A DNA stretch of 64,000 nucleotides from a virus, in the IMG/VR virus record IMGVR_UViG_3300009537_001827, positions 1 through 64,000 of that record; one strand, written 5' to 3'. Each line of letters opens with the position of its first letter. Position 1 is the first letter of the stretch. The notes under the pieces were generated by a model, which saw only the letters and a list, made by a program, of their open reading frames with translations, was not told where the DNA came from and did not search any database. This document shows, one piece after another, positions 1 through 64,000 of the stretch. Made by a program: the position numbers and the translations under genes.

Positions 1-1500
1 GTTGAGATTGAGCTTCTTCTCCGTGAGAGATTCCGTCGCCCTGCCTGCCGGAGTCTTGCGAACCTTGTCGAGGTACTTATGCGACTCGTGCCAGTAGGCG
101 TCCTTCAGCCTGCTCCACTCCTGCGTGTCAACACGAAGGCCGTGCCTCTCGAAGTCGTTGAAGGCAGTCGTGGCTTCGAGCAATTTTCGGAGGAGGAGCC
201 TCGTCCTCGTCCGGCCTTTCAACCGATCCCGGATGGGAGGCACGAGTCGATAGGTCGCGACGGCATCGGTCGCCCCGTACTTCGCGATCACGTCCAGAGG
301 CACCTTATCCAGCGTCCTCTGCGTCGAGGGATACTGGTCGAGGTACTCGTTGAGTTCGGAGTCCCACGCCCCGAATTGCAGGTGCTTCGATCCGAGAAAC
401 TTCAGGTCATGGGTCCCATCCTTACCATCGAGCAAGTAGCAGGCGAGCTTCGTGTCGAAGTGGATCTCCTTCGGCCAGACGTTGTACTTGGCCGTCGTGA
501 ACCGCACATCGAATTTTCCGTTGTGAGTGACGATCCTGCCCGCCTGAAAGAGCCGGAAGAGAAGCGACCGAATCGCCTCGTGGTTGTACCCTTCCATCCG
601 GTAGGGCTCGATCCCGGCGGGCTCGTAGCCCCGGTGTTCGAGCGCCACGAAGACTCCGTTCTTATAGTCCCGGGCGAAGCAGAGTCCGATGATGTAACTC
701 TCCGGGTGATAGGCGTTCAGCGCAATCTCGTGCTTCGGACCGCCTGTCTCCACGTCATAGGCGAGCCGGAGGATCTTCCCTGCCCGGGCCAGCTTGATCG
801 TCTCATCCGCCCACTCCTTGAAGCGGTCGAGGGTCGTGATCGTTTCGAGCTTGAGGAGTTCCTCCGGGTCCTTCGCACCGACCGCCTTCCGGTAAGCGCT
901 CCGAAGATCGCCGATCAGGTCCGACATCGCCGCCCGGTTACGGATCACGTAAGCGGGGTGCCACGTCGGGATCACGGTGTAGGACTTGCCTCGCACCTCC
1001 ACGTCTTTGAAAATTCGACCTCGACGCTGGGAGATTTTCCCCTCACCGAGGAAGAAGTTCGTGGCGGAGTTCCCGAGCGGGACGATGATGAGCGGCCTCG
1101 TCCTGTGGATCTCCCCCCTCAGGTATTGCGAGCAGACCTCGATCTCTTCGGTCGTGGGTGTACGGGTCGAATTTCCTGATCGAGGAACACACCTCACGAT
1201 GTTGGTGATGCGAATTTCTTCGGCGGGGATTCGAGCTTCTTCGAGAGCTTCGGCGAGAATCTGTCCTGCGGGTCCAACGAACGGTTGATTGGCTCTGTCT
1301 TCTTGATGACCGGGAGCCTCACCAACAAGCAGAATTTTCGGTCGTTTCTCCGCCCCTCTCCCGGGGACGCAGACGTGAGTCGCTCCCCTCCAGAGCCCGC
1401 ACTCCGAAGAGTAGTAACATCTCTTCTGCCTCAGCTTCCCGGTTTCCGGATCCGAGTAGGGCGGGAGGTTCGATTTCTTGTAGAGATAACGAGTCGTCAT
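1..1500 (-). CDS. Uracil-DNA glycosylase / DNA polymerase I fusion (3' end missing)
   Basis: The first 500 residues of a protein that runs off the left edge. Residues 1-200 are a family 4 uracil-DNA glycosylase: the motif GEAPGHQEDRANQPFVG starts at residue 60, four cysteines (28, 34, 104, 123) match the 4Fe-4S ligands, and TWHPAYV (179-185) is the catalytic HP loop. A 3'-5' exonuclease domain of DNA polymerase A follows, with DVET (249-252), a HNGKFD motif and the YGATD motif as exonuclease sites I-III. The polymerase domain itself should lie beyond the edge. Fusions of this kind are known in some large phages (SPO1-type polymerases). The ATG at 1500 starts the only reading frame carrying these motifs. 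It is probably the replicative polymerase, with uracil removal or sensing coupled to synthesis. Confidence 0.9.
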   Translation of the reverse strand, partial: MTTRYLYKKSNLPPYSDPETGKLRQKRCYYSSECGLWRGATHVCVPGRGAEKRPKILLVGEAPGHQEDRANQPFVGPAGQILAEALEEARIPAEEIRITNIVRCVPRSGNSTRTPTTEEIEVCSQYLRGEIHRTRPLIIVPLGNSATNFFLGEGKISQRRGRIFKDVEVRGKSYTVIPTWHPAYVIRNRAAMSDLIGDLRSAYRKAVGAKDPEELLKLETITTLDRFKEWADETIKLARAGKILRLAYDVETGGPKHEIALNAYHPESYIIGLCFARDYKNGVFVALEHRGYEPAGIEPYRMEGYNHEAIRSLLFRLFQAGRIVTHNGKFDVRFTTAKYNVWPKEIHFDTKLACYLLDGKDGTHDLKFLGSKHLQFGAWDSELNEYLDQYPSTQRTLDKVPLDVIAKYGATDAVATYRLVPPIRDRLKGRTRTRLLLRKLLEATTAFNDFERHGLRVDTQEWSRLKDAYWHESHKYLDKVRKTPAGRATESLTEKKLNLN

Positions 1501-1973
1501 TCCATCGCCGATTGTATGGAGGTTCCCCGTAGATCATCGGAGCCGGGCACCTCCAAACTCGCTCCCTTTCGGTCCGCGTCACACGGCCCAACTAGCCCAT
1601 CGGTCCTGTGTTCCGGAGTGTCGGTACGCTCGCCCCTTCGCCTTACAGTCTCACGGCCCTTCAACCCACCCTAACCTCGCAGAGATCGTGAATAGTCTCG
1701 CGCTCGTCTACTGAAGTGACCGGGGGCTCTCAAACCGAACTGGTCGAGACATCCTGCTCAGTGCGCTGGCTTGTAAACCGCCCTCCTTGCAAGCGTGACG
1801 CGCGCGTCACCTTACAGCGGACCGCATCAATCCTTCCGATGCGAGCAACGCCTCACGAAAGTCCTGCACCATTCTCTAAGCGTGTCTCTTCTTCCATGAG
1901 TTAGTTCCCTAGCACATCGGAATCACCTCCTTCGCGGCGGTTTGAGAAGGGCTTCCAAAGTACTGCCTCGCAT
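1501..1973. other. Structured gap without a clear gene
   Basis: I see no convincing gene here. On the minus strand there is a sequence nearly identical to the complement of the 16S rRNA tail (AAGGAGGTGATTCC, about 1918-1931) followed by ATG TGC TAG, a start and stop with one codon between. A possible 21-residue ORF begins near 1889 but has a poor ribosome site. The gap holds a 16 bp perfect palindrome and many short GC-rich hairpins. It may encode a small RNA or a control region upstream of the polymerase. I tested part of it as a tRNA and rejected that. Confidence 0.4.
1795..1810. repeat. 16 bp perfect palindrome
   Basis: GTGACGCGCGCGTCAC is its own reverse complement. On the minus strand it is flanked by AAG and, after one bulged G, CTT, so an RNA copy would form a longer stem. 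It lies about 300 bp upstream of the polymerase gene. It could be an operator for a dimeric protein or part of a structured RNA; the sequence does not decide which. Confidence 0.55.
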
Positions 1974-2078
1974 CTACCAGCACAAGCCCAATACGAGGCC
2001 CATCGTCAACCCGATCAGGACGTAGAGCATCCACTTCATCCACTCCCGCCGAGTCGGAAACCACCATGCCTGTCTCAC
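1974..2078 (-). CDS. Small one-helix membrane protein
   Basis: A 34-residue ORF. It starts with GTG inside a GTGA overlap with the stop codon of the upstream gene, and GGGAGG lies at ribosome-site distance. It reads as a Trp/Arg-rich N-terminus (MRQAWWFPTRREWMKW) followed by a hydrophobic segment, MLYVLIGLTMGLVLGLCW, that fits one membrane helix. No family recognised. Translational coupling and the clean helix favour a real gene over the overlapping reading frame of 66 codons. Confidence 0.55.
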   Translation of the reverse strand: MRQAWWFPTRREWMKWMLYVLIGLTMGLVLGLCW

Positions 2079-2326
2079 TTCTCACCTCCCAATTTTTCCA
2101 TCTTCTCACACGTCTTACATCTCCGGAGACCCACCCTCACAGGGTAGAGATCGTCTCCTCGACTCCTGAACTCCACGACGTATTTCGGGGGCTCATCGAA
2201 GCACTGATCCATGCTCGTGAACCGATGCCCACAGGCAGAGAATCCCTCGCGATAGATCGGTCGCTCTCCGCACATGACATCGTGGTAGACCCTCGATCCC
2301 CCGAGCACCACGTACCTCTTACTCAC
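2075..2326 (-). CDS. Small cysteine-containing hypothetical protein
   Basis: 83 residues. The GTG start at 2326 overlaps the end of the upstream gene; the ORF is open further upstream, but that would overlap the neighbour by 70 bp. It carries cysteines in the middle (VMCGERP, SACGHRF) and a CKTC pair near the C-terminus (RRCKTCEK), so it may bind zinc. No family recognised. It is one of a run of small coupled genes between the HIRAN gene and the polymerase. Confidence 0.6.
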   Translation of the reverse strand: MSKRYVVLGGSRVYHDVMCGERPIYREGFSACGHRFTSMDQCFDEPPKYVVEFRSRGDDLYPVRVGLRRCKTCEKMEKLGGEK

Positions 2327-2576
2327 CCACCCCCTCCAATTCTCTAAGGAACTCCCGCAGTCGAACGGGCGTGAGTTCCGGGTCGTCATCGAGATCCGAG
2401 AGATCGGGAAGCTCCTCGCTCGCCAGCCTCGCGATCCCCAAGAACGAGATCGGTGTCACGAACGTTAGCGCCTTCCCACCATAACCCCAGAGCAATCCGA
2501 TGCCGGGGAACTGGTAGATCGTGAAAGCGAGCGCCAGCACAACGATGCACCACACCATGAACCAGCTAACTCTCAT
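2319..2576 (-). CDS. Small membrane protein with acidic tail
   Basis: 85 residues from the ATG at 2576, which follows a GAGG ribosome site and overlaps the upstream stop. Residues 1-25 form one membrane helix (VWCIVVLALAFTIYQF), and residues 28-50 are a second, weaker hydrophobic stretch. The C-terminal third is acidic (DLSDLDDDPE). No family recognised. The layout suggests an inner-membrane protein with a cytoplasmic tail, but its role is unknown. Confidence 0.6.
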   Translation of the reverse strand: MRVSWFMVWCIVVLALAFTIYQFPGIGLLWGYGGKALTFVTPISFLGIARLASEELPDLSDLDDDPELTPVRLREFLRELEGVGE

Positions 2577-2862
2577 CCTGCTCACCTCGCCTCCTGTCTG
2601 TTTTCCTTCGCCGGGGGAGTGGCGCGAGGATATCCTTTCGCTCCGTGAATCGTTCGAGCCACTGCGTCGTCTTCGCCTCGTCACAGTGGCACCTTCTCCG
2701 CTCAAGAGGGGTCACCGTTCGGGGAACGCTCTTCGGCGGGTAGCCACACCTTCGGCACATCTTCCACTTTCCACACGGGCACTTCTTGAGAGGCTCCCCG
2801 CATCTCAGGCAGAAACCCTCCTTACCCCGGTCCTTATCCTCAGCCCTGCGACCAGTCATCAC
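2566..2862 (-). CDS. Small zinc-ribbon-like protein
   Basis: 98 residues if GTG 2862 is used; ATG 2859 is nearly as likely. Both fall in the overlap with the stop of the HIRAN gene. Six cysteines lie in the pattern CLRCG ... CPCGKWKMCRRCG near residues 18-40, which fits one or two zinc sites. A basic C-terminal part (PLPRRRKTDRRRG) suggests nucleic-acid contact. No specific family recognised. Confidence 0.6.
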   Translation of the reverse strand: MMTGRRAEDKDRGKEGFCLRCGEPLKKCPCGKWKMCRRCGYPPKSVPRTVTPLERRRCHCDEAKTTQWLERFTERKDILAPLPRRRKTDRRRGEQDES

Positions 2863-3242
2863 TTCTGGCTCTCCAACATCGCCCGCGTGAGTTCTCTCGA
2901 CTCATCGTTACCGACGAAGAAGATGCCGAAGTGCTCTTTGTGTCCAACACCTCCGGCGATCACCGCCCACGCTGAACAAGGGCACCCACCTTCTTCCTCG
3001 ATCTCTTCGATCTCCTCGTTCTGCTCTTCGGCAGCTTCCCTCGACAGGAACCCGATCTGCTCCCCATCAGGCCCGAGAACTTGCACCGCGTTCGGGTCGT
3101 ACTCGTTCTCCGGGTCCCGCTTCAGGATCGCGAGGAACGGTTTCCTGCCAACCTGCTCGAACAGCTTGCGGATCACATCCTGTCGAAAGCTCTCACCGAC
3201 GACAGGGGGAATCTGCTGCCACAGAATGACCTGAGTCTCCAT
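2859..3242 (-). CDS. HIRAN domain protein
   Basis: 127 residues. Residues 13-72 match the HIRAN pattern: VVGESFRQD at the first strand, then LKRDPENEYDPNAVQVLGPD and GEQIGFLSREAAEE. HIRAN domains bind 3' DNA ends or stalled forks in eukaryotic HLTF and also occur alone in phages and bacteria. An acidic linker (about 78-86) and a GCPCSAW segment follow. It lies in an accessory block with Ku and the glycosylase-polymerase fusion, which fits a DNA-end or repair role, but that role is inferred from the family only. Confidence 0.75.
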   Translation of the reverse strand: METQVILWQQIPPVVGESFRQDVIRKLFEQVGRKPFLAILKRDPENEYDPNAVQVLGPDGEQIGFLSREAAEEQNEEIEEIEEEGGCPCSAWAVIAGGVGHKEHFGIFFVGNDESRELTRAMLESQK

Positions 3243-3250
3243 CTCATGCC

Positions 3251-3649
3251 CTAACCCTTCGTACAGGCGATCAGCCCTTCCTCCGAGGTCGTGACGCTCT
3301 GCTCCTCACCAACGCGAACTTCGCACCGGTAATCCACCGAGCTACTGGAGTAGGTGGCCGCAGCTTCGTATCCTGTCTCTGACGCACCTGTGATGCTGAT
3401 CGACACGGGGACACCTCCCACGCTGCTGTAAGTCACATCGAGCAACTCGGCCAGACTCGCGTACCGCAAATGCGTCGAGTAGAACGACTCCTGCTGAATC
3501 ATCAGGTTCTTAAGGTCCGATGTCAGCGAAGCCAGTATCGCCCGCTCCTTGTGGTTCCTCAAGCTCGGCAACGCGATGAGCGCCAGCAGTCCGATGATGA
3601 CGACCGCGATCAGAAGCTCGATCAGCGTGAACCCTCTCAGCTTCTTCAT
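3251..3649 (-). CDS. Type IV major-pilin-like prepilin
   Basis: 132 residues from the ATG at 3649, placed after GGAGGG. The start is a textbook class III signal: a short basic leader (MKKLRG), the cleavage site G/FTLIELL with Glu at +5, and a hydrophobic helix, AVVIIGLLALIALPSL. A prepilin peptidase would cut before Phe7, after which the helix packs into a pilus or pseudopilus. The globular part has two cysteines, near residues 111 and 129 (YRCEVR, IACTKG), that could form the C-terminal loop disulphide seen in many pilins. The length is normal for a small pilin. It is the most downstream member of a prepilin set reaching to 7964. No peptidase, assembly ATPase or secretin is in the window, so assembly would rely on host machinery. 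Confidence 0.9.
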   Translation of the reverse strand: MKKLRGFTLIELLIAVVIIGLLALIALPSLRNHKERAILASLTSDLKNLMIQQESFYSTHLRYASLAELLDVTYSSVGGVPVSISITGASETGYEAAATYSSSSVDYRCEVRVGEEQSVTTSEEGLIACTKG

Positions 3650-3661
3650 TCGGCCCTCCAA

Positions 3662-3994
3662 TTAACCTAGTGAGGCGGCGAGAAACTTCTCCCGAAGAGT
3701 TTTGAACTCTTCGGGTCCCGACAATACATTGAGGACAAGATCAAGTTCCTCCCTCGTCAGAGCCACCTGATAGCAGAACAGACTCACATCGAGGATCTCG
3801 ACCTTCAATCCGAGATGGGCAAACGCGTGGAAGTCCGTCTGTTCGATCCACAGGTCCCACTCCCCACCGTTCCACAGATTGTCGGCCACATCCTTCGCCC
3901 ACTTGAGGTCACTGTGAGTCGCCTGTCTGATCGCCTTGATCGCGTCGATCTTCCGCCCACAGATTCCCTTGGTAAGACGCACTGATCTCTTCAT
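3662..3994 (-). CDS. Protein with ribosomal L7/L12 C-terminal-like motif
   Basis: 110 residues from the ATG at 3994 after GGAGGG. The N-terminal half contains GRKIDAIKAIRQATHSDLKW followed by AKDVADN, close to the L7/L12 C-terminal pattern (K-I-x-V-I-K-x-I-R-x-x-T-x-x-x-L-K-x-A-K-x-x-V), the part that contacts translation factors. The rest is not similar to L7/L12, and the protein lacks its N-terminal dimer domain and hinge. It sits inside the prepilin block. Single domains of this type occur in some bacterial and phage proteins of unknown role. Confidence 0.6.
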   Translation of the reverse strand: MKRSVRLTKGICGRKIDAIKAIRQATHSDLKWAKDVADNLWNGGEWDLWIEQTDFHAFAHLGLKVEILDVSLFCYQVALTREELDLVLNVLSGPEEFKTLREKFLAASLG

Positions 3995-4053
3995 TCTACC
4001 CTCCAAAATGCCCAGAAACCGGCCAAATTCGCCGCCTGAGAGCGTTTCTATCC

Positions 4054-4248
4054 CTAGACGCCTTCCTGCCCGCCAGACGGGCTCTCAGGCCCTCCAGCGC
4101 GATTCCGCTGATCGAGGGTCTCCATCCTGAAAGCCAGCGCCAACACCATGCCCGCCACGGCCAGAAGCGGCTCCCAGAACAGCCACGACAGAAAGACCGC
4201 CAACCCCGCTGCGAAAACCCACACGCCCATCATGAATGTGAACCTCAT
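4054..4248 (-). CDS. Small two-helix membrane protein
   Basis: 64 residues from the ATG at 4248, preceded by GGAAGGAGCGAG; an earlier in-frame start would lack a ribosome site. Two hydrophobic stretches (MMGVWVFAAGLAVFLSWLFW and LLAVAGMVLALAF) make a hairpin in the membrane, followed by a polar tail of about 22 residues rich in Gly, Pro and Ser. It lies between the PilX-like gene and the L7/L12-like gene. A membrane partner of the pilins or a holin-like role are both possible; the sequence decides neither. Confidence 0.55.
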   Translation of the reverse strand: MRFTFMMGVWVFAAGLAVFLSWLFWEPLLAVAGMVLALAFRMETLDQRNRAGGPESPSGGQEGV

Positions 4249-4380
4249 CTCTCGCTCCTTCCCCTCCTGTAACGCCAACCCTTCCGAATTCGTAGCAGGA
4301 GCGGGCCAGCCGGTCTACACTGGCGCTGTCGAGGGCGACCGCGATGAGCCCTCCAGACTACACGCTCCTGCCACGCCCTC

Positions 4381-6141
4381 CTACCAGCCGGGCCGAAAAT
4401 TTAGCTGCCGGACATACCCCACGTTCGGAGTCGCCGGAGGCAACTTCGTCGGGTCCTCGAACATCGTGTCGAAGCCCCAATCCCGATCCGGCGGACTGTA
4501 GTACGTCCCGTTCCACGTCCCGGTCGCGATCCTCGAATCGAAGAGGCTCACCAGCGAGCCACGATATCGGAACGTCACGCTCGACCAGTTTTCGAGGAAC
4601 CGGGGGAAGTTCTCGATCCCGCCCGAGTACCAGTTGTTGTAGTACGAGTTCGACCCATCCGCCGCGCAATCCGCATCGTACCAGTCGCACGGAGTCGGGA
4701 CCATCCCCGACATAACCGCCGCGTTCACGGTCGTCAGCGATGCCGCGCTCCTGTAGCCCGACGAACCGCTCGCTCCCCACGACACGCATCCGAACGGTCC
4801 GGACACGCCATCCCACAGATTGCAGATGTGCCGGGCATCGACCCACGCGTTGCTCAGGAACGTCACCGCATCCGCGATGATCGCCGCAGGCTTCTTGTTC
4901 ACGGAGTTGAAGTCACCCCGGATGTAGATCGGCCTGTCGGTCGCTACCGTAATCGGTCGAGGAAGCTCCGCCGCGTTGTGCAGTCGGATCACCGGGTACA
5001 CGCCATCGCCACTCGGGTCCATCCCGCCAAGAACCTGAGGCACGATGAACTCGAAGTAGACGACATCGACTTCCGGATTCTCATCCATCAGCGTCTTTAG
5101 GTCGATGTCCATTACGTCCACATATCGACGCTCGCGCCCATCGTAGAACGCCTCCCAATCGTACAGGACCGCCTCCTCGCACTTCTTCGGCTTCGCGTTC
5201 GCCACCTCGCAGACCATCTTCGAGGCAAGCTCGCTGATATCCACGAAGACGTAGAGGTCCGCTTTCCAAGCGTACTTCACCCGACGAGCCCGCTCGCTGT
5301 CCGCGTCATCCTTCGGCGCAATCACCTCGTAAGGCAATACGCCATCCGGCAACGGAACCTTGAGCGAATCCACGTCGAACGCACCAGTCATCACCCGGCA
5401 GTCGAATCGGTCGCAACTCTTCGTCTTGAACGCCTCCGCACCCGGAGTGTCCCGACTGTCGAAGTCAAGCGCGATCTCACTCCCACCCGCATCGTTGATA
5501 TAGACCCCGTTGTTGACATCGTTGAAGTCCTTCCGGTTGTGAATCAACCGGTTCGGGGTCGTCAGGATGCTCCTGTACCAAGCGTTGTCGCTCGATAGAT
5601 ACAGGTTCCCGTTCGAGTGAACCCGACCAATGAACTCCATCGGCGGACCGTTCGTTGCTTCGAGGTCGCCCTCGAAGAAGACTCCAAACTGGAAGATGGG
5701 GATCGCCTGAGCCTTCGCTCCCAAATACACGGCATCCCGATTCCCCATCGCATCGGACGCCTCGGAGTACACGTCCACTTTCTGCGTAAGCGCATAGAGA
5801 CCCGCATACTCCCCATCGGTCAGCGTTTCGACCGTCACGCCACCGACCGGACGGACGGTGAACGAGTCGTAGTCGAAGACCTCGAACGCCGGATCGGTCG
5901 GAGGACGGATAGATGCCGCCTCAGCCGAATCGAGTGCCCCATCTTCGAGCGCCACCTCGATCTGCGCCAGAGCCGCTTCCGCTCCCGCTTCCGCCGCCAG
6001 AGCAACCCGATGCGCCTGCCTATCGAACGTCTGCGCCCGTGCCGACAGAATCGCTGCCTGCACAGCGAACACCATCAGCACAGACAACAACCCCAACGTC
6101 AGGATCGTCGCGACCAGTGCCAGCCCCTTCTCGTTCCTCAT
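4381..6141 (-). CDS. PilX-like minor prepilin with large extracellular domain
   Basis: 586 residues, overlapping the PilW-like gene by ATGA. The N-terminus, MRNEKGLALVATILTLGLLS, is a PilX-type start: a basic leader, Gly, then a hydrophobic helix lacking the Glu+5 of major pilins, as usual in the PilX/GspK group. A helical stretch rich in Ala and Glu follows, then a beta-rich region with FGVFFEGDLEA and GRVHSNGNLYL, seen in bacterial PilX-like proteins (DUF4900-type). Several cysteine pairs near the C-terminus (HICNLWD, GCVSW, PCDWYDADCAA) suggest disulphides outside the cytoplasm. In bacteria such proteins start pilus assembly at the tip and can carry adhesive domains. It is larger than typical PilX (about 200 residues). 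Confidence 0.8.
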   Translation of the reverse strand: MRNEKGLALVATILTLGLLSVLMVFAVQAAILSARAQTFDRQAHRVALAAEAGAEAALAQIEVALEDGALDSAEAASIRPPTDPAFEVFDYDSFTVRPVGGVTVETLTDGEYAGLYALTQKVDVYSEASDAMGNRDAVYLGAKAQAIPIFQFGVFFEGDLEATNGPPMEFIGRVHSNGNLYLSSDNAWYRSILTTPNRLIHNRKDFNDVNNGVYINDAGGSEIALDFDSRDTPGAEAFKTKSCDRFDCRVMTGAFDVDSLKVPLPDGVLPYEVIAPKDDADSERARRVKYAWKADLYVFVDISELASKMVCEVANAKPKKCEEAVLYDWEAFYDGRERRYVDVMDIDLKTLMDENPEVDVVYFEFIVPQVLGGMDPSGDGVYPVIRLHNAAELPRPITVATDRPIYIRGDFNSVNKKPAAIIADAVTFLSNAWVDARHICNLWDGVSGPFGCVSWGASGSSGYRSAASLTTVNAAVMSGMVPTPCDWYDADCAADGSNSYYNNWYSGGIENFPRFLENWSSVTFRYRGSLVSLFDSRIATGTWNGTYYSPPDRDWGFDTMFEDPTKLPPATPNVGYVRQLNFRPGW

Positions 6142-7046
6142 CGGTTCCTCGCATATCTCAGGTTACGGGGAGCCACGAACCACTCGAAGTCCCGAGCGAA
6201 TAGGCTCCCGTTGCTCACTCGCTGATCCGCCCTGTCGGCGGACAACCGGACGTTGATTCTCACGCCAATCACGTCATCGTAATCGTTGAAGACATCTGCA
6301 TCGTTCGGATTCGCAGCGGAAGCTTCTCTTCCATCCGCGAACACGAAGTTGACATCGAACGCCTGTACTCCAAACGCCACGATCTCTCCCGCAAGAGACC
6401 CGTCCGCGTTCAGCCTCTCTGCCCGCATCAGAGTCGAGTCCGATACGTAGTAGATGATGGGCTCGATCTCCTGCACGAACGTCTCGAACCGGTCAAGCAG
6501 CAGTCCGCCCGACAGACCCGCCGGATAACCGATTAGCGAATCCGCTGCCGTGAAGCTCAACTGTACGCTCCCCGCTGAATGCTGCACATCGCTGACGAGG
6601 ATCAGCCGTCGAGTCCCCGACACCTGCAATCGCGCCAGCGAGCCCGGCAGGATCTCGAATGTGCTGTCGCTCTTCAATAGATCGAGACACCGCGAGCCGC
6701 ACGTTCCTCCCGGAGACAACGGATTGTCGCTTCCACCCGGGGGCAGCAGATCGTAAGGCAACGCCGCAGCGGGACGATGCGGGATCTGCAAAATGACAAT
6801 CGTGTCGCCTCTCAGAGAGAGGACGCCGAAGACCGGAGTGCTCTCGATGCCAACACCCGCCCGCTGGAGGTCACGCGCCAAACTCACGTTGACGTATCTC
6901 GCGTTCCGGTAGACCTCATCACGGATCATCTGCGCCTCGACTATCCGAGTCTGGTTGATAGCGAACGCCACCGCACCCGACAGGACGACAAGCCCGACGA
7001 TCATCGCGATCAGGAGTTCGACCAAAGTGAATCCCTTGTTCTTCAT
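6138..7046 (-). CDS. PilW-like minor prepilin
   Basis: 302 residues from the ATG at 7046; the 13 codons before it lack a ribosome site. It begins MKNKGFTLVELLIAMIVGLV, a clear prepilin leader with cleavage between Gly and Phe and Glu at +5. The following part (NQTRIVEAQMIRDEVYRNAR) is the extended helix of PilW/GspJ-type proteins, and ARDLQRAGVGI is a PilW-family landmark. The C-terminal half is beta-rich. It is translationally coupled to the PilX-like gene downstream and separated by 13 bp from the PilV-like gene upstream, the usual fimT-pilV-pilW-pilX order of bacterial minor pilin operons. Confidence 0.85.
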   Translation of the reverse strand: MKNKGFTLVELLIAMIVGLVVLSGAVAFAINQTRIVEAQMIRDEVYRNARYVNVSLARDLQRAGVGIESTPVFGVLSLRGDTIVILQIPHRPAAALPYDLLPPGGSDNPLSPGGTCGSRCLDLLKSDSTFEILPGSLARLQVSGTRRLILVSDVQHSAGSVQLSFTAADSLIGYPAGLSGGLLLDRFETFVQEIEPIIYYVSDSTLMRAERLNADGSLAGEIVAFGVQAFDVNFVFADGREASAANPNDADVFNDYDDVIGVRINVRLSADRADQRVSNGSLFARDFEWFVAPRNLRYARNR

Positions 7047-7059
7047 GCACTCACCCCCT

Positions 7060-7476
7060 CTATGATGTCGATGAAGCGTAGACAAGACTCACGAAACTCG
7101 ACTGCCGTTCGCGGCCCCCCACGGAGTACGAGACACGCACGGTGACCCGATGGAGAAACTTCGCGTCGATCTCGTCGCCGTCCACGACACGCCTCGCCTG
7201 CTCCACGATCAGAGTCCGGACGAATGCGCCGCTCTCCGATTCATCACCCGACTCATCGACCCGAACCGGGGACTCGCTCACGAGAGTCCTAGGGTCCCGG
7301 GTCAGGATCTCTTCCATGTACCCACCGGCAATGACATCCGCCATCACCCGCAGATCCGTTCTGCTCTCCAACTGCTGCGCCCTGAGCAACGCCTGCGATA
7401 GGGCCAGCACTCCGAACCCCATCAGGACCATCGCCACGAGGACGGACAGTAGGGAGAAACCTTCTCGCCTTCTCAT
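7060..7476 (-). CDS. PilV-like minor prepilin
   Basis: 138 residues from the ATG at 7476, overlapping the upstream GspH/FimT-like gene by ATGA. It begins MRRREGFSLLSVLVAMVLMG, a prepilin leader with Gly/Phe cleavage. Position +5 is Leu and not the usual Glu, as in some minor pilins. It continues with FGVLALSQALLRAQQ, typical of PilV/GspI. In bacteria PilV joins PilW, PilX and FimU/FimT in the priming complex at the pilus tip. Its size and place in the gene order fit this assignment. Confidence 0.8.
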   Translation of the reverse strand: MRRREGFSLLSVLVAMVLMGFGVLALSQALLRAQQLESRTDLRVMADVIAGGYMEEILTRDPRTLVSESPVRVDESGDESESGAFVRTLIVEQARRVVDGDEIDAKFLHRVTVRVSYSVGGRERQSSFVSLVYASSTS

Positions 7477-7964
7477 CGCCAGCCCTCCCCTGTGAACGTC
7501 CACGCCTTGAACGACCCGGACCCAGCGACCGTGACCGCCGAATTCGCCCCGCCATTCCCCAGATAGACCACGCCTCTCGTGCCCCTAGGCACGGGCAGTC
7601 CCCGAGCGTCAAATTTGACCTCTGAGCCCTCGAACGTGACCGGGCCGCCTGCCGGATAGCCGGGGAGCGGAGAAACGCCGTCAGATGCGAATTCTGCCCC
7701 GTTCCCGAGGCTCATGACACTGACCAGACTGTCAGACAGGAACGTCGAAACCCTCCCATCCGAGCCGAACGTCACGCGGACCTCCTTCTTCCTCGACATC
7801 GCCAGCGAGCGAGCCGCTTCGAGACTCCGGACGAGGACCCTCGCCTCCCCCCTGAGCTTCGCCTGCGGGCTCATCCTCAGCTTCGGAATCGCAAGCGAGG
7901 AGATCACGCCGAACAGAACGACGACGATGACCATCTCGATCAGGGTGAATCCCTTCGTATTCAA
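7473..7964 (-). CDS. GspH/FimT-like minor prepilin, TTG start
   Basis: 163 residues. It appears to start at TTG 7964, seven bases after GGAGG. The leader is MNTKGFTLIEMVIVVVLFGV with Gly/Phe cleavage and Glu at +5. The segment ARVLVRSLEAARSLAMSRKK followed by EVRVTFGSDG is the GspH/FimT landmark (helix, then the first strand). The C-terminal part has the expected FDARGLP and YLGNGGANSAVTV strands. It is the first of the prepilin genes to be transcribed and probably sets the start of a pseudopilin operon that ends at 3251. Confidence 0.85.
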   Translation of the reverse strand: MNTKGFTLIEMVIVVVLFGVISSLAIPKLRMSPQAKLRGEARVLVRSLEAARSLAMSRKKEVRVTFGSDGRVSTFLSDSLVSVMSLGNGAEFASDGVSPLPGYPAGGPVTFEGSEVKFDARGLPVPRGTRGVVYLGNGGANSAVTVAGSGSFKAWTFTGEGWR

Positions 7965-8009
7965 TCTTCCACCTCCATCTTCTATATAACGGTACCCGTC
8001 AAAGATTCC

Positions 8010-8249
8010 CTACATGTCGTCCGGCACATGAGTCGCCACGCGCAATTCGCGTTTCCGCGCCCGGAAGACCGGACCGACACCATCCTCGTAAACTCTCTCG
8101 ATGATCTCTCCGCGCTCCAGCTTCTCGACCTCAGTCATTGGGAAGGTGAAGATCATCGAGATGACCTTGACGAGACTGCCCCGGGTCGTCGCCTCCCATC
8201 CAGTCCCGGAATCCATCTCGTAGACATCGACATCTTCGTACTTCATCAT
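8010..8249 (-). CDS. Small hypothetical protein
   Basis: 79 residues if the first of two adjacent ATGs (8249) is used, preceded by GAGAGG. It reads MMKYEDVDVYEMDSGTGWEA at the start, with the hydrophobic stretch VKVISMIFTFPMTEVEKLE in the middle, and looks like a small soluble alpha/beta protein. No family recognised. It lies between Ku and the prepilin genes and could be transcribed with either. Confidence 0.5.
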   Translation of the reverse strand: MMKYEDVDVYEMDSGTGWEATTRGSLVKVISMIFTFPMTEVEKLERGEIIERVYEDGVGPVFRARKRELRVATHVPDDM

Positions 8250-8326
8250 ATCGCCTCTCAGCGAAAGGGAGGGAACCGCCGTCCCGGCACAATGGCCCGC
8301 CAAACGAGCGGTCCCCACCAGTGAAA

Positions 8327-9130
8327 TCACGCGGACGCGAGAGATGCCTTCAGCCTCTCGATCAGATCAGCCGTCTCCTGATCCTCGGCCTCCAACTTCG
8401 GCTCTTCGCCGCCGCTCTTCTGAGCCAGCACCGAGCGCAAACTCTTCGCGTACTCGCTCTCGTACCTGCTCGCATCGAACTCGTGGCGGTATTGCTCGAT
8501 CAGCATCGCCAGCAGCGTGACTTCATCCGTGTCAGCCACGTCCTGAAGGTCAATGCACTCCGTCTCGATGATCTCGCCGTACTCCATCACCTGCGCCACC
8601 AGCGTCCGGCCCTTCTCTCCAGAGTAAGGACGCAGGACAAGGATGTAATCCTTGCCCCGCGACACCCACGAGGCGAGAGCCACGACATCCATCTCGATCA
8701 TCTTCTGCACCAACGCCGACCACGCGAAGAGTCCGTTCCTCGCGCTCTTCTTCGGCGCGTCGAGATGCATCCAGTACGCCTGATCCGACAGGTAGATCGG
8801 ATCGAGTTCGTCGGACCTCACGAACTGCTCAATCACCAGCTTCTTCTCGTCGAGCCGAGCGCCCTTGAACTCCTCCTGAGAGAGAACGAGGTCGCCCTCC
8901 CCGTTGGCCTTCCCCTCCTCACCGTTCTCGAAAACGCGAACGAGATCGCCGTAGCTAACCTGATTCTGACACTCCGGGCAGAACCACGGACGCTCGATCT
9001 TCACGCCGCATCCCCTGTGCTCCATGTGCGAAGCCGGAGCCTCTTCGACATTCCGATGGACCTTCTCCATCCGGACCGGGCATCCGACGAGCCCGAACTC
9101 TAGCTGTCCCTTCCAAACGGTATGCGCCAC
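8327..9130 (-). CDS. ku: Ku DNA-end-binding protein
   Basis: 267 residues from the GTG at 9130, seven bases after GGAGG. The start VAHTVWKGQLEFGLVGCPVR is the conserved opening of bacterial Ku (A-x-x-x-W-K-G-x-L-x-F-G-L-V-x-x-P-V). A short zinc-ligand-like segment (CGVKIERPWFCPECQ) follows, then a Ku core with LDEKKLVIEQFV and DELDPIYLS. Bacterial Ku rings load on double-strand ends and recruit LigD; phage Ku proteins exist (mycobacteriophages Omega and Corndog) and can recruit host LigD for genome circularisation. No LigD-like ligase is visible here, so a host ligase would be needed. Length is normal for the family. Confidence 0.88.
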   Translation of the reverse strand: MAHTVWKGQLEFGLVGCPVRMEKVHRNVEEAPASHMEHRGCGVKIERPWFCPECQNQVSYGDLVRVFENGEEGKANGEGDLVLSQEEFKGARLDEKKLVIEQFVRSDELDPIYLSDQAYWMHLDAPKKSARNGLFAWSALVQKMIEMDVVALASWVSRGKDYILVLRPYSGEKGRTLVAQVMEYGEIIETECIDLQDVADTDEVTLLAMLIEQYRHEFDASRYESEYAKSLRSVLAQKSGGEEPKLEAEDQETADLIERLKASLASA

Positions 9131-9336
9131 TGTGAACCTCCAAGTTGAAACCGACTTTCTCGCGACTCTACAGAGCAATCGCCGTGCCACGAGAAATTCG
9201 GCTCTGTCGCTTGATTTTCTGCTGGCGGGGAACCACCAATTCGGTCAATCTGTTCAGCGGGCCAGAACTTTTTACCGACCGAACTGAGCGGGGCTGGACA
9301 CTGGTCCTGCTCACAGTCTCTTATCTGGCCTATGGC
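9131..9336. promoter_or_regulatory. 206 bp gap upstream of Ku
   Basis: One of the larger gaps in the left third. It contains the ribosome site for Ku and a TTGACC hexamer on the minus strand without a convincing -10 box at the right distance. A 9-codon ORF starts right after the lipoprotein stop and is probably meaningless. The gap may hold a promoter for the Ku-prepilin segment; nothing firmer can be said. Confidence 0.3.
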
Positions 9337-9777
9337 TCATGGTTCCCTCCGAATCAGCCGGAGATCATCCCACCGCAGGACGTTCCACTCCGGGTCATCC
9401 GCCGACACCTGAAACGACGCCTCGATCACGTAGCTGAGATTCGGCAGGTTCACTTGTGAAGTGTGACGGATGATCGCCATCCATGTCCTGATGTCCGCCT
9501 CACACGTCAGAGACTCTATCTCCGACCACTCGCTTCCCTCTCTTCGAATCTCGAACGCACACGTCGAGTCTTGAGCGATTTCGATATGGGCGTACACGAG
9601 TAAGCATACCTCATCAAAGCACACCTCCTGCGCCCCATCGCTGTGCCAGTAACCGAACCGGTCAGGCTCCAATGGAACCTCTTTCGGCTCGGTCATCGAC
9701 TCACATCCGGACAACAACAAAGCGAAGAGGATGAAACCAAAGATGAACAGTACGAACCCCCACCTGCACTTAGTCAT
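9337..9777 (-). CDS. Lipoprotein
   Basis: 146 residues. A basic N-terminus (MTKCRWG) is followed by a hydrophobic segment (FVLFIFGFILFALL) and the lipobox LSGC at about residue 22-25, so Cys25 would be lipidated after signal peptidase II cleavage. The next residues are ESMTEP, and Glu at +2 favours outer-membrane sorting in many diderms. The mature part has several cysteines (VCFDEVCLL, TCAFEI, LTCEAD) and looks beta-rich. Phage lipoproteins of this size often block receptors or DNA entry of competing phages; here that is only a guess. It precedes Ku in the transcription order. Confidence 0.75.
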   Translation of the reverse strand: MTKCRWGFVLFIFGFILFALLLSGCESMTEPKEVPLEPDRFGYWHSDGAQEVCFDEVCLLVYAHIEIAQDSTCAFEIRREGSEWSEIESLTCEADIRTWMAIIRHTSQVNLPNLSYVIEASFQVSADDPEWNVLRWDDLRLIRREP

Positions 9778-10231
9778 CTTCGTCCTCCGGTTTAGAATTC
9801 TTATCCAACAGCTTCATCAGCTTCATCTTCATCGGCACGGGCCACCGCTCCATCGCGTCCTTGACCATCAGACGAACCTCTTCGACAGCCACGTTGTACT
9901 CCCGAGCCCGAACCCGGAAGACGATAGGAACGTCGAACTCATCCTCGCCAGTCTTCGCCTGAAGGTCCTTTCCCCGGGAGCGGTTCCTCGACCTCTGCTT
10001 CGCATCCGGGTCGGCTCTCGTAGTGATAGCGGGCTCGCATCCCGCGTGCCATACATCCTTCGTCTGCGGCGACCAGAAGATAGAGTCTTTGGGCTGAACC
10101 GACTGTCCGCACCCGGCACATGTGTCCGGATAAGACGCGGCTTTCGCAACCAGTCCACCGTCCCGCCTCTTCCCCTTGGGCTTCGCCGTCACTTTGCTCG
10201 GATCGAAACCGCCACCGTTCACATCGTCCAT
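9770..10231 (-). CDS. Zinc-motif protein
   Basis: 153 residues from the ATG at 10231 after GGAGGTGAGCA; it overlaps the lipoprotein start. Residues 37-65 contain CAGCGQSVQPKDSIFWSP and then HAGCEP, a C-x2-C ... H-x2-C zinc site like those of LIM- or PHD-type small fingers. A basic linker (DAKQRSRNRSRGKDLQ) and a helical C-terminus rich in Lys and Met follow. Probably DNA- or protein-binding; no family recognised. Confidence 0.6.
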   Translation of the reverse strand: MDDVNGGGFDPSKVTAKPKGKRRDGGLVAKAASYPDTCAGCGQSVQPKDSIFWSPQTKDVWHAGCEPAITTRADPDAKQRSRNRSRGKDLQAKTGEDEFDVPIVFRVRAREYNVAVEEVRLMVKDAMERWPVPMKMKLMKLLDKNSKPEDEDD

Positions 10232-10265
10232 TGCTCACCTCCAACTGGTATAACGGCGAAAGGGG

Positions 10266-10541
10266 TTAATTCCCCAAGTACACGGTTTCGATCCGGCACG
10301 CCAGCGTCGAGTCAACCACTGCCCAACTCGTCGCCCACTCACGAGCGTTCTCGTAAGCGTAGAAGTACATCTGCGTCTCGTCGCGGACCTGACCTTCCGA
10401 GTACGTACACTCAACATTCCACCGCTCAATCAAACGCGGCTGGATGACCTGCCCAACCACCAGCGGCAAGATCATCGCCACAACGAACAGGAACGAGGCC
10501 CTCTTCAGGACCAGCTTCTCATGCTTCGTCAGTCTCTTCAA
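10266..10541 (-). CDS. Small membrane-anchored protein, TTG start
   Basis: 91 residues from the TTG at 10541, eight bases after AGGAGG. A basic N-terminus (MKRLTKHEKLVLKR) leads into one membrane helix, ASFLFVVAMILPLVVGQVI, and an outside domain of about 55 residues with two cysteines (VECTYSE, LACRIE) that could pair. No family recognised. The topology is that of an inner-membrane protein with a periplasmic domain. Confidence 0.55.
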   Translation of the reverse strand: MKRLTKHEKLVLKRASFLFVVAMILPLVVGQVIQPRLIERWNVECTYSEGQVRDETQMYFYAYENAREWATSWAVVDSTLACRIETVYLGN

Positions 10542-10569
10542 TTTCCAAGCCCTCCTAGTTGTGTAAATC

Positions 10570-11145
10570 TCACGAAAATGCGATCAATGCCTTGCGCTGA
10601 AGGCCCTGTCTCGCCTCTTCGGCTCTCCTCTCAGTCCAGTCGAGCACCCGACCTATGAGTGCGGCACCTATCCGATGGTCCGGCCTCTTGCGAGCGACAA
10701 GTTCATCCCGCAAGGCATCGCTGCCGTTGACGAGCATGTCGAGCAGCGCACGCTCATCCTCGTTCGCCATTGCCAGCAAGCGGGCCACGCCCTCACGAAA
10801 TATGGTCGTGTCCTCGATCTCAGCATTGAAGTCCAATACCGAGTCCCGTGCCCGCAGATAGGTACAGTCTTCTACCGAATCATGATAAACCGAATCAATG
10901 TCACGGGTCTTCCGCCAGTCCCGCATCTCTCTCCCCTCTTTCCGAATCATGTCCAACAGATGATTCGGGACGCCGACGTAAATCTGCTGCGCGAGGTCGT
11001 CACCCTCGTACTTGGCCGCGAGCATCCAGACCTTGACACGCGCCTCTTGCGCCAGAATCTCGATGTCGATGACGCCCGCCATGCGAACGGCGATGCCCCG
11101 GCAGTAGTGTTCCCACGCCGAGAGAATTTCCGTAGAGTCTTTCAT
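10570..11145 (-). CDS. Sigma-factor-like protein
   Basis: 191 residues from the ATG at 11145, eight bases after AAGGA; an ATG six codons earlier has no ribosome site. The N-terminal half matches the shape of sigma-70 region 2: EILAQEARVKVWMLAAKYEG, then VGVPNHLLDMIRKEGREMRD, with the D-x-IRK-x-x-R landmark. The C-terminal half is helical but shows no clear region 4 helix-turn-helix. It may steer host RNA polymerase to phage promoters, or be a divergent relative with another role. It is the only transcription-factor-like gene seen. Confidence 0.55.
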   Translation of the reverse strand: MKDSTEILSAWEHYCRGIAVRMAGVIDIEILAQEARVKVWMLAAKYEGDDLAQQIYVGVPNHLLDMIRKEGREMRDWRKTRDIDSVYHDSVEDCTYLRARDSVLDFNAEIEDTTIFREGVARLLAMANEDERALLDMLVNGSDALRDELVARKRPDHRIGAALIGRVLDWTERRAEEARQGLQRKALIAFS

Positions 11146-11209
11146 GGTTATTTTCCTTGTCATTAGGCGGGAGGGTCCGAAAATTACAACCTGTCCCCGA
11201 TACCCACAA

Positions 11210-11250
11210 GGGGCGCTGGCGTACTTCCACGCGAGCCGTTTCAGCGCCCC
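11210..11250 (-). promoter_or_regulatory. 9 bp inverted repeat in intergenic leader
   Basis: GGGGCGCTG at 11210-11218 pairs with CAGCGCCCC at 11242-11250 with no mismatch. The transcript leaving the gene at 11261 would fold here just before entering the sigma-like gene. No U-tract follows, so it is not a standard terminator; attenuation, RNA stability or protein binding are possible. About 95 bp separate the hairpin's 5' arm from the sigma-like start. Confidence 0.45.
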
Positions 11251-11260
11251 AGACTCCGAC

Positions 11261-12037
11261 CTAGTTGTTGCCCATCGCCAGTTCGAGTTGCTCCTTCTTC
11301 GCCTTCTCCCTGTCTCGCTTCGCCTTCGAGCGATAGTTCTTCGTCCGCCCAGACTTCAGGTTCTTCTGCTTCTCGCCCGCGTCCTTGCCCTCGATCCGTT
11401 CGTAGGCGTAAACCTCCTGAACCTCGGCCTCGATCTCCGCGAGCGGACCCTCGAACCCCTCGTCGTCCACGTCAGAGACGTAGAAGTAGCCCTTCACAGA
11501 CGGGCAGCCCTTGCCGTCCCACGTCTGCTTCGCCTCATGCACTGCAACGAGGAACGATTCGTAATTGAAGGGCCTGATCGAACGGGTCTCCGGTCCCGAC
11601 TTGATGCTCTTCAACCGAACCTCCTCATGCTCGTGGAGCGTCCCACCGATCATCAGCTTGCCATAGTCCTTGACATCCTTCAGGACCTCGGCGATCTCTT
11701 CCAAACTGGCCTCGATGGTCAGGGTCGCACCCTCGACGTAAGAGCCACAGCCCCGGTGGACAACCCGACCGCCCTCGGCGATCATCTTCGTCGAGAACTT
11801 TTCCGACAACGCCTTGAGCGCCGTGCTCGATAGCCCGCTGATCCGCTCGATTACGTAGTAACCGAACAGGATCGGACGCTTCCCTTCCCTGATCGCCGCC
11901 ATCACCCGATCACCGAAGCGGAACCGCTTCAACTGGTGCCGGGGAATCCGCCGCGTGACGCCGTACTGCTCCGACTCGTCAATGAAGCCTTGCTTCGAGT
12001 AGTGCTTCTCTCCGATGAAGTCGATCCACGTTTTCAT
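11261..12037 (-). CDS. Hypothetical protein
   Basis: 258 residues, overlapping the zinc protein upstream by ATGA. The N-terminal half is alpha/beta with FGDRVMAAIREGKRPILFGY and CGSYVEGATL. The C-terminal 50 residues are highly basic and helical (KNLKSGRTKNYRSKAKRDRE), suggesting nucleic-acid contact. I recognise no family. It lies between the helicase/primase segment and the sigma-like gene, so a replication or expression role is plausible. Confidence 0.55.
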   Translation of the reverse strand: MKTWIDFIGEKHYSKQGFIDESEQYGVTRRIPRHQLKRFRFGDRVMAAIREGKRPILFGYYVIERISGLSSTALKALSEKFSTKMIAEGGRVVHRGCGSYVEGATLTIEASLEEIAEVLKDVKDYGKLMIGGTLHEHEEVRLKSIKSGPETRSIRPFNYESFLVAVHEAKQTWDGKGCPSVKGYFYVSDVDDEGFEGPLAEIEAEVQEVYAYERIEGKDAGEKQKNLKSGRTKNYRSKAKRDREKAKKEQLELAMGNN

Positions 12038-12333
12038 AACTCACCTCCGTTGTTCACCTTCCGGTAGCCCTCCTCGATCTGCTGCACGATCTCACTCGGG
12101 AGTTTCTTCCGCTTCAGCAGTGTCCGGGCCGTAGCGCGGGCCTCGGTCTTCTTGACGAACATATAGACCTTGCCATTGATCTGAACCGGAAACTCCCGGC
12201 GGCGAGTTCTCGTCTCGGGAAGCGGAGGATACTTCTCGATCTCCACCTCCCGACAATCGAGACACCACATCGTCCCCCTGAAGAGTACCGCCTTCTTGAC
12301 CTCCCCGCACTGAGCGCACTTGTGCTTGAACAT
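12034..12333 (-). CDS. Small zinc-ribbon protein
   Basis: 99 residues. The N-terminus MFKHKCAQCGEVKKAVLFRG continues to CLDC, making a C-x2-C ... C-x2-C zinc ribbon within the first 27 residues. A short beta segment (FPVQINGKVYMFVKK) and a basic helical tail follow. Coupled to the hypothetical gene downstream. No family name can be given. Confidence 0.6.
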   Translation of the reverse strand: MFKHKCAQCGEVKKAVLFRGTMWCLDCREVEIEKYPPLPETRTRRREFPVQINGKVYMFVKKTEARATARTLLKRKKLPSEIVQQIEEGYRKVNNGGEL

Positions 12334-12355
12334 CTCTCGTCCTTTCTTTCGTCAG

Positions 12356-12436
12356 TCACCACAGAGCGCACTCCGCCCCGCACCCCATCACAGGTGCAGG
12401 TTCCGTGCCGAACAGAAAAGCCAGTGACCACGCCAT
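12356..12436 (-). CDS. Possible 26-residue peptide
   Basis: A short ORF with ATG at 12436, six bases after GGAGG. The product starts MAWSLAFLFGTEPAPVMGCG and ends CALW, with two cysteines and a short hydrophobic start. It sits in the gap between the tRNA-like element and the zinc-ribbon gene. The ribosome site is the only support. Confidence 0.3.
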   Translation of the reverse strand: MAWSLAFLFGTEPAPVMGCGAECALW

Positions 12437-12531
12437 CGCACCTCCGGATGAGCGTGAACTCTTTTCACAATCCTGTAAACTTTTCTTCACACTCGGCTTC
12501 TCCGGGCACCAGCCCTCAGCCTCGTATCGAA

Positions 12532-12612
12532 CGGAGCAGAAGGGAATCGAACCCTCCTGCCCACCGGACCCGAACGGATGCTCTTGGTTACCCCGTCACG
12601 GGCCACTGCTCC
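12532..12612 (-). tRNA. tRNA-like gene, possible tRNA-Pro(CGG) with irregular D arm
   Basis: Read on the minus strand, the ends pair as a perfect 7 bp acceptor stem (GGAGCAG / CTGCTCC). The T arm is canonical: stem GAGGG / CCCTT around loop TTCGATT. An arm ATCCG-TTCGGGT-CCGGT gives U33, anticodon CGG and G37 as in tRNA-Pro, with one mismatch in its stem. The D arm is not canonical: GCCC pairs only partly with GAGC across a long loop, and an alternative CCCG-TGA-CGGG hairpin sits there. Length is 81 nt without CCA. Either a divergent tRNA or a decaying copy. Confidence 0.5.
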
Positions 12613-12629
12613 ATCCCCTCCGCCCCTCT

Positions 12630-12713
12630 CTACTGTCGCGCCTCGGCATGGACCGACACAACATACACGACGAACGCGACGACTGCGACAGCTATCTCGA
12701 TCCAGATAAGCAT
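12630..12713 (-). CDS. 27-residue membrane peptide
   Basis: The ATG overlaps the stop of the upstream gene (TGATG), a coupling seen throughout this genome. The product begins MLIWIEIAVAVVAFVVYVVS and ends VHAEARQ: a single membrane helix with a short polar tail. Size and topology resemble small phage membrane peptides. Function unknown. Confidence 0.5.
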   Translation of the reverse strand: MLIWIEIAVAVVAFVVYVVSVHAEARQ

Positions 12714-13597
12714 CAGCAGACCCTCCCCTCTTCCAGCTTCACGAGGCTCGGCCTCTTCCCGAAAGCGAACTTCGGATCATCCTTCGAGGGCTCGACCGTC
12801 ACCTTCAACGTCACCCGGCGACCGCGAAGCGTTTCGACCTCACTCAGCATGACCATCGGCACCGTCACCCACAACTTCCAACCCGCGTCGGTCTTGACCA
12901 TCATCTTGAACTGTGTACCGTAGTAACCGTCCTGAACCTTCGTCGAGAGGACATCACCGCTCACCTCGACGCGACCGGTCGGAGCGGGCTCCGCCGCCTC
13001 GTTCTCCGCCTTCCGCTGCGCCTCGATCTCAGCCCGGCGCTCGATCCGATCCAGCAGCGTCCGCAGGAAGCTCTCCTGCTTCTCGCTGATCGACCCGTAC
13101 TTCACGAGCTTGCTCACGATGTCGAAGATCGTCTCCTCTTCATACTGCTGACGCTCGTGCCGGTCGCTCTCGTAAATCTCCCACGCCTTCGTCAGGCCCG
13201 CCCCAGCGAGGACCGCCTCGGCCTTCCGCTTGCCCGCACGGGCCGCGAGCACGTCTTTCACGCGAGCCGTGAACGCGTTCCACTCCAAACCGGAAGCGTC
13301 GAGCTTGTCCGCGCAGTCACGCCCGACCCGGACGTAGCTGTTCGTCTTCTCGTGATAGAACAGCGCCGTGTAGATCGCGTTGGCGTTCCCGCAGATCATG
13401 CAGTTGCCGCCGTGAGCGTGGTGACTGTACGTCCCGCCAGTCGCCTTCATGTGCGCCTTGATCATCTCGCGCTCCGCCTGCTGAGCGGAGGCCCAGCCCA
13501 TCGGGTCCTCGTTCGCGCCGGGCAGACACTCGAACGCCACGAAGATGTAGTCTTCGGGCTGGATCGCGCTCGGCCTGTGAATGTCAGTTCTCATCAT
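12713..13597 (-). CDS. Phage protein with Cys motif and OB-like C-terminus
   Basis: 294 residues from the first of two ATGs after AAAGGAAAGGA. The N-terminal part has GGNCMICGNANAIYTALFYH and a nearby GRDCADKL, a possible zinc site next to a strand that looks like a nucleotide or DNA contact. A charged helical middle (about 170-215) is followed by VEVSGDVLSTKVQDGYYGTQ and further strands resembling an OB fold. Similar layouts occur in phage replication-region proteins of unknown role. It may bind single-stranded DNA; that is inferred from the fold impression only. Confidence 0.5.
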   Translation of the reverse strand: MMRTDIHRPSAIQPEDYIFVAFECLPGANEDPMGWASAQQAEREMIKAHMKATGGTYSHHAHGGNCMICGNANAIYTALFYHEKTNSYVRVGRDCADKLDASGLEWNAFTARVKDVLAARAGKRKAEAVLAGAGLTKAWEIYESDRHERQQYEEETIFDIVSKLVKYGSISEKQESFLRTLLDRIERRAEIEAQRKAENEAAEPAPTGRVEVSGDVLSTKVQDGYYGTQFKMMVKTDAGWKLWVTVPMVMLSEVETLRGRRVTLKVTVEPSKDDPKFAFGKRPSLVKLEEGRVC

Positions 13598-13628
13598 TCC
13601 TTTCCTTTCGTCAGCATCATTTGCGGGA

Positions 13629-13670
13629 GAGGCAGCCGGGGAATCGAACCCCGGCAACTCCACGCTGCCT
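13629..13670 (-). ncRNA. tRNA-like minihelix (acceptor plus T arm only)
   Basis: On the minus strand AGGCAGC (13664-13670) pairs perfectly with GCTGCCT (13630-13636). Inside, CGGGG-TTCGATT-CCCCG is a perfect T arm with the invariant TTC-G-A loop. Only 10 nt separate the 5' acceptor strand from the T arm, so the D and anticodon arms are absent. The element starts inside the stop codon region of the small gene upstream. It has the shape of a tRNA top half, a substrate for RNase P, CCA-adding enzyme or EF-Tu. No encoded CCA follows. Confidence 0.6.
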
Positions 13671-13848
13671 ACGCTGGGTAAATATAATCCAGCGGAATCT
13701 CCAACCGAGCAGCCGCTTCCTCGCGAGAGAGATTGCAGGAGTCCATGACCAGTTCGACCAGAGCGCGGTCGTACTCGGGATTCTCCTGATCTTCGCTCTT
13801 GAGGTTCTGAGCGGCCTCGATAACGACCGCCTTGGAATACTCGTTCAT
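13669..13848 (-). CDS. Small helical protein, possible helix-turn-helix
   Basis: 59 residues with ATG 13848 after GGGAGGGACG. It reads MNEYSKAVVIEAAQNLKSED near the start and ends with LSREEAAARLEIPLDYIYPA, a pattern like a C-terminal helix-turn-helix (L-x-x-E-x-A-x-x-x-x-I-P-x-x-x-I). It overlaps the tRNA-like minihelix at its stop codon. Two copies of a 16 bp repeat lie about 100 bp upstream, so this may be a small regulator next to its own operator; that is inference. Confidence 0.5.
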   Translation of the reverse strand: MNEYSKAVVIEAAQNLKSEDQENPEYDRALVELVMDSCNLSREEAAARLEIPLDYIYPA

Positions 13849-13952
13849 CGTCCCTCCCTTGGTTCAAGAACACACCTCGTCCTACGCGTCAGTAGTGCAG
13901 GACCCGTACCAAATGGAAACCCTAGTGTTAGTGCGAAATCGACTACGGGAGG

Positions 13953-13987
13953 GATGCTACTTCTTGCAAGAGATGCTACTCTTTGCA
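13953..13987. repeat. Tandem 16 bp direct repeats
   Basis: GATGCTACTTCTTGCA (13953-13968) is repeated with two changes as GATGCTACTCTTTGCA (13972-13987), 19 bp apart. They lie in the 144 bp gap between the primase stop and the small HTH-like gene. Spacing near two helical turns fits an operator bound by two protein copies on one DNA face. The gap also holds the ribosome site of the small gene. Confidence 0.5.
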
Positions 13988-13992
13988 GAAAC

Positions 13993-14955
13993 TCAAACCA
14001 GCATCCGGATGACCCGCTGATGCCAGTTGAACTCCGGAGCATGTCGAACGAGTCCCCGGAAGAGATCCCGGGGAACACTGTCAGGATCGGCCTCTTCGGC
14101 CTCTCCGGTATCTACGCTGACAGGACTCCAATCAACGACCCGAACGTCGCTATCCCCGCCCAACAGTCCAGCGAGCATCATCGCCTCGCTGCTCGCATTA
14201 GAGTCAAACGCGATGACGAATTCCTTTGGTCGAAGGGAGCGAAGAAGCTTTACCTGTTCTGCCGCCACGAGCTTTCCGTAAGTTGCGACCGCCGGGGTGC
14301 CTGTCGCCTGCCGAGCAGCCATCGCACTAAACACGCCTTCGCAAATTACTACGCAGGAAGCTCCTTTGGCCTGATCGTAACCGAAAAGAGCGAAGCGTCT
14401 CGACACACCTTTGGGATTCAAGTACTTCGGTTCCTCGTTGATGTAGGTCCGTGACACCCAAAAGTCGATCAGTTCGTCACGGTAGGAGGGGATCACGAGG
14501 CGATAGCGGTCTGGCTGCTCGACAAGGCGATACTCTCGAATCTCGGACGGTCCATAACCTCTCTTCTTCAGGTAACGAGCACCGGGAGAACCCGGAGCGA
14601 TCTTCACGACATCATCAGGAAGGGAAACCTCCTGCTTGAGTTCGAGCGATGGCTGGCGGGCGTCATTACTCAAAGCGCTCACGACCTCTTTGTACCAGTC
14701 CTTCGAGAGAGCGACCAGTTCATCATCATCGATGAGCTTCGAGATGTCTCCCCTCGCCCCGCAGCGATAACAGAAGAAGACACCTTTCCGCACGTTGACG
14801 GAACAGGTGGGATCCGTTCTCCCTTTACGTTGACGATGACCGCAGAATGGACAGGAGACCCGAACCTCATCCCCAATCCCCTGCACGTCATAACGATGAC
14901 GAAGAGCCCTAAGCCTGCTTTTTGTTCTTGCGCCGCTGCTTGGCTTTCTTCGCAT
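13993..14955 (-). CDS. DNA primase (zinc ribbon plus TOPRIM)
   Basis: 320 residues if ATG 14955 is used. A CHC2-like zinc ribbon (SCPFCGHRQ, then FFCYRCGARGD; Cys 35, 38, 61, 64) is followed by a DnaG-like core with DRYRLVIPSYRDELIDFWVS and YLNPKGVSRR, then a TOPRIM segment with CVVICEGVFSAMAA and AFDSNASS. It is shorter than full DnaG and lacks an obvious helicase-binding tail, as usual in phage primases. The start is uncertain: ATG 14955 overlaps the helicase by 47 bp, while GTG 14886 avoids the overlap but begins just before the zinc ribbon. The gene directly follows the DnaB-type helicase. Confidence 0.8.
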   Translation of the reverse strand: MRRKPSSGARTKSRLRALRHRYDVQGIGDEVRVSCPFCGHRQRKGRTDPTCSVNVRKGVFFCYRCGARGDISKLIDDDELVALSKDWYKEVVSALSNDARQPSLELKQEVSLPDDVVKIAPGSPGARYLKKRGYGPSEIREYRLVEQPDRYRLVIPSYRDELIDFWVSRTYINEEPKYLNPKGVSRRFALFGYDQAKGASCVVICEGVFSAMAARQATGTPAVATYGKLVAAEQVKLLRSLRPKEFVIAFDSNASSEAMMLAGLLGGDSDVRVVDWSPVSVDTGEAEEADPDSVPRDLFRGLVRHAPEFNWHQRVIRMLV

Positions 14956-16366
14956 CGAAGTACGATCCCATCGAGTCATCGTCAGAAACCTTCTCTTCCT
15001 CGCTGCGTTTCGCCTTCCGCTTCTCCGACATCTCCTTCTCTCGAATGAACGACCGCTTGTAGTCAATCTCGCAGTGGATGTACCGGGTGTCCATCCCTCT
15101 CCGCTGTCCGGTCACGAACAGGGTCAGGAGCCCGTCGATCTTCTCCTGAATCGTCTGGTTGAGACTGACCGAGATGTCGCAATCAGCCATCTTCCTCCAC
15201 GACTCCGAAGCATCCGATTGACGAGTGGTATCCTTGTCCTCGGCCTGACGACCCGCCTGACTCGCGGTCCAAACCCCAGCATTGAAGTCCGCCCCGAGAG
15301 CGGTAAGCTTTTCCATCGCCGTACCACCCTCGACGTAGAGATTCGATGGATCTCGCTTCGCCATCCGATCCATGAAGTCAATGATGATAAGATCAGGTTT
15401 GACCTCATGAACGGACTGAAGGCGGGAGAGATGACTCCGAATCCACTCGACACCGACTTGGCCCGGACGCTCATAGACGATCCACGGACTCCCGTGACCG
15501 TACCACTGATTGCATCGTTTCTCAAACTTTCTGATCGCCTGCGGAGTCCTCAGGTCCAGTATTTGCTCATCAGACATCCCGGTCGCCCGGGAGGAATACT
15601 TCATGATCACGTCCGCCTTGCGAAGCTCGAAACTGTAATGGATGACCTTGAATCCCATCCGACTGGCCCATGCTCCGATGTTCACAAGAACGGTACTCTT
15701 ACCACGCTTCGGAATTCCAAAGACGATCCCGACTTCTCCCCGGCCAATCCCTCCGCGCATCATCCGGTCAAGTGATGGGAAACCCGTTGGGATCACTTCC
15801 CCTTTCGCGTAGGCTTTCTTGATGTACTTCGGGAGGGTCCCGGGATTGTCTCCCATCGAAGTCCCGAGGTCGTGAACACCGTTCAGTCCGATCCTGAGAG
15901 ATCGTTCTAACGTCGTCCGGATCTCCGCGAACCCGGAGGCGTTTGCCTTTCCTTTCTCGATGGCGTAAAGCATGTCCGCCGCCTTGCGGACCCCGCTCTT
16001 GAGCGCCTGCATCTGAGCGAACTCCAACGCTCGATTGCGAACGTACTCTTCGTCGGCGGGAGGACGGGTGTACGCGGCAGTGGCCTTCTTGAGCAGGAGA
16101 CGTGAATCCTGCTGATCGACGCCGTATTGCCGCGCCCACCGTTCTAACTCTAGCTGAAGAACCGGAAGCTCCGGAGGACGACCTTTGCGGTCGAGATACT
16201 GAAGGGCAATCTGTGAGATAGTAGAGAGGTGCGGATCCTCGAAGAAGATAGGATCGAGGCTGTCTCGATAGTCGATCCCGAAGGAAGGGTCCCTGAGAAC
16301 TAGACTAAGGATCGACTGCTGAAACTGTTCTCCAAAGTCGTACTTGGTCGTCACATTTTGCCCCAT
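14909..16366 (-). CDS. DnaB-type replicative helicase
   Basis: 485 residues from the ATG at 16366 after AGGG; longer starts would run into the upstream gene. A helical N-terminal part precedes the RecA core: PTGFPSLDRMMRGGIGRGE, Walker A GIPKRGKST (217-225), Walker B PDLIIIDFMD (324-333) and the GVWTASQAGR motif. The C-terminal 50 residues are Lys-rich. The family forms hexameric rings that unwind the fork 5' to 3'; here it would pair with the phage primase and polymerase. Coupling to the primase by overlap supports this. Confidence 0.85.
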   Translation of the reverse strand: MGQNVTTKYDFGEQFQQSILSLVLRDPSFGIDYRDSLDPIFFEDPHLSTISQIALQYLDRKGRPPELPVLQLELERWARQYGVDQQDSRLLLKKATAAYTRPPADEEYVRNRALEFAQMQALKSGVRKAADMLYAIEKGKANASGFAEIRTTLERSLRIGLNGVHDLGTSMGDNPGTLPKYIKKAYAKGEVIPTGFPSLDRMMRGGIGRGEVGIVFGIPKRGKSTVLVNIGAWASRMGFKVIHYSFELRKADVIMKYSSRATGMSDEQILDLRTPQAIRKFEKRCNQWYGHGSPWIVYERPGQVGVEWIRSHLSRLQSVHEVKPDLIIIDFMDRMAKRDPSNLYVEGGTAMEKLTALGADFNAGVWTASQAGRQAEDKDTTRQSDASESWRKMADCDISVSLNQTIQEKIDGLLTLFVTGQRRGMDTRYIHCEIDYKRSFIREKEMSEKRKAKRSEEEKVSDDDSMGSYFDAKKAKQRRKNKKQA

Positions 16367-16397
16367 CGCCCTAAGGAAGGAATGAATAGAAGTTAAT

Positions 16398-17972
16398 CTA
16401 ACTAGCCGCGCCTTCCTTGCCAAGCCTGACCAAAGCAGGGCAATCCCCTAGTACCAAAGGCTTGTCGAGGAAGCGGTCAATCTCTGCTACCCCCTCCGAG
16501 ATGTTGAACCGGTGCCGTTTATACCAGTTGCGCCTCTGAACCGAGTGACGCTTCAAGACTCGATGAAACCTGTCCTCGAAGTCAAACACGAGCACTACGT
16601 TCTCTCCTTCCTTTCGGCGCAGACCGCGACCGATTCGCTGAATCGTTTTGATCGGGGACTTCCCTCCCGCCAGAATCACGAGGGCCGTGATAGCGGGGAG
16701 ATCGACTCCCTCATCCATAACCGGGCTAGCGATCCTCACCCATCGGTCTTCCTGTTCGAGGAAGGAACGAGTCTGGTCCCAATCCTCGAACCGCTCGACC
16801 ACCGAATCGGTGTTCATGTGCCGAACCGCATCGCCACCCTTCAGAAACTCAACAGTGACACCTCTCCCGTGTAGCGTCTTCATCAACGAATCGCCGTGCT
16901 CAATCCGCTGCACGACCACGAGGACTTTGTGGCCCTGTTCATATAGCTGTTGAGCGATTTGCAGCGCCTTCTCATTTCGCTCGTCGTGTTCAACGATCCC
17001 GAAGCGATAGATGCGATGCCAATCGCTCGACCATGCGAACTGACTCGCGTGAGGATTGGACTTGATTGTCACCATCGCCACGTAGGGATCCGCCAGATAG
17101 CCCCTCTCCCGAAGGAAGAAGGATGGGATCCAAACGACTCGTTCACCAGTCAGGCCCAACAAGATGATGTCTTCATAGAACTCGAATCCGTCTCCCCGGA
17201 AAGGCGTCCCGGACATTCCGAATCGGTACTGCGCCCGCGAGAGCCTGCCTGAAAGGGTCCACGTCTCGGCGCTCAGGTGATGAACCTCGTCCCAGAAGAT
17301 CACTGGTCGGTCGAGCAACTTGTTCGCCCGGTCTTTCTTGATGAGCCGTACGAGGCTCTGGATCGTACAAACCACGATGTCTCCGTGGAGATTCTTCCGA
17401 CCACCGCCGAGTTGCCCAACCGTGAAACCTGCATCTCGAAATGTCTCGACCGCCTGAGTCACAATCTTGGTCGATCCGACGATGTAGAGCGCAGGAAGTC
17501 CAATTCTCTTCATGATGGCCGCAGCACACACGGTCTTGCCGGAACCGGTTGCCATCTCAATCACGCCACGCATCTTTCGGATGGCCTTCTCAACCGATGC
17601 TTCCTGATAGTCGTACAAACGGAACTTACCGAGATCGGTCACGCCCTCGATGCGATGAGGCCAGAGGAGACTGAGATCACCGTCGATGAGCTTCCGAAGA
17701 TCCGAGCCGGAGATGACACCTCCGTCTTCCTGAGCGACAACAAACGGGTGATCGGCTTTCTGAAGTGTCGAGAGAACGTGGGGCAGGAGCCCGGTCAGGA
17801 ACGTGTCGTCCCACATGAGCCTCCAGTAACCATCCCACCGACCGGACTGATAATCCTTCGACTTGTGACGGTGCAGACTCAGGAATGTGAGGGCCTTCTC
17901 GACAGCCTCGACATCCTTCGGACCCTCGTGCGAGAAGTGAGTGAGCGTGAACTGCGGACGGAGAGTAACCAC
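16398..17972 (-). CDS. Superfamily 2 DNA helicase (UvsW-like)
   Basis: 524 residues from a GTG at 17972. The motor motifs are complete: Q-like LYDYQEASVEKA, Walker A ATGSGKT (141-147), DEVHH (228-232), SGTPFRG (254-260), and late motifs VMDEGVDLP and QRIGRGLRR. The N-terminal 110 residues (FLSLHRHKSKDYQSGRWDGY) resemble the accessory domain of T4 UvsW and related phage helicases, which remodel forks and R-loops and control origin use. An endonuclease domain is absent, so it is not a restriction subunit. It stands directly upstream of the replicative helicase. Confidence 0.82.
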   Translation of the reverse strand: MVTLRPQFTLTHFSHEGPKDVEAVEKALTFLSLHRHKSKDYQSGRWDGYWRLMWDDTFLTGLLPHVLSTLQKADHPFVVAQEDGGVISGSDLRKLIDGDLSLLWPHRIEGVTDLGKFRLYDYQEASVEKAIRKMRGVIEMATGSGKTVCAAAIMKRIGLPALYIVGSTKIVTQAVETFRDAGFTVGQLGGGRKNLHGDIVVCTIQSLVRLIKKDRANKLLDRPVIFWDEVHHLSAETWTLSGRLSRAQYRFGMSGTPFRGDGFEFYEDIILLGLTGERVVWIPSFFLRERGYLADPYVAMVTIKSNPHASQFAWSSDWHRIYRFGIVEHDERNEKALQIAQQLYEQGHKVLVVVQRIEHGDSLMKTLHGRGVTVEFLKGGDAVRHMNTDSVVERFEDWDQTRSFLEQEDRWVRIASPVMDEGVDLPAITALVILAGGKSPIKTIQRIGRGLRRKEGENVVLVFDFEDRFHRVLKRHSVQRRNWYKRHRFNISEGVAEIDRFLDKPLVLGDCPALVRLGKEGAAS

Positions 17973-17975
17973 TCC

Positions 17976-18098
17976 TCAACAACCCTCAACGTGGGTCGTT
18001 CCGTAGCAGTCTGAGTATGCCCTCCGGATCTTCCCACGAACCTCGGGTGCGTAATCAGCCAGAGGGAAAGCATCCCTCCTCGTCAGAATCATCTTCAC
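17976..18098 (-). CDS. Small basic protein
   Basis: 40 residues from the GTG at 18098 (an ATG two codons later is also possible), directly after the stop of the gene upstream and with GAGGTGG as ribosome site. It reads MKMILTRRDAFPLADYAPEV and then RGKIRRAYSDCYGTTHVEGC. It ends just before the helicase start, so the two are probably co-translated. No family recognised. Confidence 0.5.
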   Translation of the reverse strand: MKMILTRRDAFPLADYAPEVRGKIRRAYSDCYGTTHVEGC

Positions 18099-18102
18099 CG
18101 CA

Positions 18103-18900
18103 CTACCACCTCTGAACAGGGTCGATCACCAAATCAAAGTCGTAGACATCGATGACCTGATGCTCTGCCACGGAGTCTTCGTAGACCTTCTTGGGCAGAA
18201 GCATGTACATCGCACGCCCGGGGATCAGGCACCTGCCCGGAGACGCAATTATAAGCTCTCCGCTGAATAGCCGCCAGAGTTCATGAGGATCGTTCGTGAT
18301 TTTGTGGTCGAAGAGGTAAAGCGCCGCCTCGATGGAGTGGTCTTCCCTGTGCATCAGGGTCTTGAGGATCGGATCCTTCGCGGCCGAGAGAAGTCTCTCC
18401 GGGTGTCGCAGTCTCGGGTCGTGTCGCTTACCCGTGAAGATCAGGAAGTCACGCGCCTCTTCTTCACTCTTGAATTCTGAAGACAACAAGAGAGCAGCTT
18501 CTACAATCTTGGAAGAAGGCAACCTATTAAAACCAGAATTCAGAGTTCTGAGAATAACATCCTCAGTACTAGATAAAACTAGTACCGGGCTCCTATATAT
18601 GTGCGCATTGAGAAACCACTCGTGATGAATTCCAGAGGCGGGAAGGATCTTCGTCCAAGCGGAAATTGGGTCGGAGAAATAGAACTTAGCCGCTGATGCG
18701 ACTTCAGTTATGAGGACGCGATGGCGGAGATGGTTGAAGTCAATTTTCGTGTTGAAGAGGCCGCGAGAGCGAGCCTCGTTCATCTTGCGTTCGACGAAGG
18801 GAGCTTTCGGAGGACGGCCCCCCGATCCATTCGGTCGGGACATCCTCTCGACGAAACGCTTCCGATCTTCTTCCTTCTGAAGGTCGTAAGTTTCGCTCAC
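18103..18900 (-). CDS. Hypothetical protein with AT-rich core
   Basis: 265 residues. The N-terminus is basic and polar (RMSRPNGSGGRPPKAPFVER); the rest is mixed alpha/beta with no motif I recognise. The stretch 18470-18620 is far richer in A+T than anything nearby and contains a dyad (18566-18585). This suggests a segment from another source or a hidden control site. Position between the lysis and helicase genes gives no firm clue to function. Confidence 0.55.
   Translation of the reverse strand: MSETYDLQKEEDRKRFVERMSRPNGSGGRPPKAPFVERKMNEARSRGLFNTKIDFNHLRHRVLITEVASAAKFYFSDPISAWTKILPASGIHHEWFLNAHIYRSPVLVLSSTEDVILRTLNSGFNRLPSSKIVEAALLLSSEFKSEEEARDFLIFTGKRHDPRLRHPERLLSAAKDPILKTLMHREDHSIEAALYLFDHKITNDPHELWRLFSGELIIASPGRCLIPGRAMYMLLPKKVYEDSVAEHQVIDVYDFDLVIDPVQRW
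18566..18585. repeat. 7 bp inverted repeat inside AT-rich segment
   Basis: GTACTAG and CTAGTAC flank ATAAAA. The site is inside the coding region of the hypothetical gene, in the most AT-rich stretch of the window; TATATAT lies just to its right. It could be a protein-binding site, an internal promoter region or part of an origin where DNA opens. Only the dyad and composition support it. Confidence 0.4.
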
Positions 18901-18915
18901 CCAGCCCCCCTCACT

Positions 18916-19746
18916 TTAGAATCGAAACGAGACGCCTGCGAAAATTGAACTCTTCTGGCTCAGCGTGGCGAGAGTCGTGGCCCGGAACTTCTCCGATCCG
19001 ATGCCTATGGACGCCTGAGCGTAACCGCCTGCCGGGAATGTAGCATCGGGCGACAGGAGCAGTCCAGCCCCGACTTCCATCTGGGCGTCACAGAGCGTGG
19101 GAAGGAATCCGAACAGGCGGCTCCGACAGGGAGGCTCTCGGGCTTCGCGCAGCCAATCCACGATCTCGGGAGGCTGGTCGATCTCAACACGGAAGTTCTC
19201 ATCAAATCCCTCCAGCGAGACGATGACTTCCCAAGGCAGGCTCTTATGCGCGGCGAGCCCCACGTCCAGCACAAGCGGCTTCGGGCGGAAGAAGATATCG
19301 ACCTCGGGAGGGAACTGGTTGCACTCGGCGCAGAAGACGGAGCCCGAGATCACCCCGAGCGATACGGTATCGGGGCCAAACGGGAAATCTCCACCAAGTC
19401 CAATGTCTCCAATCGTGTCGGGGGCGGTGATGATCCCTTCGAGCGCATCCACCGAATCGGTGAGGATCCGGATGCCCCGGGCCATGAAGACGAGCCTTCT
19501 CCCCGAGTCGGAGAGCGCCTTGCGCAGGTCCTCCCGGTCAGTCGTAATCTCCTCGACTTCGAGCGCCATCCGGGCCACGGTGCCTTCGGCGATCAACCGG
19601 GTCGAGTCCGAGAGGGCAAGCCTCTGCCGGAGTGTAGACGCCTCTTGAGCCGCCTCTGAGAGCTTCGACTGGAAATAGATGAAGCCGAAAATTCCGATGG
19701 CGGCCAAAAGAGCATAAGGGCCAATTTTCAAGAGCTTGACAAACAC
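18916..19746 (-). CDS. Spanin-like envelope protein
   Basis: 276 residues from a GTG at 19746, seven bases after AGGAGG. A membrane helix (IGPYALLAAIGIFGFIYFQS, about 10-27) is followed by a coiled coil (about 28-100, rich in Leu, Glu, Arg) as in inner-membrane spanins. A beta-rich segment with paired cysteines (VFCAECNQF) and a final segment of alternating residues that ends SSIFAGVSFRF come next; a terminal Phe is the usual signal of outer-membrane beta proteins. It may therefore bridge both membranes during lysis. It lies 280 bp downstream of the amidase, which fits a lysis cassette. Confidence 0.5.
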   Translation of the reverse strand: MFVKLLKIGPYALLAAIGIFGFIYFQSKLSEAAQEASTLRQRLALSDSTRLIAEGTVARMALEVEEITTDREDLRKALSDSGRRLVFMARGIRILTDSVDALEGIITAPDTIGDIGLGGDFPFGPDTVSLGVISGSVFCAECNQFPPEVDIFFRPKPLVLDVGLAAHKSLPWEVIVSLEGFDENFRVEIDQPPEIVDWLREAREPPCRSRLFGFLPTLCDAQMEVGAGLLLSPDATFPAGGYAQASIGIGSEKFRATTLATLSQKSSIFAGVSFRF

Positions 19747-19814
19747 CAGAACTCCTCCTAATTTTCGGGCCAACAGGCAGGAAATTCAGTTGCCCTCCAC
19801 CCTGCCACATCGCC

Positions 19815-19850
19815 GAGAGTCGCCCGGTTCTGCCGGGCGATCTCTTTTTT
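19815..19850 (+). terminator. Rho-independent terminator facing the plus strand
   Basis: On the plus strand TCGCCCGG pairs with CCGGGCGA around TTCTG; the stem continues through GAGAG / CTCT with one bulged T, then six T residues. This is a strong terminator for plus-strand transcripts, although no plus-strand gene is supported. Read from the minus strand the hairpin follows the stop of the small 47-residue gene but the tract is A, not T. It may stop antisense transcription or end a small plus-strand RNA. Confidence 0.65.
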
Positions 19851-19992
19851 ACTCCCCCTTGTGCCTCCTGATGTAGCTGGAGTCTCTGGCCGGATTCGAC
19901 ACCGGCTGCGCCGATATCTGCGTATGCCCCAAGAATTGAACTCGGAATCGGTTGGGGTTTCCTCCACCGTTTTTACACGTCCCCCTTGACAT
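19849..19992 (-). CDS. Small basic protein
   Basis: 47 residues from the ATG at 19992, six bases after AAGGA. It reads MSRGTCKNGGGNPNRFRVQF, then LGHTQISAQPVSNPARDSSY and IRRHKGE. Codon choice and the compact polar/basic character look real, and the competing overlapping frame looks like noise. It lies between amidase and spanin-like genes and ends at the hairpin. Function unknown. Confidence 0.5.
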   Translation of the reverse strand: MSRGTCKNGGGNPNRFRVQFLGHTQISAQPVSNPARDSSYIRRHKGE

Positions 19993-20028
19993 TGCGTGTC
20001 CTTCCACGCCGCAGAGACTCCAAATTGA

Positions 20029-20676
20029 TCATACCTCTTCGAGATTCAGCATCCGCCTGAAGTGATCGTAACCGAAACCGGGGTGCAGATCCGTCTTGTC
20101 CGCCCGGACATGGTGATGCCCGATAATCCCCTTGAAGTCCCAGAGTTTCGTCCGGGCTTCTGCGAGATGATTGGCAGGCATTCTCCGGGGAATCCCGAAC
20201 TTCTCGATCAGGTAGTCAGCGAGCTTGATCACGGACTCGATCTGCGCATCATCGTAGGCATCGAAGTACTGATAACCCCTCCAATCATCCCCGTGATCGT
20301 AGTACTTCTCCTTGTCATCCACGAGGCTGTAGAGCCGCTTCTTGCCATCGAAGGCGTAAAGCCACTCACCAACACGGGTCAGGGCTCCTTCACTGGCAAG
20401 CTCGATCCCGATGGAGCGGGCGTCCATCTCCGGGTCCCCAACCTTCAGGTGGTAGCACCAATACTCTGGATCGAAGACCTCGAAGACCTTGCCATCGCGC
20501 TCGACGATGTACGCCGTACCAACGCGAGCAGGGTCCCTGAGCCACCATCGGTACGTCGATTCCGCCGAGCCCCCGACCGTGTGATGCAGGACGAGCAGGT
20601 CCTTGAAGTCGGCCTTCACCTTCACGTACTGGTCATCGGGCAGTCGCAGGCTTCGGTCTATCACGAGTTCACTCAT
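20029..20676 (-). CDS. N-acetylmuramoyl-L-alanine amidase (endolysin)
   Basis: 215 residues from the ATG at 20676 after AGAGGAG. It is an amidase_2/PGRP-type fold: LLVLHHTVGG (zinc His31 and possibly His32), SIGIELASEG, and IGHHHVRADKTDLHPGFGYD near the end with further zinc His and the catalytic Lys/Asp segment. No signal peptide or membrane anchor is visible, so export would rely on a holin. The family cuts the bond between MurNAc and L-Ala. It stands with the spanin-like gene as the host lysis unit. Confidence 0.88.
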   Translation of the reverse strand: MSELVIDRSLRLPDDQYVKVKADFKDLLVLHHTVGGSAESTYRWWLRDPARVGTAYIVERDGKVFEVFDPEYWCYHLKVGDPEMDARSIGIELASEGALTRVGEWLYAFDGKKRLYSLVDDKEKYYDHGDDWRGYQYFDAYDDAQIESVIKLADYLIEKFGIPRRMPANHLAEARTKLWDFKGIIGHHHVRADKTDLHPGFGYDHFRRMLNLEEV

Positions 20677-21097
20677 GTCTCGACTCCTCTCTGGTGACCG
20701 GAATAACCCGGCCACGAAGTCCAACCACAGGCCCGTCCATTCCACTAGAAGTTCGTCTTCGCCAATCGAACTCTCGCTTCCTCCAAAGTTCGTCTCTCAC
20801 GCTCTCCATGTACTTTGGATCGTGATACTGCGCATACATCTCAAGAGCCTTGAAAGTCGCCTCCGTGTGATGGTTCCTGATCTCGTCCCACGCCACCTGA
20901 AACGGCGACTCCCGGCAGTCAAACGGCTCTACCGGGAGTGCGTAGCCATCATGGTAGCAGATAATGAACCCGAGCTTCCTGAGAAGTGTCTGGAAGCGAT
21001 GTGAGCACTGACTGCACGATGAGAGCCCGAGCCTCTTGAGAACGGACCCGGCAAGAGGCCTCAATCGACGAAGAACGAACGTGATGGCTTGAGTCAT
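20669..21097 (-). CDS. Hypothetical protein next to the endolysin
   Basis: 142 residues from the ATG at 21097, overlapping the upstream stop (TGATG) and the amidase start. The N-terminus is basic with a weak hydrophobic part (MTQAITFVLRRLRPLAGSVL). A cysteine cluster (SSCSQCSHRF) and a Trp/Arg-rich C-terminus (WRKREFDWRRRTSS) follow. No clear holin helix is present. Role unknown; position suggests lysis or the last tail genes. Confidence 0.5.
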   Translation of the reverse strand: MTQAITFVLRRLRPLAGSVLKRLGLSSCSQCSHRFQTLLRKLGFIICYHDGYALPVEPFDCRESPFQVAWDEIRNHHTEATFKALEMYAQYHDPKYMESVRDELWRKREFDWRRRTSSGMDGPVVGLRGRVIPVTREESRHE

Positions 21098-22062
21098 CAG
21101 ATAGTGCAAATCCTTCCTGAAGCAAACCCAAGAACGGAACTCTCTACGGTAGACTGCAACTGAGCATCGGTGATCCTCACCAGTTCAAACTTGTACTGAT
21201 AGCTCTGCGCGGGCTGCGACCCGGGGGGGTAATCACAGATCGCGAAGTGATCCTGAAACTGACCCTGAGCAGGCCCAAGTAAGCCATAGTTGACGAGTGG
21301 GGAACAGTCCCCGTAATCACCAAGCACGCCGACCGTCGCCAGTAAACTATAGCCTGTAGAGACAGGCGTGACCTGTTTCCGGTAGACCTTCACCTGATGT
21401 GTCGTATTGTCCACAACCCCGCTGACAACGGACCGGACCCAGCGAACGATCAGCCTCGTTCTATCACTACAAATCGCACAGTCCCAAGAGCTCGGAGGCG
21501 ACCCAACACAACCCGGAAAGAGTTGCACCTCTGTAACGACCCCAAGAGTCCCGACCCCCGCAGCGGAAGGGGCCACGAAGGTCGTGAGCGGTGTCTCAGC
21601 CGAGACGGGAGTGAGCAGCGCATTCTGCATCCGAACCCCGAGCTTCACATCAGAGGAATACACATCCGTCAGGTACGAGGTCGGCTGGAATCCGGACGGC
21701 TGCGGATTGATCGTCGCGATGGTCGGATAACCAGTCGGCGGGGGAGCCCCGGAGACGAGGCCTCCACCAACTTCGTAATAGGCGGCAGGAGCATCGATGA
21801 TGCAACTTCCATCGACCGGATCGGGCTGCGGAGCGATCCCAAAGACCTCGACCTGAAAACTGCCACCACTGATGACCGTCGCCGTATTACTCCTGACCCG
21901 GAAGATCCGATTGTTCGCATCCCGGAGGGCGAAACCCAGAAGCGCATTGAGGCCAATGCTCCCACCGTCATGCCCCGAAGCGACTGTAAAGATGTCCGTG
22001 ACCGGGTTGTACGCTCCCGTCCCGTGGATGCCCCACTCAAGTTGAACCCTGAAGTCCACCAT
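21097..22062 (-). CDS. Tail-region structural protein
   Basis: 321 residues, beta-rich, with Gly/Pro/Ser-rich stretches (GLVSGAPPPTGYPTIA) and scattered cysteines late in the chain (PGCVGSPPSSWDCAICSDR). It follows the long fibre-like gene at 22075 and has no enzyme motif. Probably a fibre tip, fibre adaptor or baseplate-attached protein. No family recognised. Confidence 0.5.
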   Translation of the reverse strand: MVDFRVQLEWGIHGTGAYNPVTDIFTVASGHDGGSIGLNALLGFALRDANNRIFRVRSNTATVISGGSFQVEVFGIAPQPDPVDGSCIIDAPAAYYEVGGGLVSGAPPPTGYPTIATINPQPSGFQPTSYLTDVYSSDVKLGVRMQNALLTPVSAETPLTTFVAPSAAGVGTLGVVTEVQLFPGCVGSPPSSWDCAICSDRTRLIVRWVRSVVSGVVDNTTHQVKVYRKQVTPVSTGYSLLATVGVLGDYGDCSPLVNYGLLGPAQGQFQDHFAICDYPPGSQPAQSYQYKFELVRITDAQLQSTVESSVLGFASGRICTI

Positions 22063-22074
22063 CGATCTCTACTC

Positions 22075-23523
22075 CTACGAAGGAATGATAACTCCGCCAA
22101 AGTTGTTCGGCACCTGCGGCAGCGCGAAGGTCTGGATCTCGAAGTCCGTCTCGGCCGCCAGAGAAGGCACCACGTCTGATGTGATCTCCACCACGTAGCC
22201 GATGCGAACCGTGTGAGCCTGTACGCCATCCGAATTGTCCACCTGCCACGAGTACGTATCGAGAGGCAGGAATTCGATGACGCTCCCTACATTCTGGCAG
22301 AAGTTCTCGCCCGGCTGAATCGTGCAGACCAGTTCGGTCGGATTGCCATTCTTGTAGAGCGTAATCGTCACGAAGCCTCCGACCGAGACGCTCGCAGGGA
22401 GCTTCACCGCAAGGAACTTCATCTCGCTCGCTATCGGGATGACGCCCCTCGCCTTGGACTCCACAGCCTGAGTTGCGGGAGAATCGTTGAACGGTCCCGG
22501 CGAGTAGTAGCGGGTGTCTCCATCCGGGATGTCGTGGTCCACGATGTTCTGGAAGAAGACGCGGCCCTCGAATTCGATCTCTCCTTCAAGCAGCACTCGT
22601 TTCGAGGCTGGATCGGCAGGTTCGCCGCCAACGAAGAAAGCAGATTCCTCGGTGTGCGTATCCGTATTCTGAATGTGAAGGAGAGAGGCGACGAAGCCGG
22701 GCAGGAGAGGCGTGTCGTTTTCGACCGTCGCCTCGGTCACTCCAAGGTCACCGACGATCCCGGAGCGCATCTCGATATCAGCCAGTTTGACATAGAGGGC
22801 ATCGCGGATCGTCACTCCGCCGGTTGCATCGCCCTCGAATTCGCACTCCGAAATCGAGTTGGCCGTGACGATGAACGGGCCAAGCAGGTTTCCGTCAGCG
22901 TCATAGACCTCGATTTCCCGACCCACAAGTTCCCCGGCAGACCACTGTGGCAGATCCTCGGAGGCACCCCGGATGAACTTCCCATCCTGTCCGAGCCCTG
23001 AGAGAGGACCCGGCAATTCCGATCCGAGTTGAATGTCATAGACTCCCCGATACTGATTCGCCCCGGGGAGACGAAGCGTCGTACCGGGGACCGTGACACC
23101 CACGACCTCCTGCCCATCGAGCCCAAGAGGATTCGTCGATGGCTTGGAGTTGAACGTGATCCTCTGCGAGTAGACCCTCAGCCAGAGGACGTGCATCCCC
23201 GTCGCCGGAGCGGGATCGAAGACCGTGACCCCTCCCTTATTGATGTAGAAATTCTTGACGAGGATCTCGCCTGCCGACACCTGAAGCGAACCGGTTCCCG
23301 CCCCGGGAAGGTCCGGGACATGAGCGACTTCCCATCCGCGAATCCGGGCCAGACCAACCACCTGCTCCATCAACCGGCGCAGGAAATTGACCGTGGTCTG
23401 TGTGTTCTGATTCGCGGCGTAGTCGGTCATGATGTTCGGTTCTGCCAGCATTTCGAGCTTGAGCACCAGATCCGACTCTAGGAATTGCTCTCCTGTCGTC
23501 CGGACGGGATCTACTCTGGCCAT
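22075..23523 (-). CDS. Tail fibre-like protein
   Basis: 482 residues with ATG 23523 after GGAGATTTAGG. The N-terminal segment is helical (LMEQVVGLARIRGWEVAHVP), then long beta-rich repeats with PGAGTGSLQVSAGEILVKNF and LRVYSQRITFNSKP. This is the typical layout of proteins that dock on the baseplate and extend outward. It directly follows the tail protein I-like gene, where many myoviruses encode the first fibre gene. Confidence 0.6.
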   Translation of the reverse strand: MARVDPVRTTGEQFLESDLVLKLEMLAEPNIMTDYAANQNTQTTVNFLRRLMEQVVGLARIRGWEVAHVPDLPGAGTGSLQVSAGEILVKNFYINKGGVTVFDPAPATGMHVLWLRVYSQRITFNSKPSTNPLGLDGQEVVGVTVPGTTLRLPGANQYRGVYDIQLGSELPGPLSGLGQDGKFIRGASEDLPQWSAGELVGREIEVYDADGNLLGPFIVTANSISECEFEGDATGGVTIRDALYVKLADIEMRSGIVGDLGVTEATVENDTPLLPGFVASLLHIQNTDTHTEESAFFVGGEPADPASKRVLLEGEIEFEGRVFFQNIVDHDIPDGDTRYYSPGPFNDSPATQAVESKARGVIPIASEMKFLAVKLPASVSVGGFVTITLYKNGNPTELVCTIQPGENFCQNVGSVIEFLPLDTYSWQVDNSDGVQAHTVRIGYVVEITSDVVPSLAAETDFEIQTFALPQVPNNFGGVIIPS

Positions 23524-23524
23524 C

Positions 23525-24196
23525 CTAAATCTCCGTGAACAAGAAGTGTATGTCCAGCAAGGACTCGATCCCCAGTACGGGGACGAAATATCTCGGAGTC
23601 TGCCGGACGAACTCTTTGAAATCGTCGGTCAGGGAAGCACTCGTACCAGTGATCGAGATGACGACCGTGACTTCGAGCGTCTCAGGACTCCAGAGGTAAG
23701 CGATGGAGTCATCAGGGGTCTGGTACGTGACGAGGATGTCCTCGTTCGGGAACATGAATCCCGGAGTGCCCCAATAGAAAATCCTCGCCGTGAACCGGTC
23801 GATGGAGATGACCGCCGTCACGTCATCGGGACTAATCGCCGTGAGGTACTGCTCCCACCCCCGGATCGTGTTCCGAAACTTGTTGATCTCTCCCGCTTCC
23901 CGAGCGAGGTCCCTGATCTGCTCGTCAGCCGCGAAGTCCGGGACGGGAAGATCGAATTCCAGACACATCGCGATGAGTGCCTCTCGCGGGGCAGATTCGA
24001 CATCCGCGAGGTCCCACATCGAGAAATTCGCCTTCGCCGTGATGAAAGCGAACCAGTCAAGAATGCTGTAGAATTCCTCCGACAGTCTCGTGACCGTCTT
24101 GCCGGGAATCGCCCGAGACGGGAGATAGACCTCGTTAAGCTGCTCTTGCAGGTCTTCGAGATCCGTGATCGCGAGGACTTCAGGGGAGACTGTCAT
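23525..24196 (-). CDS. Tail protein I-like baseplate protein
   Basis: 223 residues. The order baseplate J, then this gene, then a fibre gene matches the J-I-H order of P2-like phages. The chain begins with helices (EEFYSILDWFAFITAKANFS) and a region with FRNTIRGWEQYLTAISPDDV, which fits tail protein I / gp53-like proteins. It would link the baseplate wedge to the fibres. The assignment rests on context and general shape. Confidence 0.55.
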   Translation of the reverse strand: MTVSPEVLAITDLEDLQEQLNEVYLPSRAIPGKTVTRLSEEFYSILDWFAFITAKANFSMWDLADVESAPREALIAMCLEFDLPVPDFAADEQIRDLAREAGEINKFRNTIRGWEQYLTAISPDDVTAVISIDRFTARIFYWGTPGFMFPNEDILVTYQTPDDSIAYLWSPETLEVTVVISITGTSASLTDDFKEFVRQTPRYFVPVLGIESLLDIHFLFTEI

Positions 24197-24312
24197 TGCC
24201 TCTCAAAAACACGGCAGCAGCGATGGCAGATGAACCACCACCAACCACATACTGTCGATGTCGTTATGCAGTCTTTTTCCTGACCGCAGTAAGGGCATCT
24301 GAACACGGTCAC
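24193..24312 (-). CDS. 39-residue zinc-ribbon peptide
   Basis: GTG start at 24312, stop overlapping the next start (ATGA). It reads TVFRCPYCGQEKDCITTSTV and then CGWWWFICHRCCRVFERQ, so two C-x2-C type pairs and a Trp triplet form a minimal zinc ribbon. Tiny zinc proteins are common among phage structural and regulatory genes. Its place between baseplate J and tail protein I is unusual. Confidence 0.55.
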   Translation of the reverse strand: MTVFRCPYCGQEKDCITTSTVCGWWWFICHRCCRVFERQ

Positions 24313-24322
24313 TTTGATACTC

Positions 24323-25804
24323 TCATCCGCGTCTGCCCGTCATCCGGGAACTCGTGAACCCGACTTCGCTCTCGATCACAACCTCGACCACCCTCGTCGT
24401 CTCGGTGTGTTCCTTGGTCGGAAGCTGGTCCGAGGCCAATACGATGTTCTCCTCGGGAAGGAAAATCTCGTAATCGTAAATCTCGGGGATCTCCTTGAGC
24501 AGAAGTCCGAGATCGGAGATGAGCACCACCTCTCCGAAGTCGTTCAGGTAATTCCCCTCGTCATCGGTTGCCAGAGGATCGAGCCACTCATCGATGGCGG
24601 TGTTGACCTTGTTCGTCACCGCCTGACGGTCACTGCCCCGGACCGCGAAGACCCGGACCTGTACGTTCGTCTCTTTGAACTTCGGGGGCAAGAGTTCGAT
24701 GGTGAAGCCCATTATCAGGCGGGTGAGGACATCGTTCTCGATGCTTGTCGCAAAGGCAGGAGTCAGCGAGAACCCCTGCTCCATGAGCACGTAGCACTGA
24801 ATCTTCTGTCCCGGCTGGAGGAACGGTTTCGCCCGGGCGATGGAGATGAGGGATTCGAGGTACGACCTCACCGCGTCGAGCGTGTTCAACTGGCCGCCTT
24901 CCCGAATCGCGATGGGAGCGTAAATCTTGATGTGGTCCGGAGACTCCTCCTCGGCCCCTCCCGTCGCCGGATTTGGGTTCGCCACGCCCTGCACGTAAGA
25001 CGGAGCGTCGAGCAGCACGTCAATCGTGTCCTGCGCGACGTTGCCGATAGCCCCTCCACCGACCCGGTAGAAGACATTGATCGCCGCCCCGCTCGGAGGA
25101 AGCTCGCCACGAGCGCCATCGCCGAACAGGATGAAGCCCGTGCCGTCGAAATCGAGATCGAGAACGAAGACCTCATCGGACGGTCCCTTGTCCCCGAAGC
25201 CATCGACCCGGGTCCACGCGACGGCATCGACCGTCAGGATGAAGCTCTCGGGAATCTGCTCTTCGAGCATGATCGGCCGCCGCGAGAGCATGATCTTCTG
25301 AAACGGGCGTCCCGTGCTCACAAAGCTCTCATTCACGCTTGCACCGTGCGCGAACTGGACGTTGAGGACGTTCGTAGCGTTCGCCAGAATGGTGATCTGC
25401 TGGGTGTTCTCGAAAGGTACGGACTCCTCGGCTCCGCCCGCTGCCGTGCCGATCCTCATCTCGTAGGGATTGATCGTCCGGATGATAGGCGAGGACACGA
25501 CCGAGATCGTCACATCCACCAGAGAGGGCTGCCGCGTCTTTGGCACGTAGCCAAGACGCTTCGCGTGTGAATAGATCGAGCGACGGTCGAGCGCCGTGTC
25601 GAGGGAGAACTCCTGAGCGAGGAGATTGGCGAAGAAGCTCTCTCGATCCACTGAAGCGAGGTAAAGCTCCATCAGATAGACCGCCGGATCGTTGGGATTC
25701 GTGTAATCCCAATCCGGGATAAGCTTCTTGGCAAGCTCACGGGCGTCGTCGAGGAGATCGTCGAACGTGAGCCCTTGGACCTTAACATCGAAAACAGGCA
25801 ACAT
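24323..25804 (-). CDS. Baseplate J-like wedge protein
   Basis: 493 residues from the ATG at 25804. The start LTFDDLLDDARELAKKLIPD followed by WDYTNPNDPAVYLMELYLAS is the classic baseplate J/gp47 opening. The middle has DGTGFILFGDGARGELPPSG and VFYRVGGGAIGNVA, and the C-terminal third the KINTAIDEWL-like helix of the family (NKVNTAIDEWLDPLA). These proteins form the wedge ring that opens on sheath contraction. It is the best-marked baseplate gene of the window. Confidence 0.85.
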   Translation of the reverse strand: MLPVFDVKVQGLTFDDLLDDARELAKKLIPDWDYTNPNDPAVYLMELYLASVDRESFFANLLAQEFSLDTALDRRSIYSHAKRLGYVPKTRQPSLVDVTISVVSSPIIRTINPYEMRIGTAAGGAEESVPFENTQQITILANATNVLNVQFAHGASVNESFVSTGRPFQKIMLSRRPIMLEEQIPESFILTVDAVAWTRVDGFGDKGPSDEVFVLDLDFDGTGFILFGDGARGELPPSGAAINVFYRVGGGAIGNVAQDTIDVLLDAPSYVQGVANPNPATGGAEEESPDHIKIYAPIAIREGGQLNTLDAVRSYLESLISIARAKPFLQPGQKIQCYVLMEQGFSLTPAFATSIENDVLTRLIMGFTIELLPPKFKETNVQVRVFAVRGSDRQAVTNKVNTAIDEWLDPLATDDEGNYLNDFGEVVLISDLGLLLKEIPEIYDYEIFLPEENIVLASDQLPTKEHTETTRVVEVVIESEVGFTSSRMTGRRG

Positions 25805-25808
25805 GGAA

Positions 25809-26351
25809 TTATTTCTCCACAATCTCCCAGAGGTAGATCATCGCCCCGCCTCTCCTGCGCTCCATTGCCCGGATGCACTTCTTGAAAAGCTCCATGCAGG
25901 AGAGCGCATCCGGCAACGCCCGATGATAGGTCGGGCTCTCCACGAGCTTTGAGAGCCTGTAGCTGTCGGAAGAGAGGAAGTTCTTCGCCAAGCGCAGAGT
26001 ATTGATGACCGGCAGATTCCTCATCCCCTCGGTCACGTATCTCAGATCAAACGAGGAATGATGGGCCACGAGCACAGAGCCCCGGGAGAAGTCTTCGAGC
26101 ACGGGAAGGACCGATTCCAACGTCGGAGCGTGAAAGACCATCTCGTTCGTGATCCCGTGGACATTCGTCGCATCCGGAGGGATCTTCTTCGTCGGGGGTT
26201 TGACGAGTTGGGAGAACGTCACTCGACTGTCATTCATCAAGTTGAAGCGCACCGCTCCAGCCTCAACAGCCTCGGAAGTCGCATAGACCCCCGTCGTCTC
26301 GAAGTCGATGGCACAAAATTCGACATCGTACACGCTCGGTTCTGGATTCAT
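25809..26351 (-). CDS. DnaQ-type 3'-5' exonuclease
   Basis: 180 residues from the ATG at 26351. The DEDDh signature is complete: DFETTG (16-21), VHGITNEMV, VLVAHHSSFDLRYV, and HRALPDALSCMEL with the catalytic His and Asp. The family proofreads or trims DNA or RNA 3' ends. It is odd to find it inside the baseplate block, between a transglycosylase and baseplate J. The glycosylase-polymerase fusion already carries an exonuclease, so this one probably serves another purpose such as degrading host or competitor nucleic acid. Confidence 0.85.
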   Translation of the reverse strand: MNPEPSVYDVEFCAIDFETTGVYATSEAVEAGAVRFNLMNDSRVTFSQLVKPPTKKIPPDATNVHGITNEMVFHAPTLESVLPVLEDFSRGSVLVAHHSSFDLRYVTEGMRNLPVINTLRLAKNFLSSDSYRLSKLVESPTYHRALPDALSCMELFKKCIRAMERRRGGAMIYLWEIVEK

Positions 26352-26367
26352 TGGCTCATCCAACTCT

Positions 26368-26985
26368 TCACTCCGAGACCCCACAACTGCCGCAAATGGA
26401 CTCCGCATATCCGTTCTCTGGGTCCTCGCCTATCGCGAGAAGCTGGCTCACTCGATGAGGCCCACGATTATAACTCAGTAACGCCAGACGAAGATCGCCG
26501 TTGTACTCCGTGAGCAATTGTTTCAGATACCTGAACCCGAGATGAAGGTTCAGTTCCGGATCGAAGAGTTCGTCAACGGGAACTCTCCGCTCCATGAGTT
26601 CGGCTGCGGTAGAGGGCATGACCTGCGCGTACCCTATCGCACCCACACGACTGACCGCTCTCGAATTGAAAGCGGACTCGACCTCCACGAGCCGGAAGGC
26701 AATGTCGGTATCAATGCCCTCCGCGAGAGCGATGTCATAGATCATCGCCGCCTGCCCCGCGTCGATTCTGTAGTCAGTCGAGTACTGAACGATGGCGGAG
26801 AGCCTCGTGTAATCGTGGGAGAGGATCACGTTCTCATACAGCAAACGATCCCTCTCCTGCCCGAGCGCGGACAGGCTGTCCTCGATCCGTTGTCGTTCCG
26901 CCGCTGCCGACTTCCCGGCAGAGATAGCCCACACGAAGAGCAGGCTGAGGACACACAAGGGCCATACGGACTTGAGTTGTCTCAT
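26368..26985 (-). CDS. Lytic transglycosylase with membrane signal
   Basis: 205 residues. An N-terminal signal or anchor helix (SVWPLCVLSLLFVWAISAG) and a short coiled coil (about 30-55) precede an SLT domain. It shows the catalytic VEVESAFNSRAVS (Glu103), GAIGYAQVMPSTA (115-127) and LGFRYLKQLLTEY. The enzyme cuts MurNAc-GlcNAc bonds of murein. In the tail block it may be a virion enzyme for entry, though an exported lysis enzyme fits the signal segment better. Confidence 0.82.
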   Translation of the reverse strand: MRQLKSVWPLCVLSLLFVWAISAGKSAAAERQRIEDSLSALGQERDRLLYENVILSHDYTRLSAIVQYSTDYRIDAGQAAMIYDIALAEGIDTDIAFRLVEVESAFNSRAVSRVGAIGYAQVMPSTAAELMERRVPVDELFDPELNLHLGFRYLKQLLTEYNGDLRLALLSYNRGPHRVSQLLAIGEDPENGYAESICGSCGVSE

Positions 26986-27026
26986 TGCAACACCTCACGT
27001 CTGGCGGGACCTTGAAGACAGCCGAT

Positions 27027-27425
27027 CTAAAGCTCCCCTGTCGGCTCGGTTATGTAAACGGGGATCCATCCCCCATCGGGAAAAGATAGCTCGGCTCCTC
27101 CGGGAAAGAAAGCTCGGAACTCCCCCCGGAATTGACCGGCCTCATCCACGTCCTCGGATTCCCACTCGTATCTGACAGTAAATCCATCGGGCTCGACGAC
27201 AGCAGGCTTTCCGTCGATCTTCACGAACGTATCTGCGATCTCATCCGCCCTCTCCTGATTCACCGGTTGCGTCTTCGGTCCGAACGCGAACCACATGTAG
27301 AAGAGAACCTGAGTCGCCTGCGAGACATCGACAGGCTGGGAGTCCACGTCCAGCATCTCCCTCCGGAGTACCGGAAGTGTGTTCCCCTTCCTGAGTCGGT
27401 GTGCCGGATTCAGAAGCGTACCCAT
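27027..27425 (-). CDS. BppU N-terminal-like baseplate protein
   Basis: 132 residues. The sequence has the pattern of the BppU N-terminal domain family: RKGNTLPVLRREMLDV, DVSQATQVLFYMWF, then FTVRYEWESEDVDEAGQFRG and WIPVYITEP. In lactococcal phages this domain docks receptor-binding proteins to the baseplate. Here it is a free-standing domain downstream of the repeat-rich fibre genes, probably an adaptor or decoration of the tail. Confidence 0.65.
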   Translation of the reverse strand: MGTLLNPAHRLRKGNTLPVLRREMLDVDSQPVDVSQATQVLFYMWFAFGPKTQPVNQERADEIADTFVKIDGKPAVVEPDGFTVRYEWESEDVDEAGQFRGEFRAFFPGGAELSFPDGGWIPVYITEPTGEL

Positions 27426-27427
27426 CG

Positions 27428-27733
27428 TCAGACCTCGATGTATGCCGCGTGACCCCGGATGAGCCCCACCGCGTTTCCCGCGATGGCGAGATAAGCTCCT
27501 TCAGCAGTCTCGAACGCCGGAGCATTGACCTTCCCGGGGAAAGACACCGGGACGTTCGCCCCGAGGTCGAGCCTGCCGATAAGTGAAGTCCCCGACCTGA
27601 ACTCTACCACCATCGCGACCGATGGCGTAACCACGTAGGACACGACCCGGATCTTCTTCCCGGTGATACCGCTCACGAGCGTCACCGGACCCGGGGTTGT
27701 CGCGTTGATCGAGACGAATTGCGGATCAGCCAT
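27428..27733 (-). CDS. Small tail protein, paralogue of the repeat-protein tail
   Basis: 101 residues, all beta in appearance. The segment GKKIRVVSYVVTPS and the later PAFETAEGAYLAIAG match the C-terminal domain of the 1005-residue protein upstream (GKKIRVLSYVATRA, PAFETAAGAELHA). The two therefore share a domain, probably by duplication. It may be a trimeric fibre head or cap. No family name known to me. Confidence 0.6.
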   Translation of the reverse strand: MADPQFVSINATTPGPVTLVSGITGKKIRVVSYVVTPSVAMVVEFRSGTSLIGRLDLGANVPVSFPGKVNAPAFETAEGAYLAIAGNAVGLIRGHAAYIEV

Positions 27734-27735
27734 CT

Positions 27736-30700
27736 CTACACCCTCACGATTGCCATGTGAATGAAGACGTTCTGAAACGGGACCCCGCCAGCCAGACTCG
27801 CATGGAGTTCGGCTCCCGCTGCCGTCTCGAACGCCGGGAGGTCATTCGATCCAAAGAACGAAATCCCGTTTCCGAGCGGTCCGATTTCATAAATGATCGG
27901 GCCTATTGAAGCCTCCCTGAATCGGATCCTTGCACTCGGAGTCCCCGAGGCCCGTGTCGCCACATACGACAGAACCCGAATCTTCTTGCCGGGCACATCT
28001 CCGAACAGAAGCGTTCCTCCGAAGACGGAGAGTGACGCTTCGACGAATTCGAGGCTCTCGTCAATCAATTCCTCGATGCTCTCCCACGGGGTCACAAGCA
28101 AAGACGACACCGGCTGGGGAGGTCCGATAATCGCTCTCTCGGGATCGTGCAGCGCACCCGTCACCGGATCGACGGGAGAGGCTTCCGGGAACGGCAACGC
28201 CGCCCGGGTCGGACGCAGGATCTTCCCACGCTGCAACGTCACGGTCGGGCCGACAATCGTCCCGAGCCCCGGCAACACTTCGTAAGGAACCGTGATCGTG
28301 TTCCTGACACCTAGCAGGATCTCGTAGAGCGTCTCGACGGAGACGGTCTGCCCGGAGCCGCCCTGCAAGATTTCGTGGAGCGTCTCGACGGACTCGAAAA
28401 CCGGGCCTCTCGACTCCCAGAACGGAATGACGAGATTCGCGACTCCGCTTCCCGCCTCCCACAGATGAGTCATCCCGGATTGTATCCCTAGCAACACTTC
28501 AACGAGAATGACCTCTGAGGCGCCTATCTTGCCCTTAGCCTCCCACGGGGGCGTCTTCGACCGGGAAATGCCTTGGAGCCGCTCATACAGGGGGTTGCTG
28601 GCCCTTCTGAGCGCCTGACTCGACTCCCACGGGCAGTCAAGGACGCTCAATGACCCAAACAGACTCTCCCAAGGGGTCTGGTCTGTCTGACGAAGCGACT
28701 GCCTCGATTCCCACTCCGTACTCCGCGCAGAGGAAGTCTCCCCTTCGGCCTCCCAGAAAACAGATCCGTCGTTGGATGCGAATCCGGCTGTCGCCCAATC
28801 GACAACCTCTTCCTGCTCAACGTGCAGAAGAGACTCCCACGGGGCCGTCACCGATGAGGGAGACACCCTCCCTCTCGCTTCCCAGAACGGAGAGGCAGGG
28901 ACACGAAGACCTCGCTCAACCTCCCAAGGCGTCTGCTCAACCTTCACCGAACTCCCAAGAATTTCGAGAGGAACCGTGAAGTCGGGTTCGAGCCCGGTCA
29001 GCGACTCCCAACTCACCTCGCCAATCGGCGTCCCGACCGGAGCGAAACTGAACGATGCTCCGCCGTAGAAACCGCCCGGAGGAGAAAGACTCGCGACCTC
29101 GACATCCGATGCGTCGAGAACTTTGACAGTCGTCTCCGGGAAGGCCCACTCTCTCCACGTCGAGAGAGGAATCGTCGCCGTACCCCCGGACTCAACAACC
29201 GCAGGCCTGCTGCCCACCTGCAACTTGTAGCCCGAGGGCAATCCCGTTATCATGATCGCGCCGCCAGAAGCGTTGCCCATCGCGATGTGATCGTCCCACC
29301 GGACTTCCCTGTACTTCGTGAACCCGTATCGACCGGTGTCCGACAGAGGAGAGCCATCGGTGATCTGTACCCTCTGAACGAAGTCCTCGGTCAGGTCATC
29401 GCTCGATGCCAGCGCAATGGTGAAGAGCCCGGTCAGGGCCAAACTCGGGCCACTGGCCTCGACGGACATCCGGACGCCGTACCATGTCGCGGCGAGAAAT
29501 TGCTGGACGCCATCGAGGTCCTGAAGCGAGACGCCGCCGCTGACATACTTGGTAATCTCCGCGTCGTTGACGTTGCTGAAGCCGCAGTAGTAGGACGTGT
29601 CCGCACCCCCGAGCTTCCGCGTACAGATGCCACCGAAGTTCCCATTCACCGCGATCCGGATAGCCGACTGGAGCACATACCCCGTAGCGGGCAACGCCGG
29701 AGTCGAACGCCACACATCCCCATTTGACCACACTGCTTGCGTATCGAGAAGCTGTAGGGAGTCGATCTCGAAACTCGTGTCGTCTTCGGTCCAGCCGCCC
29801 CCAACCGTCGCACTGTCCGGTCGGTTGAAGTCGTCGAGGTTGATCAAACCATCCGAGATCATCGTGATCCCGGACGGACCGCCCGCCGCACCGGAGACGA
29901 CCGTGAGCAGGAACTCGACGATGATCTCCGGACCAACCGTCAACAGGCCGCGAGAGTCCCAGAACACCGAGCCCGCAGACACGGCTCCCTGCAAGCTCTC
30001 CAACGGGACTTCACTCTCCAGATGGAGGATCTGGGCACTCTCCCACTCGATCTCCTGCTCCTTCGCAAGCAACTGCCCGAGCGACTCCCAGAAGATCGTC
30101 GGGGCTGAGAAGACGCGACCCTCTGTCTCCCAAGCGACACCGAGAGTCGGAGAGAGCCCGAGCAGAAACTCGCTCTCCGAGCCCTGCGTCTGTTGAACGC
30201 TCAGCAGCCACTCGACAGGCGTCCCCACAGAAACGGAGAGACGACCTTTCGCTTCCCAGAAAATCTCGGGGGAGGGACGAAGACCTTGAAGAACCTCGAC
30301 GGTGACAGGCGGAGTATTCGATACAATCTCGGTGCGGGAGGCTTCCCACGGAATCACCAGTTCCCCGGTGACCACGCCTTTCGTCTCCCAGAAGATCCCT
30401 TCTTCCTGATAGACGCCCTGTAGAAACTCCGCTGGAGGGACGTTACTCTGGCTGACCCCAAGCAACGACTCCCACGGGGAAGAAGTGTCGTTGAAGACAG
30501 GCCCCGCCGACTCCCATGACACCCCCGCAGCCTGATTGACGCCCCCGCCTGCATCCCAAGGGGGTACAGTCGTCTGAGAGACACCCTGCGAGAATTCGAC
30601 GGGAGGGTCGTTCGTCTGCGAGATGCCCTGAACGCTCTCCCAAGAAACCGCGAGCCCCGCCGAGACGGCGACCATACTCGTCGCCGCAATGATCTTTCGG

Positions 30701-30753
30701 AATTGCGGTCTGCCCTCAGGGCGAACGAGCCGGAGGTGCGGGTAGAACCTCAT
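27736..30753 (-). CDS. Giant repeat protein with Trp-Glu-Ser repeats
   Basis: 1005 residues. Residues 35-290 and 600-850 consist of degenerate repeats of about 18-20 residues centred on W-E-S/A/T, such as PWESLLGVSQSN and FWESLGQLLAKE, at least 35 copies in total. Between them (about 310-480) is a lectin-like domain (LINLDDFNRPDSATVGGGW ... GRYGFTKYREVRWDDH), and the last 90 residues form a domain shared with the downstream 101-residue protein. The regular spacing suggests a long beta fibre or solenoid exposed on the tail. It sits among fibre genes, so it is probably a long tail fibre; no enzyme motif is seen. Confidence 0.65.
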   Translation of the reverse strand: MRFYPHLRLVRPEGRPQFRKIIAATSMVAVSAGLAVSWESVQGISQTNDPPVEFSQGVSQTTVPPWDAGGGVNQAAGVSWESAGPVFNDTSSPWESLLGVSQSNVPPAEFLQGVYQEEGIFWETKGVVTGELVIPWEASRTEIVSNTPPVTVEVLQGLRPSPEIFWEAKGRLSVSVGTPVEWLLSVQQTQGSESEFLLGLSPTLGVAWETEGRVFSAPTIFWESLGQLLAKEQEIEWESAQILHLESEVPLESLQGAVSAGSVFWDSRGLLTVGPEIIVEFLLTVVSGAAGGPSGITMISDGLINLDDFNRPDSATVGGGWTEDDTSFEIDSLQLLDTQAVWSNGDVWRSTPALPATGYVLQSAIRIAVNGNFGGICTRKLGGADTSYYCGFSNVNDAEITKYVSGGVSLQDLDGVQQFLAATWYGVRMSVEASGPSLALTGLFTIALASSDDLTEDFVQRVQITDGSPLSDTGRYGFTKYREVRWDDHIAMGNASGGAIMITGLPSGYKLQVGSRPAVVESGGTATIPLSTWREWAFPETTVKVLDASDVEVASLSPPGGFYGGASFSFAPVGTPIGEVSWESLTGLEPDFTVPLEILGSSVKVEQTPWEVERGLRVPASPFWEARGRVSPSSVTAPWESLLHVEQEEVVDWATAGFASNDGSVFWEAEGETSSARSTEWESRQSLRQTDQTPWESLFGSLSVLDCPWESSQALRRASNPLYERLQGISRSKTPPWEAKGKIGASEVILVEVLLGIQSGMTHLWEAGSGVANLVIPFWESRGPVFESVETLHEILQGGSGQTVSVETLYEILLGVRNTITVPYEVLPGLGTIVGPTVTLQRGKILRPTRAALPFPEASPVDPVTGALHDPERAIIGPPQPVSSLLVTPWESIEELIDESLEFVEASLSVFGGTLLFGDVPGKKIRVLSYVATRASGTPSARIRFREASIGPIIYEIGPLGNGISFFGSNDLPAFETAAGAELHASLAGGVPFQNVFIHMAIVRV

Positions 30754-30759
30754 CGACGA

Positions 30760-31206
30760 CTAACCGATAGCTCCGAAGGTCATTCCCGCCGTCATGGTCA
30801 TCGATGCGAGAGGAGCAATGTCCGACCGGAGCACGATGATCCCCGAAGGCGGAACGATGACCCTCTCCTCGGGCATCGGAACGTAGATGAATCCGTTGAG
30901 AATGTTGAAGTTCTCGTTGTTGAATGGGCTGCCTGTCAAGGTCGGCTCAGCGGTCAGGTTCACCGCCGCCGAACCTGAAAAGGCCGAGTCACCGACTTCG
31001 TGCGGCTGCGGAGTCACCGCCGTTCCCGTACCTGTCGTGCTGGCTCTCTGGATCAAAGCACGGAGCTGCTCGCTCGTCACCTTCGTTTCCTGCGTGATCC
31101 AAGCCCTCAACAGCACGAGTGCCGATGTCCCGTTCGCAGATACCCGTATCAGCGTCTTCGCTGCGGTCACCGCAGTCGGTGCCATACGGACCGTGTAGAC
31201 TCTCAT
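30760..31206 (-). CDS. Virion protein, unknown
   Basis: 148 residues with ATG 31206 after AGGAGGAGTTCACTAAG, a strong site. Beta-rich with ASANGTSALVLLRAWITQ-like strands (VSANGTSALVLLRAWITQET) and PMPEERVIVPPSGIIVLRSD. Similar small jelly-roll-like proteins decorate phage tails or capsids. It lies between the repeat protein and another Gly-rich structural protein. No family recognised. Confidence 0.5.
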   Translation of the reverse strand: MRVYTVRMAPTAVTAAKTLIRVSANGTSALVLLRAWITQETKVTSEQLRALIQRASTTGTGTAVTPQPHEVGDSAFSGSAAVNLTAEPTLTGSPFNNENFNILNGFIYVPMPEERVIVPPSGIIVLRSDIAPLASMTMTAGMTFGAIG

Positions 31207-31207
31207 C

Positions 31208-32536
31208 TTAGTGAACTCCTCCTGTTACTGCGCCTCGAATCGGAATCTCAGCGCGACGAATTCGCGGATCCCTTGATATGAAATCCTCTGCAAGAACTCC
31301 TGCGGGTCCAATGCTAACGACGAACGCGAAGTTGCTCGCATTGTCGGCGGTGGTCATCCGGAACGTCCAGCCATCGGAGTTCCGACTGATAATGTCCATG
31401 ACACCGCTCTGAGTCCCTGTCGGAGTTATCCGACTGTAAACCGCATCGATCCTCTGACATCGGTAGAACTCCGATGTTGCGACCCCATCCCTACTTATGA
31501 AGGCAGCAACATCCCTGTCGGTGGGTCCGATACCCACCCCACCCGAAACGCGACCCTGCACATGGCTGTCATTCTGAGCATCCTCTGCTGCTCCTGTCCC
31601 ATAGACGAGGCAACAAGCAGGCTCGAACGCGAGTCCGCTAATCGGGATGTCCGTCACCGTATTGGTCAGCGTGGCAATCTGTGTCACAGCAACCTGCAAA
31701 CCAGCACCGCCGCTGAATGCAACCCACATGAACAGGTCGTCGTCCGCCTCGATGACGTTTAGAGTGAATCCGTCAGTCACCGCTCCGGTAACGCTGTATC
31801 GAGCGTTCTCCGCCCCGGAAGTGTTGAGGCGCATGTGACACTCGGAACCGTGCAAACCAGCACCGAGATCATTCGTCGTGCCCACGCCGCCTTCATCACA
31901 GAACGTGATGAAGCCTTGATTCGGATTGAAAGCACTCCAGCCAACCCAACAGCCACGCCACTCTGTCGCATTGAGATCGGGAGGCGCACTGTTATTGCCC
32001 ATGCCCATCATCTGGACGAGAACGGTGTCGTTGAATCCGGCTCCCGTGACGTTTCTCGGGCCTGTTGTTCCATCTTCGAGAAACGATCCCATCGCGATGG
32101 AGCCGACCGAACTCCCTCCAACAGCCAGAACGTCCAACAAGAGATCGCCGCCCTGACCCGGATCGTTCTGAACATCAACGATTAGGGTGTAGCCATCACC
32201 GCCACCGGGACCTGTCATCGCATCGATGTCGATACGACCTTGATGAGCGCCGCCAGCAGTTAGGGTCCCTACGATCCCATCGTTACGGATCGCCCTAACA
32301 GCAACCGTCGTGCCGACGTTATCCTGAATCCGCCCGCAGAGAAATTGCCTCTGAGATGGTCCGGTCCCAACGCCATGCCCGAAGTTCCCATTGCCTTTGC
32401 TAATGTCGGCACCAGCAGAGAGCCCGGTCCATCGGATGTAGAGGAACTTCGGCGCAAACGGCAAACTCCGCTCGATCTTCGTACCGGCGACTGAGTTTCC
32501 AAACGAGAACCTATCCCGAGCAGCGAAGACAGACAT
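31208..32536 (-). CDS. Gly-rich structural protein
   Basis: 442 residues, low in charge, rich in Gly, Thr, Asn and Asp, with many short beta strands (FAPKFLYIRWTGLSAGADIS, DGYTLIVDVQNDPGQGGDLL). No transmembrane or catalytic motif. Composition and context fit a tail fibre or a receptor-binding protein. Two internal segments have similar rhythm (FNDTVLVQMMGMGN, FEPACCLVYGTGAA), hinting at a duplicated domain. Confidence 0.5.
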   Translation of the reverse strand: MSVFAARDRFSFGNSVAGTKIERSLPFAPKFLYIRWTGLSAGADISKGNGNFGHGVGTGPSQRQFLCGRIQDNVGTTVAVRAIRNDGIVGTLTAGGAHQGRIDIDAMTGPGGGDGYTLIVDVQNDPGQGGDLLLDVLAVGGSSVGSIAMGSFLEDGTTGPRNVTGAGFNDTVLVQMMGMGNNSAPPDLNATEWRGCWVGWSAFNPNQGFITFCDEGGVGTTNDLGAGLHGSECHMRLNTSGAENARYSVTGAVTDGFTLNVIEADDDLFMWVAFSGGAGLQVAVTQIATLTNTVTDIPISGLAFEPACCLVYGTGAAEDAQNDSHVQGRVSGGVGIGPTDRDVAAFISRDGVATSEFYRCQRIDAVYSRITPTGTQSGVMDIISRNSDGWTFRMTTADNASNFAFVVSIGPAGVLAEDFISRDPRIRRAEIPIRGAVTGGVH

Positions 32537-32538
32537 CG

Positions 32539-32844
32539 CTAGAGCCCTAACCTCGCAACAGTGGCGGCCTTGTCAGTCCAAATTTTCCTCGACTGGATCA
32601 AGTCGAAGACATCTGTAACTTCCTGCTCTGAAAGATTGTTGGCGACGACCTTGGCGATCACGAGTTGAAGTTCCGTTACCGATTGGTCGGTCAACCCCAG
32701 AGCATTCTTCGCCGTGTTTCCGTTGATCACACCACGACGAACTTCCCTGACAGCAGCAGCGAGATTGTGAGAACTAACCGCAGGAATTTCGGTTACTCCG
32801 TCCTCATCAATGCCGCGAAGTTGCTCGAATAGACCATTAGCCAT
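32539..32844 (-). CDS. Small helical protein
   Basis: 101 residues, ATG 32844 after TAGGAG. It is almost wholly helical (HNLAAAVREVRRGVINGNTA, LTDQSVTELQLVIAKVVANN, EVTDVFDLIQSRKIWTD), in contrast with its beta-rich neighbours. It may be a fibre chaperone or an oligomerising adaptor. No family recognised. Confidence 0.5.
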   Translation of the reverse strand: MANGLFEQLRGIDEDGVTEIPAVSSHNLAAAVREVRRGVINGNTAKNALGLTDQSVTELQLVIAKVVANNLSEQEVTDVFDLIQSRKIWTDKAATVARLGL

Positions 32845-32941
32845 GACACACTCCTAGATCGTGAGAGGGCCTTTATCCCGGCCTGTTACCCCCTCCAGCC
32901 TGCGGGACTGCTGACCGAGCCGCACTTCGTCACGAGGGCGA

Positions 32942-33250
32942 CTACTTCTGAAAGAGAGGCTTGCCCTCGTCGTCGTAGAAGATCGGCGCACGGTATTCGC
33001 CCGTGAGTCCACACTTCGGGCACTTGTACTCGTGCGTCTCTCCGTCCCACGGACCCTTCACGATGGTATCGTTGAAGTCCGCACCGCATCCAGAACGGTT
33101 CTTCCGATCCGCCTGTCTCGCTTCCGGGAGCCTGCCCTCTTCGAGCAGGGCATTCACCGTCTTGCGAGCCGCCTCAGAAAGCGTACCCCGGCACCGACGC
33201 TTGATGGCCCGGATATGCTCCTCAGCGTCTTTCTTGGTCATCTTCGCCAT
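32942..33250 (-). CDS. Zinc-ribbon protein
   Basis: 102 residues from the ATG at 33250. The N-terminal half is basic and helical (EEHIRAIKRRCRGTLSEAAR). The second half has SGCGADF and then YKCPKCGLTGEYRAPI, a C-x2-C zinc knuckle. It is flanked by structural genes. DNA or RNA binding is possible; its role in the tail block is unclear. Confidence 0.5.
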   Translation of the reverse strand: MAKMTKKDAEEHIRAIKRRCRGTLSEAARKTVNALLEEGRLPEARQADRKNRSGCGADFNDTIVKGPWDGETHEYKCPKCGLTGEYRAPIFYDDEGKPLFQK

Positions 33251-33271
33251 GATTCTCATACTCCGTTGAAA

Positions 33272-33287
33272 GTGTAAGCTATTACAC
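33272..33287 (-). repeat. Small inverted repeat at a gene end
   Basis: GTGTAA and TTACAC flank GCTA. The TAA stop of the gene ending at 33282 is part of one arm. The hairpin is short and lacks a T tract; it may slow transcript decay or be chance. Confidence 0.3.
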
Positions 33288-34019
33288 AGTGGTTCCGCTC
33301 AACTGCGAAGTGAAAGTGGTTTTCTGAGCGGCGTCATCCGCAATGAGCGACTGCTCAATCCACGTACCGATGGCTTCGGCCGCAGCGAGCACGGTGGTCG
33401 GCACCGAGATGGCCACGCCGTCATCGACGAACGAGACGCCACCCGGGGCGGTCTTCCTGTTCGCGACCGAGCCGGAGTCACCCTTCGCGGTGGCCAGACC
33501 AATCTTGATCTTCGCTGCCGGGTCAGCAGTCAACTCGACCTCGGCATCGTTGAGCGTCAGCGATGCGTTCGTGTTCTTCCAGAAGAACTTCTCGTAACGC
33601 TGCGTCGGAGACGCCTCCGAAGCCGACTTGAGGAACATCCCGTTCCGAGAAGTCTCATTCGGTCCGATAGTCGCACGGGTCGGACCCGCCGAGCCCTGTG
33701 TGACCGTGACCGTCCGGGCACCATCGGTTCCTGACAGTACGAGCTTCAGGATGCGCTCGAAAGTCTTCGCGCCGACGACCTCTACGGCACCGGTCAAAGA
33801 GAGGACTTCGGTATCGACAGCACCGGTCGCAAGCCTGCCAGTCACGGTCAGGGTACGGACATCGGCACCATCGGACACCGCTGCGATGACGCTGTTGGCC
33901 GTCAACTGCGTCATCTCGGGACGATTCAGAAGATCAATCGCCCCTCCGGATGTGCTGACATCATCCTCCGGTCGGGCAGCCGACCCATAGGCGATGAGTT
34001 CAGCGGCGGTGATGGACAT
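33282..34019 (-). CDS. Virion structural protein
   Basis: 245 residues from the ATG at 34019 after AAAGGAG. A short helical start (MSITAAELIAYGSAARPEDD) leads to beta-rich sequence with repeated T-V-T runs (VRTLTVTGRLATGAVDTEVL, ARTVTVTQGSAGP). No motif of known function. Probably a tail or fibre-associated protein. Its stop codon lies inside a 6 bp inverted repeat (33272-33287). Confidence 0.5.
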   Translation of the reverse strand: MSITAAELIAYGSAARPEDDVSTSGGAIDLLNRPEMTQLTANSVIAAVSDGADVRTLTVTGRLATGAVDTEVLSLTGAVEVVGAKTFERILKLVLSGTDGARTVTVTQGSAGPTRATIGPNETSRNGMFLKSASEASPTQRYEKFFWKNTNASLTLNDAEVELTADPAAKIKIGLATAKGDSGSVANRKTAPGGVSFVDDGVAISVPTTVLAAAEAIGTWIEQSLIADDAAQKTTFTSQLSGTTV

Positions 34020-34089
34020 CTGCAATTCTCCTTTGAAGCAGGTGGATTTCGCGGTGATGGAACTACGAACAATCTATTTCAAACTCCGG

Positions 34090-35616
34090 TTAGTACTCAA
34101 CCGGTGTGGTTCTCTCGAAAGTATGGACGTTGACGAGCCCGAAACGCAATGCGGTCTGATTCAAGTTGTCTCCATCGATGTAGAAGAGGGCCTCCCTCTC
34201 CCACGAATCCGACTTCGCCGCGCTGTCGGGCGGGAACTCCAAGACCGACGTATCGACCAGAGATCCATCGACGTAGAAGCGCGTCTCGCCAGCAATGATG
34301 ACGATTTCGAGGTAGTGAGGATCGACGGGACTGATCCCGGTGTCAAAATCATCCGTGACGGCCCCGAAAGAAGCATCGTCCTGAACTCTGGCCTTCCAAT
34401 TCCCGGCCCCCTCGGCAACAAAGCCCACGATGGGCTCCTTATCCGTCCCTTTGTTACCCCGGAGAGCGAAACCAACGATGGCGAGATCAATGCTCGCCCG
34501 ATTCATGTCTTCGATCCAAGCCAGAGCACCGAAGTACCAACCAATCGGAGAGGCGTCAAACCGGTTATAGAGTCCCCATCTCACGTCCTGCTGCTGCGTG
34601 TCGAGGACGAGGTACGCCGCAGCGTCATCGGGATTCCCCTGACCTATCGGGGCCAGACACCTGCCGACCCAGAACTGATCGTTGTTCGTCCAGAGTCCTT
34701 TGTTGACGAGCGAGGAATTGAAGAGAACGAAGTCTCCTTCTAGCGTGCCTCCTCGACCCCTGTAGATCCTCGCAGCACTAGGATTCTCGCCCGAGAGATT
34801 TCCATTCCAGAACGCGCCGAAAAAATAGCTCGGTCGGAAGACATTGAGACGGGCTTCGCTCAGGACCGGATCGGATTCGCTCGTCAGCCAGTAGTAATGA
34901 AAACGCTCCATCGCGATGTCCATCGAGACAGGGTTCGACCCATCACCCTTGATGTGCGCCCCGATGTATCTCAACGACTGATGGTCGGTCACCGTGAGTG
35001 CAGGGAAGAGCAACACACTGGTCCGACGCAAAAGGCCATCGACGTAAAACCTCACCGATCCCGGCTGAACGACTATCTCCAACAGGCGAGGCGTGGTCGG
35101 GCTGAGCCCGGTGTCAAACTGGTCAACTGTCCCCGCTCCATCTTCGACTCGACAGAGCCAGTTCCCCGAGCCCTGAATGAAGAAGCCAATGACAGGCCGC
35201 ACGCGAGCATTGAATCCGTTGTCGAACGTATCGGGTCTGCCGAACCCGCACAGAGCGAACTCGATGTTCGCCCGGTTCAGATCCGCGATCTTCACGAAAG
35301 CCCGGTAGTACATCCCGACCGGAGCACCGGTCTGCTTGTTGAAAATCGCATGGAACGCACCTCCGTAATAACGATGCGCTTGAGAGGCCGCAGCCGCGCC
35401 AGCGGGAGCCGTCAGCCTCAGATTCGGCAGGCCATCATTCGTGCTGAAGACTCCTGAGATACCCGCTGTGTTCCTGTCAGCATAGACAGGAAGAGAAAAA
35501 CTGGAGAGAAAGTCCACGGCCCGGAACGTGTGGGCAATCTCGTGCTCCGAGGCGTACCAGATGAGCCCTTGCGAATTGCCCTGTCGGGCGGAAGCAAGAA
35601 CGGAATCGACAGCCAT
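34090..35616 (-). CDS. Tail protein with two lectin-like domains
   Basis: 508 residues. Two copies of a jelly-roll (concanavalin-like) domain are visible: MYYRAFVKIADLNRANIEFA ... LLEIVVQPGSVRFYVDGLL in the first half and WYFGALAWIEDMNRASIDLA ... YLEIVIIAGETRFYVDGSL in the second. The key F-Y-V-D-G strand is the usual inner strand of LamG-type folds. Related domains occur in the next two genes. Carbohydrate binding at the host surface is the likely role. Start overlaps the upstream stop (TGATG). Confidence 0.65.
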   Translation of the reverse strand: MAVDSVLASARQGNSQGLIWYASEHEIAHTFRAVDFLSSFSLPVYADRNTAGISGVFSTNDGLPNLRLTAPAGAAAASQAHRYYGGAFHAIFNKQTGAPVGMYYRAFVKIADLNRANIEFALCGFGRPDTFDNGFNARVRPVIGFFIQGSGNWLCRVEDGAGTVDQFDTGLSPTTPRLLEIVVQPGSVRFYVDGLLRRTSVLLFPALTVTDHQSLRYIGAHIKGDGSNPVSMDIAMERFHYYWLTSESDPVLSEARLNVFRPSYFFGAFWNGNLSGENPSAARIYRGRGGTLEGDFVLFNSSLVNKGLWTNNDQFWVGRCLAPIGQGNPDDAAAYLVLDTQQQDVRWGLYNRFDASPIGWYFGALAWIEDMNRASIDLAIVGFALRGNKGTDKEPIVGFVAEGAGNWKARVQDDASFGAVTDDFDTGISPVDPHYLEIVIIAGETRFYVDGSLVDTSVLEFPPDSAAKSDSWEREALFYIDGDNLNQTALRFGLVNVHTFERTTPVEY

Positions 35617-36401
35617 CAGTCGAGCACCGGAAAAGAGTGTGCCGCGAACATCCCGAGTCGAGCCTCGCTCGCCGCCACGTTATCCCCACCAATGTAGACC
35701 ATCGCGAAGCGAACGTACCCACCTGTCGGTTTCGCACAACTCGCCGGAGGATATTCGAGCGTGCTCGTGAACTTGTGGAGGCCATCGATGTAGAATCGCG
35801 TCTCGCCCGGCCGAATGACCATCTCCAGCAGACTCGACACGAGAGGATCAACGCCGAGGTCCACCTCTTCAGTCGCGGGACTCGATGCATCGAGGACATC
35901 CACACGGGACTTCCAGTTGCTCAACCCGTTCGCGATGAACCCAATCAGAGGCCGCTTGTCGAACGCGAGATCCCCGAATTCTCCGAAGCCGACGAAGAGA
36001 GGGTCCATCGTGCTCTGCCCGGAGTGCAACCGAATCTGACATCGGAGGTACAGTCCGTAAGGCAGAGGAGAAGACAGACCGGATTGTTTGTTGACAACCC
36101 AGACGCCCTCACCATCTGACCGACTATCGCCCCCGCCATTGAGCGAAGAGAAGAAGAGCGAGTACGCATCATCGGGATTCCCCTGCCCTGTCCTCGACGC
36201 AATCCGGATGCAATCCTCACCATCTCCGGCGGTAAACAGACCGGTTGACAGAGCGACAGTCGTACCGAATGTCTGTCGGGCTCGGGCCGACCACGATCCC
36301 ACCCGCCAGTCTCCGACTGTTCGGGCTCTCTCGCCGACATAGACGAAGTAGTACTGCCCCGCGAGATACCTCCGCGCCCGAACGAGGGCCGAGTCAGCCA
36401 T
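35616..36401 (-). CDS. Tail protein with one lectin-like domain
   Basis: 261 residues. It carries one domain of the same kind: LYLRCQIRLHSGQSTMDPLF, VIGF-like PLIGFIANGLSNWKSRVDVL, and LLEMVIRPGETRFYIDGLHK. The N-terminal third is different and may dock it to the baseplate. It probably arose by tandem duplication with its neighbour at 34090. Coupled to both flanking genes by TGATG overlaps. Confidence 0.6.
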   Translation of the reverse strand: MADSALVRARRYLAGQYYFVYVGERARTVGDWRVGSWSARARQTFGTTVALSTGLFTAGDGEDCIRIASRTGQGNPDDAYSLFFSSLNGGGDSRSDGEGVWVVNKQSGLSSPLPYGLYLRCQIRLHSGQSTMDPLFVGFGEFGDLAFDKRPLIGFIANGLSNWKSRVDVLDASSPATEEVDLGVDPLVSSLLEMVIRPGETRFYIDGLHKFTSTLEYPPASCAKPTGGYVRFAMVYIGGDNVAASEARLGMFAAHSFPVLD

Positions 36402-37687
36402 CAGACCGGAGGATTGTCCGGGTAATCAAAGAAACCGTACCGTTGCTCAAGGGCCTTACTCGCACACCCGCCGCCACCCACGACACGCTCATACCTGAGC
36501 CCATCGCTCGAAGTAAAGAAACCAGTCGGAAACGAGGCACCGCCCCCACCCGGAGGGTCATCCCCGAAGACCGCGTGACTCACCACAAAGCGTGAGCCGA
36601 AGTGACTGTTCGGAGGGATCGTGAAAGCGTTGTTGTGCTTCTCTTCGCCATCGACGAAGAACTTCACCGCACCGGGAATCACCACGATCTCCAGCAGGTG
36701 AGGCTCGTCGATCATGTTGATCCCGAGATCAATCCCTTCCGTTTGCTGACCACTGGACTCACCGTCTTGCGTGACCGCCCTGAGAGTCGTGGGAACTCTT
36801 GACCCCGCGATACCGACCCCGATGACCTCGAAGTACGCGAACGCGCCATTCCCGGGATAGTTGAAGTCCTGTGCGATCCCCCACAGCGCCGCCTGCAAGT
36901 ACTCTGTGTTAGCAGGATCGACAGAGACAAGACCCCGGTAATAGAGTCCCCAACCTCCCGCGTGCCGGGTGGAGAAAGGCACTGTGTCCGGCATCCGGCG
37001 GGCATACCCCGACCTTCCAGCACCGCCATACGCCGCATTGATCGAGCCTGTCGCAATCGGGATGTTCGAGGCAGAGTTCGTTCCCGCCGGAGCCGTCGCC
37101 ATCGTCTCCGTCGCACCCCAACTAAGCCATCCTGCCTGATCCTGAGACGAGCGGGCCAGTGATAGGAACGGATCGACCGCAGGCGGAGGTTCGGACTCCC
37201 ACGGAATCTCGACCGAATTCGAGATGAACTTGTCTCTCGGGACGATGTTCGGCTGGACCGCCCTCTGGATCAGCGTGTCATCTATCGTCACCCGGGCGAT
37301 CCGATTCGTGTTGAGCGTCCGGTAGAGGAGATCGAACCGGAGGCTCCGGGTGTTCCCCTGAAGGTTCCGGGTCAGGATGATCCCGTCTATCGACACCCGG
37401 GGAACGTAGTCCTCGATATTCTGTCGAAGCTGGAAGGAGACAACGGGCAGGAGGATGTCGAGTTCCACCCCGGCCTGCTCCAGTTGATCGAGGTCCACTC
37501 CATAATCCGGCTGCCAGAACTTCGCACCACGGAGAAAGTCGAGCAGGAAGTGGATGTTGCTTCTCTGCGCCCCCTCCATCGACAGGAAAGCACCGGACTT
37601 CGCGACCTGCATCGGATAGATCACGCTCCGGATGCGCTGGATGTGCTCCGGCCTGTTGAAGAGATTCGCGACTTCCCTCGGGCTCAT
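36401..37687 (-). CDS. gp25-like baseplate wedge fused to a lectin-like domain
   Basis: 428 residues. Residues 1-130 match the GPW/gp25 family: MQVAKSGAFLSMEGAQRSNI, LLDFLRGAKFWQPDYGVDLD, then VELDILLPVVSFQLRQNIED and PRVSIDGI. gp25 is the core wedge protein that starts sheath assembly. After residue 180 a jelly-roll domain like those of the two downstream genes follows (LLEIVVIPGAVKFFVDGEEK). Normal gp25 is about 130 residues, so this is a clear fusion that puts a binding domain directly on the wedge. I see no stop or frameshift between the parts. Confidence 0.75.
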   Translation of the reverse strand: MSPREVANLFNRPEHIQRIRSVIYPMQVAKSGAFLSMEGAQRSNIHFLLDFLRGAKFWQPDYGVDLDQLEQAGVELDILLPVVSFQLRQNIEDYVPRVSIDGIILTRNLQGNTRSLRFDLLYRTLNTNRIARVTIDDTLIQRAVQPNIVPRDKFISNSVEIPWESEPPPAVDPFLSLARSSQDQAGWLSWGATETMATAPAGTNSASNIPIATGSINAAYGGAGRSGYARRMPDTVPFSTRHAGGWGLYYRGLVSVDPANTEYLQAALWGIAQDFNYPGNGAFAYFEVIGVGIAGSRVPTTLRAVTQDGESSGQQTEGIDLGINMIDEPHLLEIVVIPGAVKFFVDGEEKHNNAFTIPPNSHFGSRFVVSHAVFGDDPPGGGGASFPTGFFTSSDGLRYERVVGGGGCASKALEQRYGFFDYPDNPPV

Positions 37688-37953
37688 GTCTGCGCTCCGG
37701 TCGTCACGGTCGGCAACGTCACGAACATCGAGAGATCATACTCCGCCGGGTGAAGCAGTCGGCTCGACTCAGCGATGTCCGCCCATCGTGTGTGGTCCCC
37801 GTAGACCACGGAAGCCAACGATTGAAGAGCAAAGCCTTCCGCCCGGACGAGTGGCGGAGTGATCTCAATTCTCGGAACCACGGCAGGGAACGACCTCCGT
37901 TCGAGGAACGTCCTCTCACCTGTATCCGCATTGATCGGATACTTGATAGCCAT
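37684..37953 (-). CDS. Tail protein X-like (LysM) baseplate protein
   Basis: 89 residues. The C-terminal half, LASVVYGDHTRWADIAESSR followed by LLHPAEYDLSMFVTLP, is a LysM-like segment as in P2 gpX and T4 gp53. These small proteins join wedges around the hub. It lies between the gp25 fusion and the tube-like protein, the usual place. Overlap by ATGA supports co-translation. Confidence 0.7.
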   Translation of the reverse strand: MAIKYPINADTGERTFLERRSFPAVVPRIEITPPLVRAEGFALQSLASVVYGDHTRWADIAESSRLLHPAEYDLSMFVTLPTVTTGAQT

Positions 37954-37954
37954 C

Positions 37955-38668
37955 TTATATCGGAGACGCCCCGAACGCTGCGCTCGGAATGGCGAGTCCT
38001 TCCTCGGAGATCAGACCCGGCAAGAGGTCGCCGAATAGTTCCGGGATGAGGTCGATGCCCGCCGACCCGGAAGCCACGAGAGCCAGACTGTTCCGCTCCT
38101 TCGTCATGCTCCTGTAGATCGCACCTTCCTCGATCACCCCGAGGCTGAAGTTCACGGAGATGTGCATCGGGTTGAGGTACTGGTCATGAACGACCTCACT
38201 GATCGGGGCCTGCAAGACCCGGCACTTCCAGATCCGCGTCCCGTAAACGAAGAACGCTACGGGAGGAGGCAGGTAAGCATCCGGGAGTGACATGAGATCC
38301 TTCACCGCCTGCGGGAGATCCTTGAACGGATTCGCGTTAGTCGGCTGCTTCGGTTCAAGGAAGCTCTCGACGGTCGCTATGACATCCCGAAGCCCCACAC
38401 CCGGAGTCGAAGGGACGAAGAGATTGATCCCTCCCGTGTTCCGGGACGCCGACTTGTCCCAATAGCAGGTGAACGAAATGGTCTTCTCCGCGCCACCGGT
38501 CCACCATCTCTGAGGCGCACGCCAGCCGGGGACATCCCTCGACTCATAGTTCGGTCTCTTCGCAACGTCGATCTGTGTCGGGTTCAGCATGAACCGTAGG
38601 AACAGACCGAACTGTAGGTTCACCAGAGCACCGGGGATCCGGCGGGCAGCATCGGAATAGGTGCCCAT
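37955..38668 (-). CDS. Contractile-system baseplate protein (Afp7-like)
   Basis: 237 residues. The start LRFMLNPTQIDVAKRPNYES and AEKTISFTCYWDKSA match the pattern of contractile-injection-system proteins next to the hub (F-x-F/L-N-P-x-x-I, then I-S-F-x-x-x-W). These contact the tube tip and often carry LysM; here the LysM-like part is the separate gene at 37684. A late segment (YLNPMHISVNFSLGVIEEGA) fits the family fold. Confidence 0.6.
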   Translation of the reverse strand: MGTYSDAARRIPGALVNLQFGLFLRFMLNPTQIDVAKRPNYESRDVPGWRAPQRWWTGGAEKTISFTCYWDKSASRNTGGINLFVPSTPGVGLRDVIATVESFLEPKQPTNANPFKDLPQAVKDLMSLPDAYLPPPVAFFVYGTRIWKCRVLQAPISEVVHDQYLNPMHISVNFSLGVIEEGAIYRSMTKERNSLALVASGSAGIDLIPELFGDLLPGLISEEGLAIPSAAFGASPI

Positions 38669-38934
38669 CAGATGAAAGCGATCCCCGAGCCGGGGATGTT
38701 AGAAGCCGTGCCTGCACCGCCCTGCACACCGACGACCGTCACCTTGAGGTGCTGCTCCAAGAACTCCAGCGTTGCCTTGGCCTGAGACTCGAACAACTGA
38801 CGCCTCCATGTTGCGATTTGCTCGGGACTGGCCACGACGGATTGCTCCGCGATCTCGCTGTAGGCGCCTTCCGTACTCGCGACTCCGCCGAGCATCGCAT
38901 CGGCCAGAGCCTCAATTGCTGATTGACTCGCCAT
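38668..38934 (-). CDS. Small baseplate-region protein
   Basis: 88 residues, mainly helical (ALADAMLGGVASTEGAYSEI, LFESQAKATLEFLEQHLK) with a Gly-rich end (GVQGGAGTASNIPGSGIAFI). It is locked between the spike gene and the Afp7-like gene. The flexible Gly-rich tail could be a linker in the hub. No family recognised. Confidence 0.5.
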   Translation of the reverse strand: MASQSAIEALADAMLGGVASTEGAYSEIAEQSVVASPEQIATWRRQLFESQAKATLEFLEQHLKVTVVGVQGGAGTASNIPGSGIAFI

Positions 38935-38944
38935 CGTCTCCCCT

Positions 38945-39709
38945 TTACTTCGTTGCCCGAACGCTACTCGACCCGTCGATGTGATTGAAGCCCGTGTAGG
39001 GGTCGATGGACTTGGTGGTGATCAAGCCACCGGAACGGGAGCCAGCGTCAAGATTGATAAAACCTCCGGCCCTCACCTCCACGTCTCCACGGGCGTCGAT
39101 ACTAGCATCGTTGCCGACCACGATCTCCGCGTCATCCCCCGTCACGATCCGGGCCTTCTCAGGGGCCTCGATCCGAATGTTGCCATCGGCGTCGAGCGTG
39201 ATGACCGCACCTGTCTGGCCATGCGTGACCCGAATCTGACCGGGATCAAGCAGGATCTCATGCCTGCTGACCCCATCGAAGATGCGGATCGACTCTTCCC
39301 CGGTCGTCCGGTCGATGAGAACGACGGTCCCATCTTCGTGAGTGATCCTGTAAGTGTTCCGGCCCTCCGTGTCGTTGAAAATATACTTCCAGTTCTCGGT
39401 GAAGTACATCCGGACGTAGGGATAGTCCGCGAGCCATTCGGTAAAGGATTCATCCTCGGTCTGAGGGTTAACCAAAATGGCGACCCCACACCAGCACCAG
39501 TAACGCGGGTCGTCCTCGAATCGCTCGATCAGCGCCCAGAGCGAATCCCCGTACTTCTCAATCCATTCGCGACTCGGGACCGCGAGCCACATCGTCTCGT
39601 TCGCCGGATACGCCCGGATGATGTTCCCATCGAACTCAACGCCCACGAAGCCTCTCTTCGAGGCGTCGTCCTGATAGAATTCTCCACCTGCGAATCGGGC
39701 CAGCTTCAT
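38945..39709 (-). CDS. Baseplate spike protein (gp5/gpV-like)
   Basis: 254 residues. The N-terminal half is an OB-like and mixed region. From about residue 120 the chain has regular short strands (TYRITHEDGTVVLIDRTTGE, GAVITLDADGNIRIEAPEKA, DDAEIVVGNDASIDARGDVE), the mark of a trimeric beta-helix needle. The C-terminal end lacks a HxH iron site or a PAAR motif, so a separate tip protein would be expected. It overlaps the hub gene by ATGA. Confidence 0.7.
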   Translation of the reverse strand: MKLARFAGGEFYQDDASKRGFVGVEFDGNIIRAYPANETMWLAVPSREWIEKYGDSLWALIERFEDDPRYWCWCGVAILVNPQTEDESFTEWLADYPYVRMYFTENWKYIFNDTEGRNTYRITHEDGTVVLIDRTTGEESIRIFDGVSRHEILLDPGQIRVTHGQTGAVITLDADGNIRIEAPEKARIVTGDDAEIVVGNDASIDARGDVEVRAGGFINLDAGSRSGGLITTKSIDPYTGFNHIDGSSSVRATK

Positions 39710-41538
39710 CCCGTGAACCTCACTCCAAGCGGCCTCTCATGGGAGGGACGAACGCCGCGAGCCACGGTGATGCTCGTCGTCCACGTACTCGTGAACGTGT
39801 GACCGACCTTCTGCACGATCCACGTCCCGTCCATGAAGCTCGCGAGGTTGAACAATTCAACGAGATCCCCCGGGCGGACGGATCTCGTTCCGAGCGTCGT
39901 GAAGCTCAGAGGCCAATTTGGCCGCCAGTACTGGTCCCGGGCTTCCTGATCCGGGTGATCGACGTTGAGCGCCCGAACTTCCTCGGTCGTCAAAAATCCG
40001 CCAGCAAGGAGAGCTTCGTAAGTCGCCACAACGCCGAATTGCTTCATCGCCTCGAAGACCTTCTCCTCCTCAGGCGTGAACGACGAGGATTCGGCCGGAC
40101 CGGTCCCACGGGCTCCCTGATCGTTCGCAATCTCCCAAGCCCGATACCGCGCCGCCAACTTCTCAGGATCCAGCGTCTCATAACTGAGCCCCCCTCTCGG
40201 GCCTCTCGTGGACATCTGAAACCTGACCGCGCCATCCGGCGTGAGTTCGTAATAGCCGCGAGCCGCCGGAGCCGCGAACACGAGATCCATGCTCATCTGC
40301 ACATCGAACATGGGCAGGATCGTCGGCTCGTTGAGATCCACGTCCTCGGGTCCGACGAAGTGCCGACGCTTCCCGTCCCCGAACTGTGTGTTGAAGACGA
40401 AAGAGATCCTCTTCACCTGCGACTGCATCGTCTGTTCCTGACGGAAGCGGATGAAGCGGCCCGTGATCCTGTCTCCAACGATGATCGGAGCCCCCGAAAC
40501 GGTCCTCGGGAGTGCCCCGGCCAGACCGACACCGACACCGCGTTGTATGCCGGTCATCGCACGCTGGTCGGGGTAGCCCGTGATAATCGTCGGCTCGGTC
40601 GATCCGGGCAGAATCACCCGGGCCTCGACCAGAGGATTATCGCTTCGAACTTCCTCGATCCAGACGTGCGCGTTGTTGTCCTTCGCGAGTTCGACGAGGA
40701 ACTGCCAATCCGTCTGATTCTCCTGAACGATCTGTCGGGGCTGACCGGTCAGCAGCTTGTCCGTGAAGATGTAAGGAACCTCGAAGAACAACGGGTCAAC
40801 ATCCACACCCAGAAGTGGAGCGTGCGTCTTGGTCACGATGTTCGAGACGATCTCCCCAAGCGTGATGACCCTGCGAGAGCCGCCCGCTCCATCGTCTTGC
40901 TCGCGACCCTGAGCCCACGAGCGATTGTAGACCTTCGCGAGATCCGGATTGCCTGTCGCGTTCGCTGTCTCCTGTGCGGCTTTCTGCCTGTCCTGTGTCT
41001 GGATCGCCGGGTAGAAGATCCGCCTGATGATGTTCCGGGTCAGCCTCCAGTTGACCGACTGAGCCGAGATCGTCACCCGCACGTCGCCAGAGTTGTCCAG
41101 CGAAGGACGGAGCGCCGTGATGATCCCCTCGAAAACGTAGCTCTGCTTCCGGAACTGCTCGCTGATGTACGATGCCTCAAACTTCACGGGCCGACCGTAC
41201 ATCGAGGCCCACGGACGTTTTTCGGGGTCGCCTCCGAAAACCTCCTCGGGATCTTCGATCAACCCTCCCGACATGAGGACCCGGGACCGGTCATCGAGCG
41301 TGAAATTGAGCGACCAGAGTTGATCGAGTCCCGTCTCGACCGACACCGCCCCTCGGAGCTTACTCGGGGGAAACGGTTCGGTTGTATAGCCGTCATCGAA
41401 TCGGACCGAAGGCCGCAATTCGGAGATTAGCGGACCGACCACAGGCTGCAAAAAATTCGACTGAAAATCCCGGGTGAAGAGAGCCTTGCCGAACCAGATG
41501 TTCCGGCGGATCTCAAGACCGGTAAAGATCGTAGGCAT
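39706..41538 (-). CDS. Baseplate hub protein (gpD / gp27-like)
   Basis: 610 residues, directly upstream of the spike as in most contractile systems. It has the hub-like parts VSVETGLDQLWSLNFTLDD and TNHAHVWIEE-type strands (KDNNAHVWIEEV), and a late MDGTWIVQKVGHTFTSTW segment common in late-control D proteins. The hub trimer closes the tube and carries the spike. Its length is larger than P2 gpD (about 390), with an extra middle region (about 390-520). Confidence 0.7.
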   Translation of the reverse strand: MPTIFTGLEIRRNIWFGKALFTRDFQSNFLQPVVGPLISELRPSVRFDDGYTTEPFPPSKLRGAVSVETGLDQLWSLNFTLDDRSRVLMSGGLIEDPEEVFGGDPEKRPWASMYGRPVKFEASYISEQFRKQSYVFEGIITALRPSLDNSGDVRVTISAQSVNWRLTRNIIRRIFYPAIQTQDRQKAAQETANATGNPDLAKVYNRSWAQGREQDDGAGGSRRVITLGEIVSNIVTKTHAPLLGVDVDPLFFEVPYIFTDKLLTGQPRQIVQENQTDWQFLVELAKDNNAHVWIEEVRSDNPLVEARVILPGSTEPTIITGYPDQRAMTGIQRGVGVGLAGALPRTVSGAPIIVGDRITGRFIRFRQEQTMQSQVKRISFVFNTQFGDGKRRHFVGPEDVDLNEPTILPMFDVQMSMDLVFAAPAARGYYELTPDGAVRFQMSTRGPRGGLSYETLDPEKLAARYRAWEIANDQGARGTGPAESSSFTPEEEKVFEAMKQFGVVATYEALLAGGFLTTEEVRALNVDHPDQEARDQYWRPNWPLSFTTLGTRSVRPGDLVELFNLASFMDGTWIVQKVGHTFTSTWTTSITVARGVRPSHERPLGVRFTG

Positions 41539-43418
41539 CAGCGAGACATACGGGGAATACCACCCTCAGGGACTCCGCGAGCCGCCCTGACTTTCTTTTC
41601 CCGCTCGGTATAGATATCCACCTGTTGATCCGCATGGGCCAGAGCGAGCACGGGATCGAGGACATCGACGACAACGGTCGTCACCTGACCCTCTGCTGTC
41701 TGATACGAAACCGAAGCCTCAGTCGTCCGCCCTCGCCGACGAGCCTCCGCAGTAATGATGTTCTCGACCTGTCGTGCAAGGTTCGGATCTCCGAGCGACA
41801 GACCCCGAGCCCGAGGAACATCGAGAGCACGAGCCGCTGCCATCGCCTCATTTCTACGGATGTCAATGCGTTCTGAGGCTTCTCTCTCATGTGCTTCCCT
41901 GCGCGAGCCTTCAAAGAGAGACCCCGGGCCTAATAGCGCGAACTCCGCCCCGCCAGTGATAAGGCCCTGCGCCCAATCCGGAAGCGTCGTCAATCCCTTG
42001 TTGATGAGCCCCCCAAGGATAAACGCGCCACCAATCGGGGCCAGCGGACCGGTGAGCAAAGCCATGCCCGCGAGGATAGAGAGGTTCGACCACCCTTCCT
42101 CATCGCTCGGGAGCGTGGCCCAAATATCGCTCATCAGCTTGCTGAAGTAGCTCGGGTCCGCCTCGGCATTCGCCGTGTCACTGGACGACAGCGAATGATG
42201 GATCTTGAGCAACGCGAGCCCACCGACGATGAGAGACGGACGGCGGAGCAACAGGCCAAGGACGACTCCACCCACGCCTCCGATGGCCGACATCCGCCTC
42301 TGCCACTCTTCATCTTTGAGCTTGCCAAGGAAATCCGCGATAGTACCGAAAGCCTTCTCCGCGAACAGTTCGATCCGGGTAATGAATCCAATGATCTCGG
42401 CAGTGACCGGGATGAGGAACCGGGTCCGGAAACGGTCCCCGTGTTCCGCGATGTCCTCGAAGCTCGTGCCGAATCTTTCGAGGATGAAGTCCACGAACCG
42501 AACGACCGAGCGGAGCGTCTCCGTGAGGATCTGACTGATACTCTGCCCGAGGGCCTGAATTGTCGGCCTCGCCCGCTGGATGAACTCCACTGCCTTCTCA
42601 AGTTGCGAGCGGAAGAAGTCGAAGAGCGGAGAACCGACCCCGGCAATCGTCTCCCGAAACTGCAAGAGGAGTTCGGCGAGCGCCTGCCGGAGTCCGACGA
42701 CGCTACGCTGCGAGCGTTCGAGAGTGTCGCCGTAGACTTCTCGGAACAGGGCATTCAGCGCCTCGACCCGACCCTGAAAATCCCCCGGCATCGTGGTCTG
42801 GATGATCTCCTGCAACCGCTCGAACGGCAGCGCCCGGAACGTCTCCTGTAACTGGAGCAGCGAGGAGGGATCGAGCGCGGACTGACGCAACGCGTTGACG
42901 ACATTCGTGACACCGCCCGCCGCCTGACCCGCCGCGATGATGCCCGAGGGATCGAACTGTGAGGCGTTGATGCCGATCTGAGACAACCCCTCGGCAATCG
43001 AATAGAGCTCCTGTCGAGGGATCCGAAGCTGGAGCGCCCACTTGTGAGCCCATCCCACCGTCTGCTCGGCGAACTGGTCGCTGCCCGTGAGGTTCGCGAG
43101 CCTCACGAGTTGCGACTCGACTCTGACACCCTCGTTGAATATCTCCGTAAGCTCGGTCTTCAGCTTACGAAGCGCGAGGAACCCCGTGATCGCCGCGCCC
43201 AGAGCGAGGAGTTTGTTCCGGAGTCCCTCGGATGCCTCCGCCGCCGTCCCCAGCGGTCGGGTAAGGATGTCTTTGACGACGCCCGCGCCTTTCTCCTTCA
43301 TCTCCTGAAGACGGTTGAGCATTCCGGTCACGGACTTGCTGATCGTGTCGGCGACCATACTCGCCCTATCCTGCAAGAAGACCTCGTAGACGGTCTGATT
43401 CGCCACGCCATTGGGCAT
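41538..43418 (-). CDS. Tail tape measure protein
   Basis: 626 residues. Long helices dominate (MVADTISKSVTGMLNRLQEM, VEFIQRARPTIQALGQSISQ) with hydrophobic segments in the second half (GGVVLGLLLRRPSLIVGGLA, LAGMALLTGPLAPIGGAFIL), as in tape measures that thread the tube and insert in the host membrane. The position right after the chaperone with frameshift is diagnostic. At about 0.15 nm per residue it would predict a rather short tail, near 95 nm, if the whole chain counts. Confidence 0.8.
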   Translation of the reverse strand: MPNGVANQTVYEVFLQDRASMVADTISKSVTGMLNRLQEMKEKGAGVVKDILTRPLGTAAEASEGLRNKLLALGAAITGFLALRKLKTELTEIFNEGVRVESQLVRLANLTGSDQFAEQTVGWAHKWALQLRIPRQELYSIAEGLSQIGINASQFDPSGIIAAGQAAGGVTNVVNALRQSALDPSSLLQLQETFRALPFERLQEIIQTTMPGDFQGRVEALNALFREVYGDTLERSQRSVVGLRQALAELLLQFRETIAGVGSPLFDFFRSQLEKAVEFIQRARPTIQALGQSISQILTETLRSVVRFVDFILERFGTSFEDIAEHGDRFRTRFLIPVTAEIIGFITRIELFAEKAFGTIADFLGKLKDEEWQRRMSAIGGVGGVVLGLLLRRPSLIVGGLALLKIHHSLSSSDTANAEADPSYFSKLMSDIWATLPSDEEGWSNLSILAGMALLTGPLAPIGGAFILGGLINKGLTTLPDWAQGLITGGAEFALLGPGSLFEGSRREAHEREASERIDIRRNEAMAAARALDVPRARGLSLGDPNLARQVENIITAEARRRGRTTEASVSYQTAEGQVTTVVVDVLDPVLALAHADQQVDIYTEREKKVRAARGVPEGGIPRMSR

Positions 43419-43738
43419 CAGGTCATTTCCTCAACAGGCCAATTTTTCGGTCGCATCTCAACTATCGTCTGAGTGATGGCGTCATCGACAGTCCCGCCTT
43501 CCTCTTGAGACGGCGATGACATCGCGCGATGGAATCCGTACTTCTGCTCTAGATGGTCCCTGTAACACCGCAAGAACAGAGCAATCCGGTCGCCTCTCGG
43601 CAACTCCGCAATCTCCTGACGTGTCAGGTTCAGGGTCTTGAGAATGTAGAATTCCTGCTCCGCGTAAGGATACCTGTTCTCATAGGGATCAACGTGGAGC
43701 AGGCCCGGCTCTACAATCCACGGAGCCGGAGTAAAGTA
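43418..43738 (-). CDS. Frameshift extension of the tail assembly chaperone
   Basis: A 106-codon open frame in the -1 frame of the chaperone gene, from TAC at 43738 to a stop overlapping the tape-measure start. It has no ATG or GTG at its beginning; TTG 43603 is the first plausible start and would cut off a clearly protein-like part (APWIVEPGLLHVDPYENRYP, YAEQEFYILKTLNLTRQEIA). It is probably made only as the C-terminal part of a fusion through the slippery site at 43738-43744, as with lambda G-T and P2 E-E'. Confidence 0.7.
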   Translation of the reverse strand, partial: YFTPAPWIVEPGLLHVDPYENRYPYAEQEFYILKTLNLTRQEIAELPRGDRIALFLRCYRDHLEQKYGFHRAMSSPSQEEGGTVDDAITQTIVEMRPKNWPVEEMT

Positions 43739-44610
43739 GGGTTTAGCCCCGTGAGTTCCTCCATCCCGCAGGCCGTGCAGCGCACGAGCAGATCCCTGTC
43801 GAGTCTCGGCAGGTAATCGTAGACGTATGTCTGGAGCTTCAGCACGTCCCTCGCGGTCAAGTCCTCGATGATATTGTCCCCGAGGAACGACTTCATCTCC
43901 GAGGGCATCACGACCTGTTGGTCTTCGGCGACTAATTCGACGGCCGAACGAGAGAGGACCTTGTTGTCGAACTTCTCCCGGTCACTCATCGTTACCCGTT
44001 CGGTCTGAAGCAACCCCGCCATCGTTGGCATCTCCATCGTGTAGTACTTCCAGACGACAGAGGAATACTGCGAGAAAGGCTCGGTCTTCCACGACCGTCC
44101 CCTATCGAGTTCGACCGTTACGACAGGGCTGAATTCCTCTCCGCCGTCCGGGAACTTCAGGATCTCCATCTTCGACAGGTAGAACTCCGCCTTCTGTCGG
44201 GACTCGCACGTCGGGCACTGCCACTGAGACTCGACGACTTCTCCGTAACTGTGAATCTGCCCAGCGAGCAACAGATACTCACCGTCCGAGAGGTACAACC
44301 CTTCGAGGATCTTCGGCACCTGCTTGAATCCGGACTCCTTGAATGGCCCGTAAATCTCGTGCTCTCCAATGCTCTCCAGACCGAGAGCGATCATCCGCAA
44401 CATGAAGATGGTCGGACTGACCTTCTTCCGGTCACGAGCGACCCGCAGATCCATCGCGGTATGCTCATGCGGCTCGAAACGACGCACCCTGCCGTTCCGG
44501 GTTTTCAGCCCGACGGGTAAGAGATTGTCGAATGTGCCTTGAACGGTCGGAGGAGGAGGAATGATGGGACTTGGTGATTCGCCCCGAGAGGTCTTTTGAG
44601 TCGCGGACAT
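43711..44610 (-). CDS. Tail assembly chaperone (short form) with zinc site
   Basis: 299 residues. The N-terminus is Pro-rich (SPSPIIPPPPTVQGTFDNLL). The body has YGEVVESQWQCPTCESRQKA and, near the end, LLVRCTACGMEELTG: two C-x2-C pairs that could hold one zinc. Large myoviruses encode a similar protein (T4 gp26-like group) before the tape measure. The reading frame ends at 43711, but the -1 frame continues for 106 codons, so a longer fused product is likely. Confidence 0.65.
   Translation of the reverse strand: MSATQKTSRGESPSPIIPPPPTVQGTFDNLLPVGLKTRNGRVRRFEPHEHTAMDLRVARDRKKVSPTIFMLRMIALGLESIGEHEIYGPFKESGFKQVPKILEGLYLSDGEYLLLAGQIHSYGEVVESQWQCPTCESRQKAEFYLSKMEILKFPDGGEEFSPVVTVELDRGRSWKTEPFSQYSSVVWKYYTMEMPTMAGLLQTERVTMSDREKFDNKVLSRSAVELVAEDQQVVMPSEMKSFLGDNIIEDLTARDVLKLQTYVYDYLPRLDRDLLVRCTACGMEELTGLNPTLLRLRGL
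43738..43744 (-). other. Candidate -1 slippery site
   Basis: The heptamer AAACCCT in the chaperone frame reads A AAC CCT, exactly the X-XXY-YYZ pattern of -1 frameshift sites. Slippage joins ...LTGLNP to the downstream frame beginning YFTPAPW. It is placed 9 codons before the zero-frame stop and just upstream of the tape-measure gene. Confidence 0.65.
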
Positions 44611-44706
44611 ACGACCCCTCCTTCTGAGGTAATGATTAAACGAGCAGCGTTAGACGTGTGTTTCCATGCTCCCCTTAAGCTACCGCCTGTACTGTGAATG
44701 GCAACC

Positions 44707-45171
44707 CTACGCGGCCTGCCCGACTTCCTCCCAATAGTCCACCGAGACATTGTAGGTGACATCGAATCCGGTCCCGGCATTCTTGTTGAGGTTCGGCGGC
44801 GTCTCCGTGTGGAAGAGAAGCCCGGTGAACCGGTAGCGGAATTCCACCACGCCACGATGGTACTTCGTCACCACGCCGGAGAACTTCGTCCCGTTCTCGA
44901 TGGCCGCGTTCACGAACTCCCGAATCTGCCCGTCGTTCGGATCGAGCGGGTCTCGTTGACGGGTGAACCTCAACTCAGAGAAGCTCTTCGCATTGTTGGT
45001 GAACGTGTACTCCAGTCCCGTCCCGCCATCGGACCGGGTATTCGTTCCAACCGAGCGACCGAATCCAGTGATCTGCGAGAACGAGGCGAACGGGACGCCC
45101 TCGATCTCGACAAGCCACTGGTTGATCGCCATGTAGTCTTGCGGAGCCTGAATTGCTTCAAGCGGCGTCAT
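44707..45171 (-). CDS. Tail tube protein (gp19-like)
   Basis: 154 residues. The pattern AINQWLVEIEGVPFASFSQI, TGFGRSVGTN and the strands GVVEFRYRFTGLLFHTETPP and GFDVTYNVSVDYWEEVG are the signature of the T4 gp19/Hcp-like tube family (first strand, 'F-x-x-I-T-G-F' loop, last strand). It is the inner tube through which DNA passes. It stands directly after the sheath gene. Confidence 0.88.
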   Translation of the reverse strand: MTPLEAIQAPQDYMAINQWLVEIEGVPFASFSQITGFGRSVGTNTRSDGGTGLEYTFTNNAKSFSELRFTRQRDPLDPNDGQIREFVNAAIENGTKFSGVVTKYHRGVVEFRYRFTGLLFHTETPPNLNKNAGTGFDVTYNVSVDYWEEVGQAA

Positions 45172-45201
45172 GCTCTCTCTCCTTCCTGATTAGGGGAATC
45201 C

Positions 45202-45225
45202 CCCGGAGGGCCGTAGCCCTCCGGG
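45202..45225 (-). promoter_or_regulatory. Strong hairpin with UACG tetraloop between sheath and tube
   Basis: CCCGGAGGGC pairs perfectly with GCCCTCCGGG over 10 bp. In the minus-strand RNA the loop is UACG closed by C-G, an extra-stable UNCG tetraloop. No U tract follows, so it is not a normal terminator. It may protect or process the mRNA, adjusting the amounts of sheath and tube proteins. Confidence 0.55.
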
Positions 45226-45258
45226 ACCAAGAGGCTCTCAACGTCCTCAAGGGATGAC

Positions 45259-47121
45259 TCAGACCGTCGATTCGGTGATGAGGATACCGTCCCGCGTCTG
45301 CTGAAGGTTGACCTCGATCAACTCCGCGATCTCGACGAAGCGGAGCGTGATATCCACCACAAGCTTCCGCTGATTGACCACGGAGATCGTATTGTTCTCC
45401 TCGTCGCACTTAATGGCCACGTTGTTATCGTAACCGCCCCGAGTCTCGAACATCCCGGCGTTGTAGAGGGTCTGGAAGAACGCGCTGAGCACATCCCTCG
45501 CCCTCGTCCGGGTCGTATCGTTGTTTGGCTCCTGTTCGAGGAAGCCGAGGTTGTTAAGCAGCGAGTCTCGAATAAAGTTCAGCGACCGTCGGATGTGGAC
45601 GCTGTAGTTCGGGCTCGCGCTCGAAGTCGTGCGCGATGTCCGGATCACGAAGCCACGACCCGGGACGAACATGACCGCATTGATCCCGATGTCGTGAACG
45701 AGCCGTTCAAGCTGCGTGTCGCTGAGCTTCCGGAACTCGATCTCCAGAAGATCCCGGAGAGTGATATCGAGCCCGGCAGGGGCGATGTGCGGGTAGAGAC
45801 TCTTCGTCAACATCCTGCGAATGTACCCCGCACCGATAACGTGACCGACATTCGGAATCCAGACACGGCCGCCAACCTCGTTATCGACCTGAACCCATCC
45901 CCGGTAACCCGAAGCGAAAGACTTCTGTTTCACGATGAGCGGCGTCCACACATCCTCCAGAGTATCGAGCGTCAGCCCAAAATCGGTGGACCAGACCGCC
46001 ACGCAATCCGCTCGGGAAGAGCAGTACTCCTCCAGAACTTTCGCGAAATCCACGCTTGTCAGGTCGGCAGTCGTGAGCATCTGAACATCCTCGCCATCGA
46101 AGGCGTAGACACCCGTTCCCGCCGACTCTGTTCCCGTGAACTCGGAGAGCCCCGGGTCGGTCCCGTCCGCTCCGCCCAGCAACGGTTCGAGCGTGACCGG
46201 ATTCGGCATCCCGTTATCCGGGTCAGTGTTCTGGACCCAGATGTAGTCCGACCCAAGATCCGGAGAGTTGACAAAGGCCACGAAGTCCGACACGTTGTCG
46301 AACGTCTCGCGGACCTGATTCTCACCGTTCACAACCTCGACGATCTCGATGTCCCGGTTGTACTCCGCCCCCGCAGATGGAGTGACGTTGAGTCGGATGT
46401 TGTTCCCCCACTCACCCGGATCGGGTCGCCCTCTCTGACCGCCCTGAACGATAGGATCGACTGCTGCCGCACGCGGCGCGGTGACGAAGAGCGTCACCAC
46501 CACCGTCTCGGTGATATTGTCGGGAAGCTGGATCCCCGCGTAGTTCACTGTGAAGAGCAACGAAGCGGCGAGCGCCACGGGAACCGCGTTCACGGTCAGG
46601 GTTACAAGACTCGTCGGAGTGGCAAGCACCCCGCGATTGACCGCATCGCACAACTCCGCAGAAGAGAGCACGTTATCGTAGACCTCGGTCCTCGTCGGAG
46701 CACCGGCATCCTTGAAGGTGAACTTCTGCCCGATGTTCGTTCCCGTCCCGATGGTCACGGTGTAGTTGTTCGGGTTCCCAATGCTCCCGGTCGCCTCGAA
46801 CTGCGTGTCATCCGAAACCAGAATGGCTTCGGCTTCGTCTGAGCCCGCGCCCACCACACGACTCACGAACAATCTCGCACCGAAGGGAGCCGCGTTGCGG
46901 AACAGTCCTCGTATCGCCAGAGCCCCGTAACGTCCCTTGCTCGGCTGAGGGTCGCCAAAGCGGAGCCTTGCCTCCGAATCGGACGCGACCTCGACGGGTG
47001 TGTTCACGGGTCCGCGTTTGCTCTCAACCAGTATGCCTGTGTTCGTGATATCTGCGGGGATGATCGCAGGCCCGGTCGCAGCAGGACGCTCAATGACCCG
47101 AACGCCAATCGGTTGACTCAC
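45259..47121 (-). CDS. Tail sheath protein
   Basis: 620 residues. It starts IGVRVIERPAATGPAIIPAD and NTGILVESKRGPVNTPVEVA, the sheath opening, and shows SDSEARLRFGDPQPSKGRYG, the later GNRRVWV-like GRVWIPNVGHVIGAGYI and the C-terminal FINTVRDSLL-like SLNFIRDSLLNNLGFLEQEP followed by helices and a last strand. These parts form the interlocked outer cylinder that contracts. The length is normal for large myoviruses. Confidence 0.9.
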   Translation of the reverse strand: MSQPIGVRVIERPAATGPAIIPADITNTGILVESKRGPVNTPVEVASDSEARLRFGDPQPSKGRYGALAIRGLFRNAAPFGARLFVSRVVGAGSDEAEAILVSDDTQFEATGSIGNPNNYTVTIGTGTNIGQKFTFKDAGAPTRTEVYDNVLSSAELCDAVNRGVLATPTSLVTLTVNAVPVALAASLLFTVNYAGIQLPDNITETVVVTLFVTAPRAAAVDPIVQGGQRGRPDPGEWGNNIRLNVTPSAGAEYNRDIEIVEVVNGENQVRETFDNVSDFVAFVNSPDLGSDYIWVQNTDPDNGMPNPVTLEPLLGGADGTDPGLSEFTGTESAGTGVYAFDGEDVQMLTTADLTSVDFAKVLEEYCSSRADCVAVWSTDFGLTLDTLEDVWTPLIVKQKSFASGYRGWVQVDNEVGGRVWIPNVGHVIGAGYIRRMLTKSLYPHIAPAGLDITLRDLLEIEFRKLSDTQLERLVHDIGINAVMFVPGRGFVIRTSRTTSSASPNYSVHIRRSLNFIRDSLLNNLGFLEQEPNNDTTRTRARDVLSAFFQTLYNAGMFETRGGYDNNVAIKCDEENNTISVVNQRKLVVDITLRFVEIAELIEVNLQQTRDGILITESTV

Positions 47122-47136
47122 TTTATTCCTCCTTCA

Positions 47137-47535
47137 TTACGCTTTGACTTCCACGCGCCCCAGAAGCGCGAGATCGTTGAAGTGGGGACTGTCTAATACG
47201 TCCAGATGATCCTTCGGAATCCGGGTCCACTTCGGAGTCACGACAAACGACTTCGGAGCGCCGCCCCCCACCCGATAGTTGATCGTAAGCGGTTGGCTCC
47301 AACACGCCCGAATGAAGACCTCGACATCCGGTTCCTCGGGTATCTCGGGACGAACGAGCACGAAGACCTCCCTGAGCTTCTCTACTGCCTCCTCAGAGAC
47401 GCCCGGGACCGAGAACGATCCATCGATGAGAGCGCCGACAAGAGCCTCCCTGTTCGGATACACATCCTCGATCTTTTTCGCAGTCGCCATGCCGACGCCC
47501 TTGATATCGACAAGCTCCGCACGGAACTCAGGCAT
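47137..47535 (-). CDS. HhH-containing tail-region protein
   Basis: 132 residues. A helix-hairpin-helix motif is visible near the N-terminus (LVDIKGVGMATAKKIEDVYP). The C-terminal half is beta-rich and ends RIPKDHLDVLDSPHFNDLAL, resembling the end of the protein at 48574. HhH motifs usually contact DNA backbone, which is unexpected between sheath and neck genes. Perhaps it touches the last DNA segment in the neck, or the motif has been reused for protein binding. Confidence 0.6.
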   Translation of the reverse strand: MPEFRAELVDIKGVGMATAKKIEDVYPNREALVGALIDGSFSVPGVSEEAVEKLREVFVLVRPEIPEEPDVEVFIRACWSQPLTINYRVGGGAPKSFVVTPKWTRIPKDHLDVLDSPHFNDLALLGRVEVKA

Positions 47536-47536
47536 C

Positions 47537-48214
47537 TCAGAACTCCTTCACCATGATTTCGCTCTGAAGCTCACCACCCAGACTCCTCCACGAGAGATTC
47601 GCGCACCAAGAGAGTATCGTCGCTTCCTTCATTGCCTCGACATCCTCTGGCTGAAGCGCCTTGCCGAAGAGTGCGATGTTCTGGATCGTGAATTGAAAAT
47701 CCCTCCGATAAACTGGCTCACTCCGGAAATGCGATGAATTGATCGTTTCGAGCAGCACCGTCCGGGTGACCTCGTTTGGAGGATCGAGGTCCATGTAACG
47801 AACGCCATTCTTCTTCGAGAAGACACCGTGCAGGATGTCCCACGCGACATCCTCGAATTGACGATCAAACTCCGAGTACAACGAGATGGTCCATGTGAAG
47901 TCGTACCACTCCGGGGCCTCCCGATAAAGGATGCTTCCATCGGACAGGACGAACTTCACCGGAACGGATCGTGTGACAAGCTGACTGGCAATCGAGTATC
48001 CGCCGAAGTAGAGCACAATCAACGGATAATTCACGGGAGGATCATCCCGGAACGCCCGATTGAACCAGTACACCGCCACATCCGTCTCCACCGGATCGGT
48101 AGGACGTGTGATGCGACGAATGTCTACACCGCCGCGATCACTGCCAGCGGCCGGGTGTGTGACCAGAAGGTCCCACACACGATCACTAAGCTGCCACGGA
48201 GTGTAGATCGGCAC
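47537..48214 (-). CDS. Neck or tail completion protein
   Basis: 225 residues from the GTG at 48214; a longer frame would overlap the gene upstream by 68 bp. Mixed alpha/beta: YTPWQLSDRVWDLLVTHPAA, PVNYPLIVLYFGGYSIASQL, WYDFTWTISLYSEFDRQFED. The last pattern resembles tail terminator and neck proteins that make a ring at the sheath top. Position right before the sheath genes fits this. No family is certain. Confidence 0.5.
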   Translation of the reverse strand: MPIYTPWQLSDRVWDLLVTHPAAGSDRGGVDIRRITRPTDPVETDVAVYWFNRAFRDDPPVNYPLIVLYFGGYSIASQLVTRSVPVKFVLSDGSILYREAPEWYDFTWTISLYSEFDRQFEDVAWDILHGVFSKKNGVRYMDLDPPNEVTRTVLLETINSSHFRSEPVYRRDFQFTIQNIALFGKALQPEDVEAMKEATILSWCANLSWRSLGGELQSEIMVKEF

Positions 48215-48215
48215 T

Positions 48216-48545
48216 TCAGACCACGGGCTCGTTCCGGGCGGCCCACAGGAAGACCAGCGTGCCACCGCTCGTGTCTGTGCCACCTGCGTTGTTGACCGTA
48301 TCTGCCGCCGTGATTCCCTTGCCTGTCCCCTCGAATTCGCTCGTGATGTCCGTCAGAGCCGGACCCGCAGGAGCATGATAGAACACGGCCACCAGATCAT
48401 CGTCCGCACGCACTCCGGAGACGGTGTGATCGCCCGCCGCTCCACCCGCGATGATCTTCGCCTGAAGTCCGACATCCGGAGGGAACTCCCCACCGGACCA
48501 CGCACTCAGGTCACCCTTATTCGCTGCTGCACCGGACCAAGGCAT
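48216..48545 (-). CDS. Small Gly/Ala-rich virion protein
   Basis: 109 residues, low in Lys and rich in Gly, Ala, Asp and Thr (KIIAGGAAGDHTVSGVRADD, NNAGGTDTSGGTLVFLWAAR). It appears as a small beta sandwich and could decorate the head or tail. Its size and composition resemble the proteins at 60152 and 49063. No family recognised. Confidence 0.45.
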   Translation of the reverse strand: MPWSGAAANKGDLSAWSGGEFPPDVGLQAKIIAGGAAGDHTVSGVRADDDLVAVFYHAPAGPALTDITSEFEGTGKGITAADTVNNAGGTDTSGGTLVFLWAARNEPVV

Positions 48546-48573
48546 CTCTTTTACCCCTCTCTGTTGTGTTCGG

Positions 48574-49026
48574 TTACGAGGGCCGGATCTCCAGCCACCG
48601 ACGCTGCTGAAACGTCTTGAAGTGCTTCGTCTTCGTCAGCGCCTCCGGGATCGCACGGGATCTCCCCGGAAGGAGACGCACTACGCAGTTCGGAGTACTG
48701 AGGCGGACTTCCTGCATCGAACGGTTGAAGACTGTCACCGTCGCGGCCTTCTTCTTCTTCGGCCTTGCAGCGGGAGCCTTCTTCGGCTCGGGTTTCGGGG
48801 AGGGCTCCTCCGGATCAGGAGCAACGACTTCCTCGACCGGCTCCGGGTCCGCGAAATCGGCCATCAGTTCCGTCACTTCGTCCTTGAACGCCAGATCGTA
48901 CTCACCGAATGCGAGCGCGGCCTTGAGATCACTGACCTCAGGATATTTCTCCATGATCTCTTCCGCTGTCGAGGGTCCAATCCCCTTCACAGACAGCAGG
49001 GCTTCATAATAAGGCTCGTAAGACAT
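48574..49026 (-). CDS. HhH-containing structural protein, paralogue of 47137
   Basis: 150 residues. Residues 7-30 form a helix-hairpin-helix (ALLSVKGIGPSTAEEIMEKY). A low-complexity linker rich in Pro, Glu, Lys (about 70-95) leads to a domain ending RAIPEALTKTKHFKTFQQRR, similar to the end of the protein at 47137. Both copies flank the two neck-like genes. Shared order of domains shows duplication within the block. Confidence 0.6.
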   Translation of the reverse strand: MSYEPYYEALLSVKGIGPSTAEEIMEKYPEVSDLKAALAFGEYDLAFKDEVTELMADFADPEPVEEVVAPDPEEPSPKPEPKKAPAARPKKKKAATVTVFNRSMQEVRLSTPNCVVRLLPGRSRAIPEALTKTKHFKTFQQRRWLEIRPS

Positions 49027-49062
49027 ATAGGTTCCTTCCGTCGCGTTGAGGTTTCTCGTCGT

Positions 49063-49425
49063 CTACACATCTCCACCGATGACAATATCGACAACCGCCG
49101 GATCTGCTGTTCCGGTGATGAGGATGTCCGTGTAGCCCGCCTCGGGGGCCATCAGAACGAAGAGGCCGCCATCCGGGATGTCGTACAGGTTCCCGCCAGC
49201 CGAGGTCCTGAGCTTGATGTTGGACCCGTTCGGCTTGATCCACAAGAACTCAAACGTCGAAAGCTCTGTGGGCTTGTAAGATGTCTCAGGCTGCGAAGCC
49301 GCGACCGTCACGACCTTACGGATGAAGTTCTCGACCTCAGCCTGTGTCTCGGACTTGATCGTCCCCTGCTCGCGATCATCGCGCAGGAAGACCAGCGTGT
49401 CGGTGACCTGAATTTTATTACTCAC
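49063..49425 (-). CDS. Small beta-rich virion protein
   Basis: 120 residues from a GTG at 49425 after CAGGAGG. It reads QVTDTLVFLRDDREQGTIKS, then LSTFEFLWIKPNGSNIKLRT and LYDIPDGGLFVLMAPEAG, alternating strands of a small sandwich. No motif. Located in the neck/completion block. Confidence 0.45.
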   Translation of the reverse strand: MSNKIQVTDTLVFLRDDREQGTIKSETQAEVENFIRKVVTVAASQPETSYKPTELSTFEFLWIKPNGSNIKLRTSAGGNLYDIPDGGLFVLMAPEAGYTDILITGTADPAVVDIVIGGDV

Positions 49426-50055
49426 TTATGGTCCTCCTGATGATCCTCTCGATGTGGGCGGAGCTTTCTTCCTCGCTGCCGCCAGCGCCTCGACGATGGA
49501 AGGCCCGAACAGCGGACGCTTCGGAATCTGCGGCGCGGGACGCGTCGGAGGCTTCTTGGCTCTCGCGGCTTCCCTCGCCTGACGCGCCGACCGGCGAAAG
49601 ATCGCCCGGGGCTCGATCCCTGTTCTCGGGGATCCGAACTCCAGCGTCTCGGCGATGACCCACGTCGGGATCTCCCCCTTACTCGGATCGAGCGGGTCTA
49701 TCGGGTGCATCGACTCGGAGAAGATTCCGATGAGCCATCCTGCTCGAATCGTCGTCCCGTCCCCAAGCGTAATCTCTTGCCCCGGTCGAATCTCGATCTG
49801 GTCCCTGAGCAGCCCCGAAGCGATCCATGTGTTCTCGTTGAGCCCGTGACGTTGCTTCCATGCCTTATATTCAGGGCTCAGGGGTGCCCAAGGCAAGTCC
49901 TGCTTGTCGATGTGCGCGATGACCCGCTTGTGGATATCATGCGCAAGATCCTCGATGAACGCCGCTGCCGCCTCATTCGCCCGGGCAGAGAGGAACGCCC
50001 CATCGAACCGAAGGCGGATCTTGTCATCAGGGTCCCCAACCGAACGGATGTCCAC
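49426..50055 (-). CDS. Tail completion protein (HK97 gp10 / Mu G-like)
   Basis: 209 residues. The part AFIEDLAHDIHKRVIAHIDK, then PWAPLSPEYKAWKQRHGLNE and WIASGLLRDQIEIR matches the pattern of phage tail completion or virion morphogenesis proteins ('W-x-P-L-x-x-x-Y-x-x-x-K' and 'L-x-x-S-G-x-L-x-x-S-I'). The C-terminal 50 residues are basic and Pro-rich. It would help join head and tail. Confidence 0.65.
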   Translation of the reverse strand: MDIRSVGDPDDKIRLRFDGAFLSARANEAAAAFIEDLAHDIHKRVIAHIDKQDLPWAPLSPEYKAWKQRHGLNENTWIASGLLRDQIEIRPGQEITLGDGTTIRAGWLIGIFSESMHPIDPLDPSKGEIPTWVIAETLEFGSPRTGIEPRAIFRRSARQAREAARAKKPPTRPAPQIPKRPLFGPSIVEALAAARKKAPPTSRGSSGGP

Positions 50056-51768
50056 TTAGAGGCTCAGTGTGTCGAGGATCTGCTCGACTTGCTCTGGCGT
50101 CGTCATCGGAAACATGACCGAAAGCTCTTTCCGTATCTGCTGACGGATCTGCACATTCGTCGCACCAATGGATCTCCACTTCGACACGATGTCGCGAGCG
50201 ACCGCCAGAGGCCCGGCCACGACTTCATGCTTCATCTGGGATTCAAAGGCATCTGGAGGAAGGAACTGCCACGCAATTCGAGTAATCCTCTCGACTGCAT
50301 CTGCACCCAATCCCAAGCTCCAGAGAAAATCCCGGACCCCCACACGATCACCGCGAGAAACGAGGAGAGCCAGTTGTTCCGCTTCGGGCTCCGACAGGTC
50401 ATCTCCACTCACGGAGTCCAATATCCTCTGAGCGACCCACGCAGGATCTTGAAACGAGAAAGCCTCATGCTTGAGGGACTCGAATCCGCCACCCATCCTG
50501 ATCGCCTTCGATGCCGCGCTCTTCGGGCTCACCCCGCTGTCGTACCAATCGCGGAACGGAGCATCGGCCAGATCGTAGACCGAGAGCCCCGCCTTCGCCC
50601 AGACGGCGTTATCGACCGCCTTCATCCAGTCCTCGAAGGACATCCGGGCGAACTCGTGCTTCCGGGATTCCAGCGACCCCGCCTGAATCAGAAACTTCTG
50701 GATGAAAGGATCGAAAGTCCTTGCCTCAGAAAATCCGAAAGACGAGAGGACCCGAGGCACAGAGGCATAGAAATCGAGAGGCCTCTGCTCGTGCTTCTTT
50801 GATTCAGAGAGAGCACCTGTATCCGAAGCCACGAGGCTCAACTCGTAGCTCTGGAACTTGCGGTTGCCTCCCTCATCGAGCTTCACCGTGATCGACTCGT
50901 CATCGTTGAACCTCTCGACCGCTCCGATCTTGCCACGAGCTTCGTTCTCGTCCGCCATCACGGCCACACGGTCGCCGATGGAAAAGCCCCGGAACTGGAA
51001 GAGCATCTCCGGATCGGGAGCTTCGCCGAGACGGTCATCCTCGACAGCGGTCTGCGACGGGAGGTAGCCACCCCGGTCAGCATCGACAGGGGGCTCGCCC
51101 TGCTCGTGACGAAGGGACTCCCCCAGAGAGTTCTCATCAGGCTCAACCTTTGGAGGCATCCCGGACCAAGCTCCCCTCATCTTGATGCGGTCAACCTCAG
51201 CCTGAGCTTCTTCTCTCGTAGGGAACCACGCGACGGAGGTGTATCTTCCGCCTCCGTAGGTCATCACGTAGAATCCCTCTTGCCGAAGAGATTCCGTGTA
51301 GTGGGGAGATTGCCTCCAAGGGGTCACGGCTCGGGCGATGTGATTCGTCCCTCCTATTCCCGGGCTCCGGGAGAAATGAAGATAAGCATCACCGTCTTCA
51401 GAGAACTCGACACAATCAGGACCGTCTTCACACAGTCTTTTGGTCCCAAACGTGCCTGCATATTTCGCGTTGAACTCTTCGAGAGCATCCTGTTGCCATC
51501 TCTCATAAGAGGCCCAGAAATCCTCCTGCCGCAGAGCACTCTCGACCACAGACTCCGGATTCTCTCCGCGAGCGATCCGTCGAATCAGGTTCTCCATCTC
51601 TTCTTTCTCCTGAAAGGGTACGAGAGGCCCTCCGCAGGCCGAGCACATCTGCGGGTAGCGCCCCTTGTAAACCGGGACATGAAGTCCGCACTCCTGACAG
51701 ACGAGCTTCGTCCGACCGCCGTGGAAAGAGTTCGCCATGCCTCGCGTGATCGAAACCTTATTGGTCAT
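50056..51768 (-). CDS. Large modular protein with repeated ES-x-(K/R)-HE sites
   Basis: 570 residues. A zinc ribbon (CQECG, residues 24-28; CSACG, 42-46) and a helical motif (ENLIRRIARGENPESVVESA, 59-78) lead. Then come a tail-region linker, an SH3-like barrel (about 262-312) and three helical segments, one with MSFEDWMKAVDNAVWAKAGL. Five near-identical sites, ESLRHE (217-222), ESKKHE (322-327), ESRKHE (367-372), ESLKHE (430-435) and ESQMKHE (509-515), sit exactly between these segments. This looks like a polyprotein cut or delimited at fixed sites. Position upstream of the tail completion gene fits a head-internal or neck protein. Confidence 0.6.
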   Translation of the reverse strand: MTNKVSITRGMANSFHGGRTKLVCQECGLHVPVYKGRYPQMCSACGGPLVPFQEKEEMENLIRRIARGENPESVVESALRQEDFWASYERWQQDALEEFNAKYAGTFGTKRLCEDGPDCVEFSEDGDAYLHFSRSPGIGGTNHIARAVTPWRQSPHYTESLRQEGFYVMTYGGGRYTSVAWFPTREEAQAEVDRIKMRGAWSGMPPKVEPDENSLGESLRHEQGEPPVDADRGGYLPSQTAVEDDRLGEAPDPEMLFQFRGFSIGDRVAVMADENEARGKIGAVERFNDDESITVKLDEGGNRKFQSYELSLVASDTGALSESKKHEQRPLDFYASVPRVLSSFGFSEARTFDPFIQKFLIQAGSLESRKHEFARMSFEDWMKAVDNAVWAKAGLSVYDLADAPFRDWYDSGVSPKSAASKAIRMGGGFESLKHEAFSFQDPAWVAQRILDSVSGDDLSEPEAEQLALLVSRGDRVGVRDFLWSLGLGADAVERITRIAWQFLPPDAFESQMKHEVVAGPLAVARDIVSKWRSIGATNVQIRQQIRKELSVMFPMTTPEQVEQILDTLSL

Positions 51769-52259
51769 ACTCCCTCCAGAACCCTTTTGAAGATAGCTCT
51801 GGCCTTCTCGAAATCACCGTCCCAAGTCGCACGCTCGGCCTCGGCCACCTCGGCTTCAGACGCACGGTTATAGAACCGAAACGTGTCCATCACCGAGATC
51901 CCCGGAATCGGGCCGAACTCAAGGAACCGATTCAGGCCCTCTCTCTTCTCACTCACAGGAGCATCGACCTCCGCGAATAGCAGGGTATCCGGAACGGAGA
52001 AGGTTCCTTCGATCAGCGCGTCGATGGCACGGTCGAGCCCGCTCTGATGCTTGAAGAACTGGACCTGCTTCTCTCGTTTCTCGGCCCCAGCCTTAGTGTC
52101 GTAGCAGCCAAGATTCTTGTTGCTCTTTTTCGAGAAGAGACACCACTTACTACCCTTCTTTCGGATCGTTTCCCCGAGCAGCACATCTCCCAGAAGATTC
52201 CTGTCCACCTCTACGTCATCCGAGATTCGGGGAGGGACCAGAATAATCTCCTCGTTCAT
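51765..52259 (-). CDS. Modular virion-region protein
   Basis: 164 residues from the ATG at 52259 after GAGGAGG. It contains GSKWCLFSKKSNKNLGCYDT followed by KAGAEKREKQVQFFKH, a small domain frequent in phage head-associated proteins (x-W-x-L-x-S-K-x-x-x-K-x-L-G-x-x-x-T-K-x-x-A). A diverged copy of the shared helical motif (LDRAIDALIEGTFSVPDTLL) follows, then a helical end. Part of the 50-64 kb protein family. Confidence 0.55.
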   Translation of the reverse strand: MNEEIILVPPRISDDVEVDRNLLGDVLLGETIRKKGSKWCLFSKKSNKNLGCYDTKAGAEKREKQVQFFKHQSGLDRAIDALIEGTFSVPDTLLFAEVDAPVSEKREGLNRFLEFGPIPGISVMDTFRFYNRASEAEVAEAERATWDGDFEKARAIFKRVLEGV

Positions 52260-52275
52260 CCGGTTGCCGGCCTCC

Positions 52276-52992
52276 TCATCTTCGCAGCCAATCGATGAGC
52301 TTCCGAGCCTCTGCGGCCCTGTTCTGTTGCGCCATACCAGAAGCCGCTGTCCGTTGAGCGAAGCCCTTAACCCCGGGAGAACCGGTATTGGCGCGACTTC
52401 TAACGTCCGTTCTATCCTCCAGATCGTTGAGCAAGCGGTATTCATCGACGCGAACAGGGTCACTGAATCTAGGGGTACGACCGACCGAATCGACGGTGAA
52501 CTTGTAAACGCCATCGGACAATGATGCCGCACGAACATAGAAATCCCGCTCTCCCGGCAGAGCACTACGCTCGTAGTCATCCAACCGATCAGCGTAGAGA
52601 TTTCCCTGCGCGACACGGGCCACCTCTCCACGCCCGCCTCGGATTCTCAGGTAACCCTTCGTGACAGCCTCGGACTTTAGATGATTTGAAGAACGCCGCC
52701 CCCATTCGAGCCACGTTTTCAGCAGGCCCATGTTCTCTCGTTTTTCGACGAAAGCCCAATCGAACCCCTGTCTCACCGCAGCCTCTTTGGTCGCCACGTA
52801 ATACGTTCGACTCTCACAAGGATACTCCCAGAACTCGCCCTCCCCCATCGCCCTGTACCCCCGGATTGTTTTCGCCGGTTTACCCGATAGGGTCATCGGA
52901 CATTCAATAGGAAGCCACGCACGCGCTTCGGATCTGGAAGAGAAAGGACCGGCGATGACTCCCTCACCCATCGTCAGGACGAACCAGTTCAT
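52276..52992 (-). CDS. Two-part protein with internal WLEW motif
   Basis: 238 residues, overlapping its upstream neighbour by ATGA. Residues 1-87 form one compact part with MNWFVLTMGEGVIAGPFSSR and SRTYYVATKEAAVRQGFDWA. At residue 88 a second Met begins MGLLKTWLEWGRR, the start-type motif seen at the N-termini of the proteins at 52989 and 60481. This may be an in-frame fusion of two genes or contain a second internal start. The remainder has mixed alpha/beta character and no known motif. Confidence 0.55.
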   Translation of the reverse strand: MNWFVLTMGEGVIAGPFSSRSEARAWLPIECPMTLSGKPAKTIRGYRAMGEGEFWEYPCESRTYYVATKEAAVRQGFDWAFVEKRENMGLLKTWLEWGRRSSNHLKSEAVTKGYLRIRGGRGEVARVAQGNLYADRLDDYERSALPGERDFYVRAASLSDGVYKFTVDSVGRTPRFSDPVRVDEYRLLNDLEDRTDVRSRANTGSPGVKGFAQRTAASGMAQQNRAAEARKLIDWLRR

Positions 52993-53447
52993 CCGGTCGC
53001 CGGTCGCTTCATCTTCGCCCCACTGGAAGACGGAAGCACGTTGTAAGGAGTCTGTCCAAACCTGCCACTCTTCCAGATCGTTGCCAGAGTCGCCGCATCG
53101 ACCTCGACGAGGATCACTGGCCTACCCGCTCCGCCAACCAGTTGATTGAGCATCACGTCCTCGCTCATGATGAACTCATCACGCGCCGCCAGCGTGGCAG
53201 TCAACTCACTGAGGAATCTCCTCGCCTGCCCCTTCGAGAACGGCCCATAGCGGTATTCCCGGCTGTACGGATCGCTCTTGTATCCCGACTTCTCGACCCC
53301 GAAGAAGTAACCCAATCCGGGGGACTGCCAGACCCAGATCGGAAATTTCGGTGCGCCCTGAACGGATTGTCCTTTCGGGTAACGATCCGAAGGCGACCAG
53401 ACCCGTTCCTGCCGAAGAGCCCATTCGAGCCAGACGTTCCTCGCCAT
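52989..53447 (-). CDS. WLEWAL-start protein
   Basis: 152 residues from the ATG at 53447. It starts MARNVWLEWALRQERVW, a motif shared with 60481. The rest is FPIWVWQSPGLGYFFGVEKS, YRYGPFSKGQARRFLSELTA and ATLATIWKSGRFGQTPYNVL, a small mixed domain, possibly of the type that adapts a charged surface. Such short amphipathic start motifs recall the capsid-targeting leaders of T4 internal head proteins; the parallel is inferred. Confidence 0.55.
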   Translation of the reverse strand: MARNVWLEWALRQERVWSPSDRYPKGQSVQGAPKFPIWVWQSPGLGYFFGVEKSGYKSDPYSREYRYGPFSKGQARRFLSELTATLAARDEFIMSEDVMLNQLVGGAGRPVILVEVDAATLATIWKSGRFGQTPYNVLPSSSGAKMKRPATG

Positions 53448-53460
53448 GACCCGTGATTCG

Positions 53461-53781
53461 TCACTTTTCGAAACGGGAATAGAGCGCCTGACAGAACCGC
53501 TCAGGGCTCGACCCGCCGGGGATGTCCCCGAGCTTGTCGCCGAGCTTCTCGATGCACTTCGTCCGCTTGTGCTCGACATCGCCGACGAGCGTGCGCCAGA
53601 ACTTCCCCCACTTCTCCGGATCGTCCTCGATGGCTTCCTCGATGGAGCGATGAGCGCCACTGATCCCGAGAACGGGCTCCGTCGTCATGCCGAGGAACCT
53701 CTCCACCACGGCGTCGGGCTTCATCCCCTGCTCGATCATCTCGATGGCCTTGTCGATGGCCGGGCAACCTCTGCAACTCAT
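53461..53781 (-). CDS. Small helical protein with shared motif
   Basis: 106 residues, helical throughout. It starts MSCRGCPAIDKAIEMIEQGM followed by KPDAVVERFLG, one of the clearest copies of the motif shared in this block. The remaining 75 residues are charged helices (SIEEAIEDDPEKWGKFWRTL, EHKRTKCIEKLGDKLGDIPG). Cysteines at 3, 6, 76 and 97 may bind metal. Probably a packaged or scaffold-related protein. Confidence 0.55.
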   Translation of the reverse strand: MSCRGCPAIDKAIEMIEQGMKPDAVVERFLGMTTEPVLGISGAHRSIEEAIEDDPEKWGKFWRTLVGDVEHKRTKCIEKLGDKLGDIPGGSSPERFCQALYSRFEK

Positions 53782-53797
53782 CTTCCGATCCCCTTTC

Positions 53798-54898
53798 TCA
53801 TGGAATGTCCCACGCGCTTCCCGCCTTGAACGACATCACGTTATCGACGACATTCTGAGGGGCATCGGTGATGAGATACGGAGCACTCGCCTTCGCATCG
53901 TATCCCTTCGCCACGAGCTTCGAGGCGAGGCTGTCGAGTTCACTGTGACTCAACTCTGGATGGTAATGCCTCTTCATCCGCTCGTGCAGAAGACCCTCTC
54001 CCTTCTCCTCATCTTCATCTTCGTCCTCGTCACCATACTGCTCACGCTTCTGTGAACCTTCCGGGTCGAGCAGGAAGTCGATCACCGCATCCGGGTTCTC
54101 GCCCGCTTCGATGAACTCCATCGCCGACTCAACGTACTCTCTGTCCGTATGCTCCTGTACGGGCTCGCCTCGCATCACTGCCTCCGCTGCGTGCAGGTCA
54201 TGAAGGAACTTCCCGGACTTCTGAAGGCTCGGCTGCCAGAGGTCGCAGGTATGATGCTTGAACATGTCGCCCTCGACCAGTTCGCAGCGACCGACCACAT
54301 CGACGCCTTCCGGGTTGTCCTTCGCCTCCTCGAACCCGGGAAGCTCCTCTTTCGGCATCATGAAGCGACAGGAGGCACAGACCTGATTGCGAAGCTCCAT
54401 CCGGCCCTCCATGATCCCCGGACGATAATTCACCTGTTCTTTGGGAGCCTTGTCCACGCCGAAGTGATGAGGCCCCCAGAGCCACTGACGCTGAGCGGTC
54501 GTCAGATCGGCGATCACCGTGTTGTGCTCCTGCACCGGCAGCTTCTTTTTCACGATCTCCGCTGGCCAACCCTCTTTCAACTTCGCAACCATCCCTGCGG
54601 ACAGCATATCCCGAGTGGCCACCGCCCGAGAGAGCGTTCCATCATCCCACCGAACGATGACAATCTGTTCCCTCTGCCAATCCGAGGGAAGATCCTCAAT
54701 TATCCCTGTTCCAACTTCTCCGGGACTTGGCCACGCGTCACGCACCCTCATTCCCAGAGGGCTCGATACGCCCTGCTCTTGTTTCCCACAACAGGAGAGC
54801 ACCTCGTCGATGCTGACCGATTCCAGTCCGTGCCGCCTCGCCTTCTGAGCGAGTTCGGGAGCGATCAACTCAAGTTCTTCGAGACTGAGCTTCTTCAC
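53798..54898 (-). CDS. Modular protein with HiPIP-like cysteine motif
   Basis: 366 residues from the GTG at 54898. An N-terminal helical part, then an SH3-like barrel (about 55-100, EQIVIVRWDDGTLSRAVATR). Residues 174-220 contain C-x2-C (VCASCRF), VGRCELVEGD and HHTCDLW, the four-cysteine pattern of HiPIP-like motifs found in several phage head proteins. The shared helical motif (YVESAMEFIEAGENPDAVID) follows, then an acidic run and a helical end with HSELDSLASKLVAKGY. It looks like several independent modules on one chain, as for 50056. Confidence 0.6.
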   Translation of the reverse strand: MKKLSLEELELIAPELAQKARRHGLESVSIDEVLSCCGKQEQGVSSPLGMRVRDAWPSPGEVGTGIIEDLPSDWQREQIVIVRWDDGTLSRAVATRDMLSAGMVAKLKEGWPAEIVKKKLPVQEHNTVIADLTTAQRQWLWGPHHFGVDKAPKEQVNYRPGIMEGRMELRNQVCASCRFMMPKEELPGFEEAKDNPEGVDVVGRCELVEGDMFKHHTCDLWQPSLQKSGKFLHDLHAAEAVMRGEPVQEHTDREYVESAMEFIEAGENPDAVIDFLLDPEGSQKREQYGDEDEDEDEEKGEGLLHERMKRHYHPELSHSELDSLASKLVAKGYDAKASAPYLITDAPQNVVDNVMSFKAGSAWDIP

Positions 54899-55070
54899 GG
54901 TACGCCTCCTCGTACAACCGATCCAGTTCGGTCGCGATCTCACTGTCGAGATTCGTCGGGTCACAACGAGAGAGCAGGATGTCCGCCCTCTGCATCTTCG
55001 ATCTCAGATTTCGGGTCTTTCCCAAACGTTCCTGAAGGACTTCGAGCGGGTCAGTCTTCGTCGTCGTCAT
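54870..55070 (-). CDS. Small helical protein
   Basis: 66 residues, ATG 55070. Almost entirely helical and charged (VLQERLGKTRNLRSKMQRAD, EIATELDRLYEEAYREEAQS). It overlaps both neighbours. It may be a scaffold-like or coiled-coil adaptor; no family recognised. Confidence 0.5.
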   Translation of the reverse strand: MTTTKTDPLEVLQERLGKTRNLRSKMQRADILLSRCDPTNLDSEIATELDRLYEEAYREEAQSRRT

Positions 55071-56634
55071 GCTTCTTCCGCTTCTGCGGGAAGGGAGCCC
55101 GGATCACAGGTCCCATCGGCCTGTCGTATGTCGCGATCATACCGGTCGTCAGGTCCTCCTGAGTCGGGACACAGAGCCCCGTCACCTCGTCCTTCTTGTG
55201 CCCCTCAGGGCATTTCTCCCGGCTACCCGGCCCGGTGCCCGGACTGGCCGCCTTCATCGCGTCTGAGCCCGCTTTTCGCGCGAAGACGCTGCCTGCTGCA
55301 TCGTGGCTGTGACGGGAACTGTACCCCCCGGTCACGGCCTCCTCGATCTCGATGAGCATGAGTTCGGCGTCGGCGATGAGTCCTTCCAGATTCTCCATCC
55401 CTGTTTCGATGTCTTCCTCGCCGGATCCGGGCTCGTCCTCCTCGTCCTCACCTTCGTCCTCGGGCTTCTCTTCTTCCTCTTCATCCGAGGTCAGATCCAC
55501 GCCATCACCGAGCAATTGATCGACGTTGATCTCCTCGATCTCACCGGTCTCGGACCTGACGATCAGGGTATCGCTGTCCTCGTCGGTCACGGTCCCGGCC
55601 ATGATATCCCCATCGTTCGTCAGGAAGCGGATCTTCTCCCCAATGAGCGAGACTTCCTCTTCGCTCTGGTCCTCGGCCCCGGGGACATCCGACGTAGAAG
55701 GATCGACCTGCGTCTCGTCCGACCCGATTTTGGGGCTCTCCTCTTCCTCATCTTCCTTGTCGTCGGCTTCTTCGGGCTCGGCCTGCTCCTGCCGGGTCAC
55801 CATCTGGATGTCGATGTCGCGGACCCGGGGAGACGCTTCGAGCTTGTGCTTGATCTCGTAAGCCGAGGACGGGCGGGCGAAGAACATCAAGAAATCCACC
55901 CCGGTACTGACGCGATGCGCTCCGTACTCCCTGAGCATCATCGCGATCTCATCGAGGCTCGCGGTCCCCGAGTACGCCCTCACGTACCATCGACGCTCGT
56001 CACCCATCGCCTTGGAAGTGAGGAACGTCGAGGGCGGAGGCTCACGCAACACGACCGACCGGGGGAACGCAGGCTCGTCACGGGCTCCCACAAGGAAACT
56101 GGACGGCAACGCCTCTTCGACCCAGCCCGAAGGATCGGCACTGTACTTCTTCTGCGCCGCCTCCCTGAAGCGCGTTGGAGGCACGTCCCTGACATCTATG
56201 GGCTCGGGGTTCCCGATCACGTAGGCGCGAAGCTCCTCAGCCTCGCCGGAGTATTCGAGATGGCACGGCCCGAGCCAGCATTGCGCTCCCGAGTGGTGGA
56301 ACAGGGATCTCGACTCCCCAATCTTCTCGACCCGGGTCGCGAGAACGTCGAGCGACGGGACGTGCTTCTCGCTCTCGGCGTAGCGCATCCACGAGGAGAG
56401 GTCCACCCGGGACCCGAAGTAACGCCGGACCTCGCGGCCATCGGAGACGACGATGTAGTGCCCCTCCAATTCGGAGAACAACGGTCCCTCAGCCACGACG
56501 TTCCCCGCTCGGATCGAGGATGACGCACGCCCGCCGCCAAACCGGTACTCGTCGAAGAGGTCGTTCACCTTTCGGAGCCCGGCCCCCTCGAACTTCGACG
56601 CTCTCCTGAACGCCTGAATGTCGCTATCGCTCAT
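55051..56634 (-). CDS. Large modular protein with acidic linkers
   Basis: 527 residues. The first 280 residues are mixed (EGHYIVVSDGREVRRYFGSR, RRWYVRAYSGTASLDEIAMM, DFLMFFARPSSAYEIKHKLE). A long acidic linker (about 285-330), an SH3-like barrel (SLIGEKIRFLTNDGDIMAGT, DTLIVRSETGEIEEINVDQL), a second acidic run and a Cys-containing tail (REKCPEGHKKDEVTGLCVPT) follow. The tail segment C-P-x-G-x-x-x-D-x-x-T-G-x-C is widespread in phage proteins and usually sits near chain ends. The long acid runs may shield DNA in the head. Confidence 0.55.
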   Translation of the reverse strand: MSDSDIQAFRRASKFEGAGLRKVNDLFDEYRFGGGRASSSIRAGNVVAEGPLFSELEGHYIVVSDGREVRRYFGSRVDLSSWMRYAESEKHVPSLDVLATRVEKIGESRSLFHHSGAQCWLGPCHLEYSGEAEELRAYVIGNPEPIDVRDVPPTRFREAAQKKYSADPSGWVEEALPSSFLVGARDEPAFPRSVVLREPPPSTFLTSKAMGDERRWYVRAYSGTASLDEIAMMLREYGAHRVSTGVDFLMFFARPSSAYEIKHKLEASPRVRDIDIQMVTRQEQAEPEEADDKEDEEEESPKIGSDETQVDPSTSDVPGAEDQSEEEVSLIGEKIRFLTNDGDIMAGTVTDEDSDTLIVRSETGEIEEINVDQLLGDGVDLTSDEEEEEKPEDEGEDEEDEPGSGEEDIETGMENLEGLIADAELMLIEIEEAVTGGYSSRHSHDAAGSVFARKAGSDAMKAASPGTGPGSREKCPEGHKKDEVTGLCVPTQEDLTTGMIATYDRPMGPVIRAPFPQKRKKHDDDED

Positions 56635-56927
56635 CTCGATACCCGGACATCATCACAACTCGGGAACTGTACGCCTCTCGCGCCCTCTACGTGGATGCAA
56701 ATCAGCTTCCGGTTCAGGAGCATCTCCCTCTGAATATCTTTGTTGTCCCGCGACAGATTTTCGAGCATATCGAAGATGCTGTCCCTCGTCTGCGATCCGA
56801 AATGCAACTCAGTGCTGCTGACGTGCCCGTTCACCGTAACGTAAGCCCCGCCAGCCGCGAAGGCGATACTGACCACGAACAGAAGGCCACCACCGATCAG
56901 AAACTTTATCATCAAGCTGTTCTTCAC
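56631..56927 (-). CDS. Membrane-anchored protein
   Basis: 98 residues from the GTG at 56927, overlapping the upstream stop (GTGA). One membrane helix (FLIGGGLLFVVSIAFAAGGA) near the start is followed by an outside domain (TVNGHVSSTELHFGSQTRDS) with two cysteines (KLICIHVEG, FPSCDD) that may pair. A membrane protein inside a head/neck block is unusual. It may be a spanin or envelope-spanning accessory. Confidence 0.5.
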   Translation of the reverse strand: MKNSLMIKFLIGGGLLFVVSIAFAAGGAYVTVNGHVSSTELHFGSQTRDSIFDMLENLSRDNKDIQREMLLNRKLICIHVEGARGVQFPSCDDVRVSR

Positions 56928-57148
56928 TCCGTCGCCTCCTCGTTTCCGACGAACGGCCGACACTCTGCAACGGCCTTATCCCAATACCACCCCTCCCGAC
57001 ACACCTCACGAGGGTCTTCACCCGTGGAGGAATCCGGAGCCGGTAGTTCGACCAGATACCTAACGACCTTCTCCGGCGAAGCTCCGCTCTCAATCAGGAA
57101 GATCCCGACATCGACCCTAGAGAATAGGCGAAAATTGTGGTTCATCAT
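56924..57148 (-). CDS. Small protein with shared motif
   Basis: 74 residues from the ATG at 57148, overlapping the neighbour upstream by about 30 bp; no other start exists in frame before the motif. It contains DVGIFLIESGASPEKVVRYL, a copy of the block's helical motif. The C-terminal half (VCREGWYWDKAVAECRPFVG) has the pattern C-x-x-G-x-x-W-D-x-x-x-x-x-C, close to the chitin-binding-like end motif of phage proteins. Confidence 0.5.
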   Translation of the reverse strand: MMNHNFRLFSRVDVGIFLIESGASPEKVVRYLVELPAPDSSTGEDPREVCREGWYWDKAVAECRPFVGNEEATE

Positions 57149-57614
57149 CGAGAGGCAGATCGAGGTTCTCAGGGACCTTTTCCACCCGCTTCAGTTTCAG
57201 GATCACGTTGAGGTTGAACGGTGACTCCTCGACGAACTCATCCTTCTGCACCCACTGCACGGTGTAGAAGATTCCCGAGACACGGATCAAGTCCCTCGGC
57301 TTCGGCGCGACCTGCGCCCGGACCAGTTGCTCGACCCCGAAAGCAATCTCGACTTCGTGCTCGGGGCCGGGAGCCTGCTCGTTCGTGCCGCGAGTCGAAT
57401 AAGGCTGCCCCGGGACACGAACCTTGATGAAGCCGCTCAGCTTGATGTACTTGCGGTAACCGAAATTTTCCGTCTCTTTGGTCCTGCGGTCGAACGCGCT
57501 TGTCGCCTCATCGACCAGCCAGTAGAGCACGGGAACCCCGGCCCACCTGTCACGATCCACGCTCTGCTCGCGCAGATAACGTAGATCGTTTCCGCTGATG
57601 TTGCCTTGTGGCAC
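57117..57614 (-). CDS. Head-tail connector-like protein
   Basis: 165 residues from a GTG at 57614 after GGAGGG. It has a beta-rich core: VPVLYWLVDEATSAFDRRTK, GFIKVRVPGQPYSTRGTNEQ, VEIAFGVEQLVRAQVAPKPR, LIRVSGIFYTVQWVQKDEF. Proteins like this act as neck or head-closure pieces. It lies between the modular block and a structured intergenic segment. The family is uncertain. Confidence 0.45.
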   Translation of the reverse strand: MPQGNISGNDLRYLREQSVDRDRWAGVPVLYWLVDEATSAFDRRTKETENFGYRKYIKLSGFIKVRVPGQPYSTRGTNEQAPGPEHEVEIAFGVEQLVRAQVAPKPRDLIRVSGIFYTVQWVQKDEFVEESPFNLNVILKLKRVEKVPENLDLPLDDEPQFSPIL

Positions 57615-57703
57615 TGACCCTCCGTTGAGTTAGAGGGAAGGGGACTGGACACCGGACCATCCGGCTTTCCCCCTTTGAAGACACGCCAGCCCCCTTCCAC
57701 TCC
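57615..57703 (-). promoter_or_regulatory. Short structured intergenic segment
   Basis: On the minus strand AAGGGG ... CCCCTT encloses CCGGA ... TCCGG, giving a nested hairpin of 6 and 5 bp. It precedes the ribosome site GGAGGG of the connector-like gene. Possible control of translation or a weak transcript end; no T tract is seen. Confidence 0.35.
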
Positions 57704-58585
57704 CTACATCTGAACGCCAACCTCCGTCGCGGAACCGTAGTCGGTGACCTGCCGCTCGACCTCACCCTCCTCGGGATCCGTGTAGCGCAGATCAGGGATG
57801 TTCTGCGGCTTCTCCGCCGACACATCCGACGCGGGCTTGCCGGTCAGTTCGCCCACGAACCGCGCCTGCTTGCGGGCCACGACCGTCCGCGTTCCGCTCG
57901 ATGTCTCGATCAGAACATGCTGCCCATCCGCCGCGACGACCTTGCACTCCCCGAGACCGTGGATCTTCACCCGGTCGCCCTTCAGAAGCTCGACCGACCG
58001 GCGGTACGACTCCTCCTCACCGCCCTCTTCCTCGTCCTCTTCCTCGTCGTCCATCGCTCCCCCGGGTTCCTCATCCTGCTCCCACCATTTCTTTCCCTCG
58101 ATCTTCGCGCCGGACGCCATGTTGTAATCCTGATCGGCCTTCGGCATGAAGAACGTGTCATCGATGTTCGACGCCTTCGGACCGAACTCGTCCGACTTCA
58201 TCTTGACCGGAAGCGGGGGAATGGGCTTGCCCACCAACTCGGACAACAGCGGCGTGCCGATCCTCCGGCGCAACTTCGTCTCCGCCATCATCCCCGCAAG
58301 GCCGTGGACGGCCGTCACGAGTTCATCGACCGCCTTGCGAATGCCCTCGGCGTTCTTCATGTCCGGGGCCTTGTCCACCGTCGCCCGAACCTCCGCCAGA
58401 GCATCGATGACCTGCGACAGGTTCGGAGGTAGGGTCCCACCATTCCCGTTACCTTCGGGCGCGGCCTCGGCACCTCCCTCGTCACCGACCACATCCACCA
58501 TCGCCTGATCGACGGCATCCTCGGCATCCTGTTCCCCGAAGGCGACCCGCTCGATCAGCGCACGAGCGTTGAATTTCTTCGACAT
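57704..58585 (-). CDS. Modular protein with SH3-like barrel
   Basis: 293 residues from the ATG at 58585. It starts SKKFNARALIERVAFGEQDA, a weak copy of the helical motif shared in this block, then a coiled-coil-like part (NLSQVIDALAEVRATVDKAP). Later an acidic run (about 180-195) and an SH3-like barrel (LKGDRVKIHGLGECKVVAAD, GQHVLIETSSGTRTVVARKQ). The C-terminus is loose. A gene of similar layout stands at 61235. It may be a scaffold or a packaged protein. Confidence 0.5.
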   Translation of the reverse strand: MSKKFNARALIERVAFGEQDAEDAVDQAMVDVVGDEGGAEAAPEGNGNGGTLPPNLSQVIDALAEVRATVDKAPDMKNAEGIRKAVDELVTAVHGLAGMMAETKLRRRIGTPLLSELVGKPIPPLPVKMKSDEFGPKASNIDDTFFMPKADQDYNMASGAKIEGKKWWEQDEEPGGAMDDEEEDEEEGGEEESYRRSVELLKGDRVKIHGLGECKVVAADGQHVLIETSSGTRTVVARKQARFVGELTGKPASDVSAEKPQNIPDLRYTDPEEGEVERQVTDYGSATEVGVQM

Positions 58586-58622
58586 GATCCTCATCTCTCT
58601 CTTCGTTGAAGGTTCATCAGAA

Positions 58623-58642
58623 CTGAATCACATCTGATTCAG
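58623..58642 (-). repeat. 7 bp inverted repeat after a gene
   Basis: CTGAATC and GATTCAG flank ACATCT just after the stop of the gene at 58649. No T tract follows. Possible protein-binding site or weak transcript end. Confidence 0.35.
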
Positions 58643-58648
58643 AACCGA

Positions 58649-59128
58649 CTAGAACCGGTTGCCCGACGCCTCCGCCGCCCGGAAAGCGTCCCACATCGCG
58701 CCCTCGCGGAGATCGCCCTTCCAGCCGGGTGGGTAAGCGAGATCCTGCGTGAACTTGCCTGTCCCGGTGAAGTCGGCCGCCGGGGCGACATCGGCGATGG
58801 CGTCCCAATCGTCCTCGACATCCGTGGCGGCATGGAGAACGGTCGGGTAAATTTCGTCGGTCCCGGTCGGATCGTGCTTCAGCCTGCGGTACGTCGTACC
58901 AGCCGCCAGACGACCAACCTTCGCATCGAGGTTCCCGAGCATGTCGCTCTTCCGGGTATTGTTGCCCGGGTAGGACGGCCCGTTGCCAAAGGCACCCTCG
59001 GCATCGATGTCGTCGGCGACCATGTTCGTGCCCCGGGAACCGATCTTGCCCTTCGGCAACAGGAACAACCGCTTGATCGCGTTCAGGTCGGTCGCCGTGC
59101 CGATGTGGCTGCGGGGATTCGGAAACAT
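58649..59128 (-). CDS. Virion-region protein, unknown
   Basis: 159 residues. It reads MFPNPRSHIGTATDLNAIKR at the start, KGKIGSRGTNMVADDIDAEG in the middle and PPGWKGDLREGAMWDAFRAA near the end. It has a polar composition without motif. Context (between modular proteins and a head-completion-like gene) suggests a minor head protein. Confidence 0.45.
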   Translation of the reverse strand: MFPNPRSHIGTATDLNAIKRLFLLPKGKIGSRGTNMVADDIDAEGAFGNGPSYPGNNTRKSDMLGNLDAKVGRLAAGTTYRRLKHDPTGTDEIYPTVLHAATDVEDDWDAIADVAPAADFTGTGKFTQDLAYPPGWKGDLREGAMWDAFRAAEASGNRF

Positions 59129-59202
59129 TGTAGTTACCTCTCGTGGTTGAATGAACGCGGTTATGAAGAACGACTACACTCTCGATCTATTTCTCACCGG
59201 CA

Positions 59203-59967
59203 TCATTGCCGTGGCCCATACCCGTAAGCAACTGCTCGTTTCTTGATCTCCTCCGTGAGCTTCTCGACGGCATTCGTACCCTCAGTCACCATGCTTGAGC
59301 CATCCATCTTCAGACGACTCTCCCACTTCCTGCGCGTATGCCCCAATGTCACCTTTGCCAGCGCAAGGCAGAAGTCCATCACCCAATCCTCATCGGTCGA
59401 GCGCACATCCGCGAGAGCCGGTAGCTTCGCATAGCTGTACTCGATCTCGTAAGGCGGGAACGTGTCCCCGTGCCACGCCGGGCTGATGTAGAGGACTCCA
59501 TGCGTCTTGATGTCCGGTGGACCTCCCGGATTTTCGTCGATCTCCTCGAAGCGGAACTCCCAATCGAAGTTCGTCGCTGTGGCCCGACGAATGTTCTCGA
59601 TCTCCGCCGTCCTCGCGAGGAAGTCCGCCAGAGCATTCGCCGGTCGGGTCGGCAGGATGTTGCCCGGGATCCCGAGCAGCGTCGAGTCGATATTCCCAAA
59701 CGGGATCTGCTCGACCGGACCCCTTACGTCCACCACCCGCTGCCCGAACTCCTTCCCCTCAGCGGTGAGGTCATACCTCTGTTTGCTCGGCGCGACGTTG
59801 AACCGATTCCAGCGGATGATCGGACGCCACCGGCTATAGACCCTGAGAGCGTGGTCGATGACCGACTCGATATTCGAGTCTTCCCCACTCGTCAATTCTG
59901 CATCCACGAGCGGACCACCGAGGAAACTCTTCAGGTGCTTCTCAACCTGCTTGTCAGTCAGCGGCAT
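59203..59967 (-). CDS. Head completion / neck protein
   Basis: 254 residues. Helical start (LTDKQVEKHLKSFLGGPLVD), then NIESVIDHALRVYSRWRPII, PSKQRYDLTAEGKEFGQRVV and a late DEDWVMDFCLALAKVTLGHT, followed by RRKWESRLKMDGSSMVTEG. The late part fits the phage neck family in which a helical bundle inserts into the portal. It is immediately downstream of a terminator-like element, so it may begin its own transcription unit. Confidence 0.5.
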   Translation of the reverse strand: MPLTDKQVEKHLKSFLGGPLVDAELTSGEDSNIESVIDHALRVYSRWRPIIRWNRFNVAPSKQRYDLTAEGKEFGQRVVDVRGPVEQIPFGNIDSTLLGIPGNILPTRPANALADFLARTAEIENIRRATATNFDWEFRFEEIDENPGGPPDIKTHGVLYISPAWHGDTFPPYEIEYSYAKLPALADVRSTDEDWVMDFCLALAKVTLGHTRRKWESRLKMDGSSMVTEGTNAVEKLTEEIKKRAVAYGYGPRQ

Positions 59968-59988
59968 CTATTCTCCGAGTGCTGGGAC

Positions 59989-60058
59989 CTAACTGTGAGC
60001 GCCAAGTTCTCCGCCCGAATGGGAACTATCCGAACGGTTTATCCCCTCTCACAGCTAG
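59989..60058 (-). repeat. 11 bp inverted repeat in intergenic region
   Basis: On the minus strand CTAGCTGTGAG pairs with CTCACAGTTAG across about 48 nt, with one G-U pair and no mismatch. It lies just downstream of the terminator-like hairpin and upstream of the gene at 59203. It may belong to a leader that controls this gene. Confidence 0.45.
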
Positions 60059-60065
60059 GCCCTCG

Positions 60066-60140
60066 AAAAAGGTGCTGCCGCCACGATGGTCCCGCGACTT
60101 TGACCCAACTCACCTCGAAGGGGGAGCGGTGACGGCAGCA
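60066..60140 (-). terminator. Terminator-like hairpin with T tract
   Basis: On the minus strand TGCTGCCGTCAC pairs with GTGGCGGCAGCA (12 pairs including one G-U), loop 44 nt, followed by CCTTTTT. The stem is strong but the loop is long; it could be a terminator or an attenuator. It separates the gene at 60152 from the neck-like gene at 59203. Confidence 0.5.
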
Positions 60141-60151
60141 TAGTAACCCGA

Positions 60152-60472
60152 TCAGACGACGACGTACAGAATTTCCCCCGCTACCGCGCCGGGAGAATCG
60201 AGAGTCAGGGCCTCGTTGTCGCCTCCATCGATGCCGATACCGGGATCTCCGTAAGGCGTCCGCGTGTCTTCGGTCGCGCCCGCCGCGAGCCCAACGACCT
60301 GAATCACCGAAGTCGCAAACGTCAGAGCCCCCGCTCCGCTCATGTGGAAGCCGAGAATTCTGATCCGACTGCCCACTCCCGGAGCCGCGATAACGACGGT
60401 CGCAACCTGTGCCCCTCCGTAGTTGAAAGTCTCCCGGAGCGCCCCGAACTCGACTGATGCTGGAACCGGCAT
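60152..60472 (-). CDS. Small beta-rich virion protein
   Basis: 106 residues, ATG 60472 after GAGGTGATCA. It is rich in Gly, Ala, Val and Thr (ATVVIAAPGVGSRIRILGFH, MSGAGALTFATSVIQVVGLA). Similar in style to the small proteins at 27428 and 48216. Could be a decoration protein of the head or a fibre cap; no family recognised. Confidence 0.45.
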   Translation of the reverse strand: MPVPASVEFGALRETFNYGGAQVATVVIAAPGVGSRIRILGFHMSGAGALTFATSVIQVVGLAAGATEDTRTPYGDPGIGIDGGDNEALTLDSPGAVAGEILYVVV

Positions 60473-60480
60473 TGATCACC

Positions 60481-60849
60481 TCACGTCAGTTGTGCCAAAA
60501 TCTCCCACGTCCCGGACTCACGTTCGTACCACGAGACGGACAGCATCGAATTCGAAATCGGAAGAGGCGAGAACGGATCCTCGATGTTCGCGTAAGCAAT
60601 TCCAAAATTGTGCGGAGGGCTCGTGAACTTGAAGATGTCCGCCGCAAAGACATCGGCGGGCTCAATTCGCCGCGAAGCAAGGATCTCCGAAATCCGATTG
60701 AGCGCCTGACCAATGCTCTGAAACCGTCCGTTGCCGTCGAGACCTGCGTTCCGAAACAGTGAATTGACAAGCTGCCTCTCGCTCTCGGAGAGGGAGTATG
60801 TCCCAAGCTGCTCTCTCTTCAGTGCCCACTCAAGCCACGGCTTCTTCAC
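60481..60849 (-). CDS. WLEWAL-start protein
   Basis: 122 residues from the GTG at 60849 (GTGA overlap). It starts MKKPWLEWALKREQLGTYS, nearly the same start as at 52989. The rest is RQLVNSLFRNAGLDGNGRFQ, then SIGQALNRISEILASRRIEP and a beta C-terminus. It is a second member of the class with the leader-like motif. Confidence 0.55.
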   Translation of the reverse strand: MKKPWLEWALKREQLGTYSLSESERQLVNSLFRNAGLDGNGRFQSIGQALNRISEILASRRIEPADVFAADIFKFTSPPHNFGIAYANIEDPFSPLPISNSMLSVSWYERESGTWEILAQLT

Positions 60850-61232
60850 TTCGTTCCTCCGTTGCGAGCTTCGGCGTGCCGAATAGACTCTCCCTTTCCG
60901 TCATCGCCCATGTACGTCTCGCGCTTATGACGGAACTGTCGAACGCTGAACCCGAGCCCTCCCGCGATGAAACCGAGCCAAAGGCCCCATGCGACAGGCT
61001 CGAACACATGCTGATACTCGATCTGCGTCTCCGGCTTGATTACGAAGACGAATGCAACCTGCACCGCGAGGTAGACGACTCCGGATAGAACCGCGAGCCC
61101 CCCGAACAGGACGTACATCCAGTTCGTCGAAGGCAGATCACGGGCGTACTCCTTCGTCCATTCGAGGAAAGTTGCAGGCGACCTGATGAACTTCCAGACC
61201 GCGTTCTTGACCCTCCCAACCCACGCAGGCAT
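60846..61232 (-). CDS. Two-helix membrane protein
   Basis: 128 residues. Two membrane helices (VLFGGLAVLSGVVYLAVQVA and PVAWGLWLGFIAGGLGFSVR) are separated by a short loop; both ends are basic. The size and topology fit a class II holin, though the gene lies far from the lysis cassette. It overlaps the WLEWAL gene downstream. Another membrane role is possible. Confidence 0.5.
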   Translation of the reverse strand: MPAWVGRVKNAVWKFIRSPATFLEWTKEYARDLPSTNWMYVLFGGLAVLSGVVYLAVQVAFVFVIKPETQIEYQHVFEPVAWGLWLGFIAGGLGFSVRQFRHKRETYMGDDGKGESIRHAEARNGGTK

Positions 61233-61234
61233 TT

Positions 61235-61726
61235 TTATGGAACCGGATCGTGGAGAAACGAGAACCCCGACCCGACATTCGGGATGAAGATGTCGTACCC
61301 CTCCGCGCTGATCACCATCCGGTGCCCCGTCTCATCGTTGACCGCGCAGACGTACTCCCGCATCGGGCCACCTCCCGCGTACTTGCAGCGACCGATCTTG
61401 TATCCCCGCCGCACGCGAGCGAGAGCGACCGTCCTCTGGATCTCCGAATCGAACGGGACATCCTCCGGGCTAAACTGCTCCCGCTTGTAGCCCTCCTGCA
61501 TCACGAGATGCCGGGCCGGGACATCCATCGTCCCCTTCTCCGTCTCGATGGTGCAGAGATCGCCGTCTTCCTTGAGGGCGATCACTTTCCCAGAAATCGG
61601 AGAGGGAAGGCCCTGCACGAGGACACGGTTGCCCACGGCGAAGCTCGGGACCATGTAATTCTCGACCACGGTCTTCGGGTCTTCGCCCCGCTCGATCCGC
61701 TTGACGAGTTCTTCGATGCTGCTCAT
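61235..61726 (-). CDS. Modular protein: shared motif plus SH3-like barrel
   Basis: 163 residues. It starts MSSIEELVKRIERGEDPKTV followed by VENYM, the clearest copy of the shared motif. Residues 28-75 form an SH3/KOW-like barrel (FAVGNRVLVQGLPSPISGKV, LCTIETEKGTMDVPARHLVM), and the remainder a beta part (RMVISAEGYDIFIPNVGSGF). The same pair of modules occurs in the proteins at 50056 and 53798 and, without the motif, at 55051. Confidence 0.6.
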   Translation of the reverse strand: MSSIEELVKRIERGEDPKTVVENYMVPSFAVGNRVLVQGLPSPISGKVIALKEDGDLCTIETEKGTMDVPARHLVMQEGYKREQFSPEDVPFDSEIQRTVALARVRRGYKIGRCKYAGGGPMREYVCAVNDETGHRMVISAEGYDIFIPNVGSGFSFLHDPVP

Positions 61727-61747
61727 CTTTTGGCCATCTTCCCTTCC

Positions 61748-62752
61748 TCAGTAAGGCATCTCGCCGGGCTGCACCATCCCGGCGGGCACCACAAAGACCT
61801 CGTACCGCTTGTGGCTCGTCTCGGCGACGACGACAGGCTGTCCTCGATACTGGTAAACCGGCCAGAACGGGCCGTAGAAGTACGGACTCGGGATCTCCTT
61901 CGGCGTCACGATGTAGCCGATGGTGTCACCGACCTCATCGAGGAACCGACCGTAACCGACGTGGCTCGTGATCGTCTTGACCTTTTGAAACTGCTCGTGC
62001 TTGAGCGACTCCAGATACCCGGATGAACTGAGTGCTGCGAGGATTCTCTCCTTCACATCCTCCGGAAGCCCGAGGTCTTCGAGCAGGTAATAGAGCCTCA
62101 TCGAGTCCCGGCTCGTGTTGAGGAACCCGAGCACGACATCGATGGCGTACTCGCTCGCCCCCGCCCGTCTGAGCAGGGTTTGTGGCGTGACCTGCTCGTG
62201 CCTCAGTCCCCCTCCAAGCCGCTCGCGCTCCAGAGATTCTCCGATGATTCTCGCGTCCCCCGCTAGGATCTTCTTCATTCCATCAACCGTCTGGATATAC
62301 AGAATGAAGTAGCCCCGAATGGAATCGTGCTCAACTCCGGTAACAATCCCCTCGACTTCCTCTCCGTGCGGCATGGAAGGCCCGTAGACAATCTTCCCTA
62401 CCGGGTCCTCGTGCATCCGTCCGTAGCTGAACTGAATCAGCCTGCCTTCCTGCTCAACCGTGGGAATTCGACGCTTGCCTTCGAGATGCTTGAACGCGAA
62501 TTCGGCGAGCCTCACGATCTCACCGGCCCCCAGCATCCGGACAAACTTCTCCTTCGTCTCCGGCTTCTGAAGCGCATCGTAGACTTTGAGCAGAGCACTC
62601 GCCGTGAAGAGATCGACGGTATGCCCGGCGACCTTACCCGCCGTGCTCGTGTCCACGATCTTGCGGATCTGCTGGACAGCATCGGGCTCGCCCTGCTCGG
62701 TCATGTACCTGCGGTATCGCTCCCGAAAGATCCGGGAATTCGGCAGCACCAT
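61748..62752 (-). CDS. Modular protein with two RHE/KHE sites
   Basis: 334 residues. The N-terminal half is helical with an SH3-like segment (EGIVTGVEHDSIRGYFILYI, DGMKKILAGDARIIGESLER). Then LRHE (183-186) and ESLKHE (248-253) sites bracket a helical domain (LLRRAGASEYAIDVVLGFLN, MRLYYLLEDLGLPEDVKERI). The same sites punctuate the protein at 50056. A beta-rich end (YFYGPFWPVYQYRGQPVVVA) closes it. This is the second polyprotein-like member of the block. Confidence 0.55.
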   Translation of the reverse strand: MVLPNSRIFRERYRRYMTEQGEPDAVQQIRKIVDTSTAGKVAGHTVDLFTASALLKVYDALQKPETKEKFVRMLGAGEIVRLAEFAFKHLEGKRRIPTVEQEGRLIQFSYGRMHEDPVGKIVYGPSMPHGEEVEGIVTGVEHDSIRGYFILYIQTVDGMKKILAGDARIIGESLERERLGGGLRHEQVTPQTLLRRAGASEYAIDVVLGFLNTSRDSMRLYYLLEDLGLPEDVKERILAALSSSGYLESLKHEQFQKVKTITSHVGYGRFLDEVGDTIGYIVTPKEIPSPYFYGPFWPVYQYRGQPVVVAETSHKRYEVFVVPAGMVQPGEMPY

Positions 62753-62778
62753 CTCTCTATCCTTGAGTTAGGAACGAG

Positions 62779-63078
62779 TTAGAACGGCAACGCCATCGTT
62801 GGGAAGAGGACCGACATGATATCTCTCGCGAACTTCTCCTGATCCCGCTCGACTTCTATTCCCAGATCCCGCTCTGCGAAGCCTTCGAGCCTCGCGAACT
62901 TCCCCTCATCGTCGGAGTCCTGAAACTCGATGCTTCCCACGAAGTCGAGGAGTCGGTTCCTCTCGATTTCGCTCAGGCCCCACTCGCCCGAGACGATCCG
63001 GAGCTTCCTCACATCCACGCTGAGTTGCTCCGCTATTCTTCGCTCGCGGAGCACCAGATGTTTGATCCTACGTCGCAC
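62779..63078 (-). CDS. Small helical protein
   Basis: 99 residues from a GTG at 63078 after AAGGAAGG. Fully helical and charged (MRRRIKHLVLRERRIAEQLS, SEIERNRLLDFVGSIEFQDS). Acidic second half (DSDDEGKFARLEGFAERDLG). May be a scaffold fragment or a packaged protein. No family recognised. Confidence 0.45.
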   Translation of the reverse strand: MRRRIKHLVLRERRIAEQLSVDVRKLRIVSGEWGLSEIERNRLLDFVGSIEFQDSDDEGKFARLEGFAERDLGIEVERDQEKFARDIMSVLFPTMALPF

Positions 63079-63087
63079 GAGCCTTCC

Positions 63088-63738
63088 TTAGTAGAAAACG
63101 ATGTCGGGCCAGCCGTCCCTGAGCATATCGAAGCAGCTATCTCCACTCGCAAAGAAGTCTGTGCTCGTTGGTGACCGCGAGCCCTCTGCCGCTTCCCAAC
63201 TTCCATCCTCATAGAGCCTAATCCAGCGATTGCCCTTCCGCCACAACTGAATGCTCCCTACTCCGGAGGCTCCTGCCTGAGTCTCTTGATACACGTACCC
63301 CTCACGTTCAAGAGCATCGGTGCAGCCTGTCTCAAAGGGAGGAAGTGCTTCCTGTTTCGCTGTCTCTCGCTCGACGATGAGTTCGGGATCGGCTCCCTTC
63401 TCAACGGCCTCGACCAGCGCGTCGATCCTCTTCATGGACTCGGCTCCTATGTAGCTCTCGTTGCCCTTGCCTTCGTGCTCTTCGCACATCGACTCGTCAT
63501 CGACGAACTGACAGGGATCGAAGTACTCGCTGATGTCCACGCTCCCGACTTCCATTTTGAAGCTCTCGTGGCCATCACCATCCCAATCGAAGCTGATCGT
63601 CCGGGACGAACCCCAATCTCCGAGGACCTTCATCGTCGCGAGGAGAGCCGTGATCTTATCGACCACACTGACCTGACCCGTGATCTCGAACGTCCGGGTC
63701 AGTTTGTCAGGCGCGTACAGTTCGTGCTTCCTCTTCAC
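63088..63738 (-). CDS. Modular protein starting with KRKHE
   Basis: 216 residues from the GTG at 63738 (GTGA overlap with the gene upstream). It begins MKRKHELYAPDKLTRTFEIT, so a KHE site sits at its very start. A region with GDWGSSRTISFDWDGDGHES and the shared helical motif (KRIDALVEAVEKGADPELIV, about 105-124) follow, then a beta-rich C-terminal domain (SIQLWRKGNRWIRLYEDGSW). It combines two of the block's hallmarks. Confidence 0.55.
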   Translation of the reverse strand: MKRKHELYAPDKLTRTFEITGQVSVVDKITALLATMKVLGDWGSSRTISFDWDGDGHESFKMEVGSVDISEYFDPCQFVDDESMCEEHEGKGNESYIGAESMKRIDALVEAVEKGADPELIVERETAKQEALPPFETGCTDALEREGYVYQETQAGASGVGSIQLWRKGNRWIRLYEDGSWEAAEGSRSPTSTDFFASGDSCFDMLRDGWPDIVFY

Positions 63739-64000
63739 AAGTCCCACTCAGGCTCGGGAAGCTCAGCCTCCTTGACCTTCATCATCACGCGACCTTGAGA
63801 TTCGAGCGGAGGGGTGTAATCGAGAAAGTCCTTGAAGGAAATCGCCCCACACTCAACGAGCACATCACGGCGCTCTTCATACGACTTCGCTGCCTTCGCT
63901 TTCTCGTTCGCCTCATCCGCTTCGGGGTGACCGCAATGACCGAACTCTTCCCAACAGTCGCCGCAGAGAGGTCCGATGCAGTACCAGCAGGCTTCCTCGT
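63735..64000 (-). CDS. Cysteine-rich protein, 5' end missing
   Basis: At least 88 residues; the start lies beyond the right edge. The first visible part is CWYCIGPLCGDCWEEFGHCG, a cluster of four cysteines with His that probably binds zinc. After it come KAKAAKSYEERRDVLVECGA and ISFKDFLDYTPPLESQGRVM, ending PEPEWDL. Its stop overlaps the start of the gene downstream. Too little is present to name a family. Confidence 0.55.
   Translation of the reverse strand, partial: EEACWYCIGPLCGDCWEEFGHCGHPEADEANEKAKAAKSYEERRDVLVECGAISFKDFLDYTPPLESQGRVMMKVKEAELPEPEWDL

Follow-up and report, generated by a model that had tools for sequence, protein, structure and literature searches.

A contractile-tailed phage genome carries a cassette of type IV prepilin genes in its replication region. 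We consider it rather probable that this cassette supplies a complete, working type IVa set of subunits for initiating and capping a pilus, together with one shaft pilin, that the set derives from Gemmatimonadota or their relatives, and that it re-specifies the pili of the host. The window, meaning the whole 64,000-nucleotide stretch of DNA that was analysed, comprises bases 1-64000 of a 66,319-base IMG/VR record, which is classed as linear and is incomplete. The main weakness of the analysis is that all of it rests on one assembled metagenomic record.

The prepilin cassette and its phage setting

The five prepilin genes proposed in an earlier sequence-only reading were all found on the minus strand at 3251-7964, where every frame is intact (Table 1). 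The coupling by short overlaps described in that reading applies to FimT/PilV and PilW/PilX, which overlap by 4 nt each, while PilV and PilW are separated by 13 nt. Class III leaders had been assigned to all five products, and the N_methyl motif PF07963 exceeded the curated Pfam cut-off on four of them, PilA (35.2 bits), PilW, PilV and FimT (28.6 bits). FimT also matched GspH (PF12019, 25.8 bits) above its curated cut-off. The 586-aa PilX-like protein had no Pfam or PHROG match and an NCBIfam match to HpsA below the cut-off, but its model has a pilin fold. Its leader reads MRNEKG followed by LALVA, and position 5 lacks Glu, as for a PilX/GspK-type member.

Table 1. Prepilin cassette and selected phage genes of the window
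Feature	Position	Strand	Length	Remarks
Glycosylase-polymerase (uracil-DNA glycosylase fused to DNA polymerase)	1..1500	-		runs off the record at its 3' end; flanking phage replication gene
HIRAN-domain gene	2859..3242	-		directly after the cassette; PF08797 above cut-off
PilA-like major pilin	3251..3649	-	132 aa	
Protein with a weak ribosomal L7/L12 C-terminal-like stretch	3662..3994	-	110 aa	
Small hydrophobic protein	4054..4248	-	64 aa	open frame with hydrophobic stretches
Large PilX/ComZ-like tip pilin	4381..6141	-	586 aa	
PilW-like minor pilin	6138..7046	-	302 aa	
PilV-like minor pilin	7060..7476	-	138 aa	
FimT/GspH-like minor pilin	7473..7964	-	163 aa	TTG start, GGAGGTGG directly upstream
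Ku-like gene	8327..9190	-		before the cassette; phrog_4873 E 7.1e-30, PF02735 E 1.7e-23
Primase, DnaB-like helicase and second helicase	13993..17972	-		flank; phrog_47, phrog_19, phrog_16
Tail sheath	45259..47121	-		contractile tail; phrog_23 E 1.2e-31

NCBIfam matches of the cassette proteins to the PilV, GspH and PilA families stayed below the cut-off (for PilV, TIGR02523, E 7.2e-8). The family matches that identify PilV and PilW are weaker, and strong support for both comes from homologues in the same operon in Gemmatimonadota. PilA matched geopilin and Thermus PilA4 among PDB chains, and its homologues mark it as a counterpart of the major pilin of a bacterial type IVa pilus locus. The traits of a priming set are present, namely class III leaders on FimT, PilV and PilW, a joint operon and a conserved gene order; the phage set is probably complete and working. 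As for the two small genes, the 64-aa hydrophobic protein had no family above the cut-off in Pfam, PHROG or NCBIfam, and the L7/L12 label given to the 110-aa protein goes back to a PF00542 match over 29 residues (E 0.0028, below the cut-off), next to a match to phrog_26927 (E 1.5e-5). The Rfam search of the window gave nothing above the gathering score, and no shared upstream motif or promoter was found for the cassette.

The location of the cassette inside a myovirus genome was borne out. The record was assigned to the myoviruses (Caudoviricetes) by the PHROGs of tail sheath and baseplate wedge, and the genes picked by coding score all lie on one strand. In the order of transcription, the primase, the DnaB-like helicase and the second helicase stand upstream of the cassette and the glycosylase-polymerase stands downstream of it; the endolysin, baseplate wedge and tail sheath lie farther away, beyond the primase and helicases. 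The glycosylase-polymerase matched phrog_17 (E 1.8e-40), the glycosylase family PF03167 (E 1.6e-30) and SPO1 gp31, the last across 89% of the query. Since the polymerase lies on one side, the primase and helicases on the other and everything on a single strand, the cassette belongs to the phage replication region. The phage genes for polymerase, primase and helicases on the flanks ruled out that the cassette is host flank or marks the edge of a prophage, and no related prophage was found. The tRNA-Ile predicted by ARAGORN at 13626-13716 was considered as an attachment site and found unsupported because phage genes lie on both its sides.

A large pilin with a predicted ComZ-like architecture

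The PilX model built with 44 homologues (pLDDT 86.9, pTM 0.85) replaced an earlier fold from ten sequences, which had a pLDDT of 49 and was discarded. It comprises a pilin helix at residues 5-67, three strands within 90-148, a beta-solenoid insert and a last strand at 573-585. The solenoid is thus placed between the penultimate and the last strand of the pilin sheet, as in ComZ of Thermus thermophilus, a DNA-binding pilin argued to sit at the pilus tip (PMC6561018). The Foldseek search with the model gave ComZ as the sole PDB match at E<=0.001 (E 1.2e-9, probability 1.0); the global TM-score is low (0.25), which we read as a shared architecture with a different arrangement of domains. The viral fold library contained no match to the model. 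ComZ was absent from the results of phmmer and profile searches of PDB chains, and as no sequence homology is detectable, the protein is called ComZ-like and not ComZ. The label PilX given to it in the sequence-only reading therefore holds as to the pilin fold, but the protein is a large beta-solenoid tip pilin. Its solenoid region is net acidic (39 K+R, 61 D+E).

In Thermus HB27 the genes pilA1, pilA2, pilA3, comZ and pilA4 have the consecutive locus tags TT_C0854-0858 (PMC8578077). The phage has the same order of gene kinds as this competence locus, and in both, as far as the model shows, the large tip pilin carries a solenoid inserted in the pilin sheet. The phage locus differs by two extra small genes before PilA and by the lack of a sequence link between PilX and ComZ.

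Bacterial relatives and occurrence on mobile elements

Searched with PilX, about 85,000 species genomes of bacteria and archaea yielded 14 loci, 12 of them titled Gemmatimonadota and mostly at 40-60% identity, and in most of the 14 FimT, PilV and PilW adjoin PilX. At the thresholds used, PilX was found in 25 of 200 genomes drawn from the phylum and in 40 of 394 drawn from the class; several Gemmatimonadota genomes have two or three copies of the cassette PilX, sometimes in tandem (locus L014). The phage PilX is 48-54% identical to a set of ten Gemmatimonadota sequences and PilW is 47-51% identical to its Gemmatimonadota counterparts over the full length, with best identities of up to 42% for FimT and up to 40% for PilV. 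Two orders of the same four genes occur in the bacteria, PilX-FimT-PilV-PilW (21 loci) and FimT-PilV-PilW-PilX or forms cut by locus ends. The PilX tree placed the phage as sister to a five-genome clade with moderate support (90/85), and this clade and the phage share the order FimT-PilV-PilW-PilX; the PilW tree did not resolve the position of the phage.

Full-length Gemmatimonadota homologues of PilA are 39-45% identical to the phage protein, and in six of seven genomes their distance from PilB is 17-30 kb; in one genome (G002) the same region also holds a secretin and a prepilin peptidase. The position of the PilA homologues near PilB indicates that two bacterial loci were brought together in the phage: the phage-borne set adjoins a major pilin which the bacteria keep in another locus. 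By sequence comparison, the cassette was apparently acquired from Gemmatimonadota or close relatives, and Gemmatimonadota are the likely host of the phage. Relatives of the phage core in Gemmatimonadota genomes amounted to distant sheath matches and matches confined to the glycosylase domain, and none of them identified a prophage of the phylum.

As the sequence-only reading stated, there is no assembly ATPase, prepilin peptidase or secretin: PilB, the A24 prepilin peptidase, the secretin and ComEC were all missing from the 66-kb record, itself incomplete. The phage thus differs from the chromosomal cassettes in having no assembly genes on the same replicon. The cassette-bearing bacteria encode PilB in 16 of 16 genomes tested, the peptidase and the secretin in six of six each, and ComEC in five of six; the search found no ComEC in the sister-clade MAG G167, which bears the cassette. 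Given a record without PilB, peptidase and secretin, the pilus products of the phage, if they work at all, must use the machine of the host.

The cluster found in Gemmatimonadota chromosomes did not reappear in other viral records. INPHARED phages gave no match to PilX, PilW or PilA, and IMG/VR contigs gave none to PilX or PilW, with single sequences or with alignments, in a scan that may leave out near-identical records. The search for sister phages returned nothing with the baseplate and six distant fragments with the tail sheath, all without prepilins. Among viral records of at least 20 kb, 50 were sampled for one prepilin leader: 45 had one, four had two and one had four. The full set exceeds chance, because 45 of these 50 leader-bearing records have just one leader. 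The record with four (G258) was rejected as a like set, as its leader proteins of 95-331 aa lack the FimT-PilV-PilW-PilX pattern. The sequence-only reading took a whole priming set in phages to be new as far as is known, and no report of a phage-encoded complete minor-pilin set was found in the open literature, most subscription papers lying outside the search.

Cassettes with the order FimT, PilV, PilW, PilX are, however, carried by plasmids of Thermus oshimai and Deinococcus. The plasmid proteins are 26-30% identical to the phage protein across most of PilX, and for two of them the four genes are arranged as in the phage. Unlike the phage cassette, these belong to another bacterial phylum and no adjacent PilA was seen. 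Among phages, Pseudomonas phage F10 and its relatives (PHROG 3433) resemble the present one in having a gene with a class III leader in the phage genome, but F10 has one prepilin-like gene, located between tail genes, and no priming set. The proteins D3112 Gp05 and Aqs1 and those of Pf4 likewise act on host type IV pili, yet they inhibit PilB or PilC (PMC11436027), whereas here the phage encodes pilus subunits.

The proposed pilus of the infected cell

The re-specification of host pili could proceed as follows. The cassette genes would be expressed during infection, and the host prepilin peptidase would cleave the phage leaders. FimT, PilV, PilW and PilX would assemble into the priming complex, whose outermost part would be the ComZ-like solenoid, and the PilB/PilC/PilQ machine of the host would extend the pilus with host and phage PilA. 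Because a single tip complex initiates each pilus, phage minor pilins present in excess could take control of this step, and infected cells would form, perhaps at a higher frequency, pili whose tip is specified by the phage. In Vibrio cholerae, the ratio of minor to major pilins sets the frequency of pilus formation, and more minor pilins lead to higher dynamics (PMC13249403); by analogy, this shows a way in which a sudden supply of minor pilins from the phage could come to dominate the start of pili. The replacement of the tip complex, one of several roles suggested in the sequence-only reading, is the best fit among them and is sharpened by the ComZ-like fold. The purpose is the least certain step; most likely the pili of the infected cell would be given another function, such as capturing DNA, surfaces or neighbours, and would not be blocked, since known blockers are single proteins and here the set is complete.

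The opposite purpose would be superinfection exclusion, where the phage tip or pilin replaces or poisons that of the host and thereby keeps pilus-tropic phages from attaching or being drawn in. Disabling type IV pili for that end is known from several Pseudomonas phages (PMC11436027), and the PilX loops 296-380 and 437-470 are 29% and 16% identical to the sister clade, a divergence expected of an altered tip surface. However, each known blocker is one protein that targets PilB or PilC, a full set with a shaft pilin exceeds what blocking needs, and raised pilus dynamics may even heighten the vulnerability to phages (PMC13249403). We regard exclusion as unlikely.

Somewhat less likely still is uptake of outside DNA, raised by the ComZ-like tip, for replication nucleotides or for repair or recombination with the neighbouring Ku. 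The match to the fold of ComZ, which binds DNA (PMC6561018), the location in the replication region adjoining Ku and the presence of ComEC in five of the six cassette-bearing genomes tested are consistent with it. The net acidic solenoid argues against it, DNA binding by PilX being a prediction by analogy, as does the failure to find ComEC in G167. DNA capture is itself a special case of a phage-specified pilus.

It is improbable that the cassette is passive cargo, bacterial DNA acquired by chance and functionless for the phage, although it occurs in a sole record and, within their alignments, FimT and PilA are near the low end of conservation. The phage keeps 86 of 88 host-conserved positions in PilX, although its branch is long (0.82 changes per column), and nine of nine in PilW, compared with 12 of 14 in PilV, 18 of 26 in FimT and 32 of 43 in PilA, so that partial decay or divergence is possible in the last three. 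Every frame is intact and coupled, and PilA came from a separate bacterial locus. Codon usage is also largely phage-like: the cassette lies at a distance of 0.105-0.125 from phage genes, as against 0.152-0.217 from 13 bacterial PilX genes, and still outside the within-phage null (95% 0.091).

It is very improbable that an assembly chimera, with a bacterial fragment joined into a phage contig, produced the arrangement. The sequence-only reading raised this worry, and the dependence on a single metagenomic record speaks for it, but it is largely answered, by the flanks and not by reads: replication genes lie on both flanks and on one strand, the gap to HIRAN is 8 nt, the codon usage is closer to the phage than to bacterial PilX genes, and two breakpoints would be required. 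That the prepilins are built into the virion, as the prepilin-like gene adjoining tail genes in phage F10 might suggest, is hardly credible for membrane proteins cut by a host peptidase and encoded among replication genes, at a large distance from those for baseplate and sheath.

The re-specified pilus remains the preferred reading. Earlier work had described phages that block or exploit type IV pili and phages with a single pilin-like gene; the components were known before, and the combination and its carrier are new within the literature searched. In the literature search made here, almost nothing was found on Gemmatimonadota phages and pili. Tentatively, a pilus specified by the virus, comprising a ComZ-like tip and a phage-encoded shaft pilin, would catch DNA, surfaces or uninfected neighbours, the phage supplying the entire tip for a host filament instead of blocking it. 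The four-gene cassette, being also found on plasmids, may be a module that mobile elements exchange. Two questions can now be put to the test: whether chromosomes, plasmids and phages exchange tip cassettes, and what benefit a virus has from a pilus that works. With a full priming set, a ComZ-like tip and a shaft pilin among its replication genes, the present record suggests that a phage may re-specify the pilus of its host.

Other phage genes in and beside the window

Immediately ahead of the cassette, within the region of phage replication genes, is a gene for a Ku-like DNA end-binding protein (window 8327-9190). Several phage proteins (window 53461-53781, 56924-57148, 61235-61726 and 63088-63747) have in common a brief segment close to the N terminus that resembles IEELVKRIERGEDPKTVVE and looks helical, a small domain that is repeated among them. 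Just past the right end of the window, at positions 8410-9643 of the locus reaching beyond it (L011), a DNA methyltransferase-like gene was found (phrog_359, E 1.9e-38), and the adjoining frame showed, by eye, a likeness to homing endonucleases.

Predicted RNA structure and tRNA-like stretches

The spacer that separates PilX from the gene for the small hydrophobic protein (window 4279-4385, minus strand) can be folded into a long stem that encloses two hairpins (-50.7 kcal/mol, z -1.86), and no match for this predicted stem was found in Rfam. The window also contains two tRNA-like stretches, both of which look degenerate or unusual.

Coordinates of the tRNA-like stretches and plasmid cassettes
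Feature	Location	Strand	Basis or source
tRNA-like stretch	window 12532-12612	minus	weak Rfam tRNA match, 23.4 bits, under gathering
tRNA-Ile, anticodon TAT	window 13626-13716	minus	ARAGORN
FimT-PilV-PilW-PilX cassette, four genes	L214:2949-6524		Thermus oshimai plasmid pTHEOS01
FimT-PilV-PilW-PilX cassette, four genes	L215:2886-6407		Deinococcus actinosclerus plasmid

Prepilin genes in other genomes

In a Gemmatimonadota MAG contig (L013:8388-10168), a frame resembling a terminase large subunit directly follows a truncated FimT with a 4-nt overlap; either a phage has inserted here or the contig was misjoined. Two Gemmatimonadota genomes have the peptide KSKPRVTVGRKATGR in common, encoded in frames that lie a short way upstream of PilX (L013:6199-6579 and L020:5473-5841), and its recurrence possibly reflects a shared non-coding or regulatory repeat.

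Another viral record (L135, G258; 43 kb) encodes four prepilin leaders. It was rejected as a FimT-PilV-PilW-PilX set, the leaders being a cluster of similar leader proteins.

Four-gene cassettes are present on plasmids of Thermus oshimai and Deinococcus actinosclerus, and no assembly genes were found near either of them. It seems that the tip module FimT-PilV-PilW-PilX is also carried by mobile elements other than phages.
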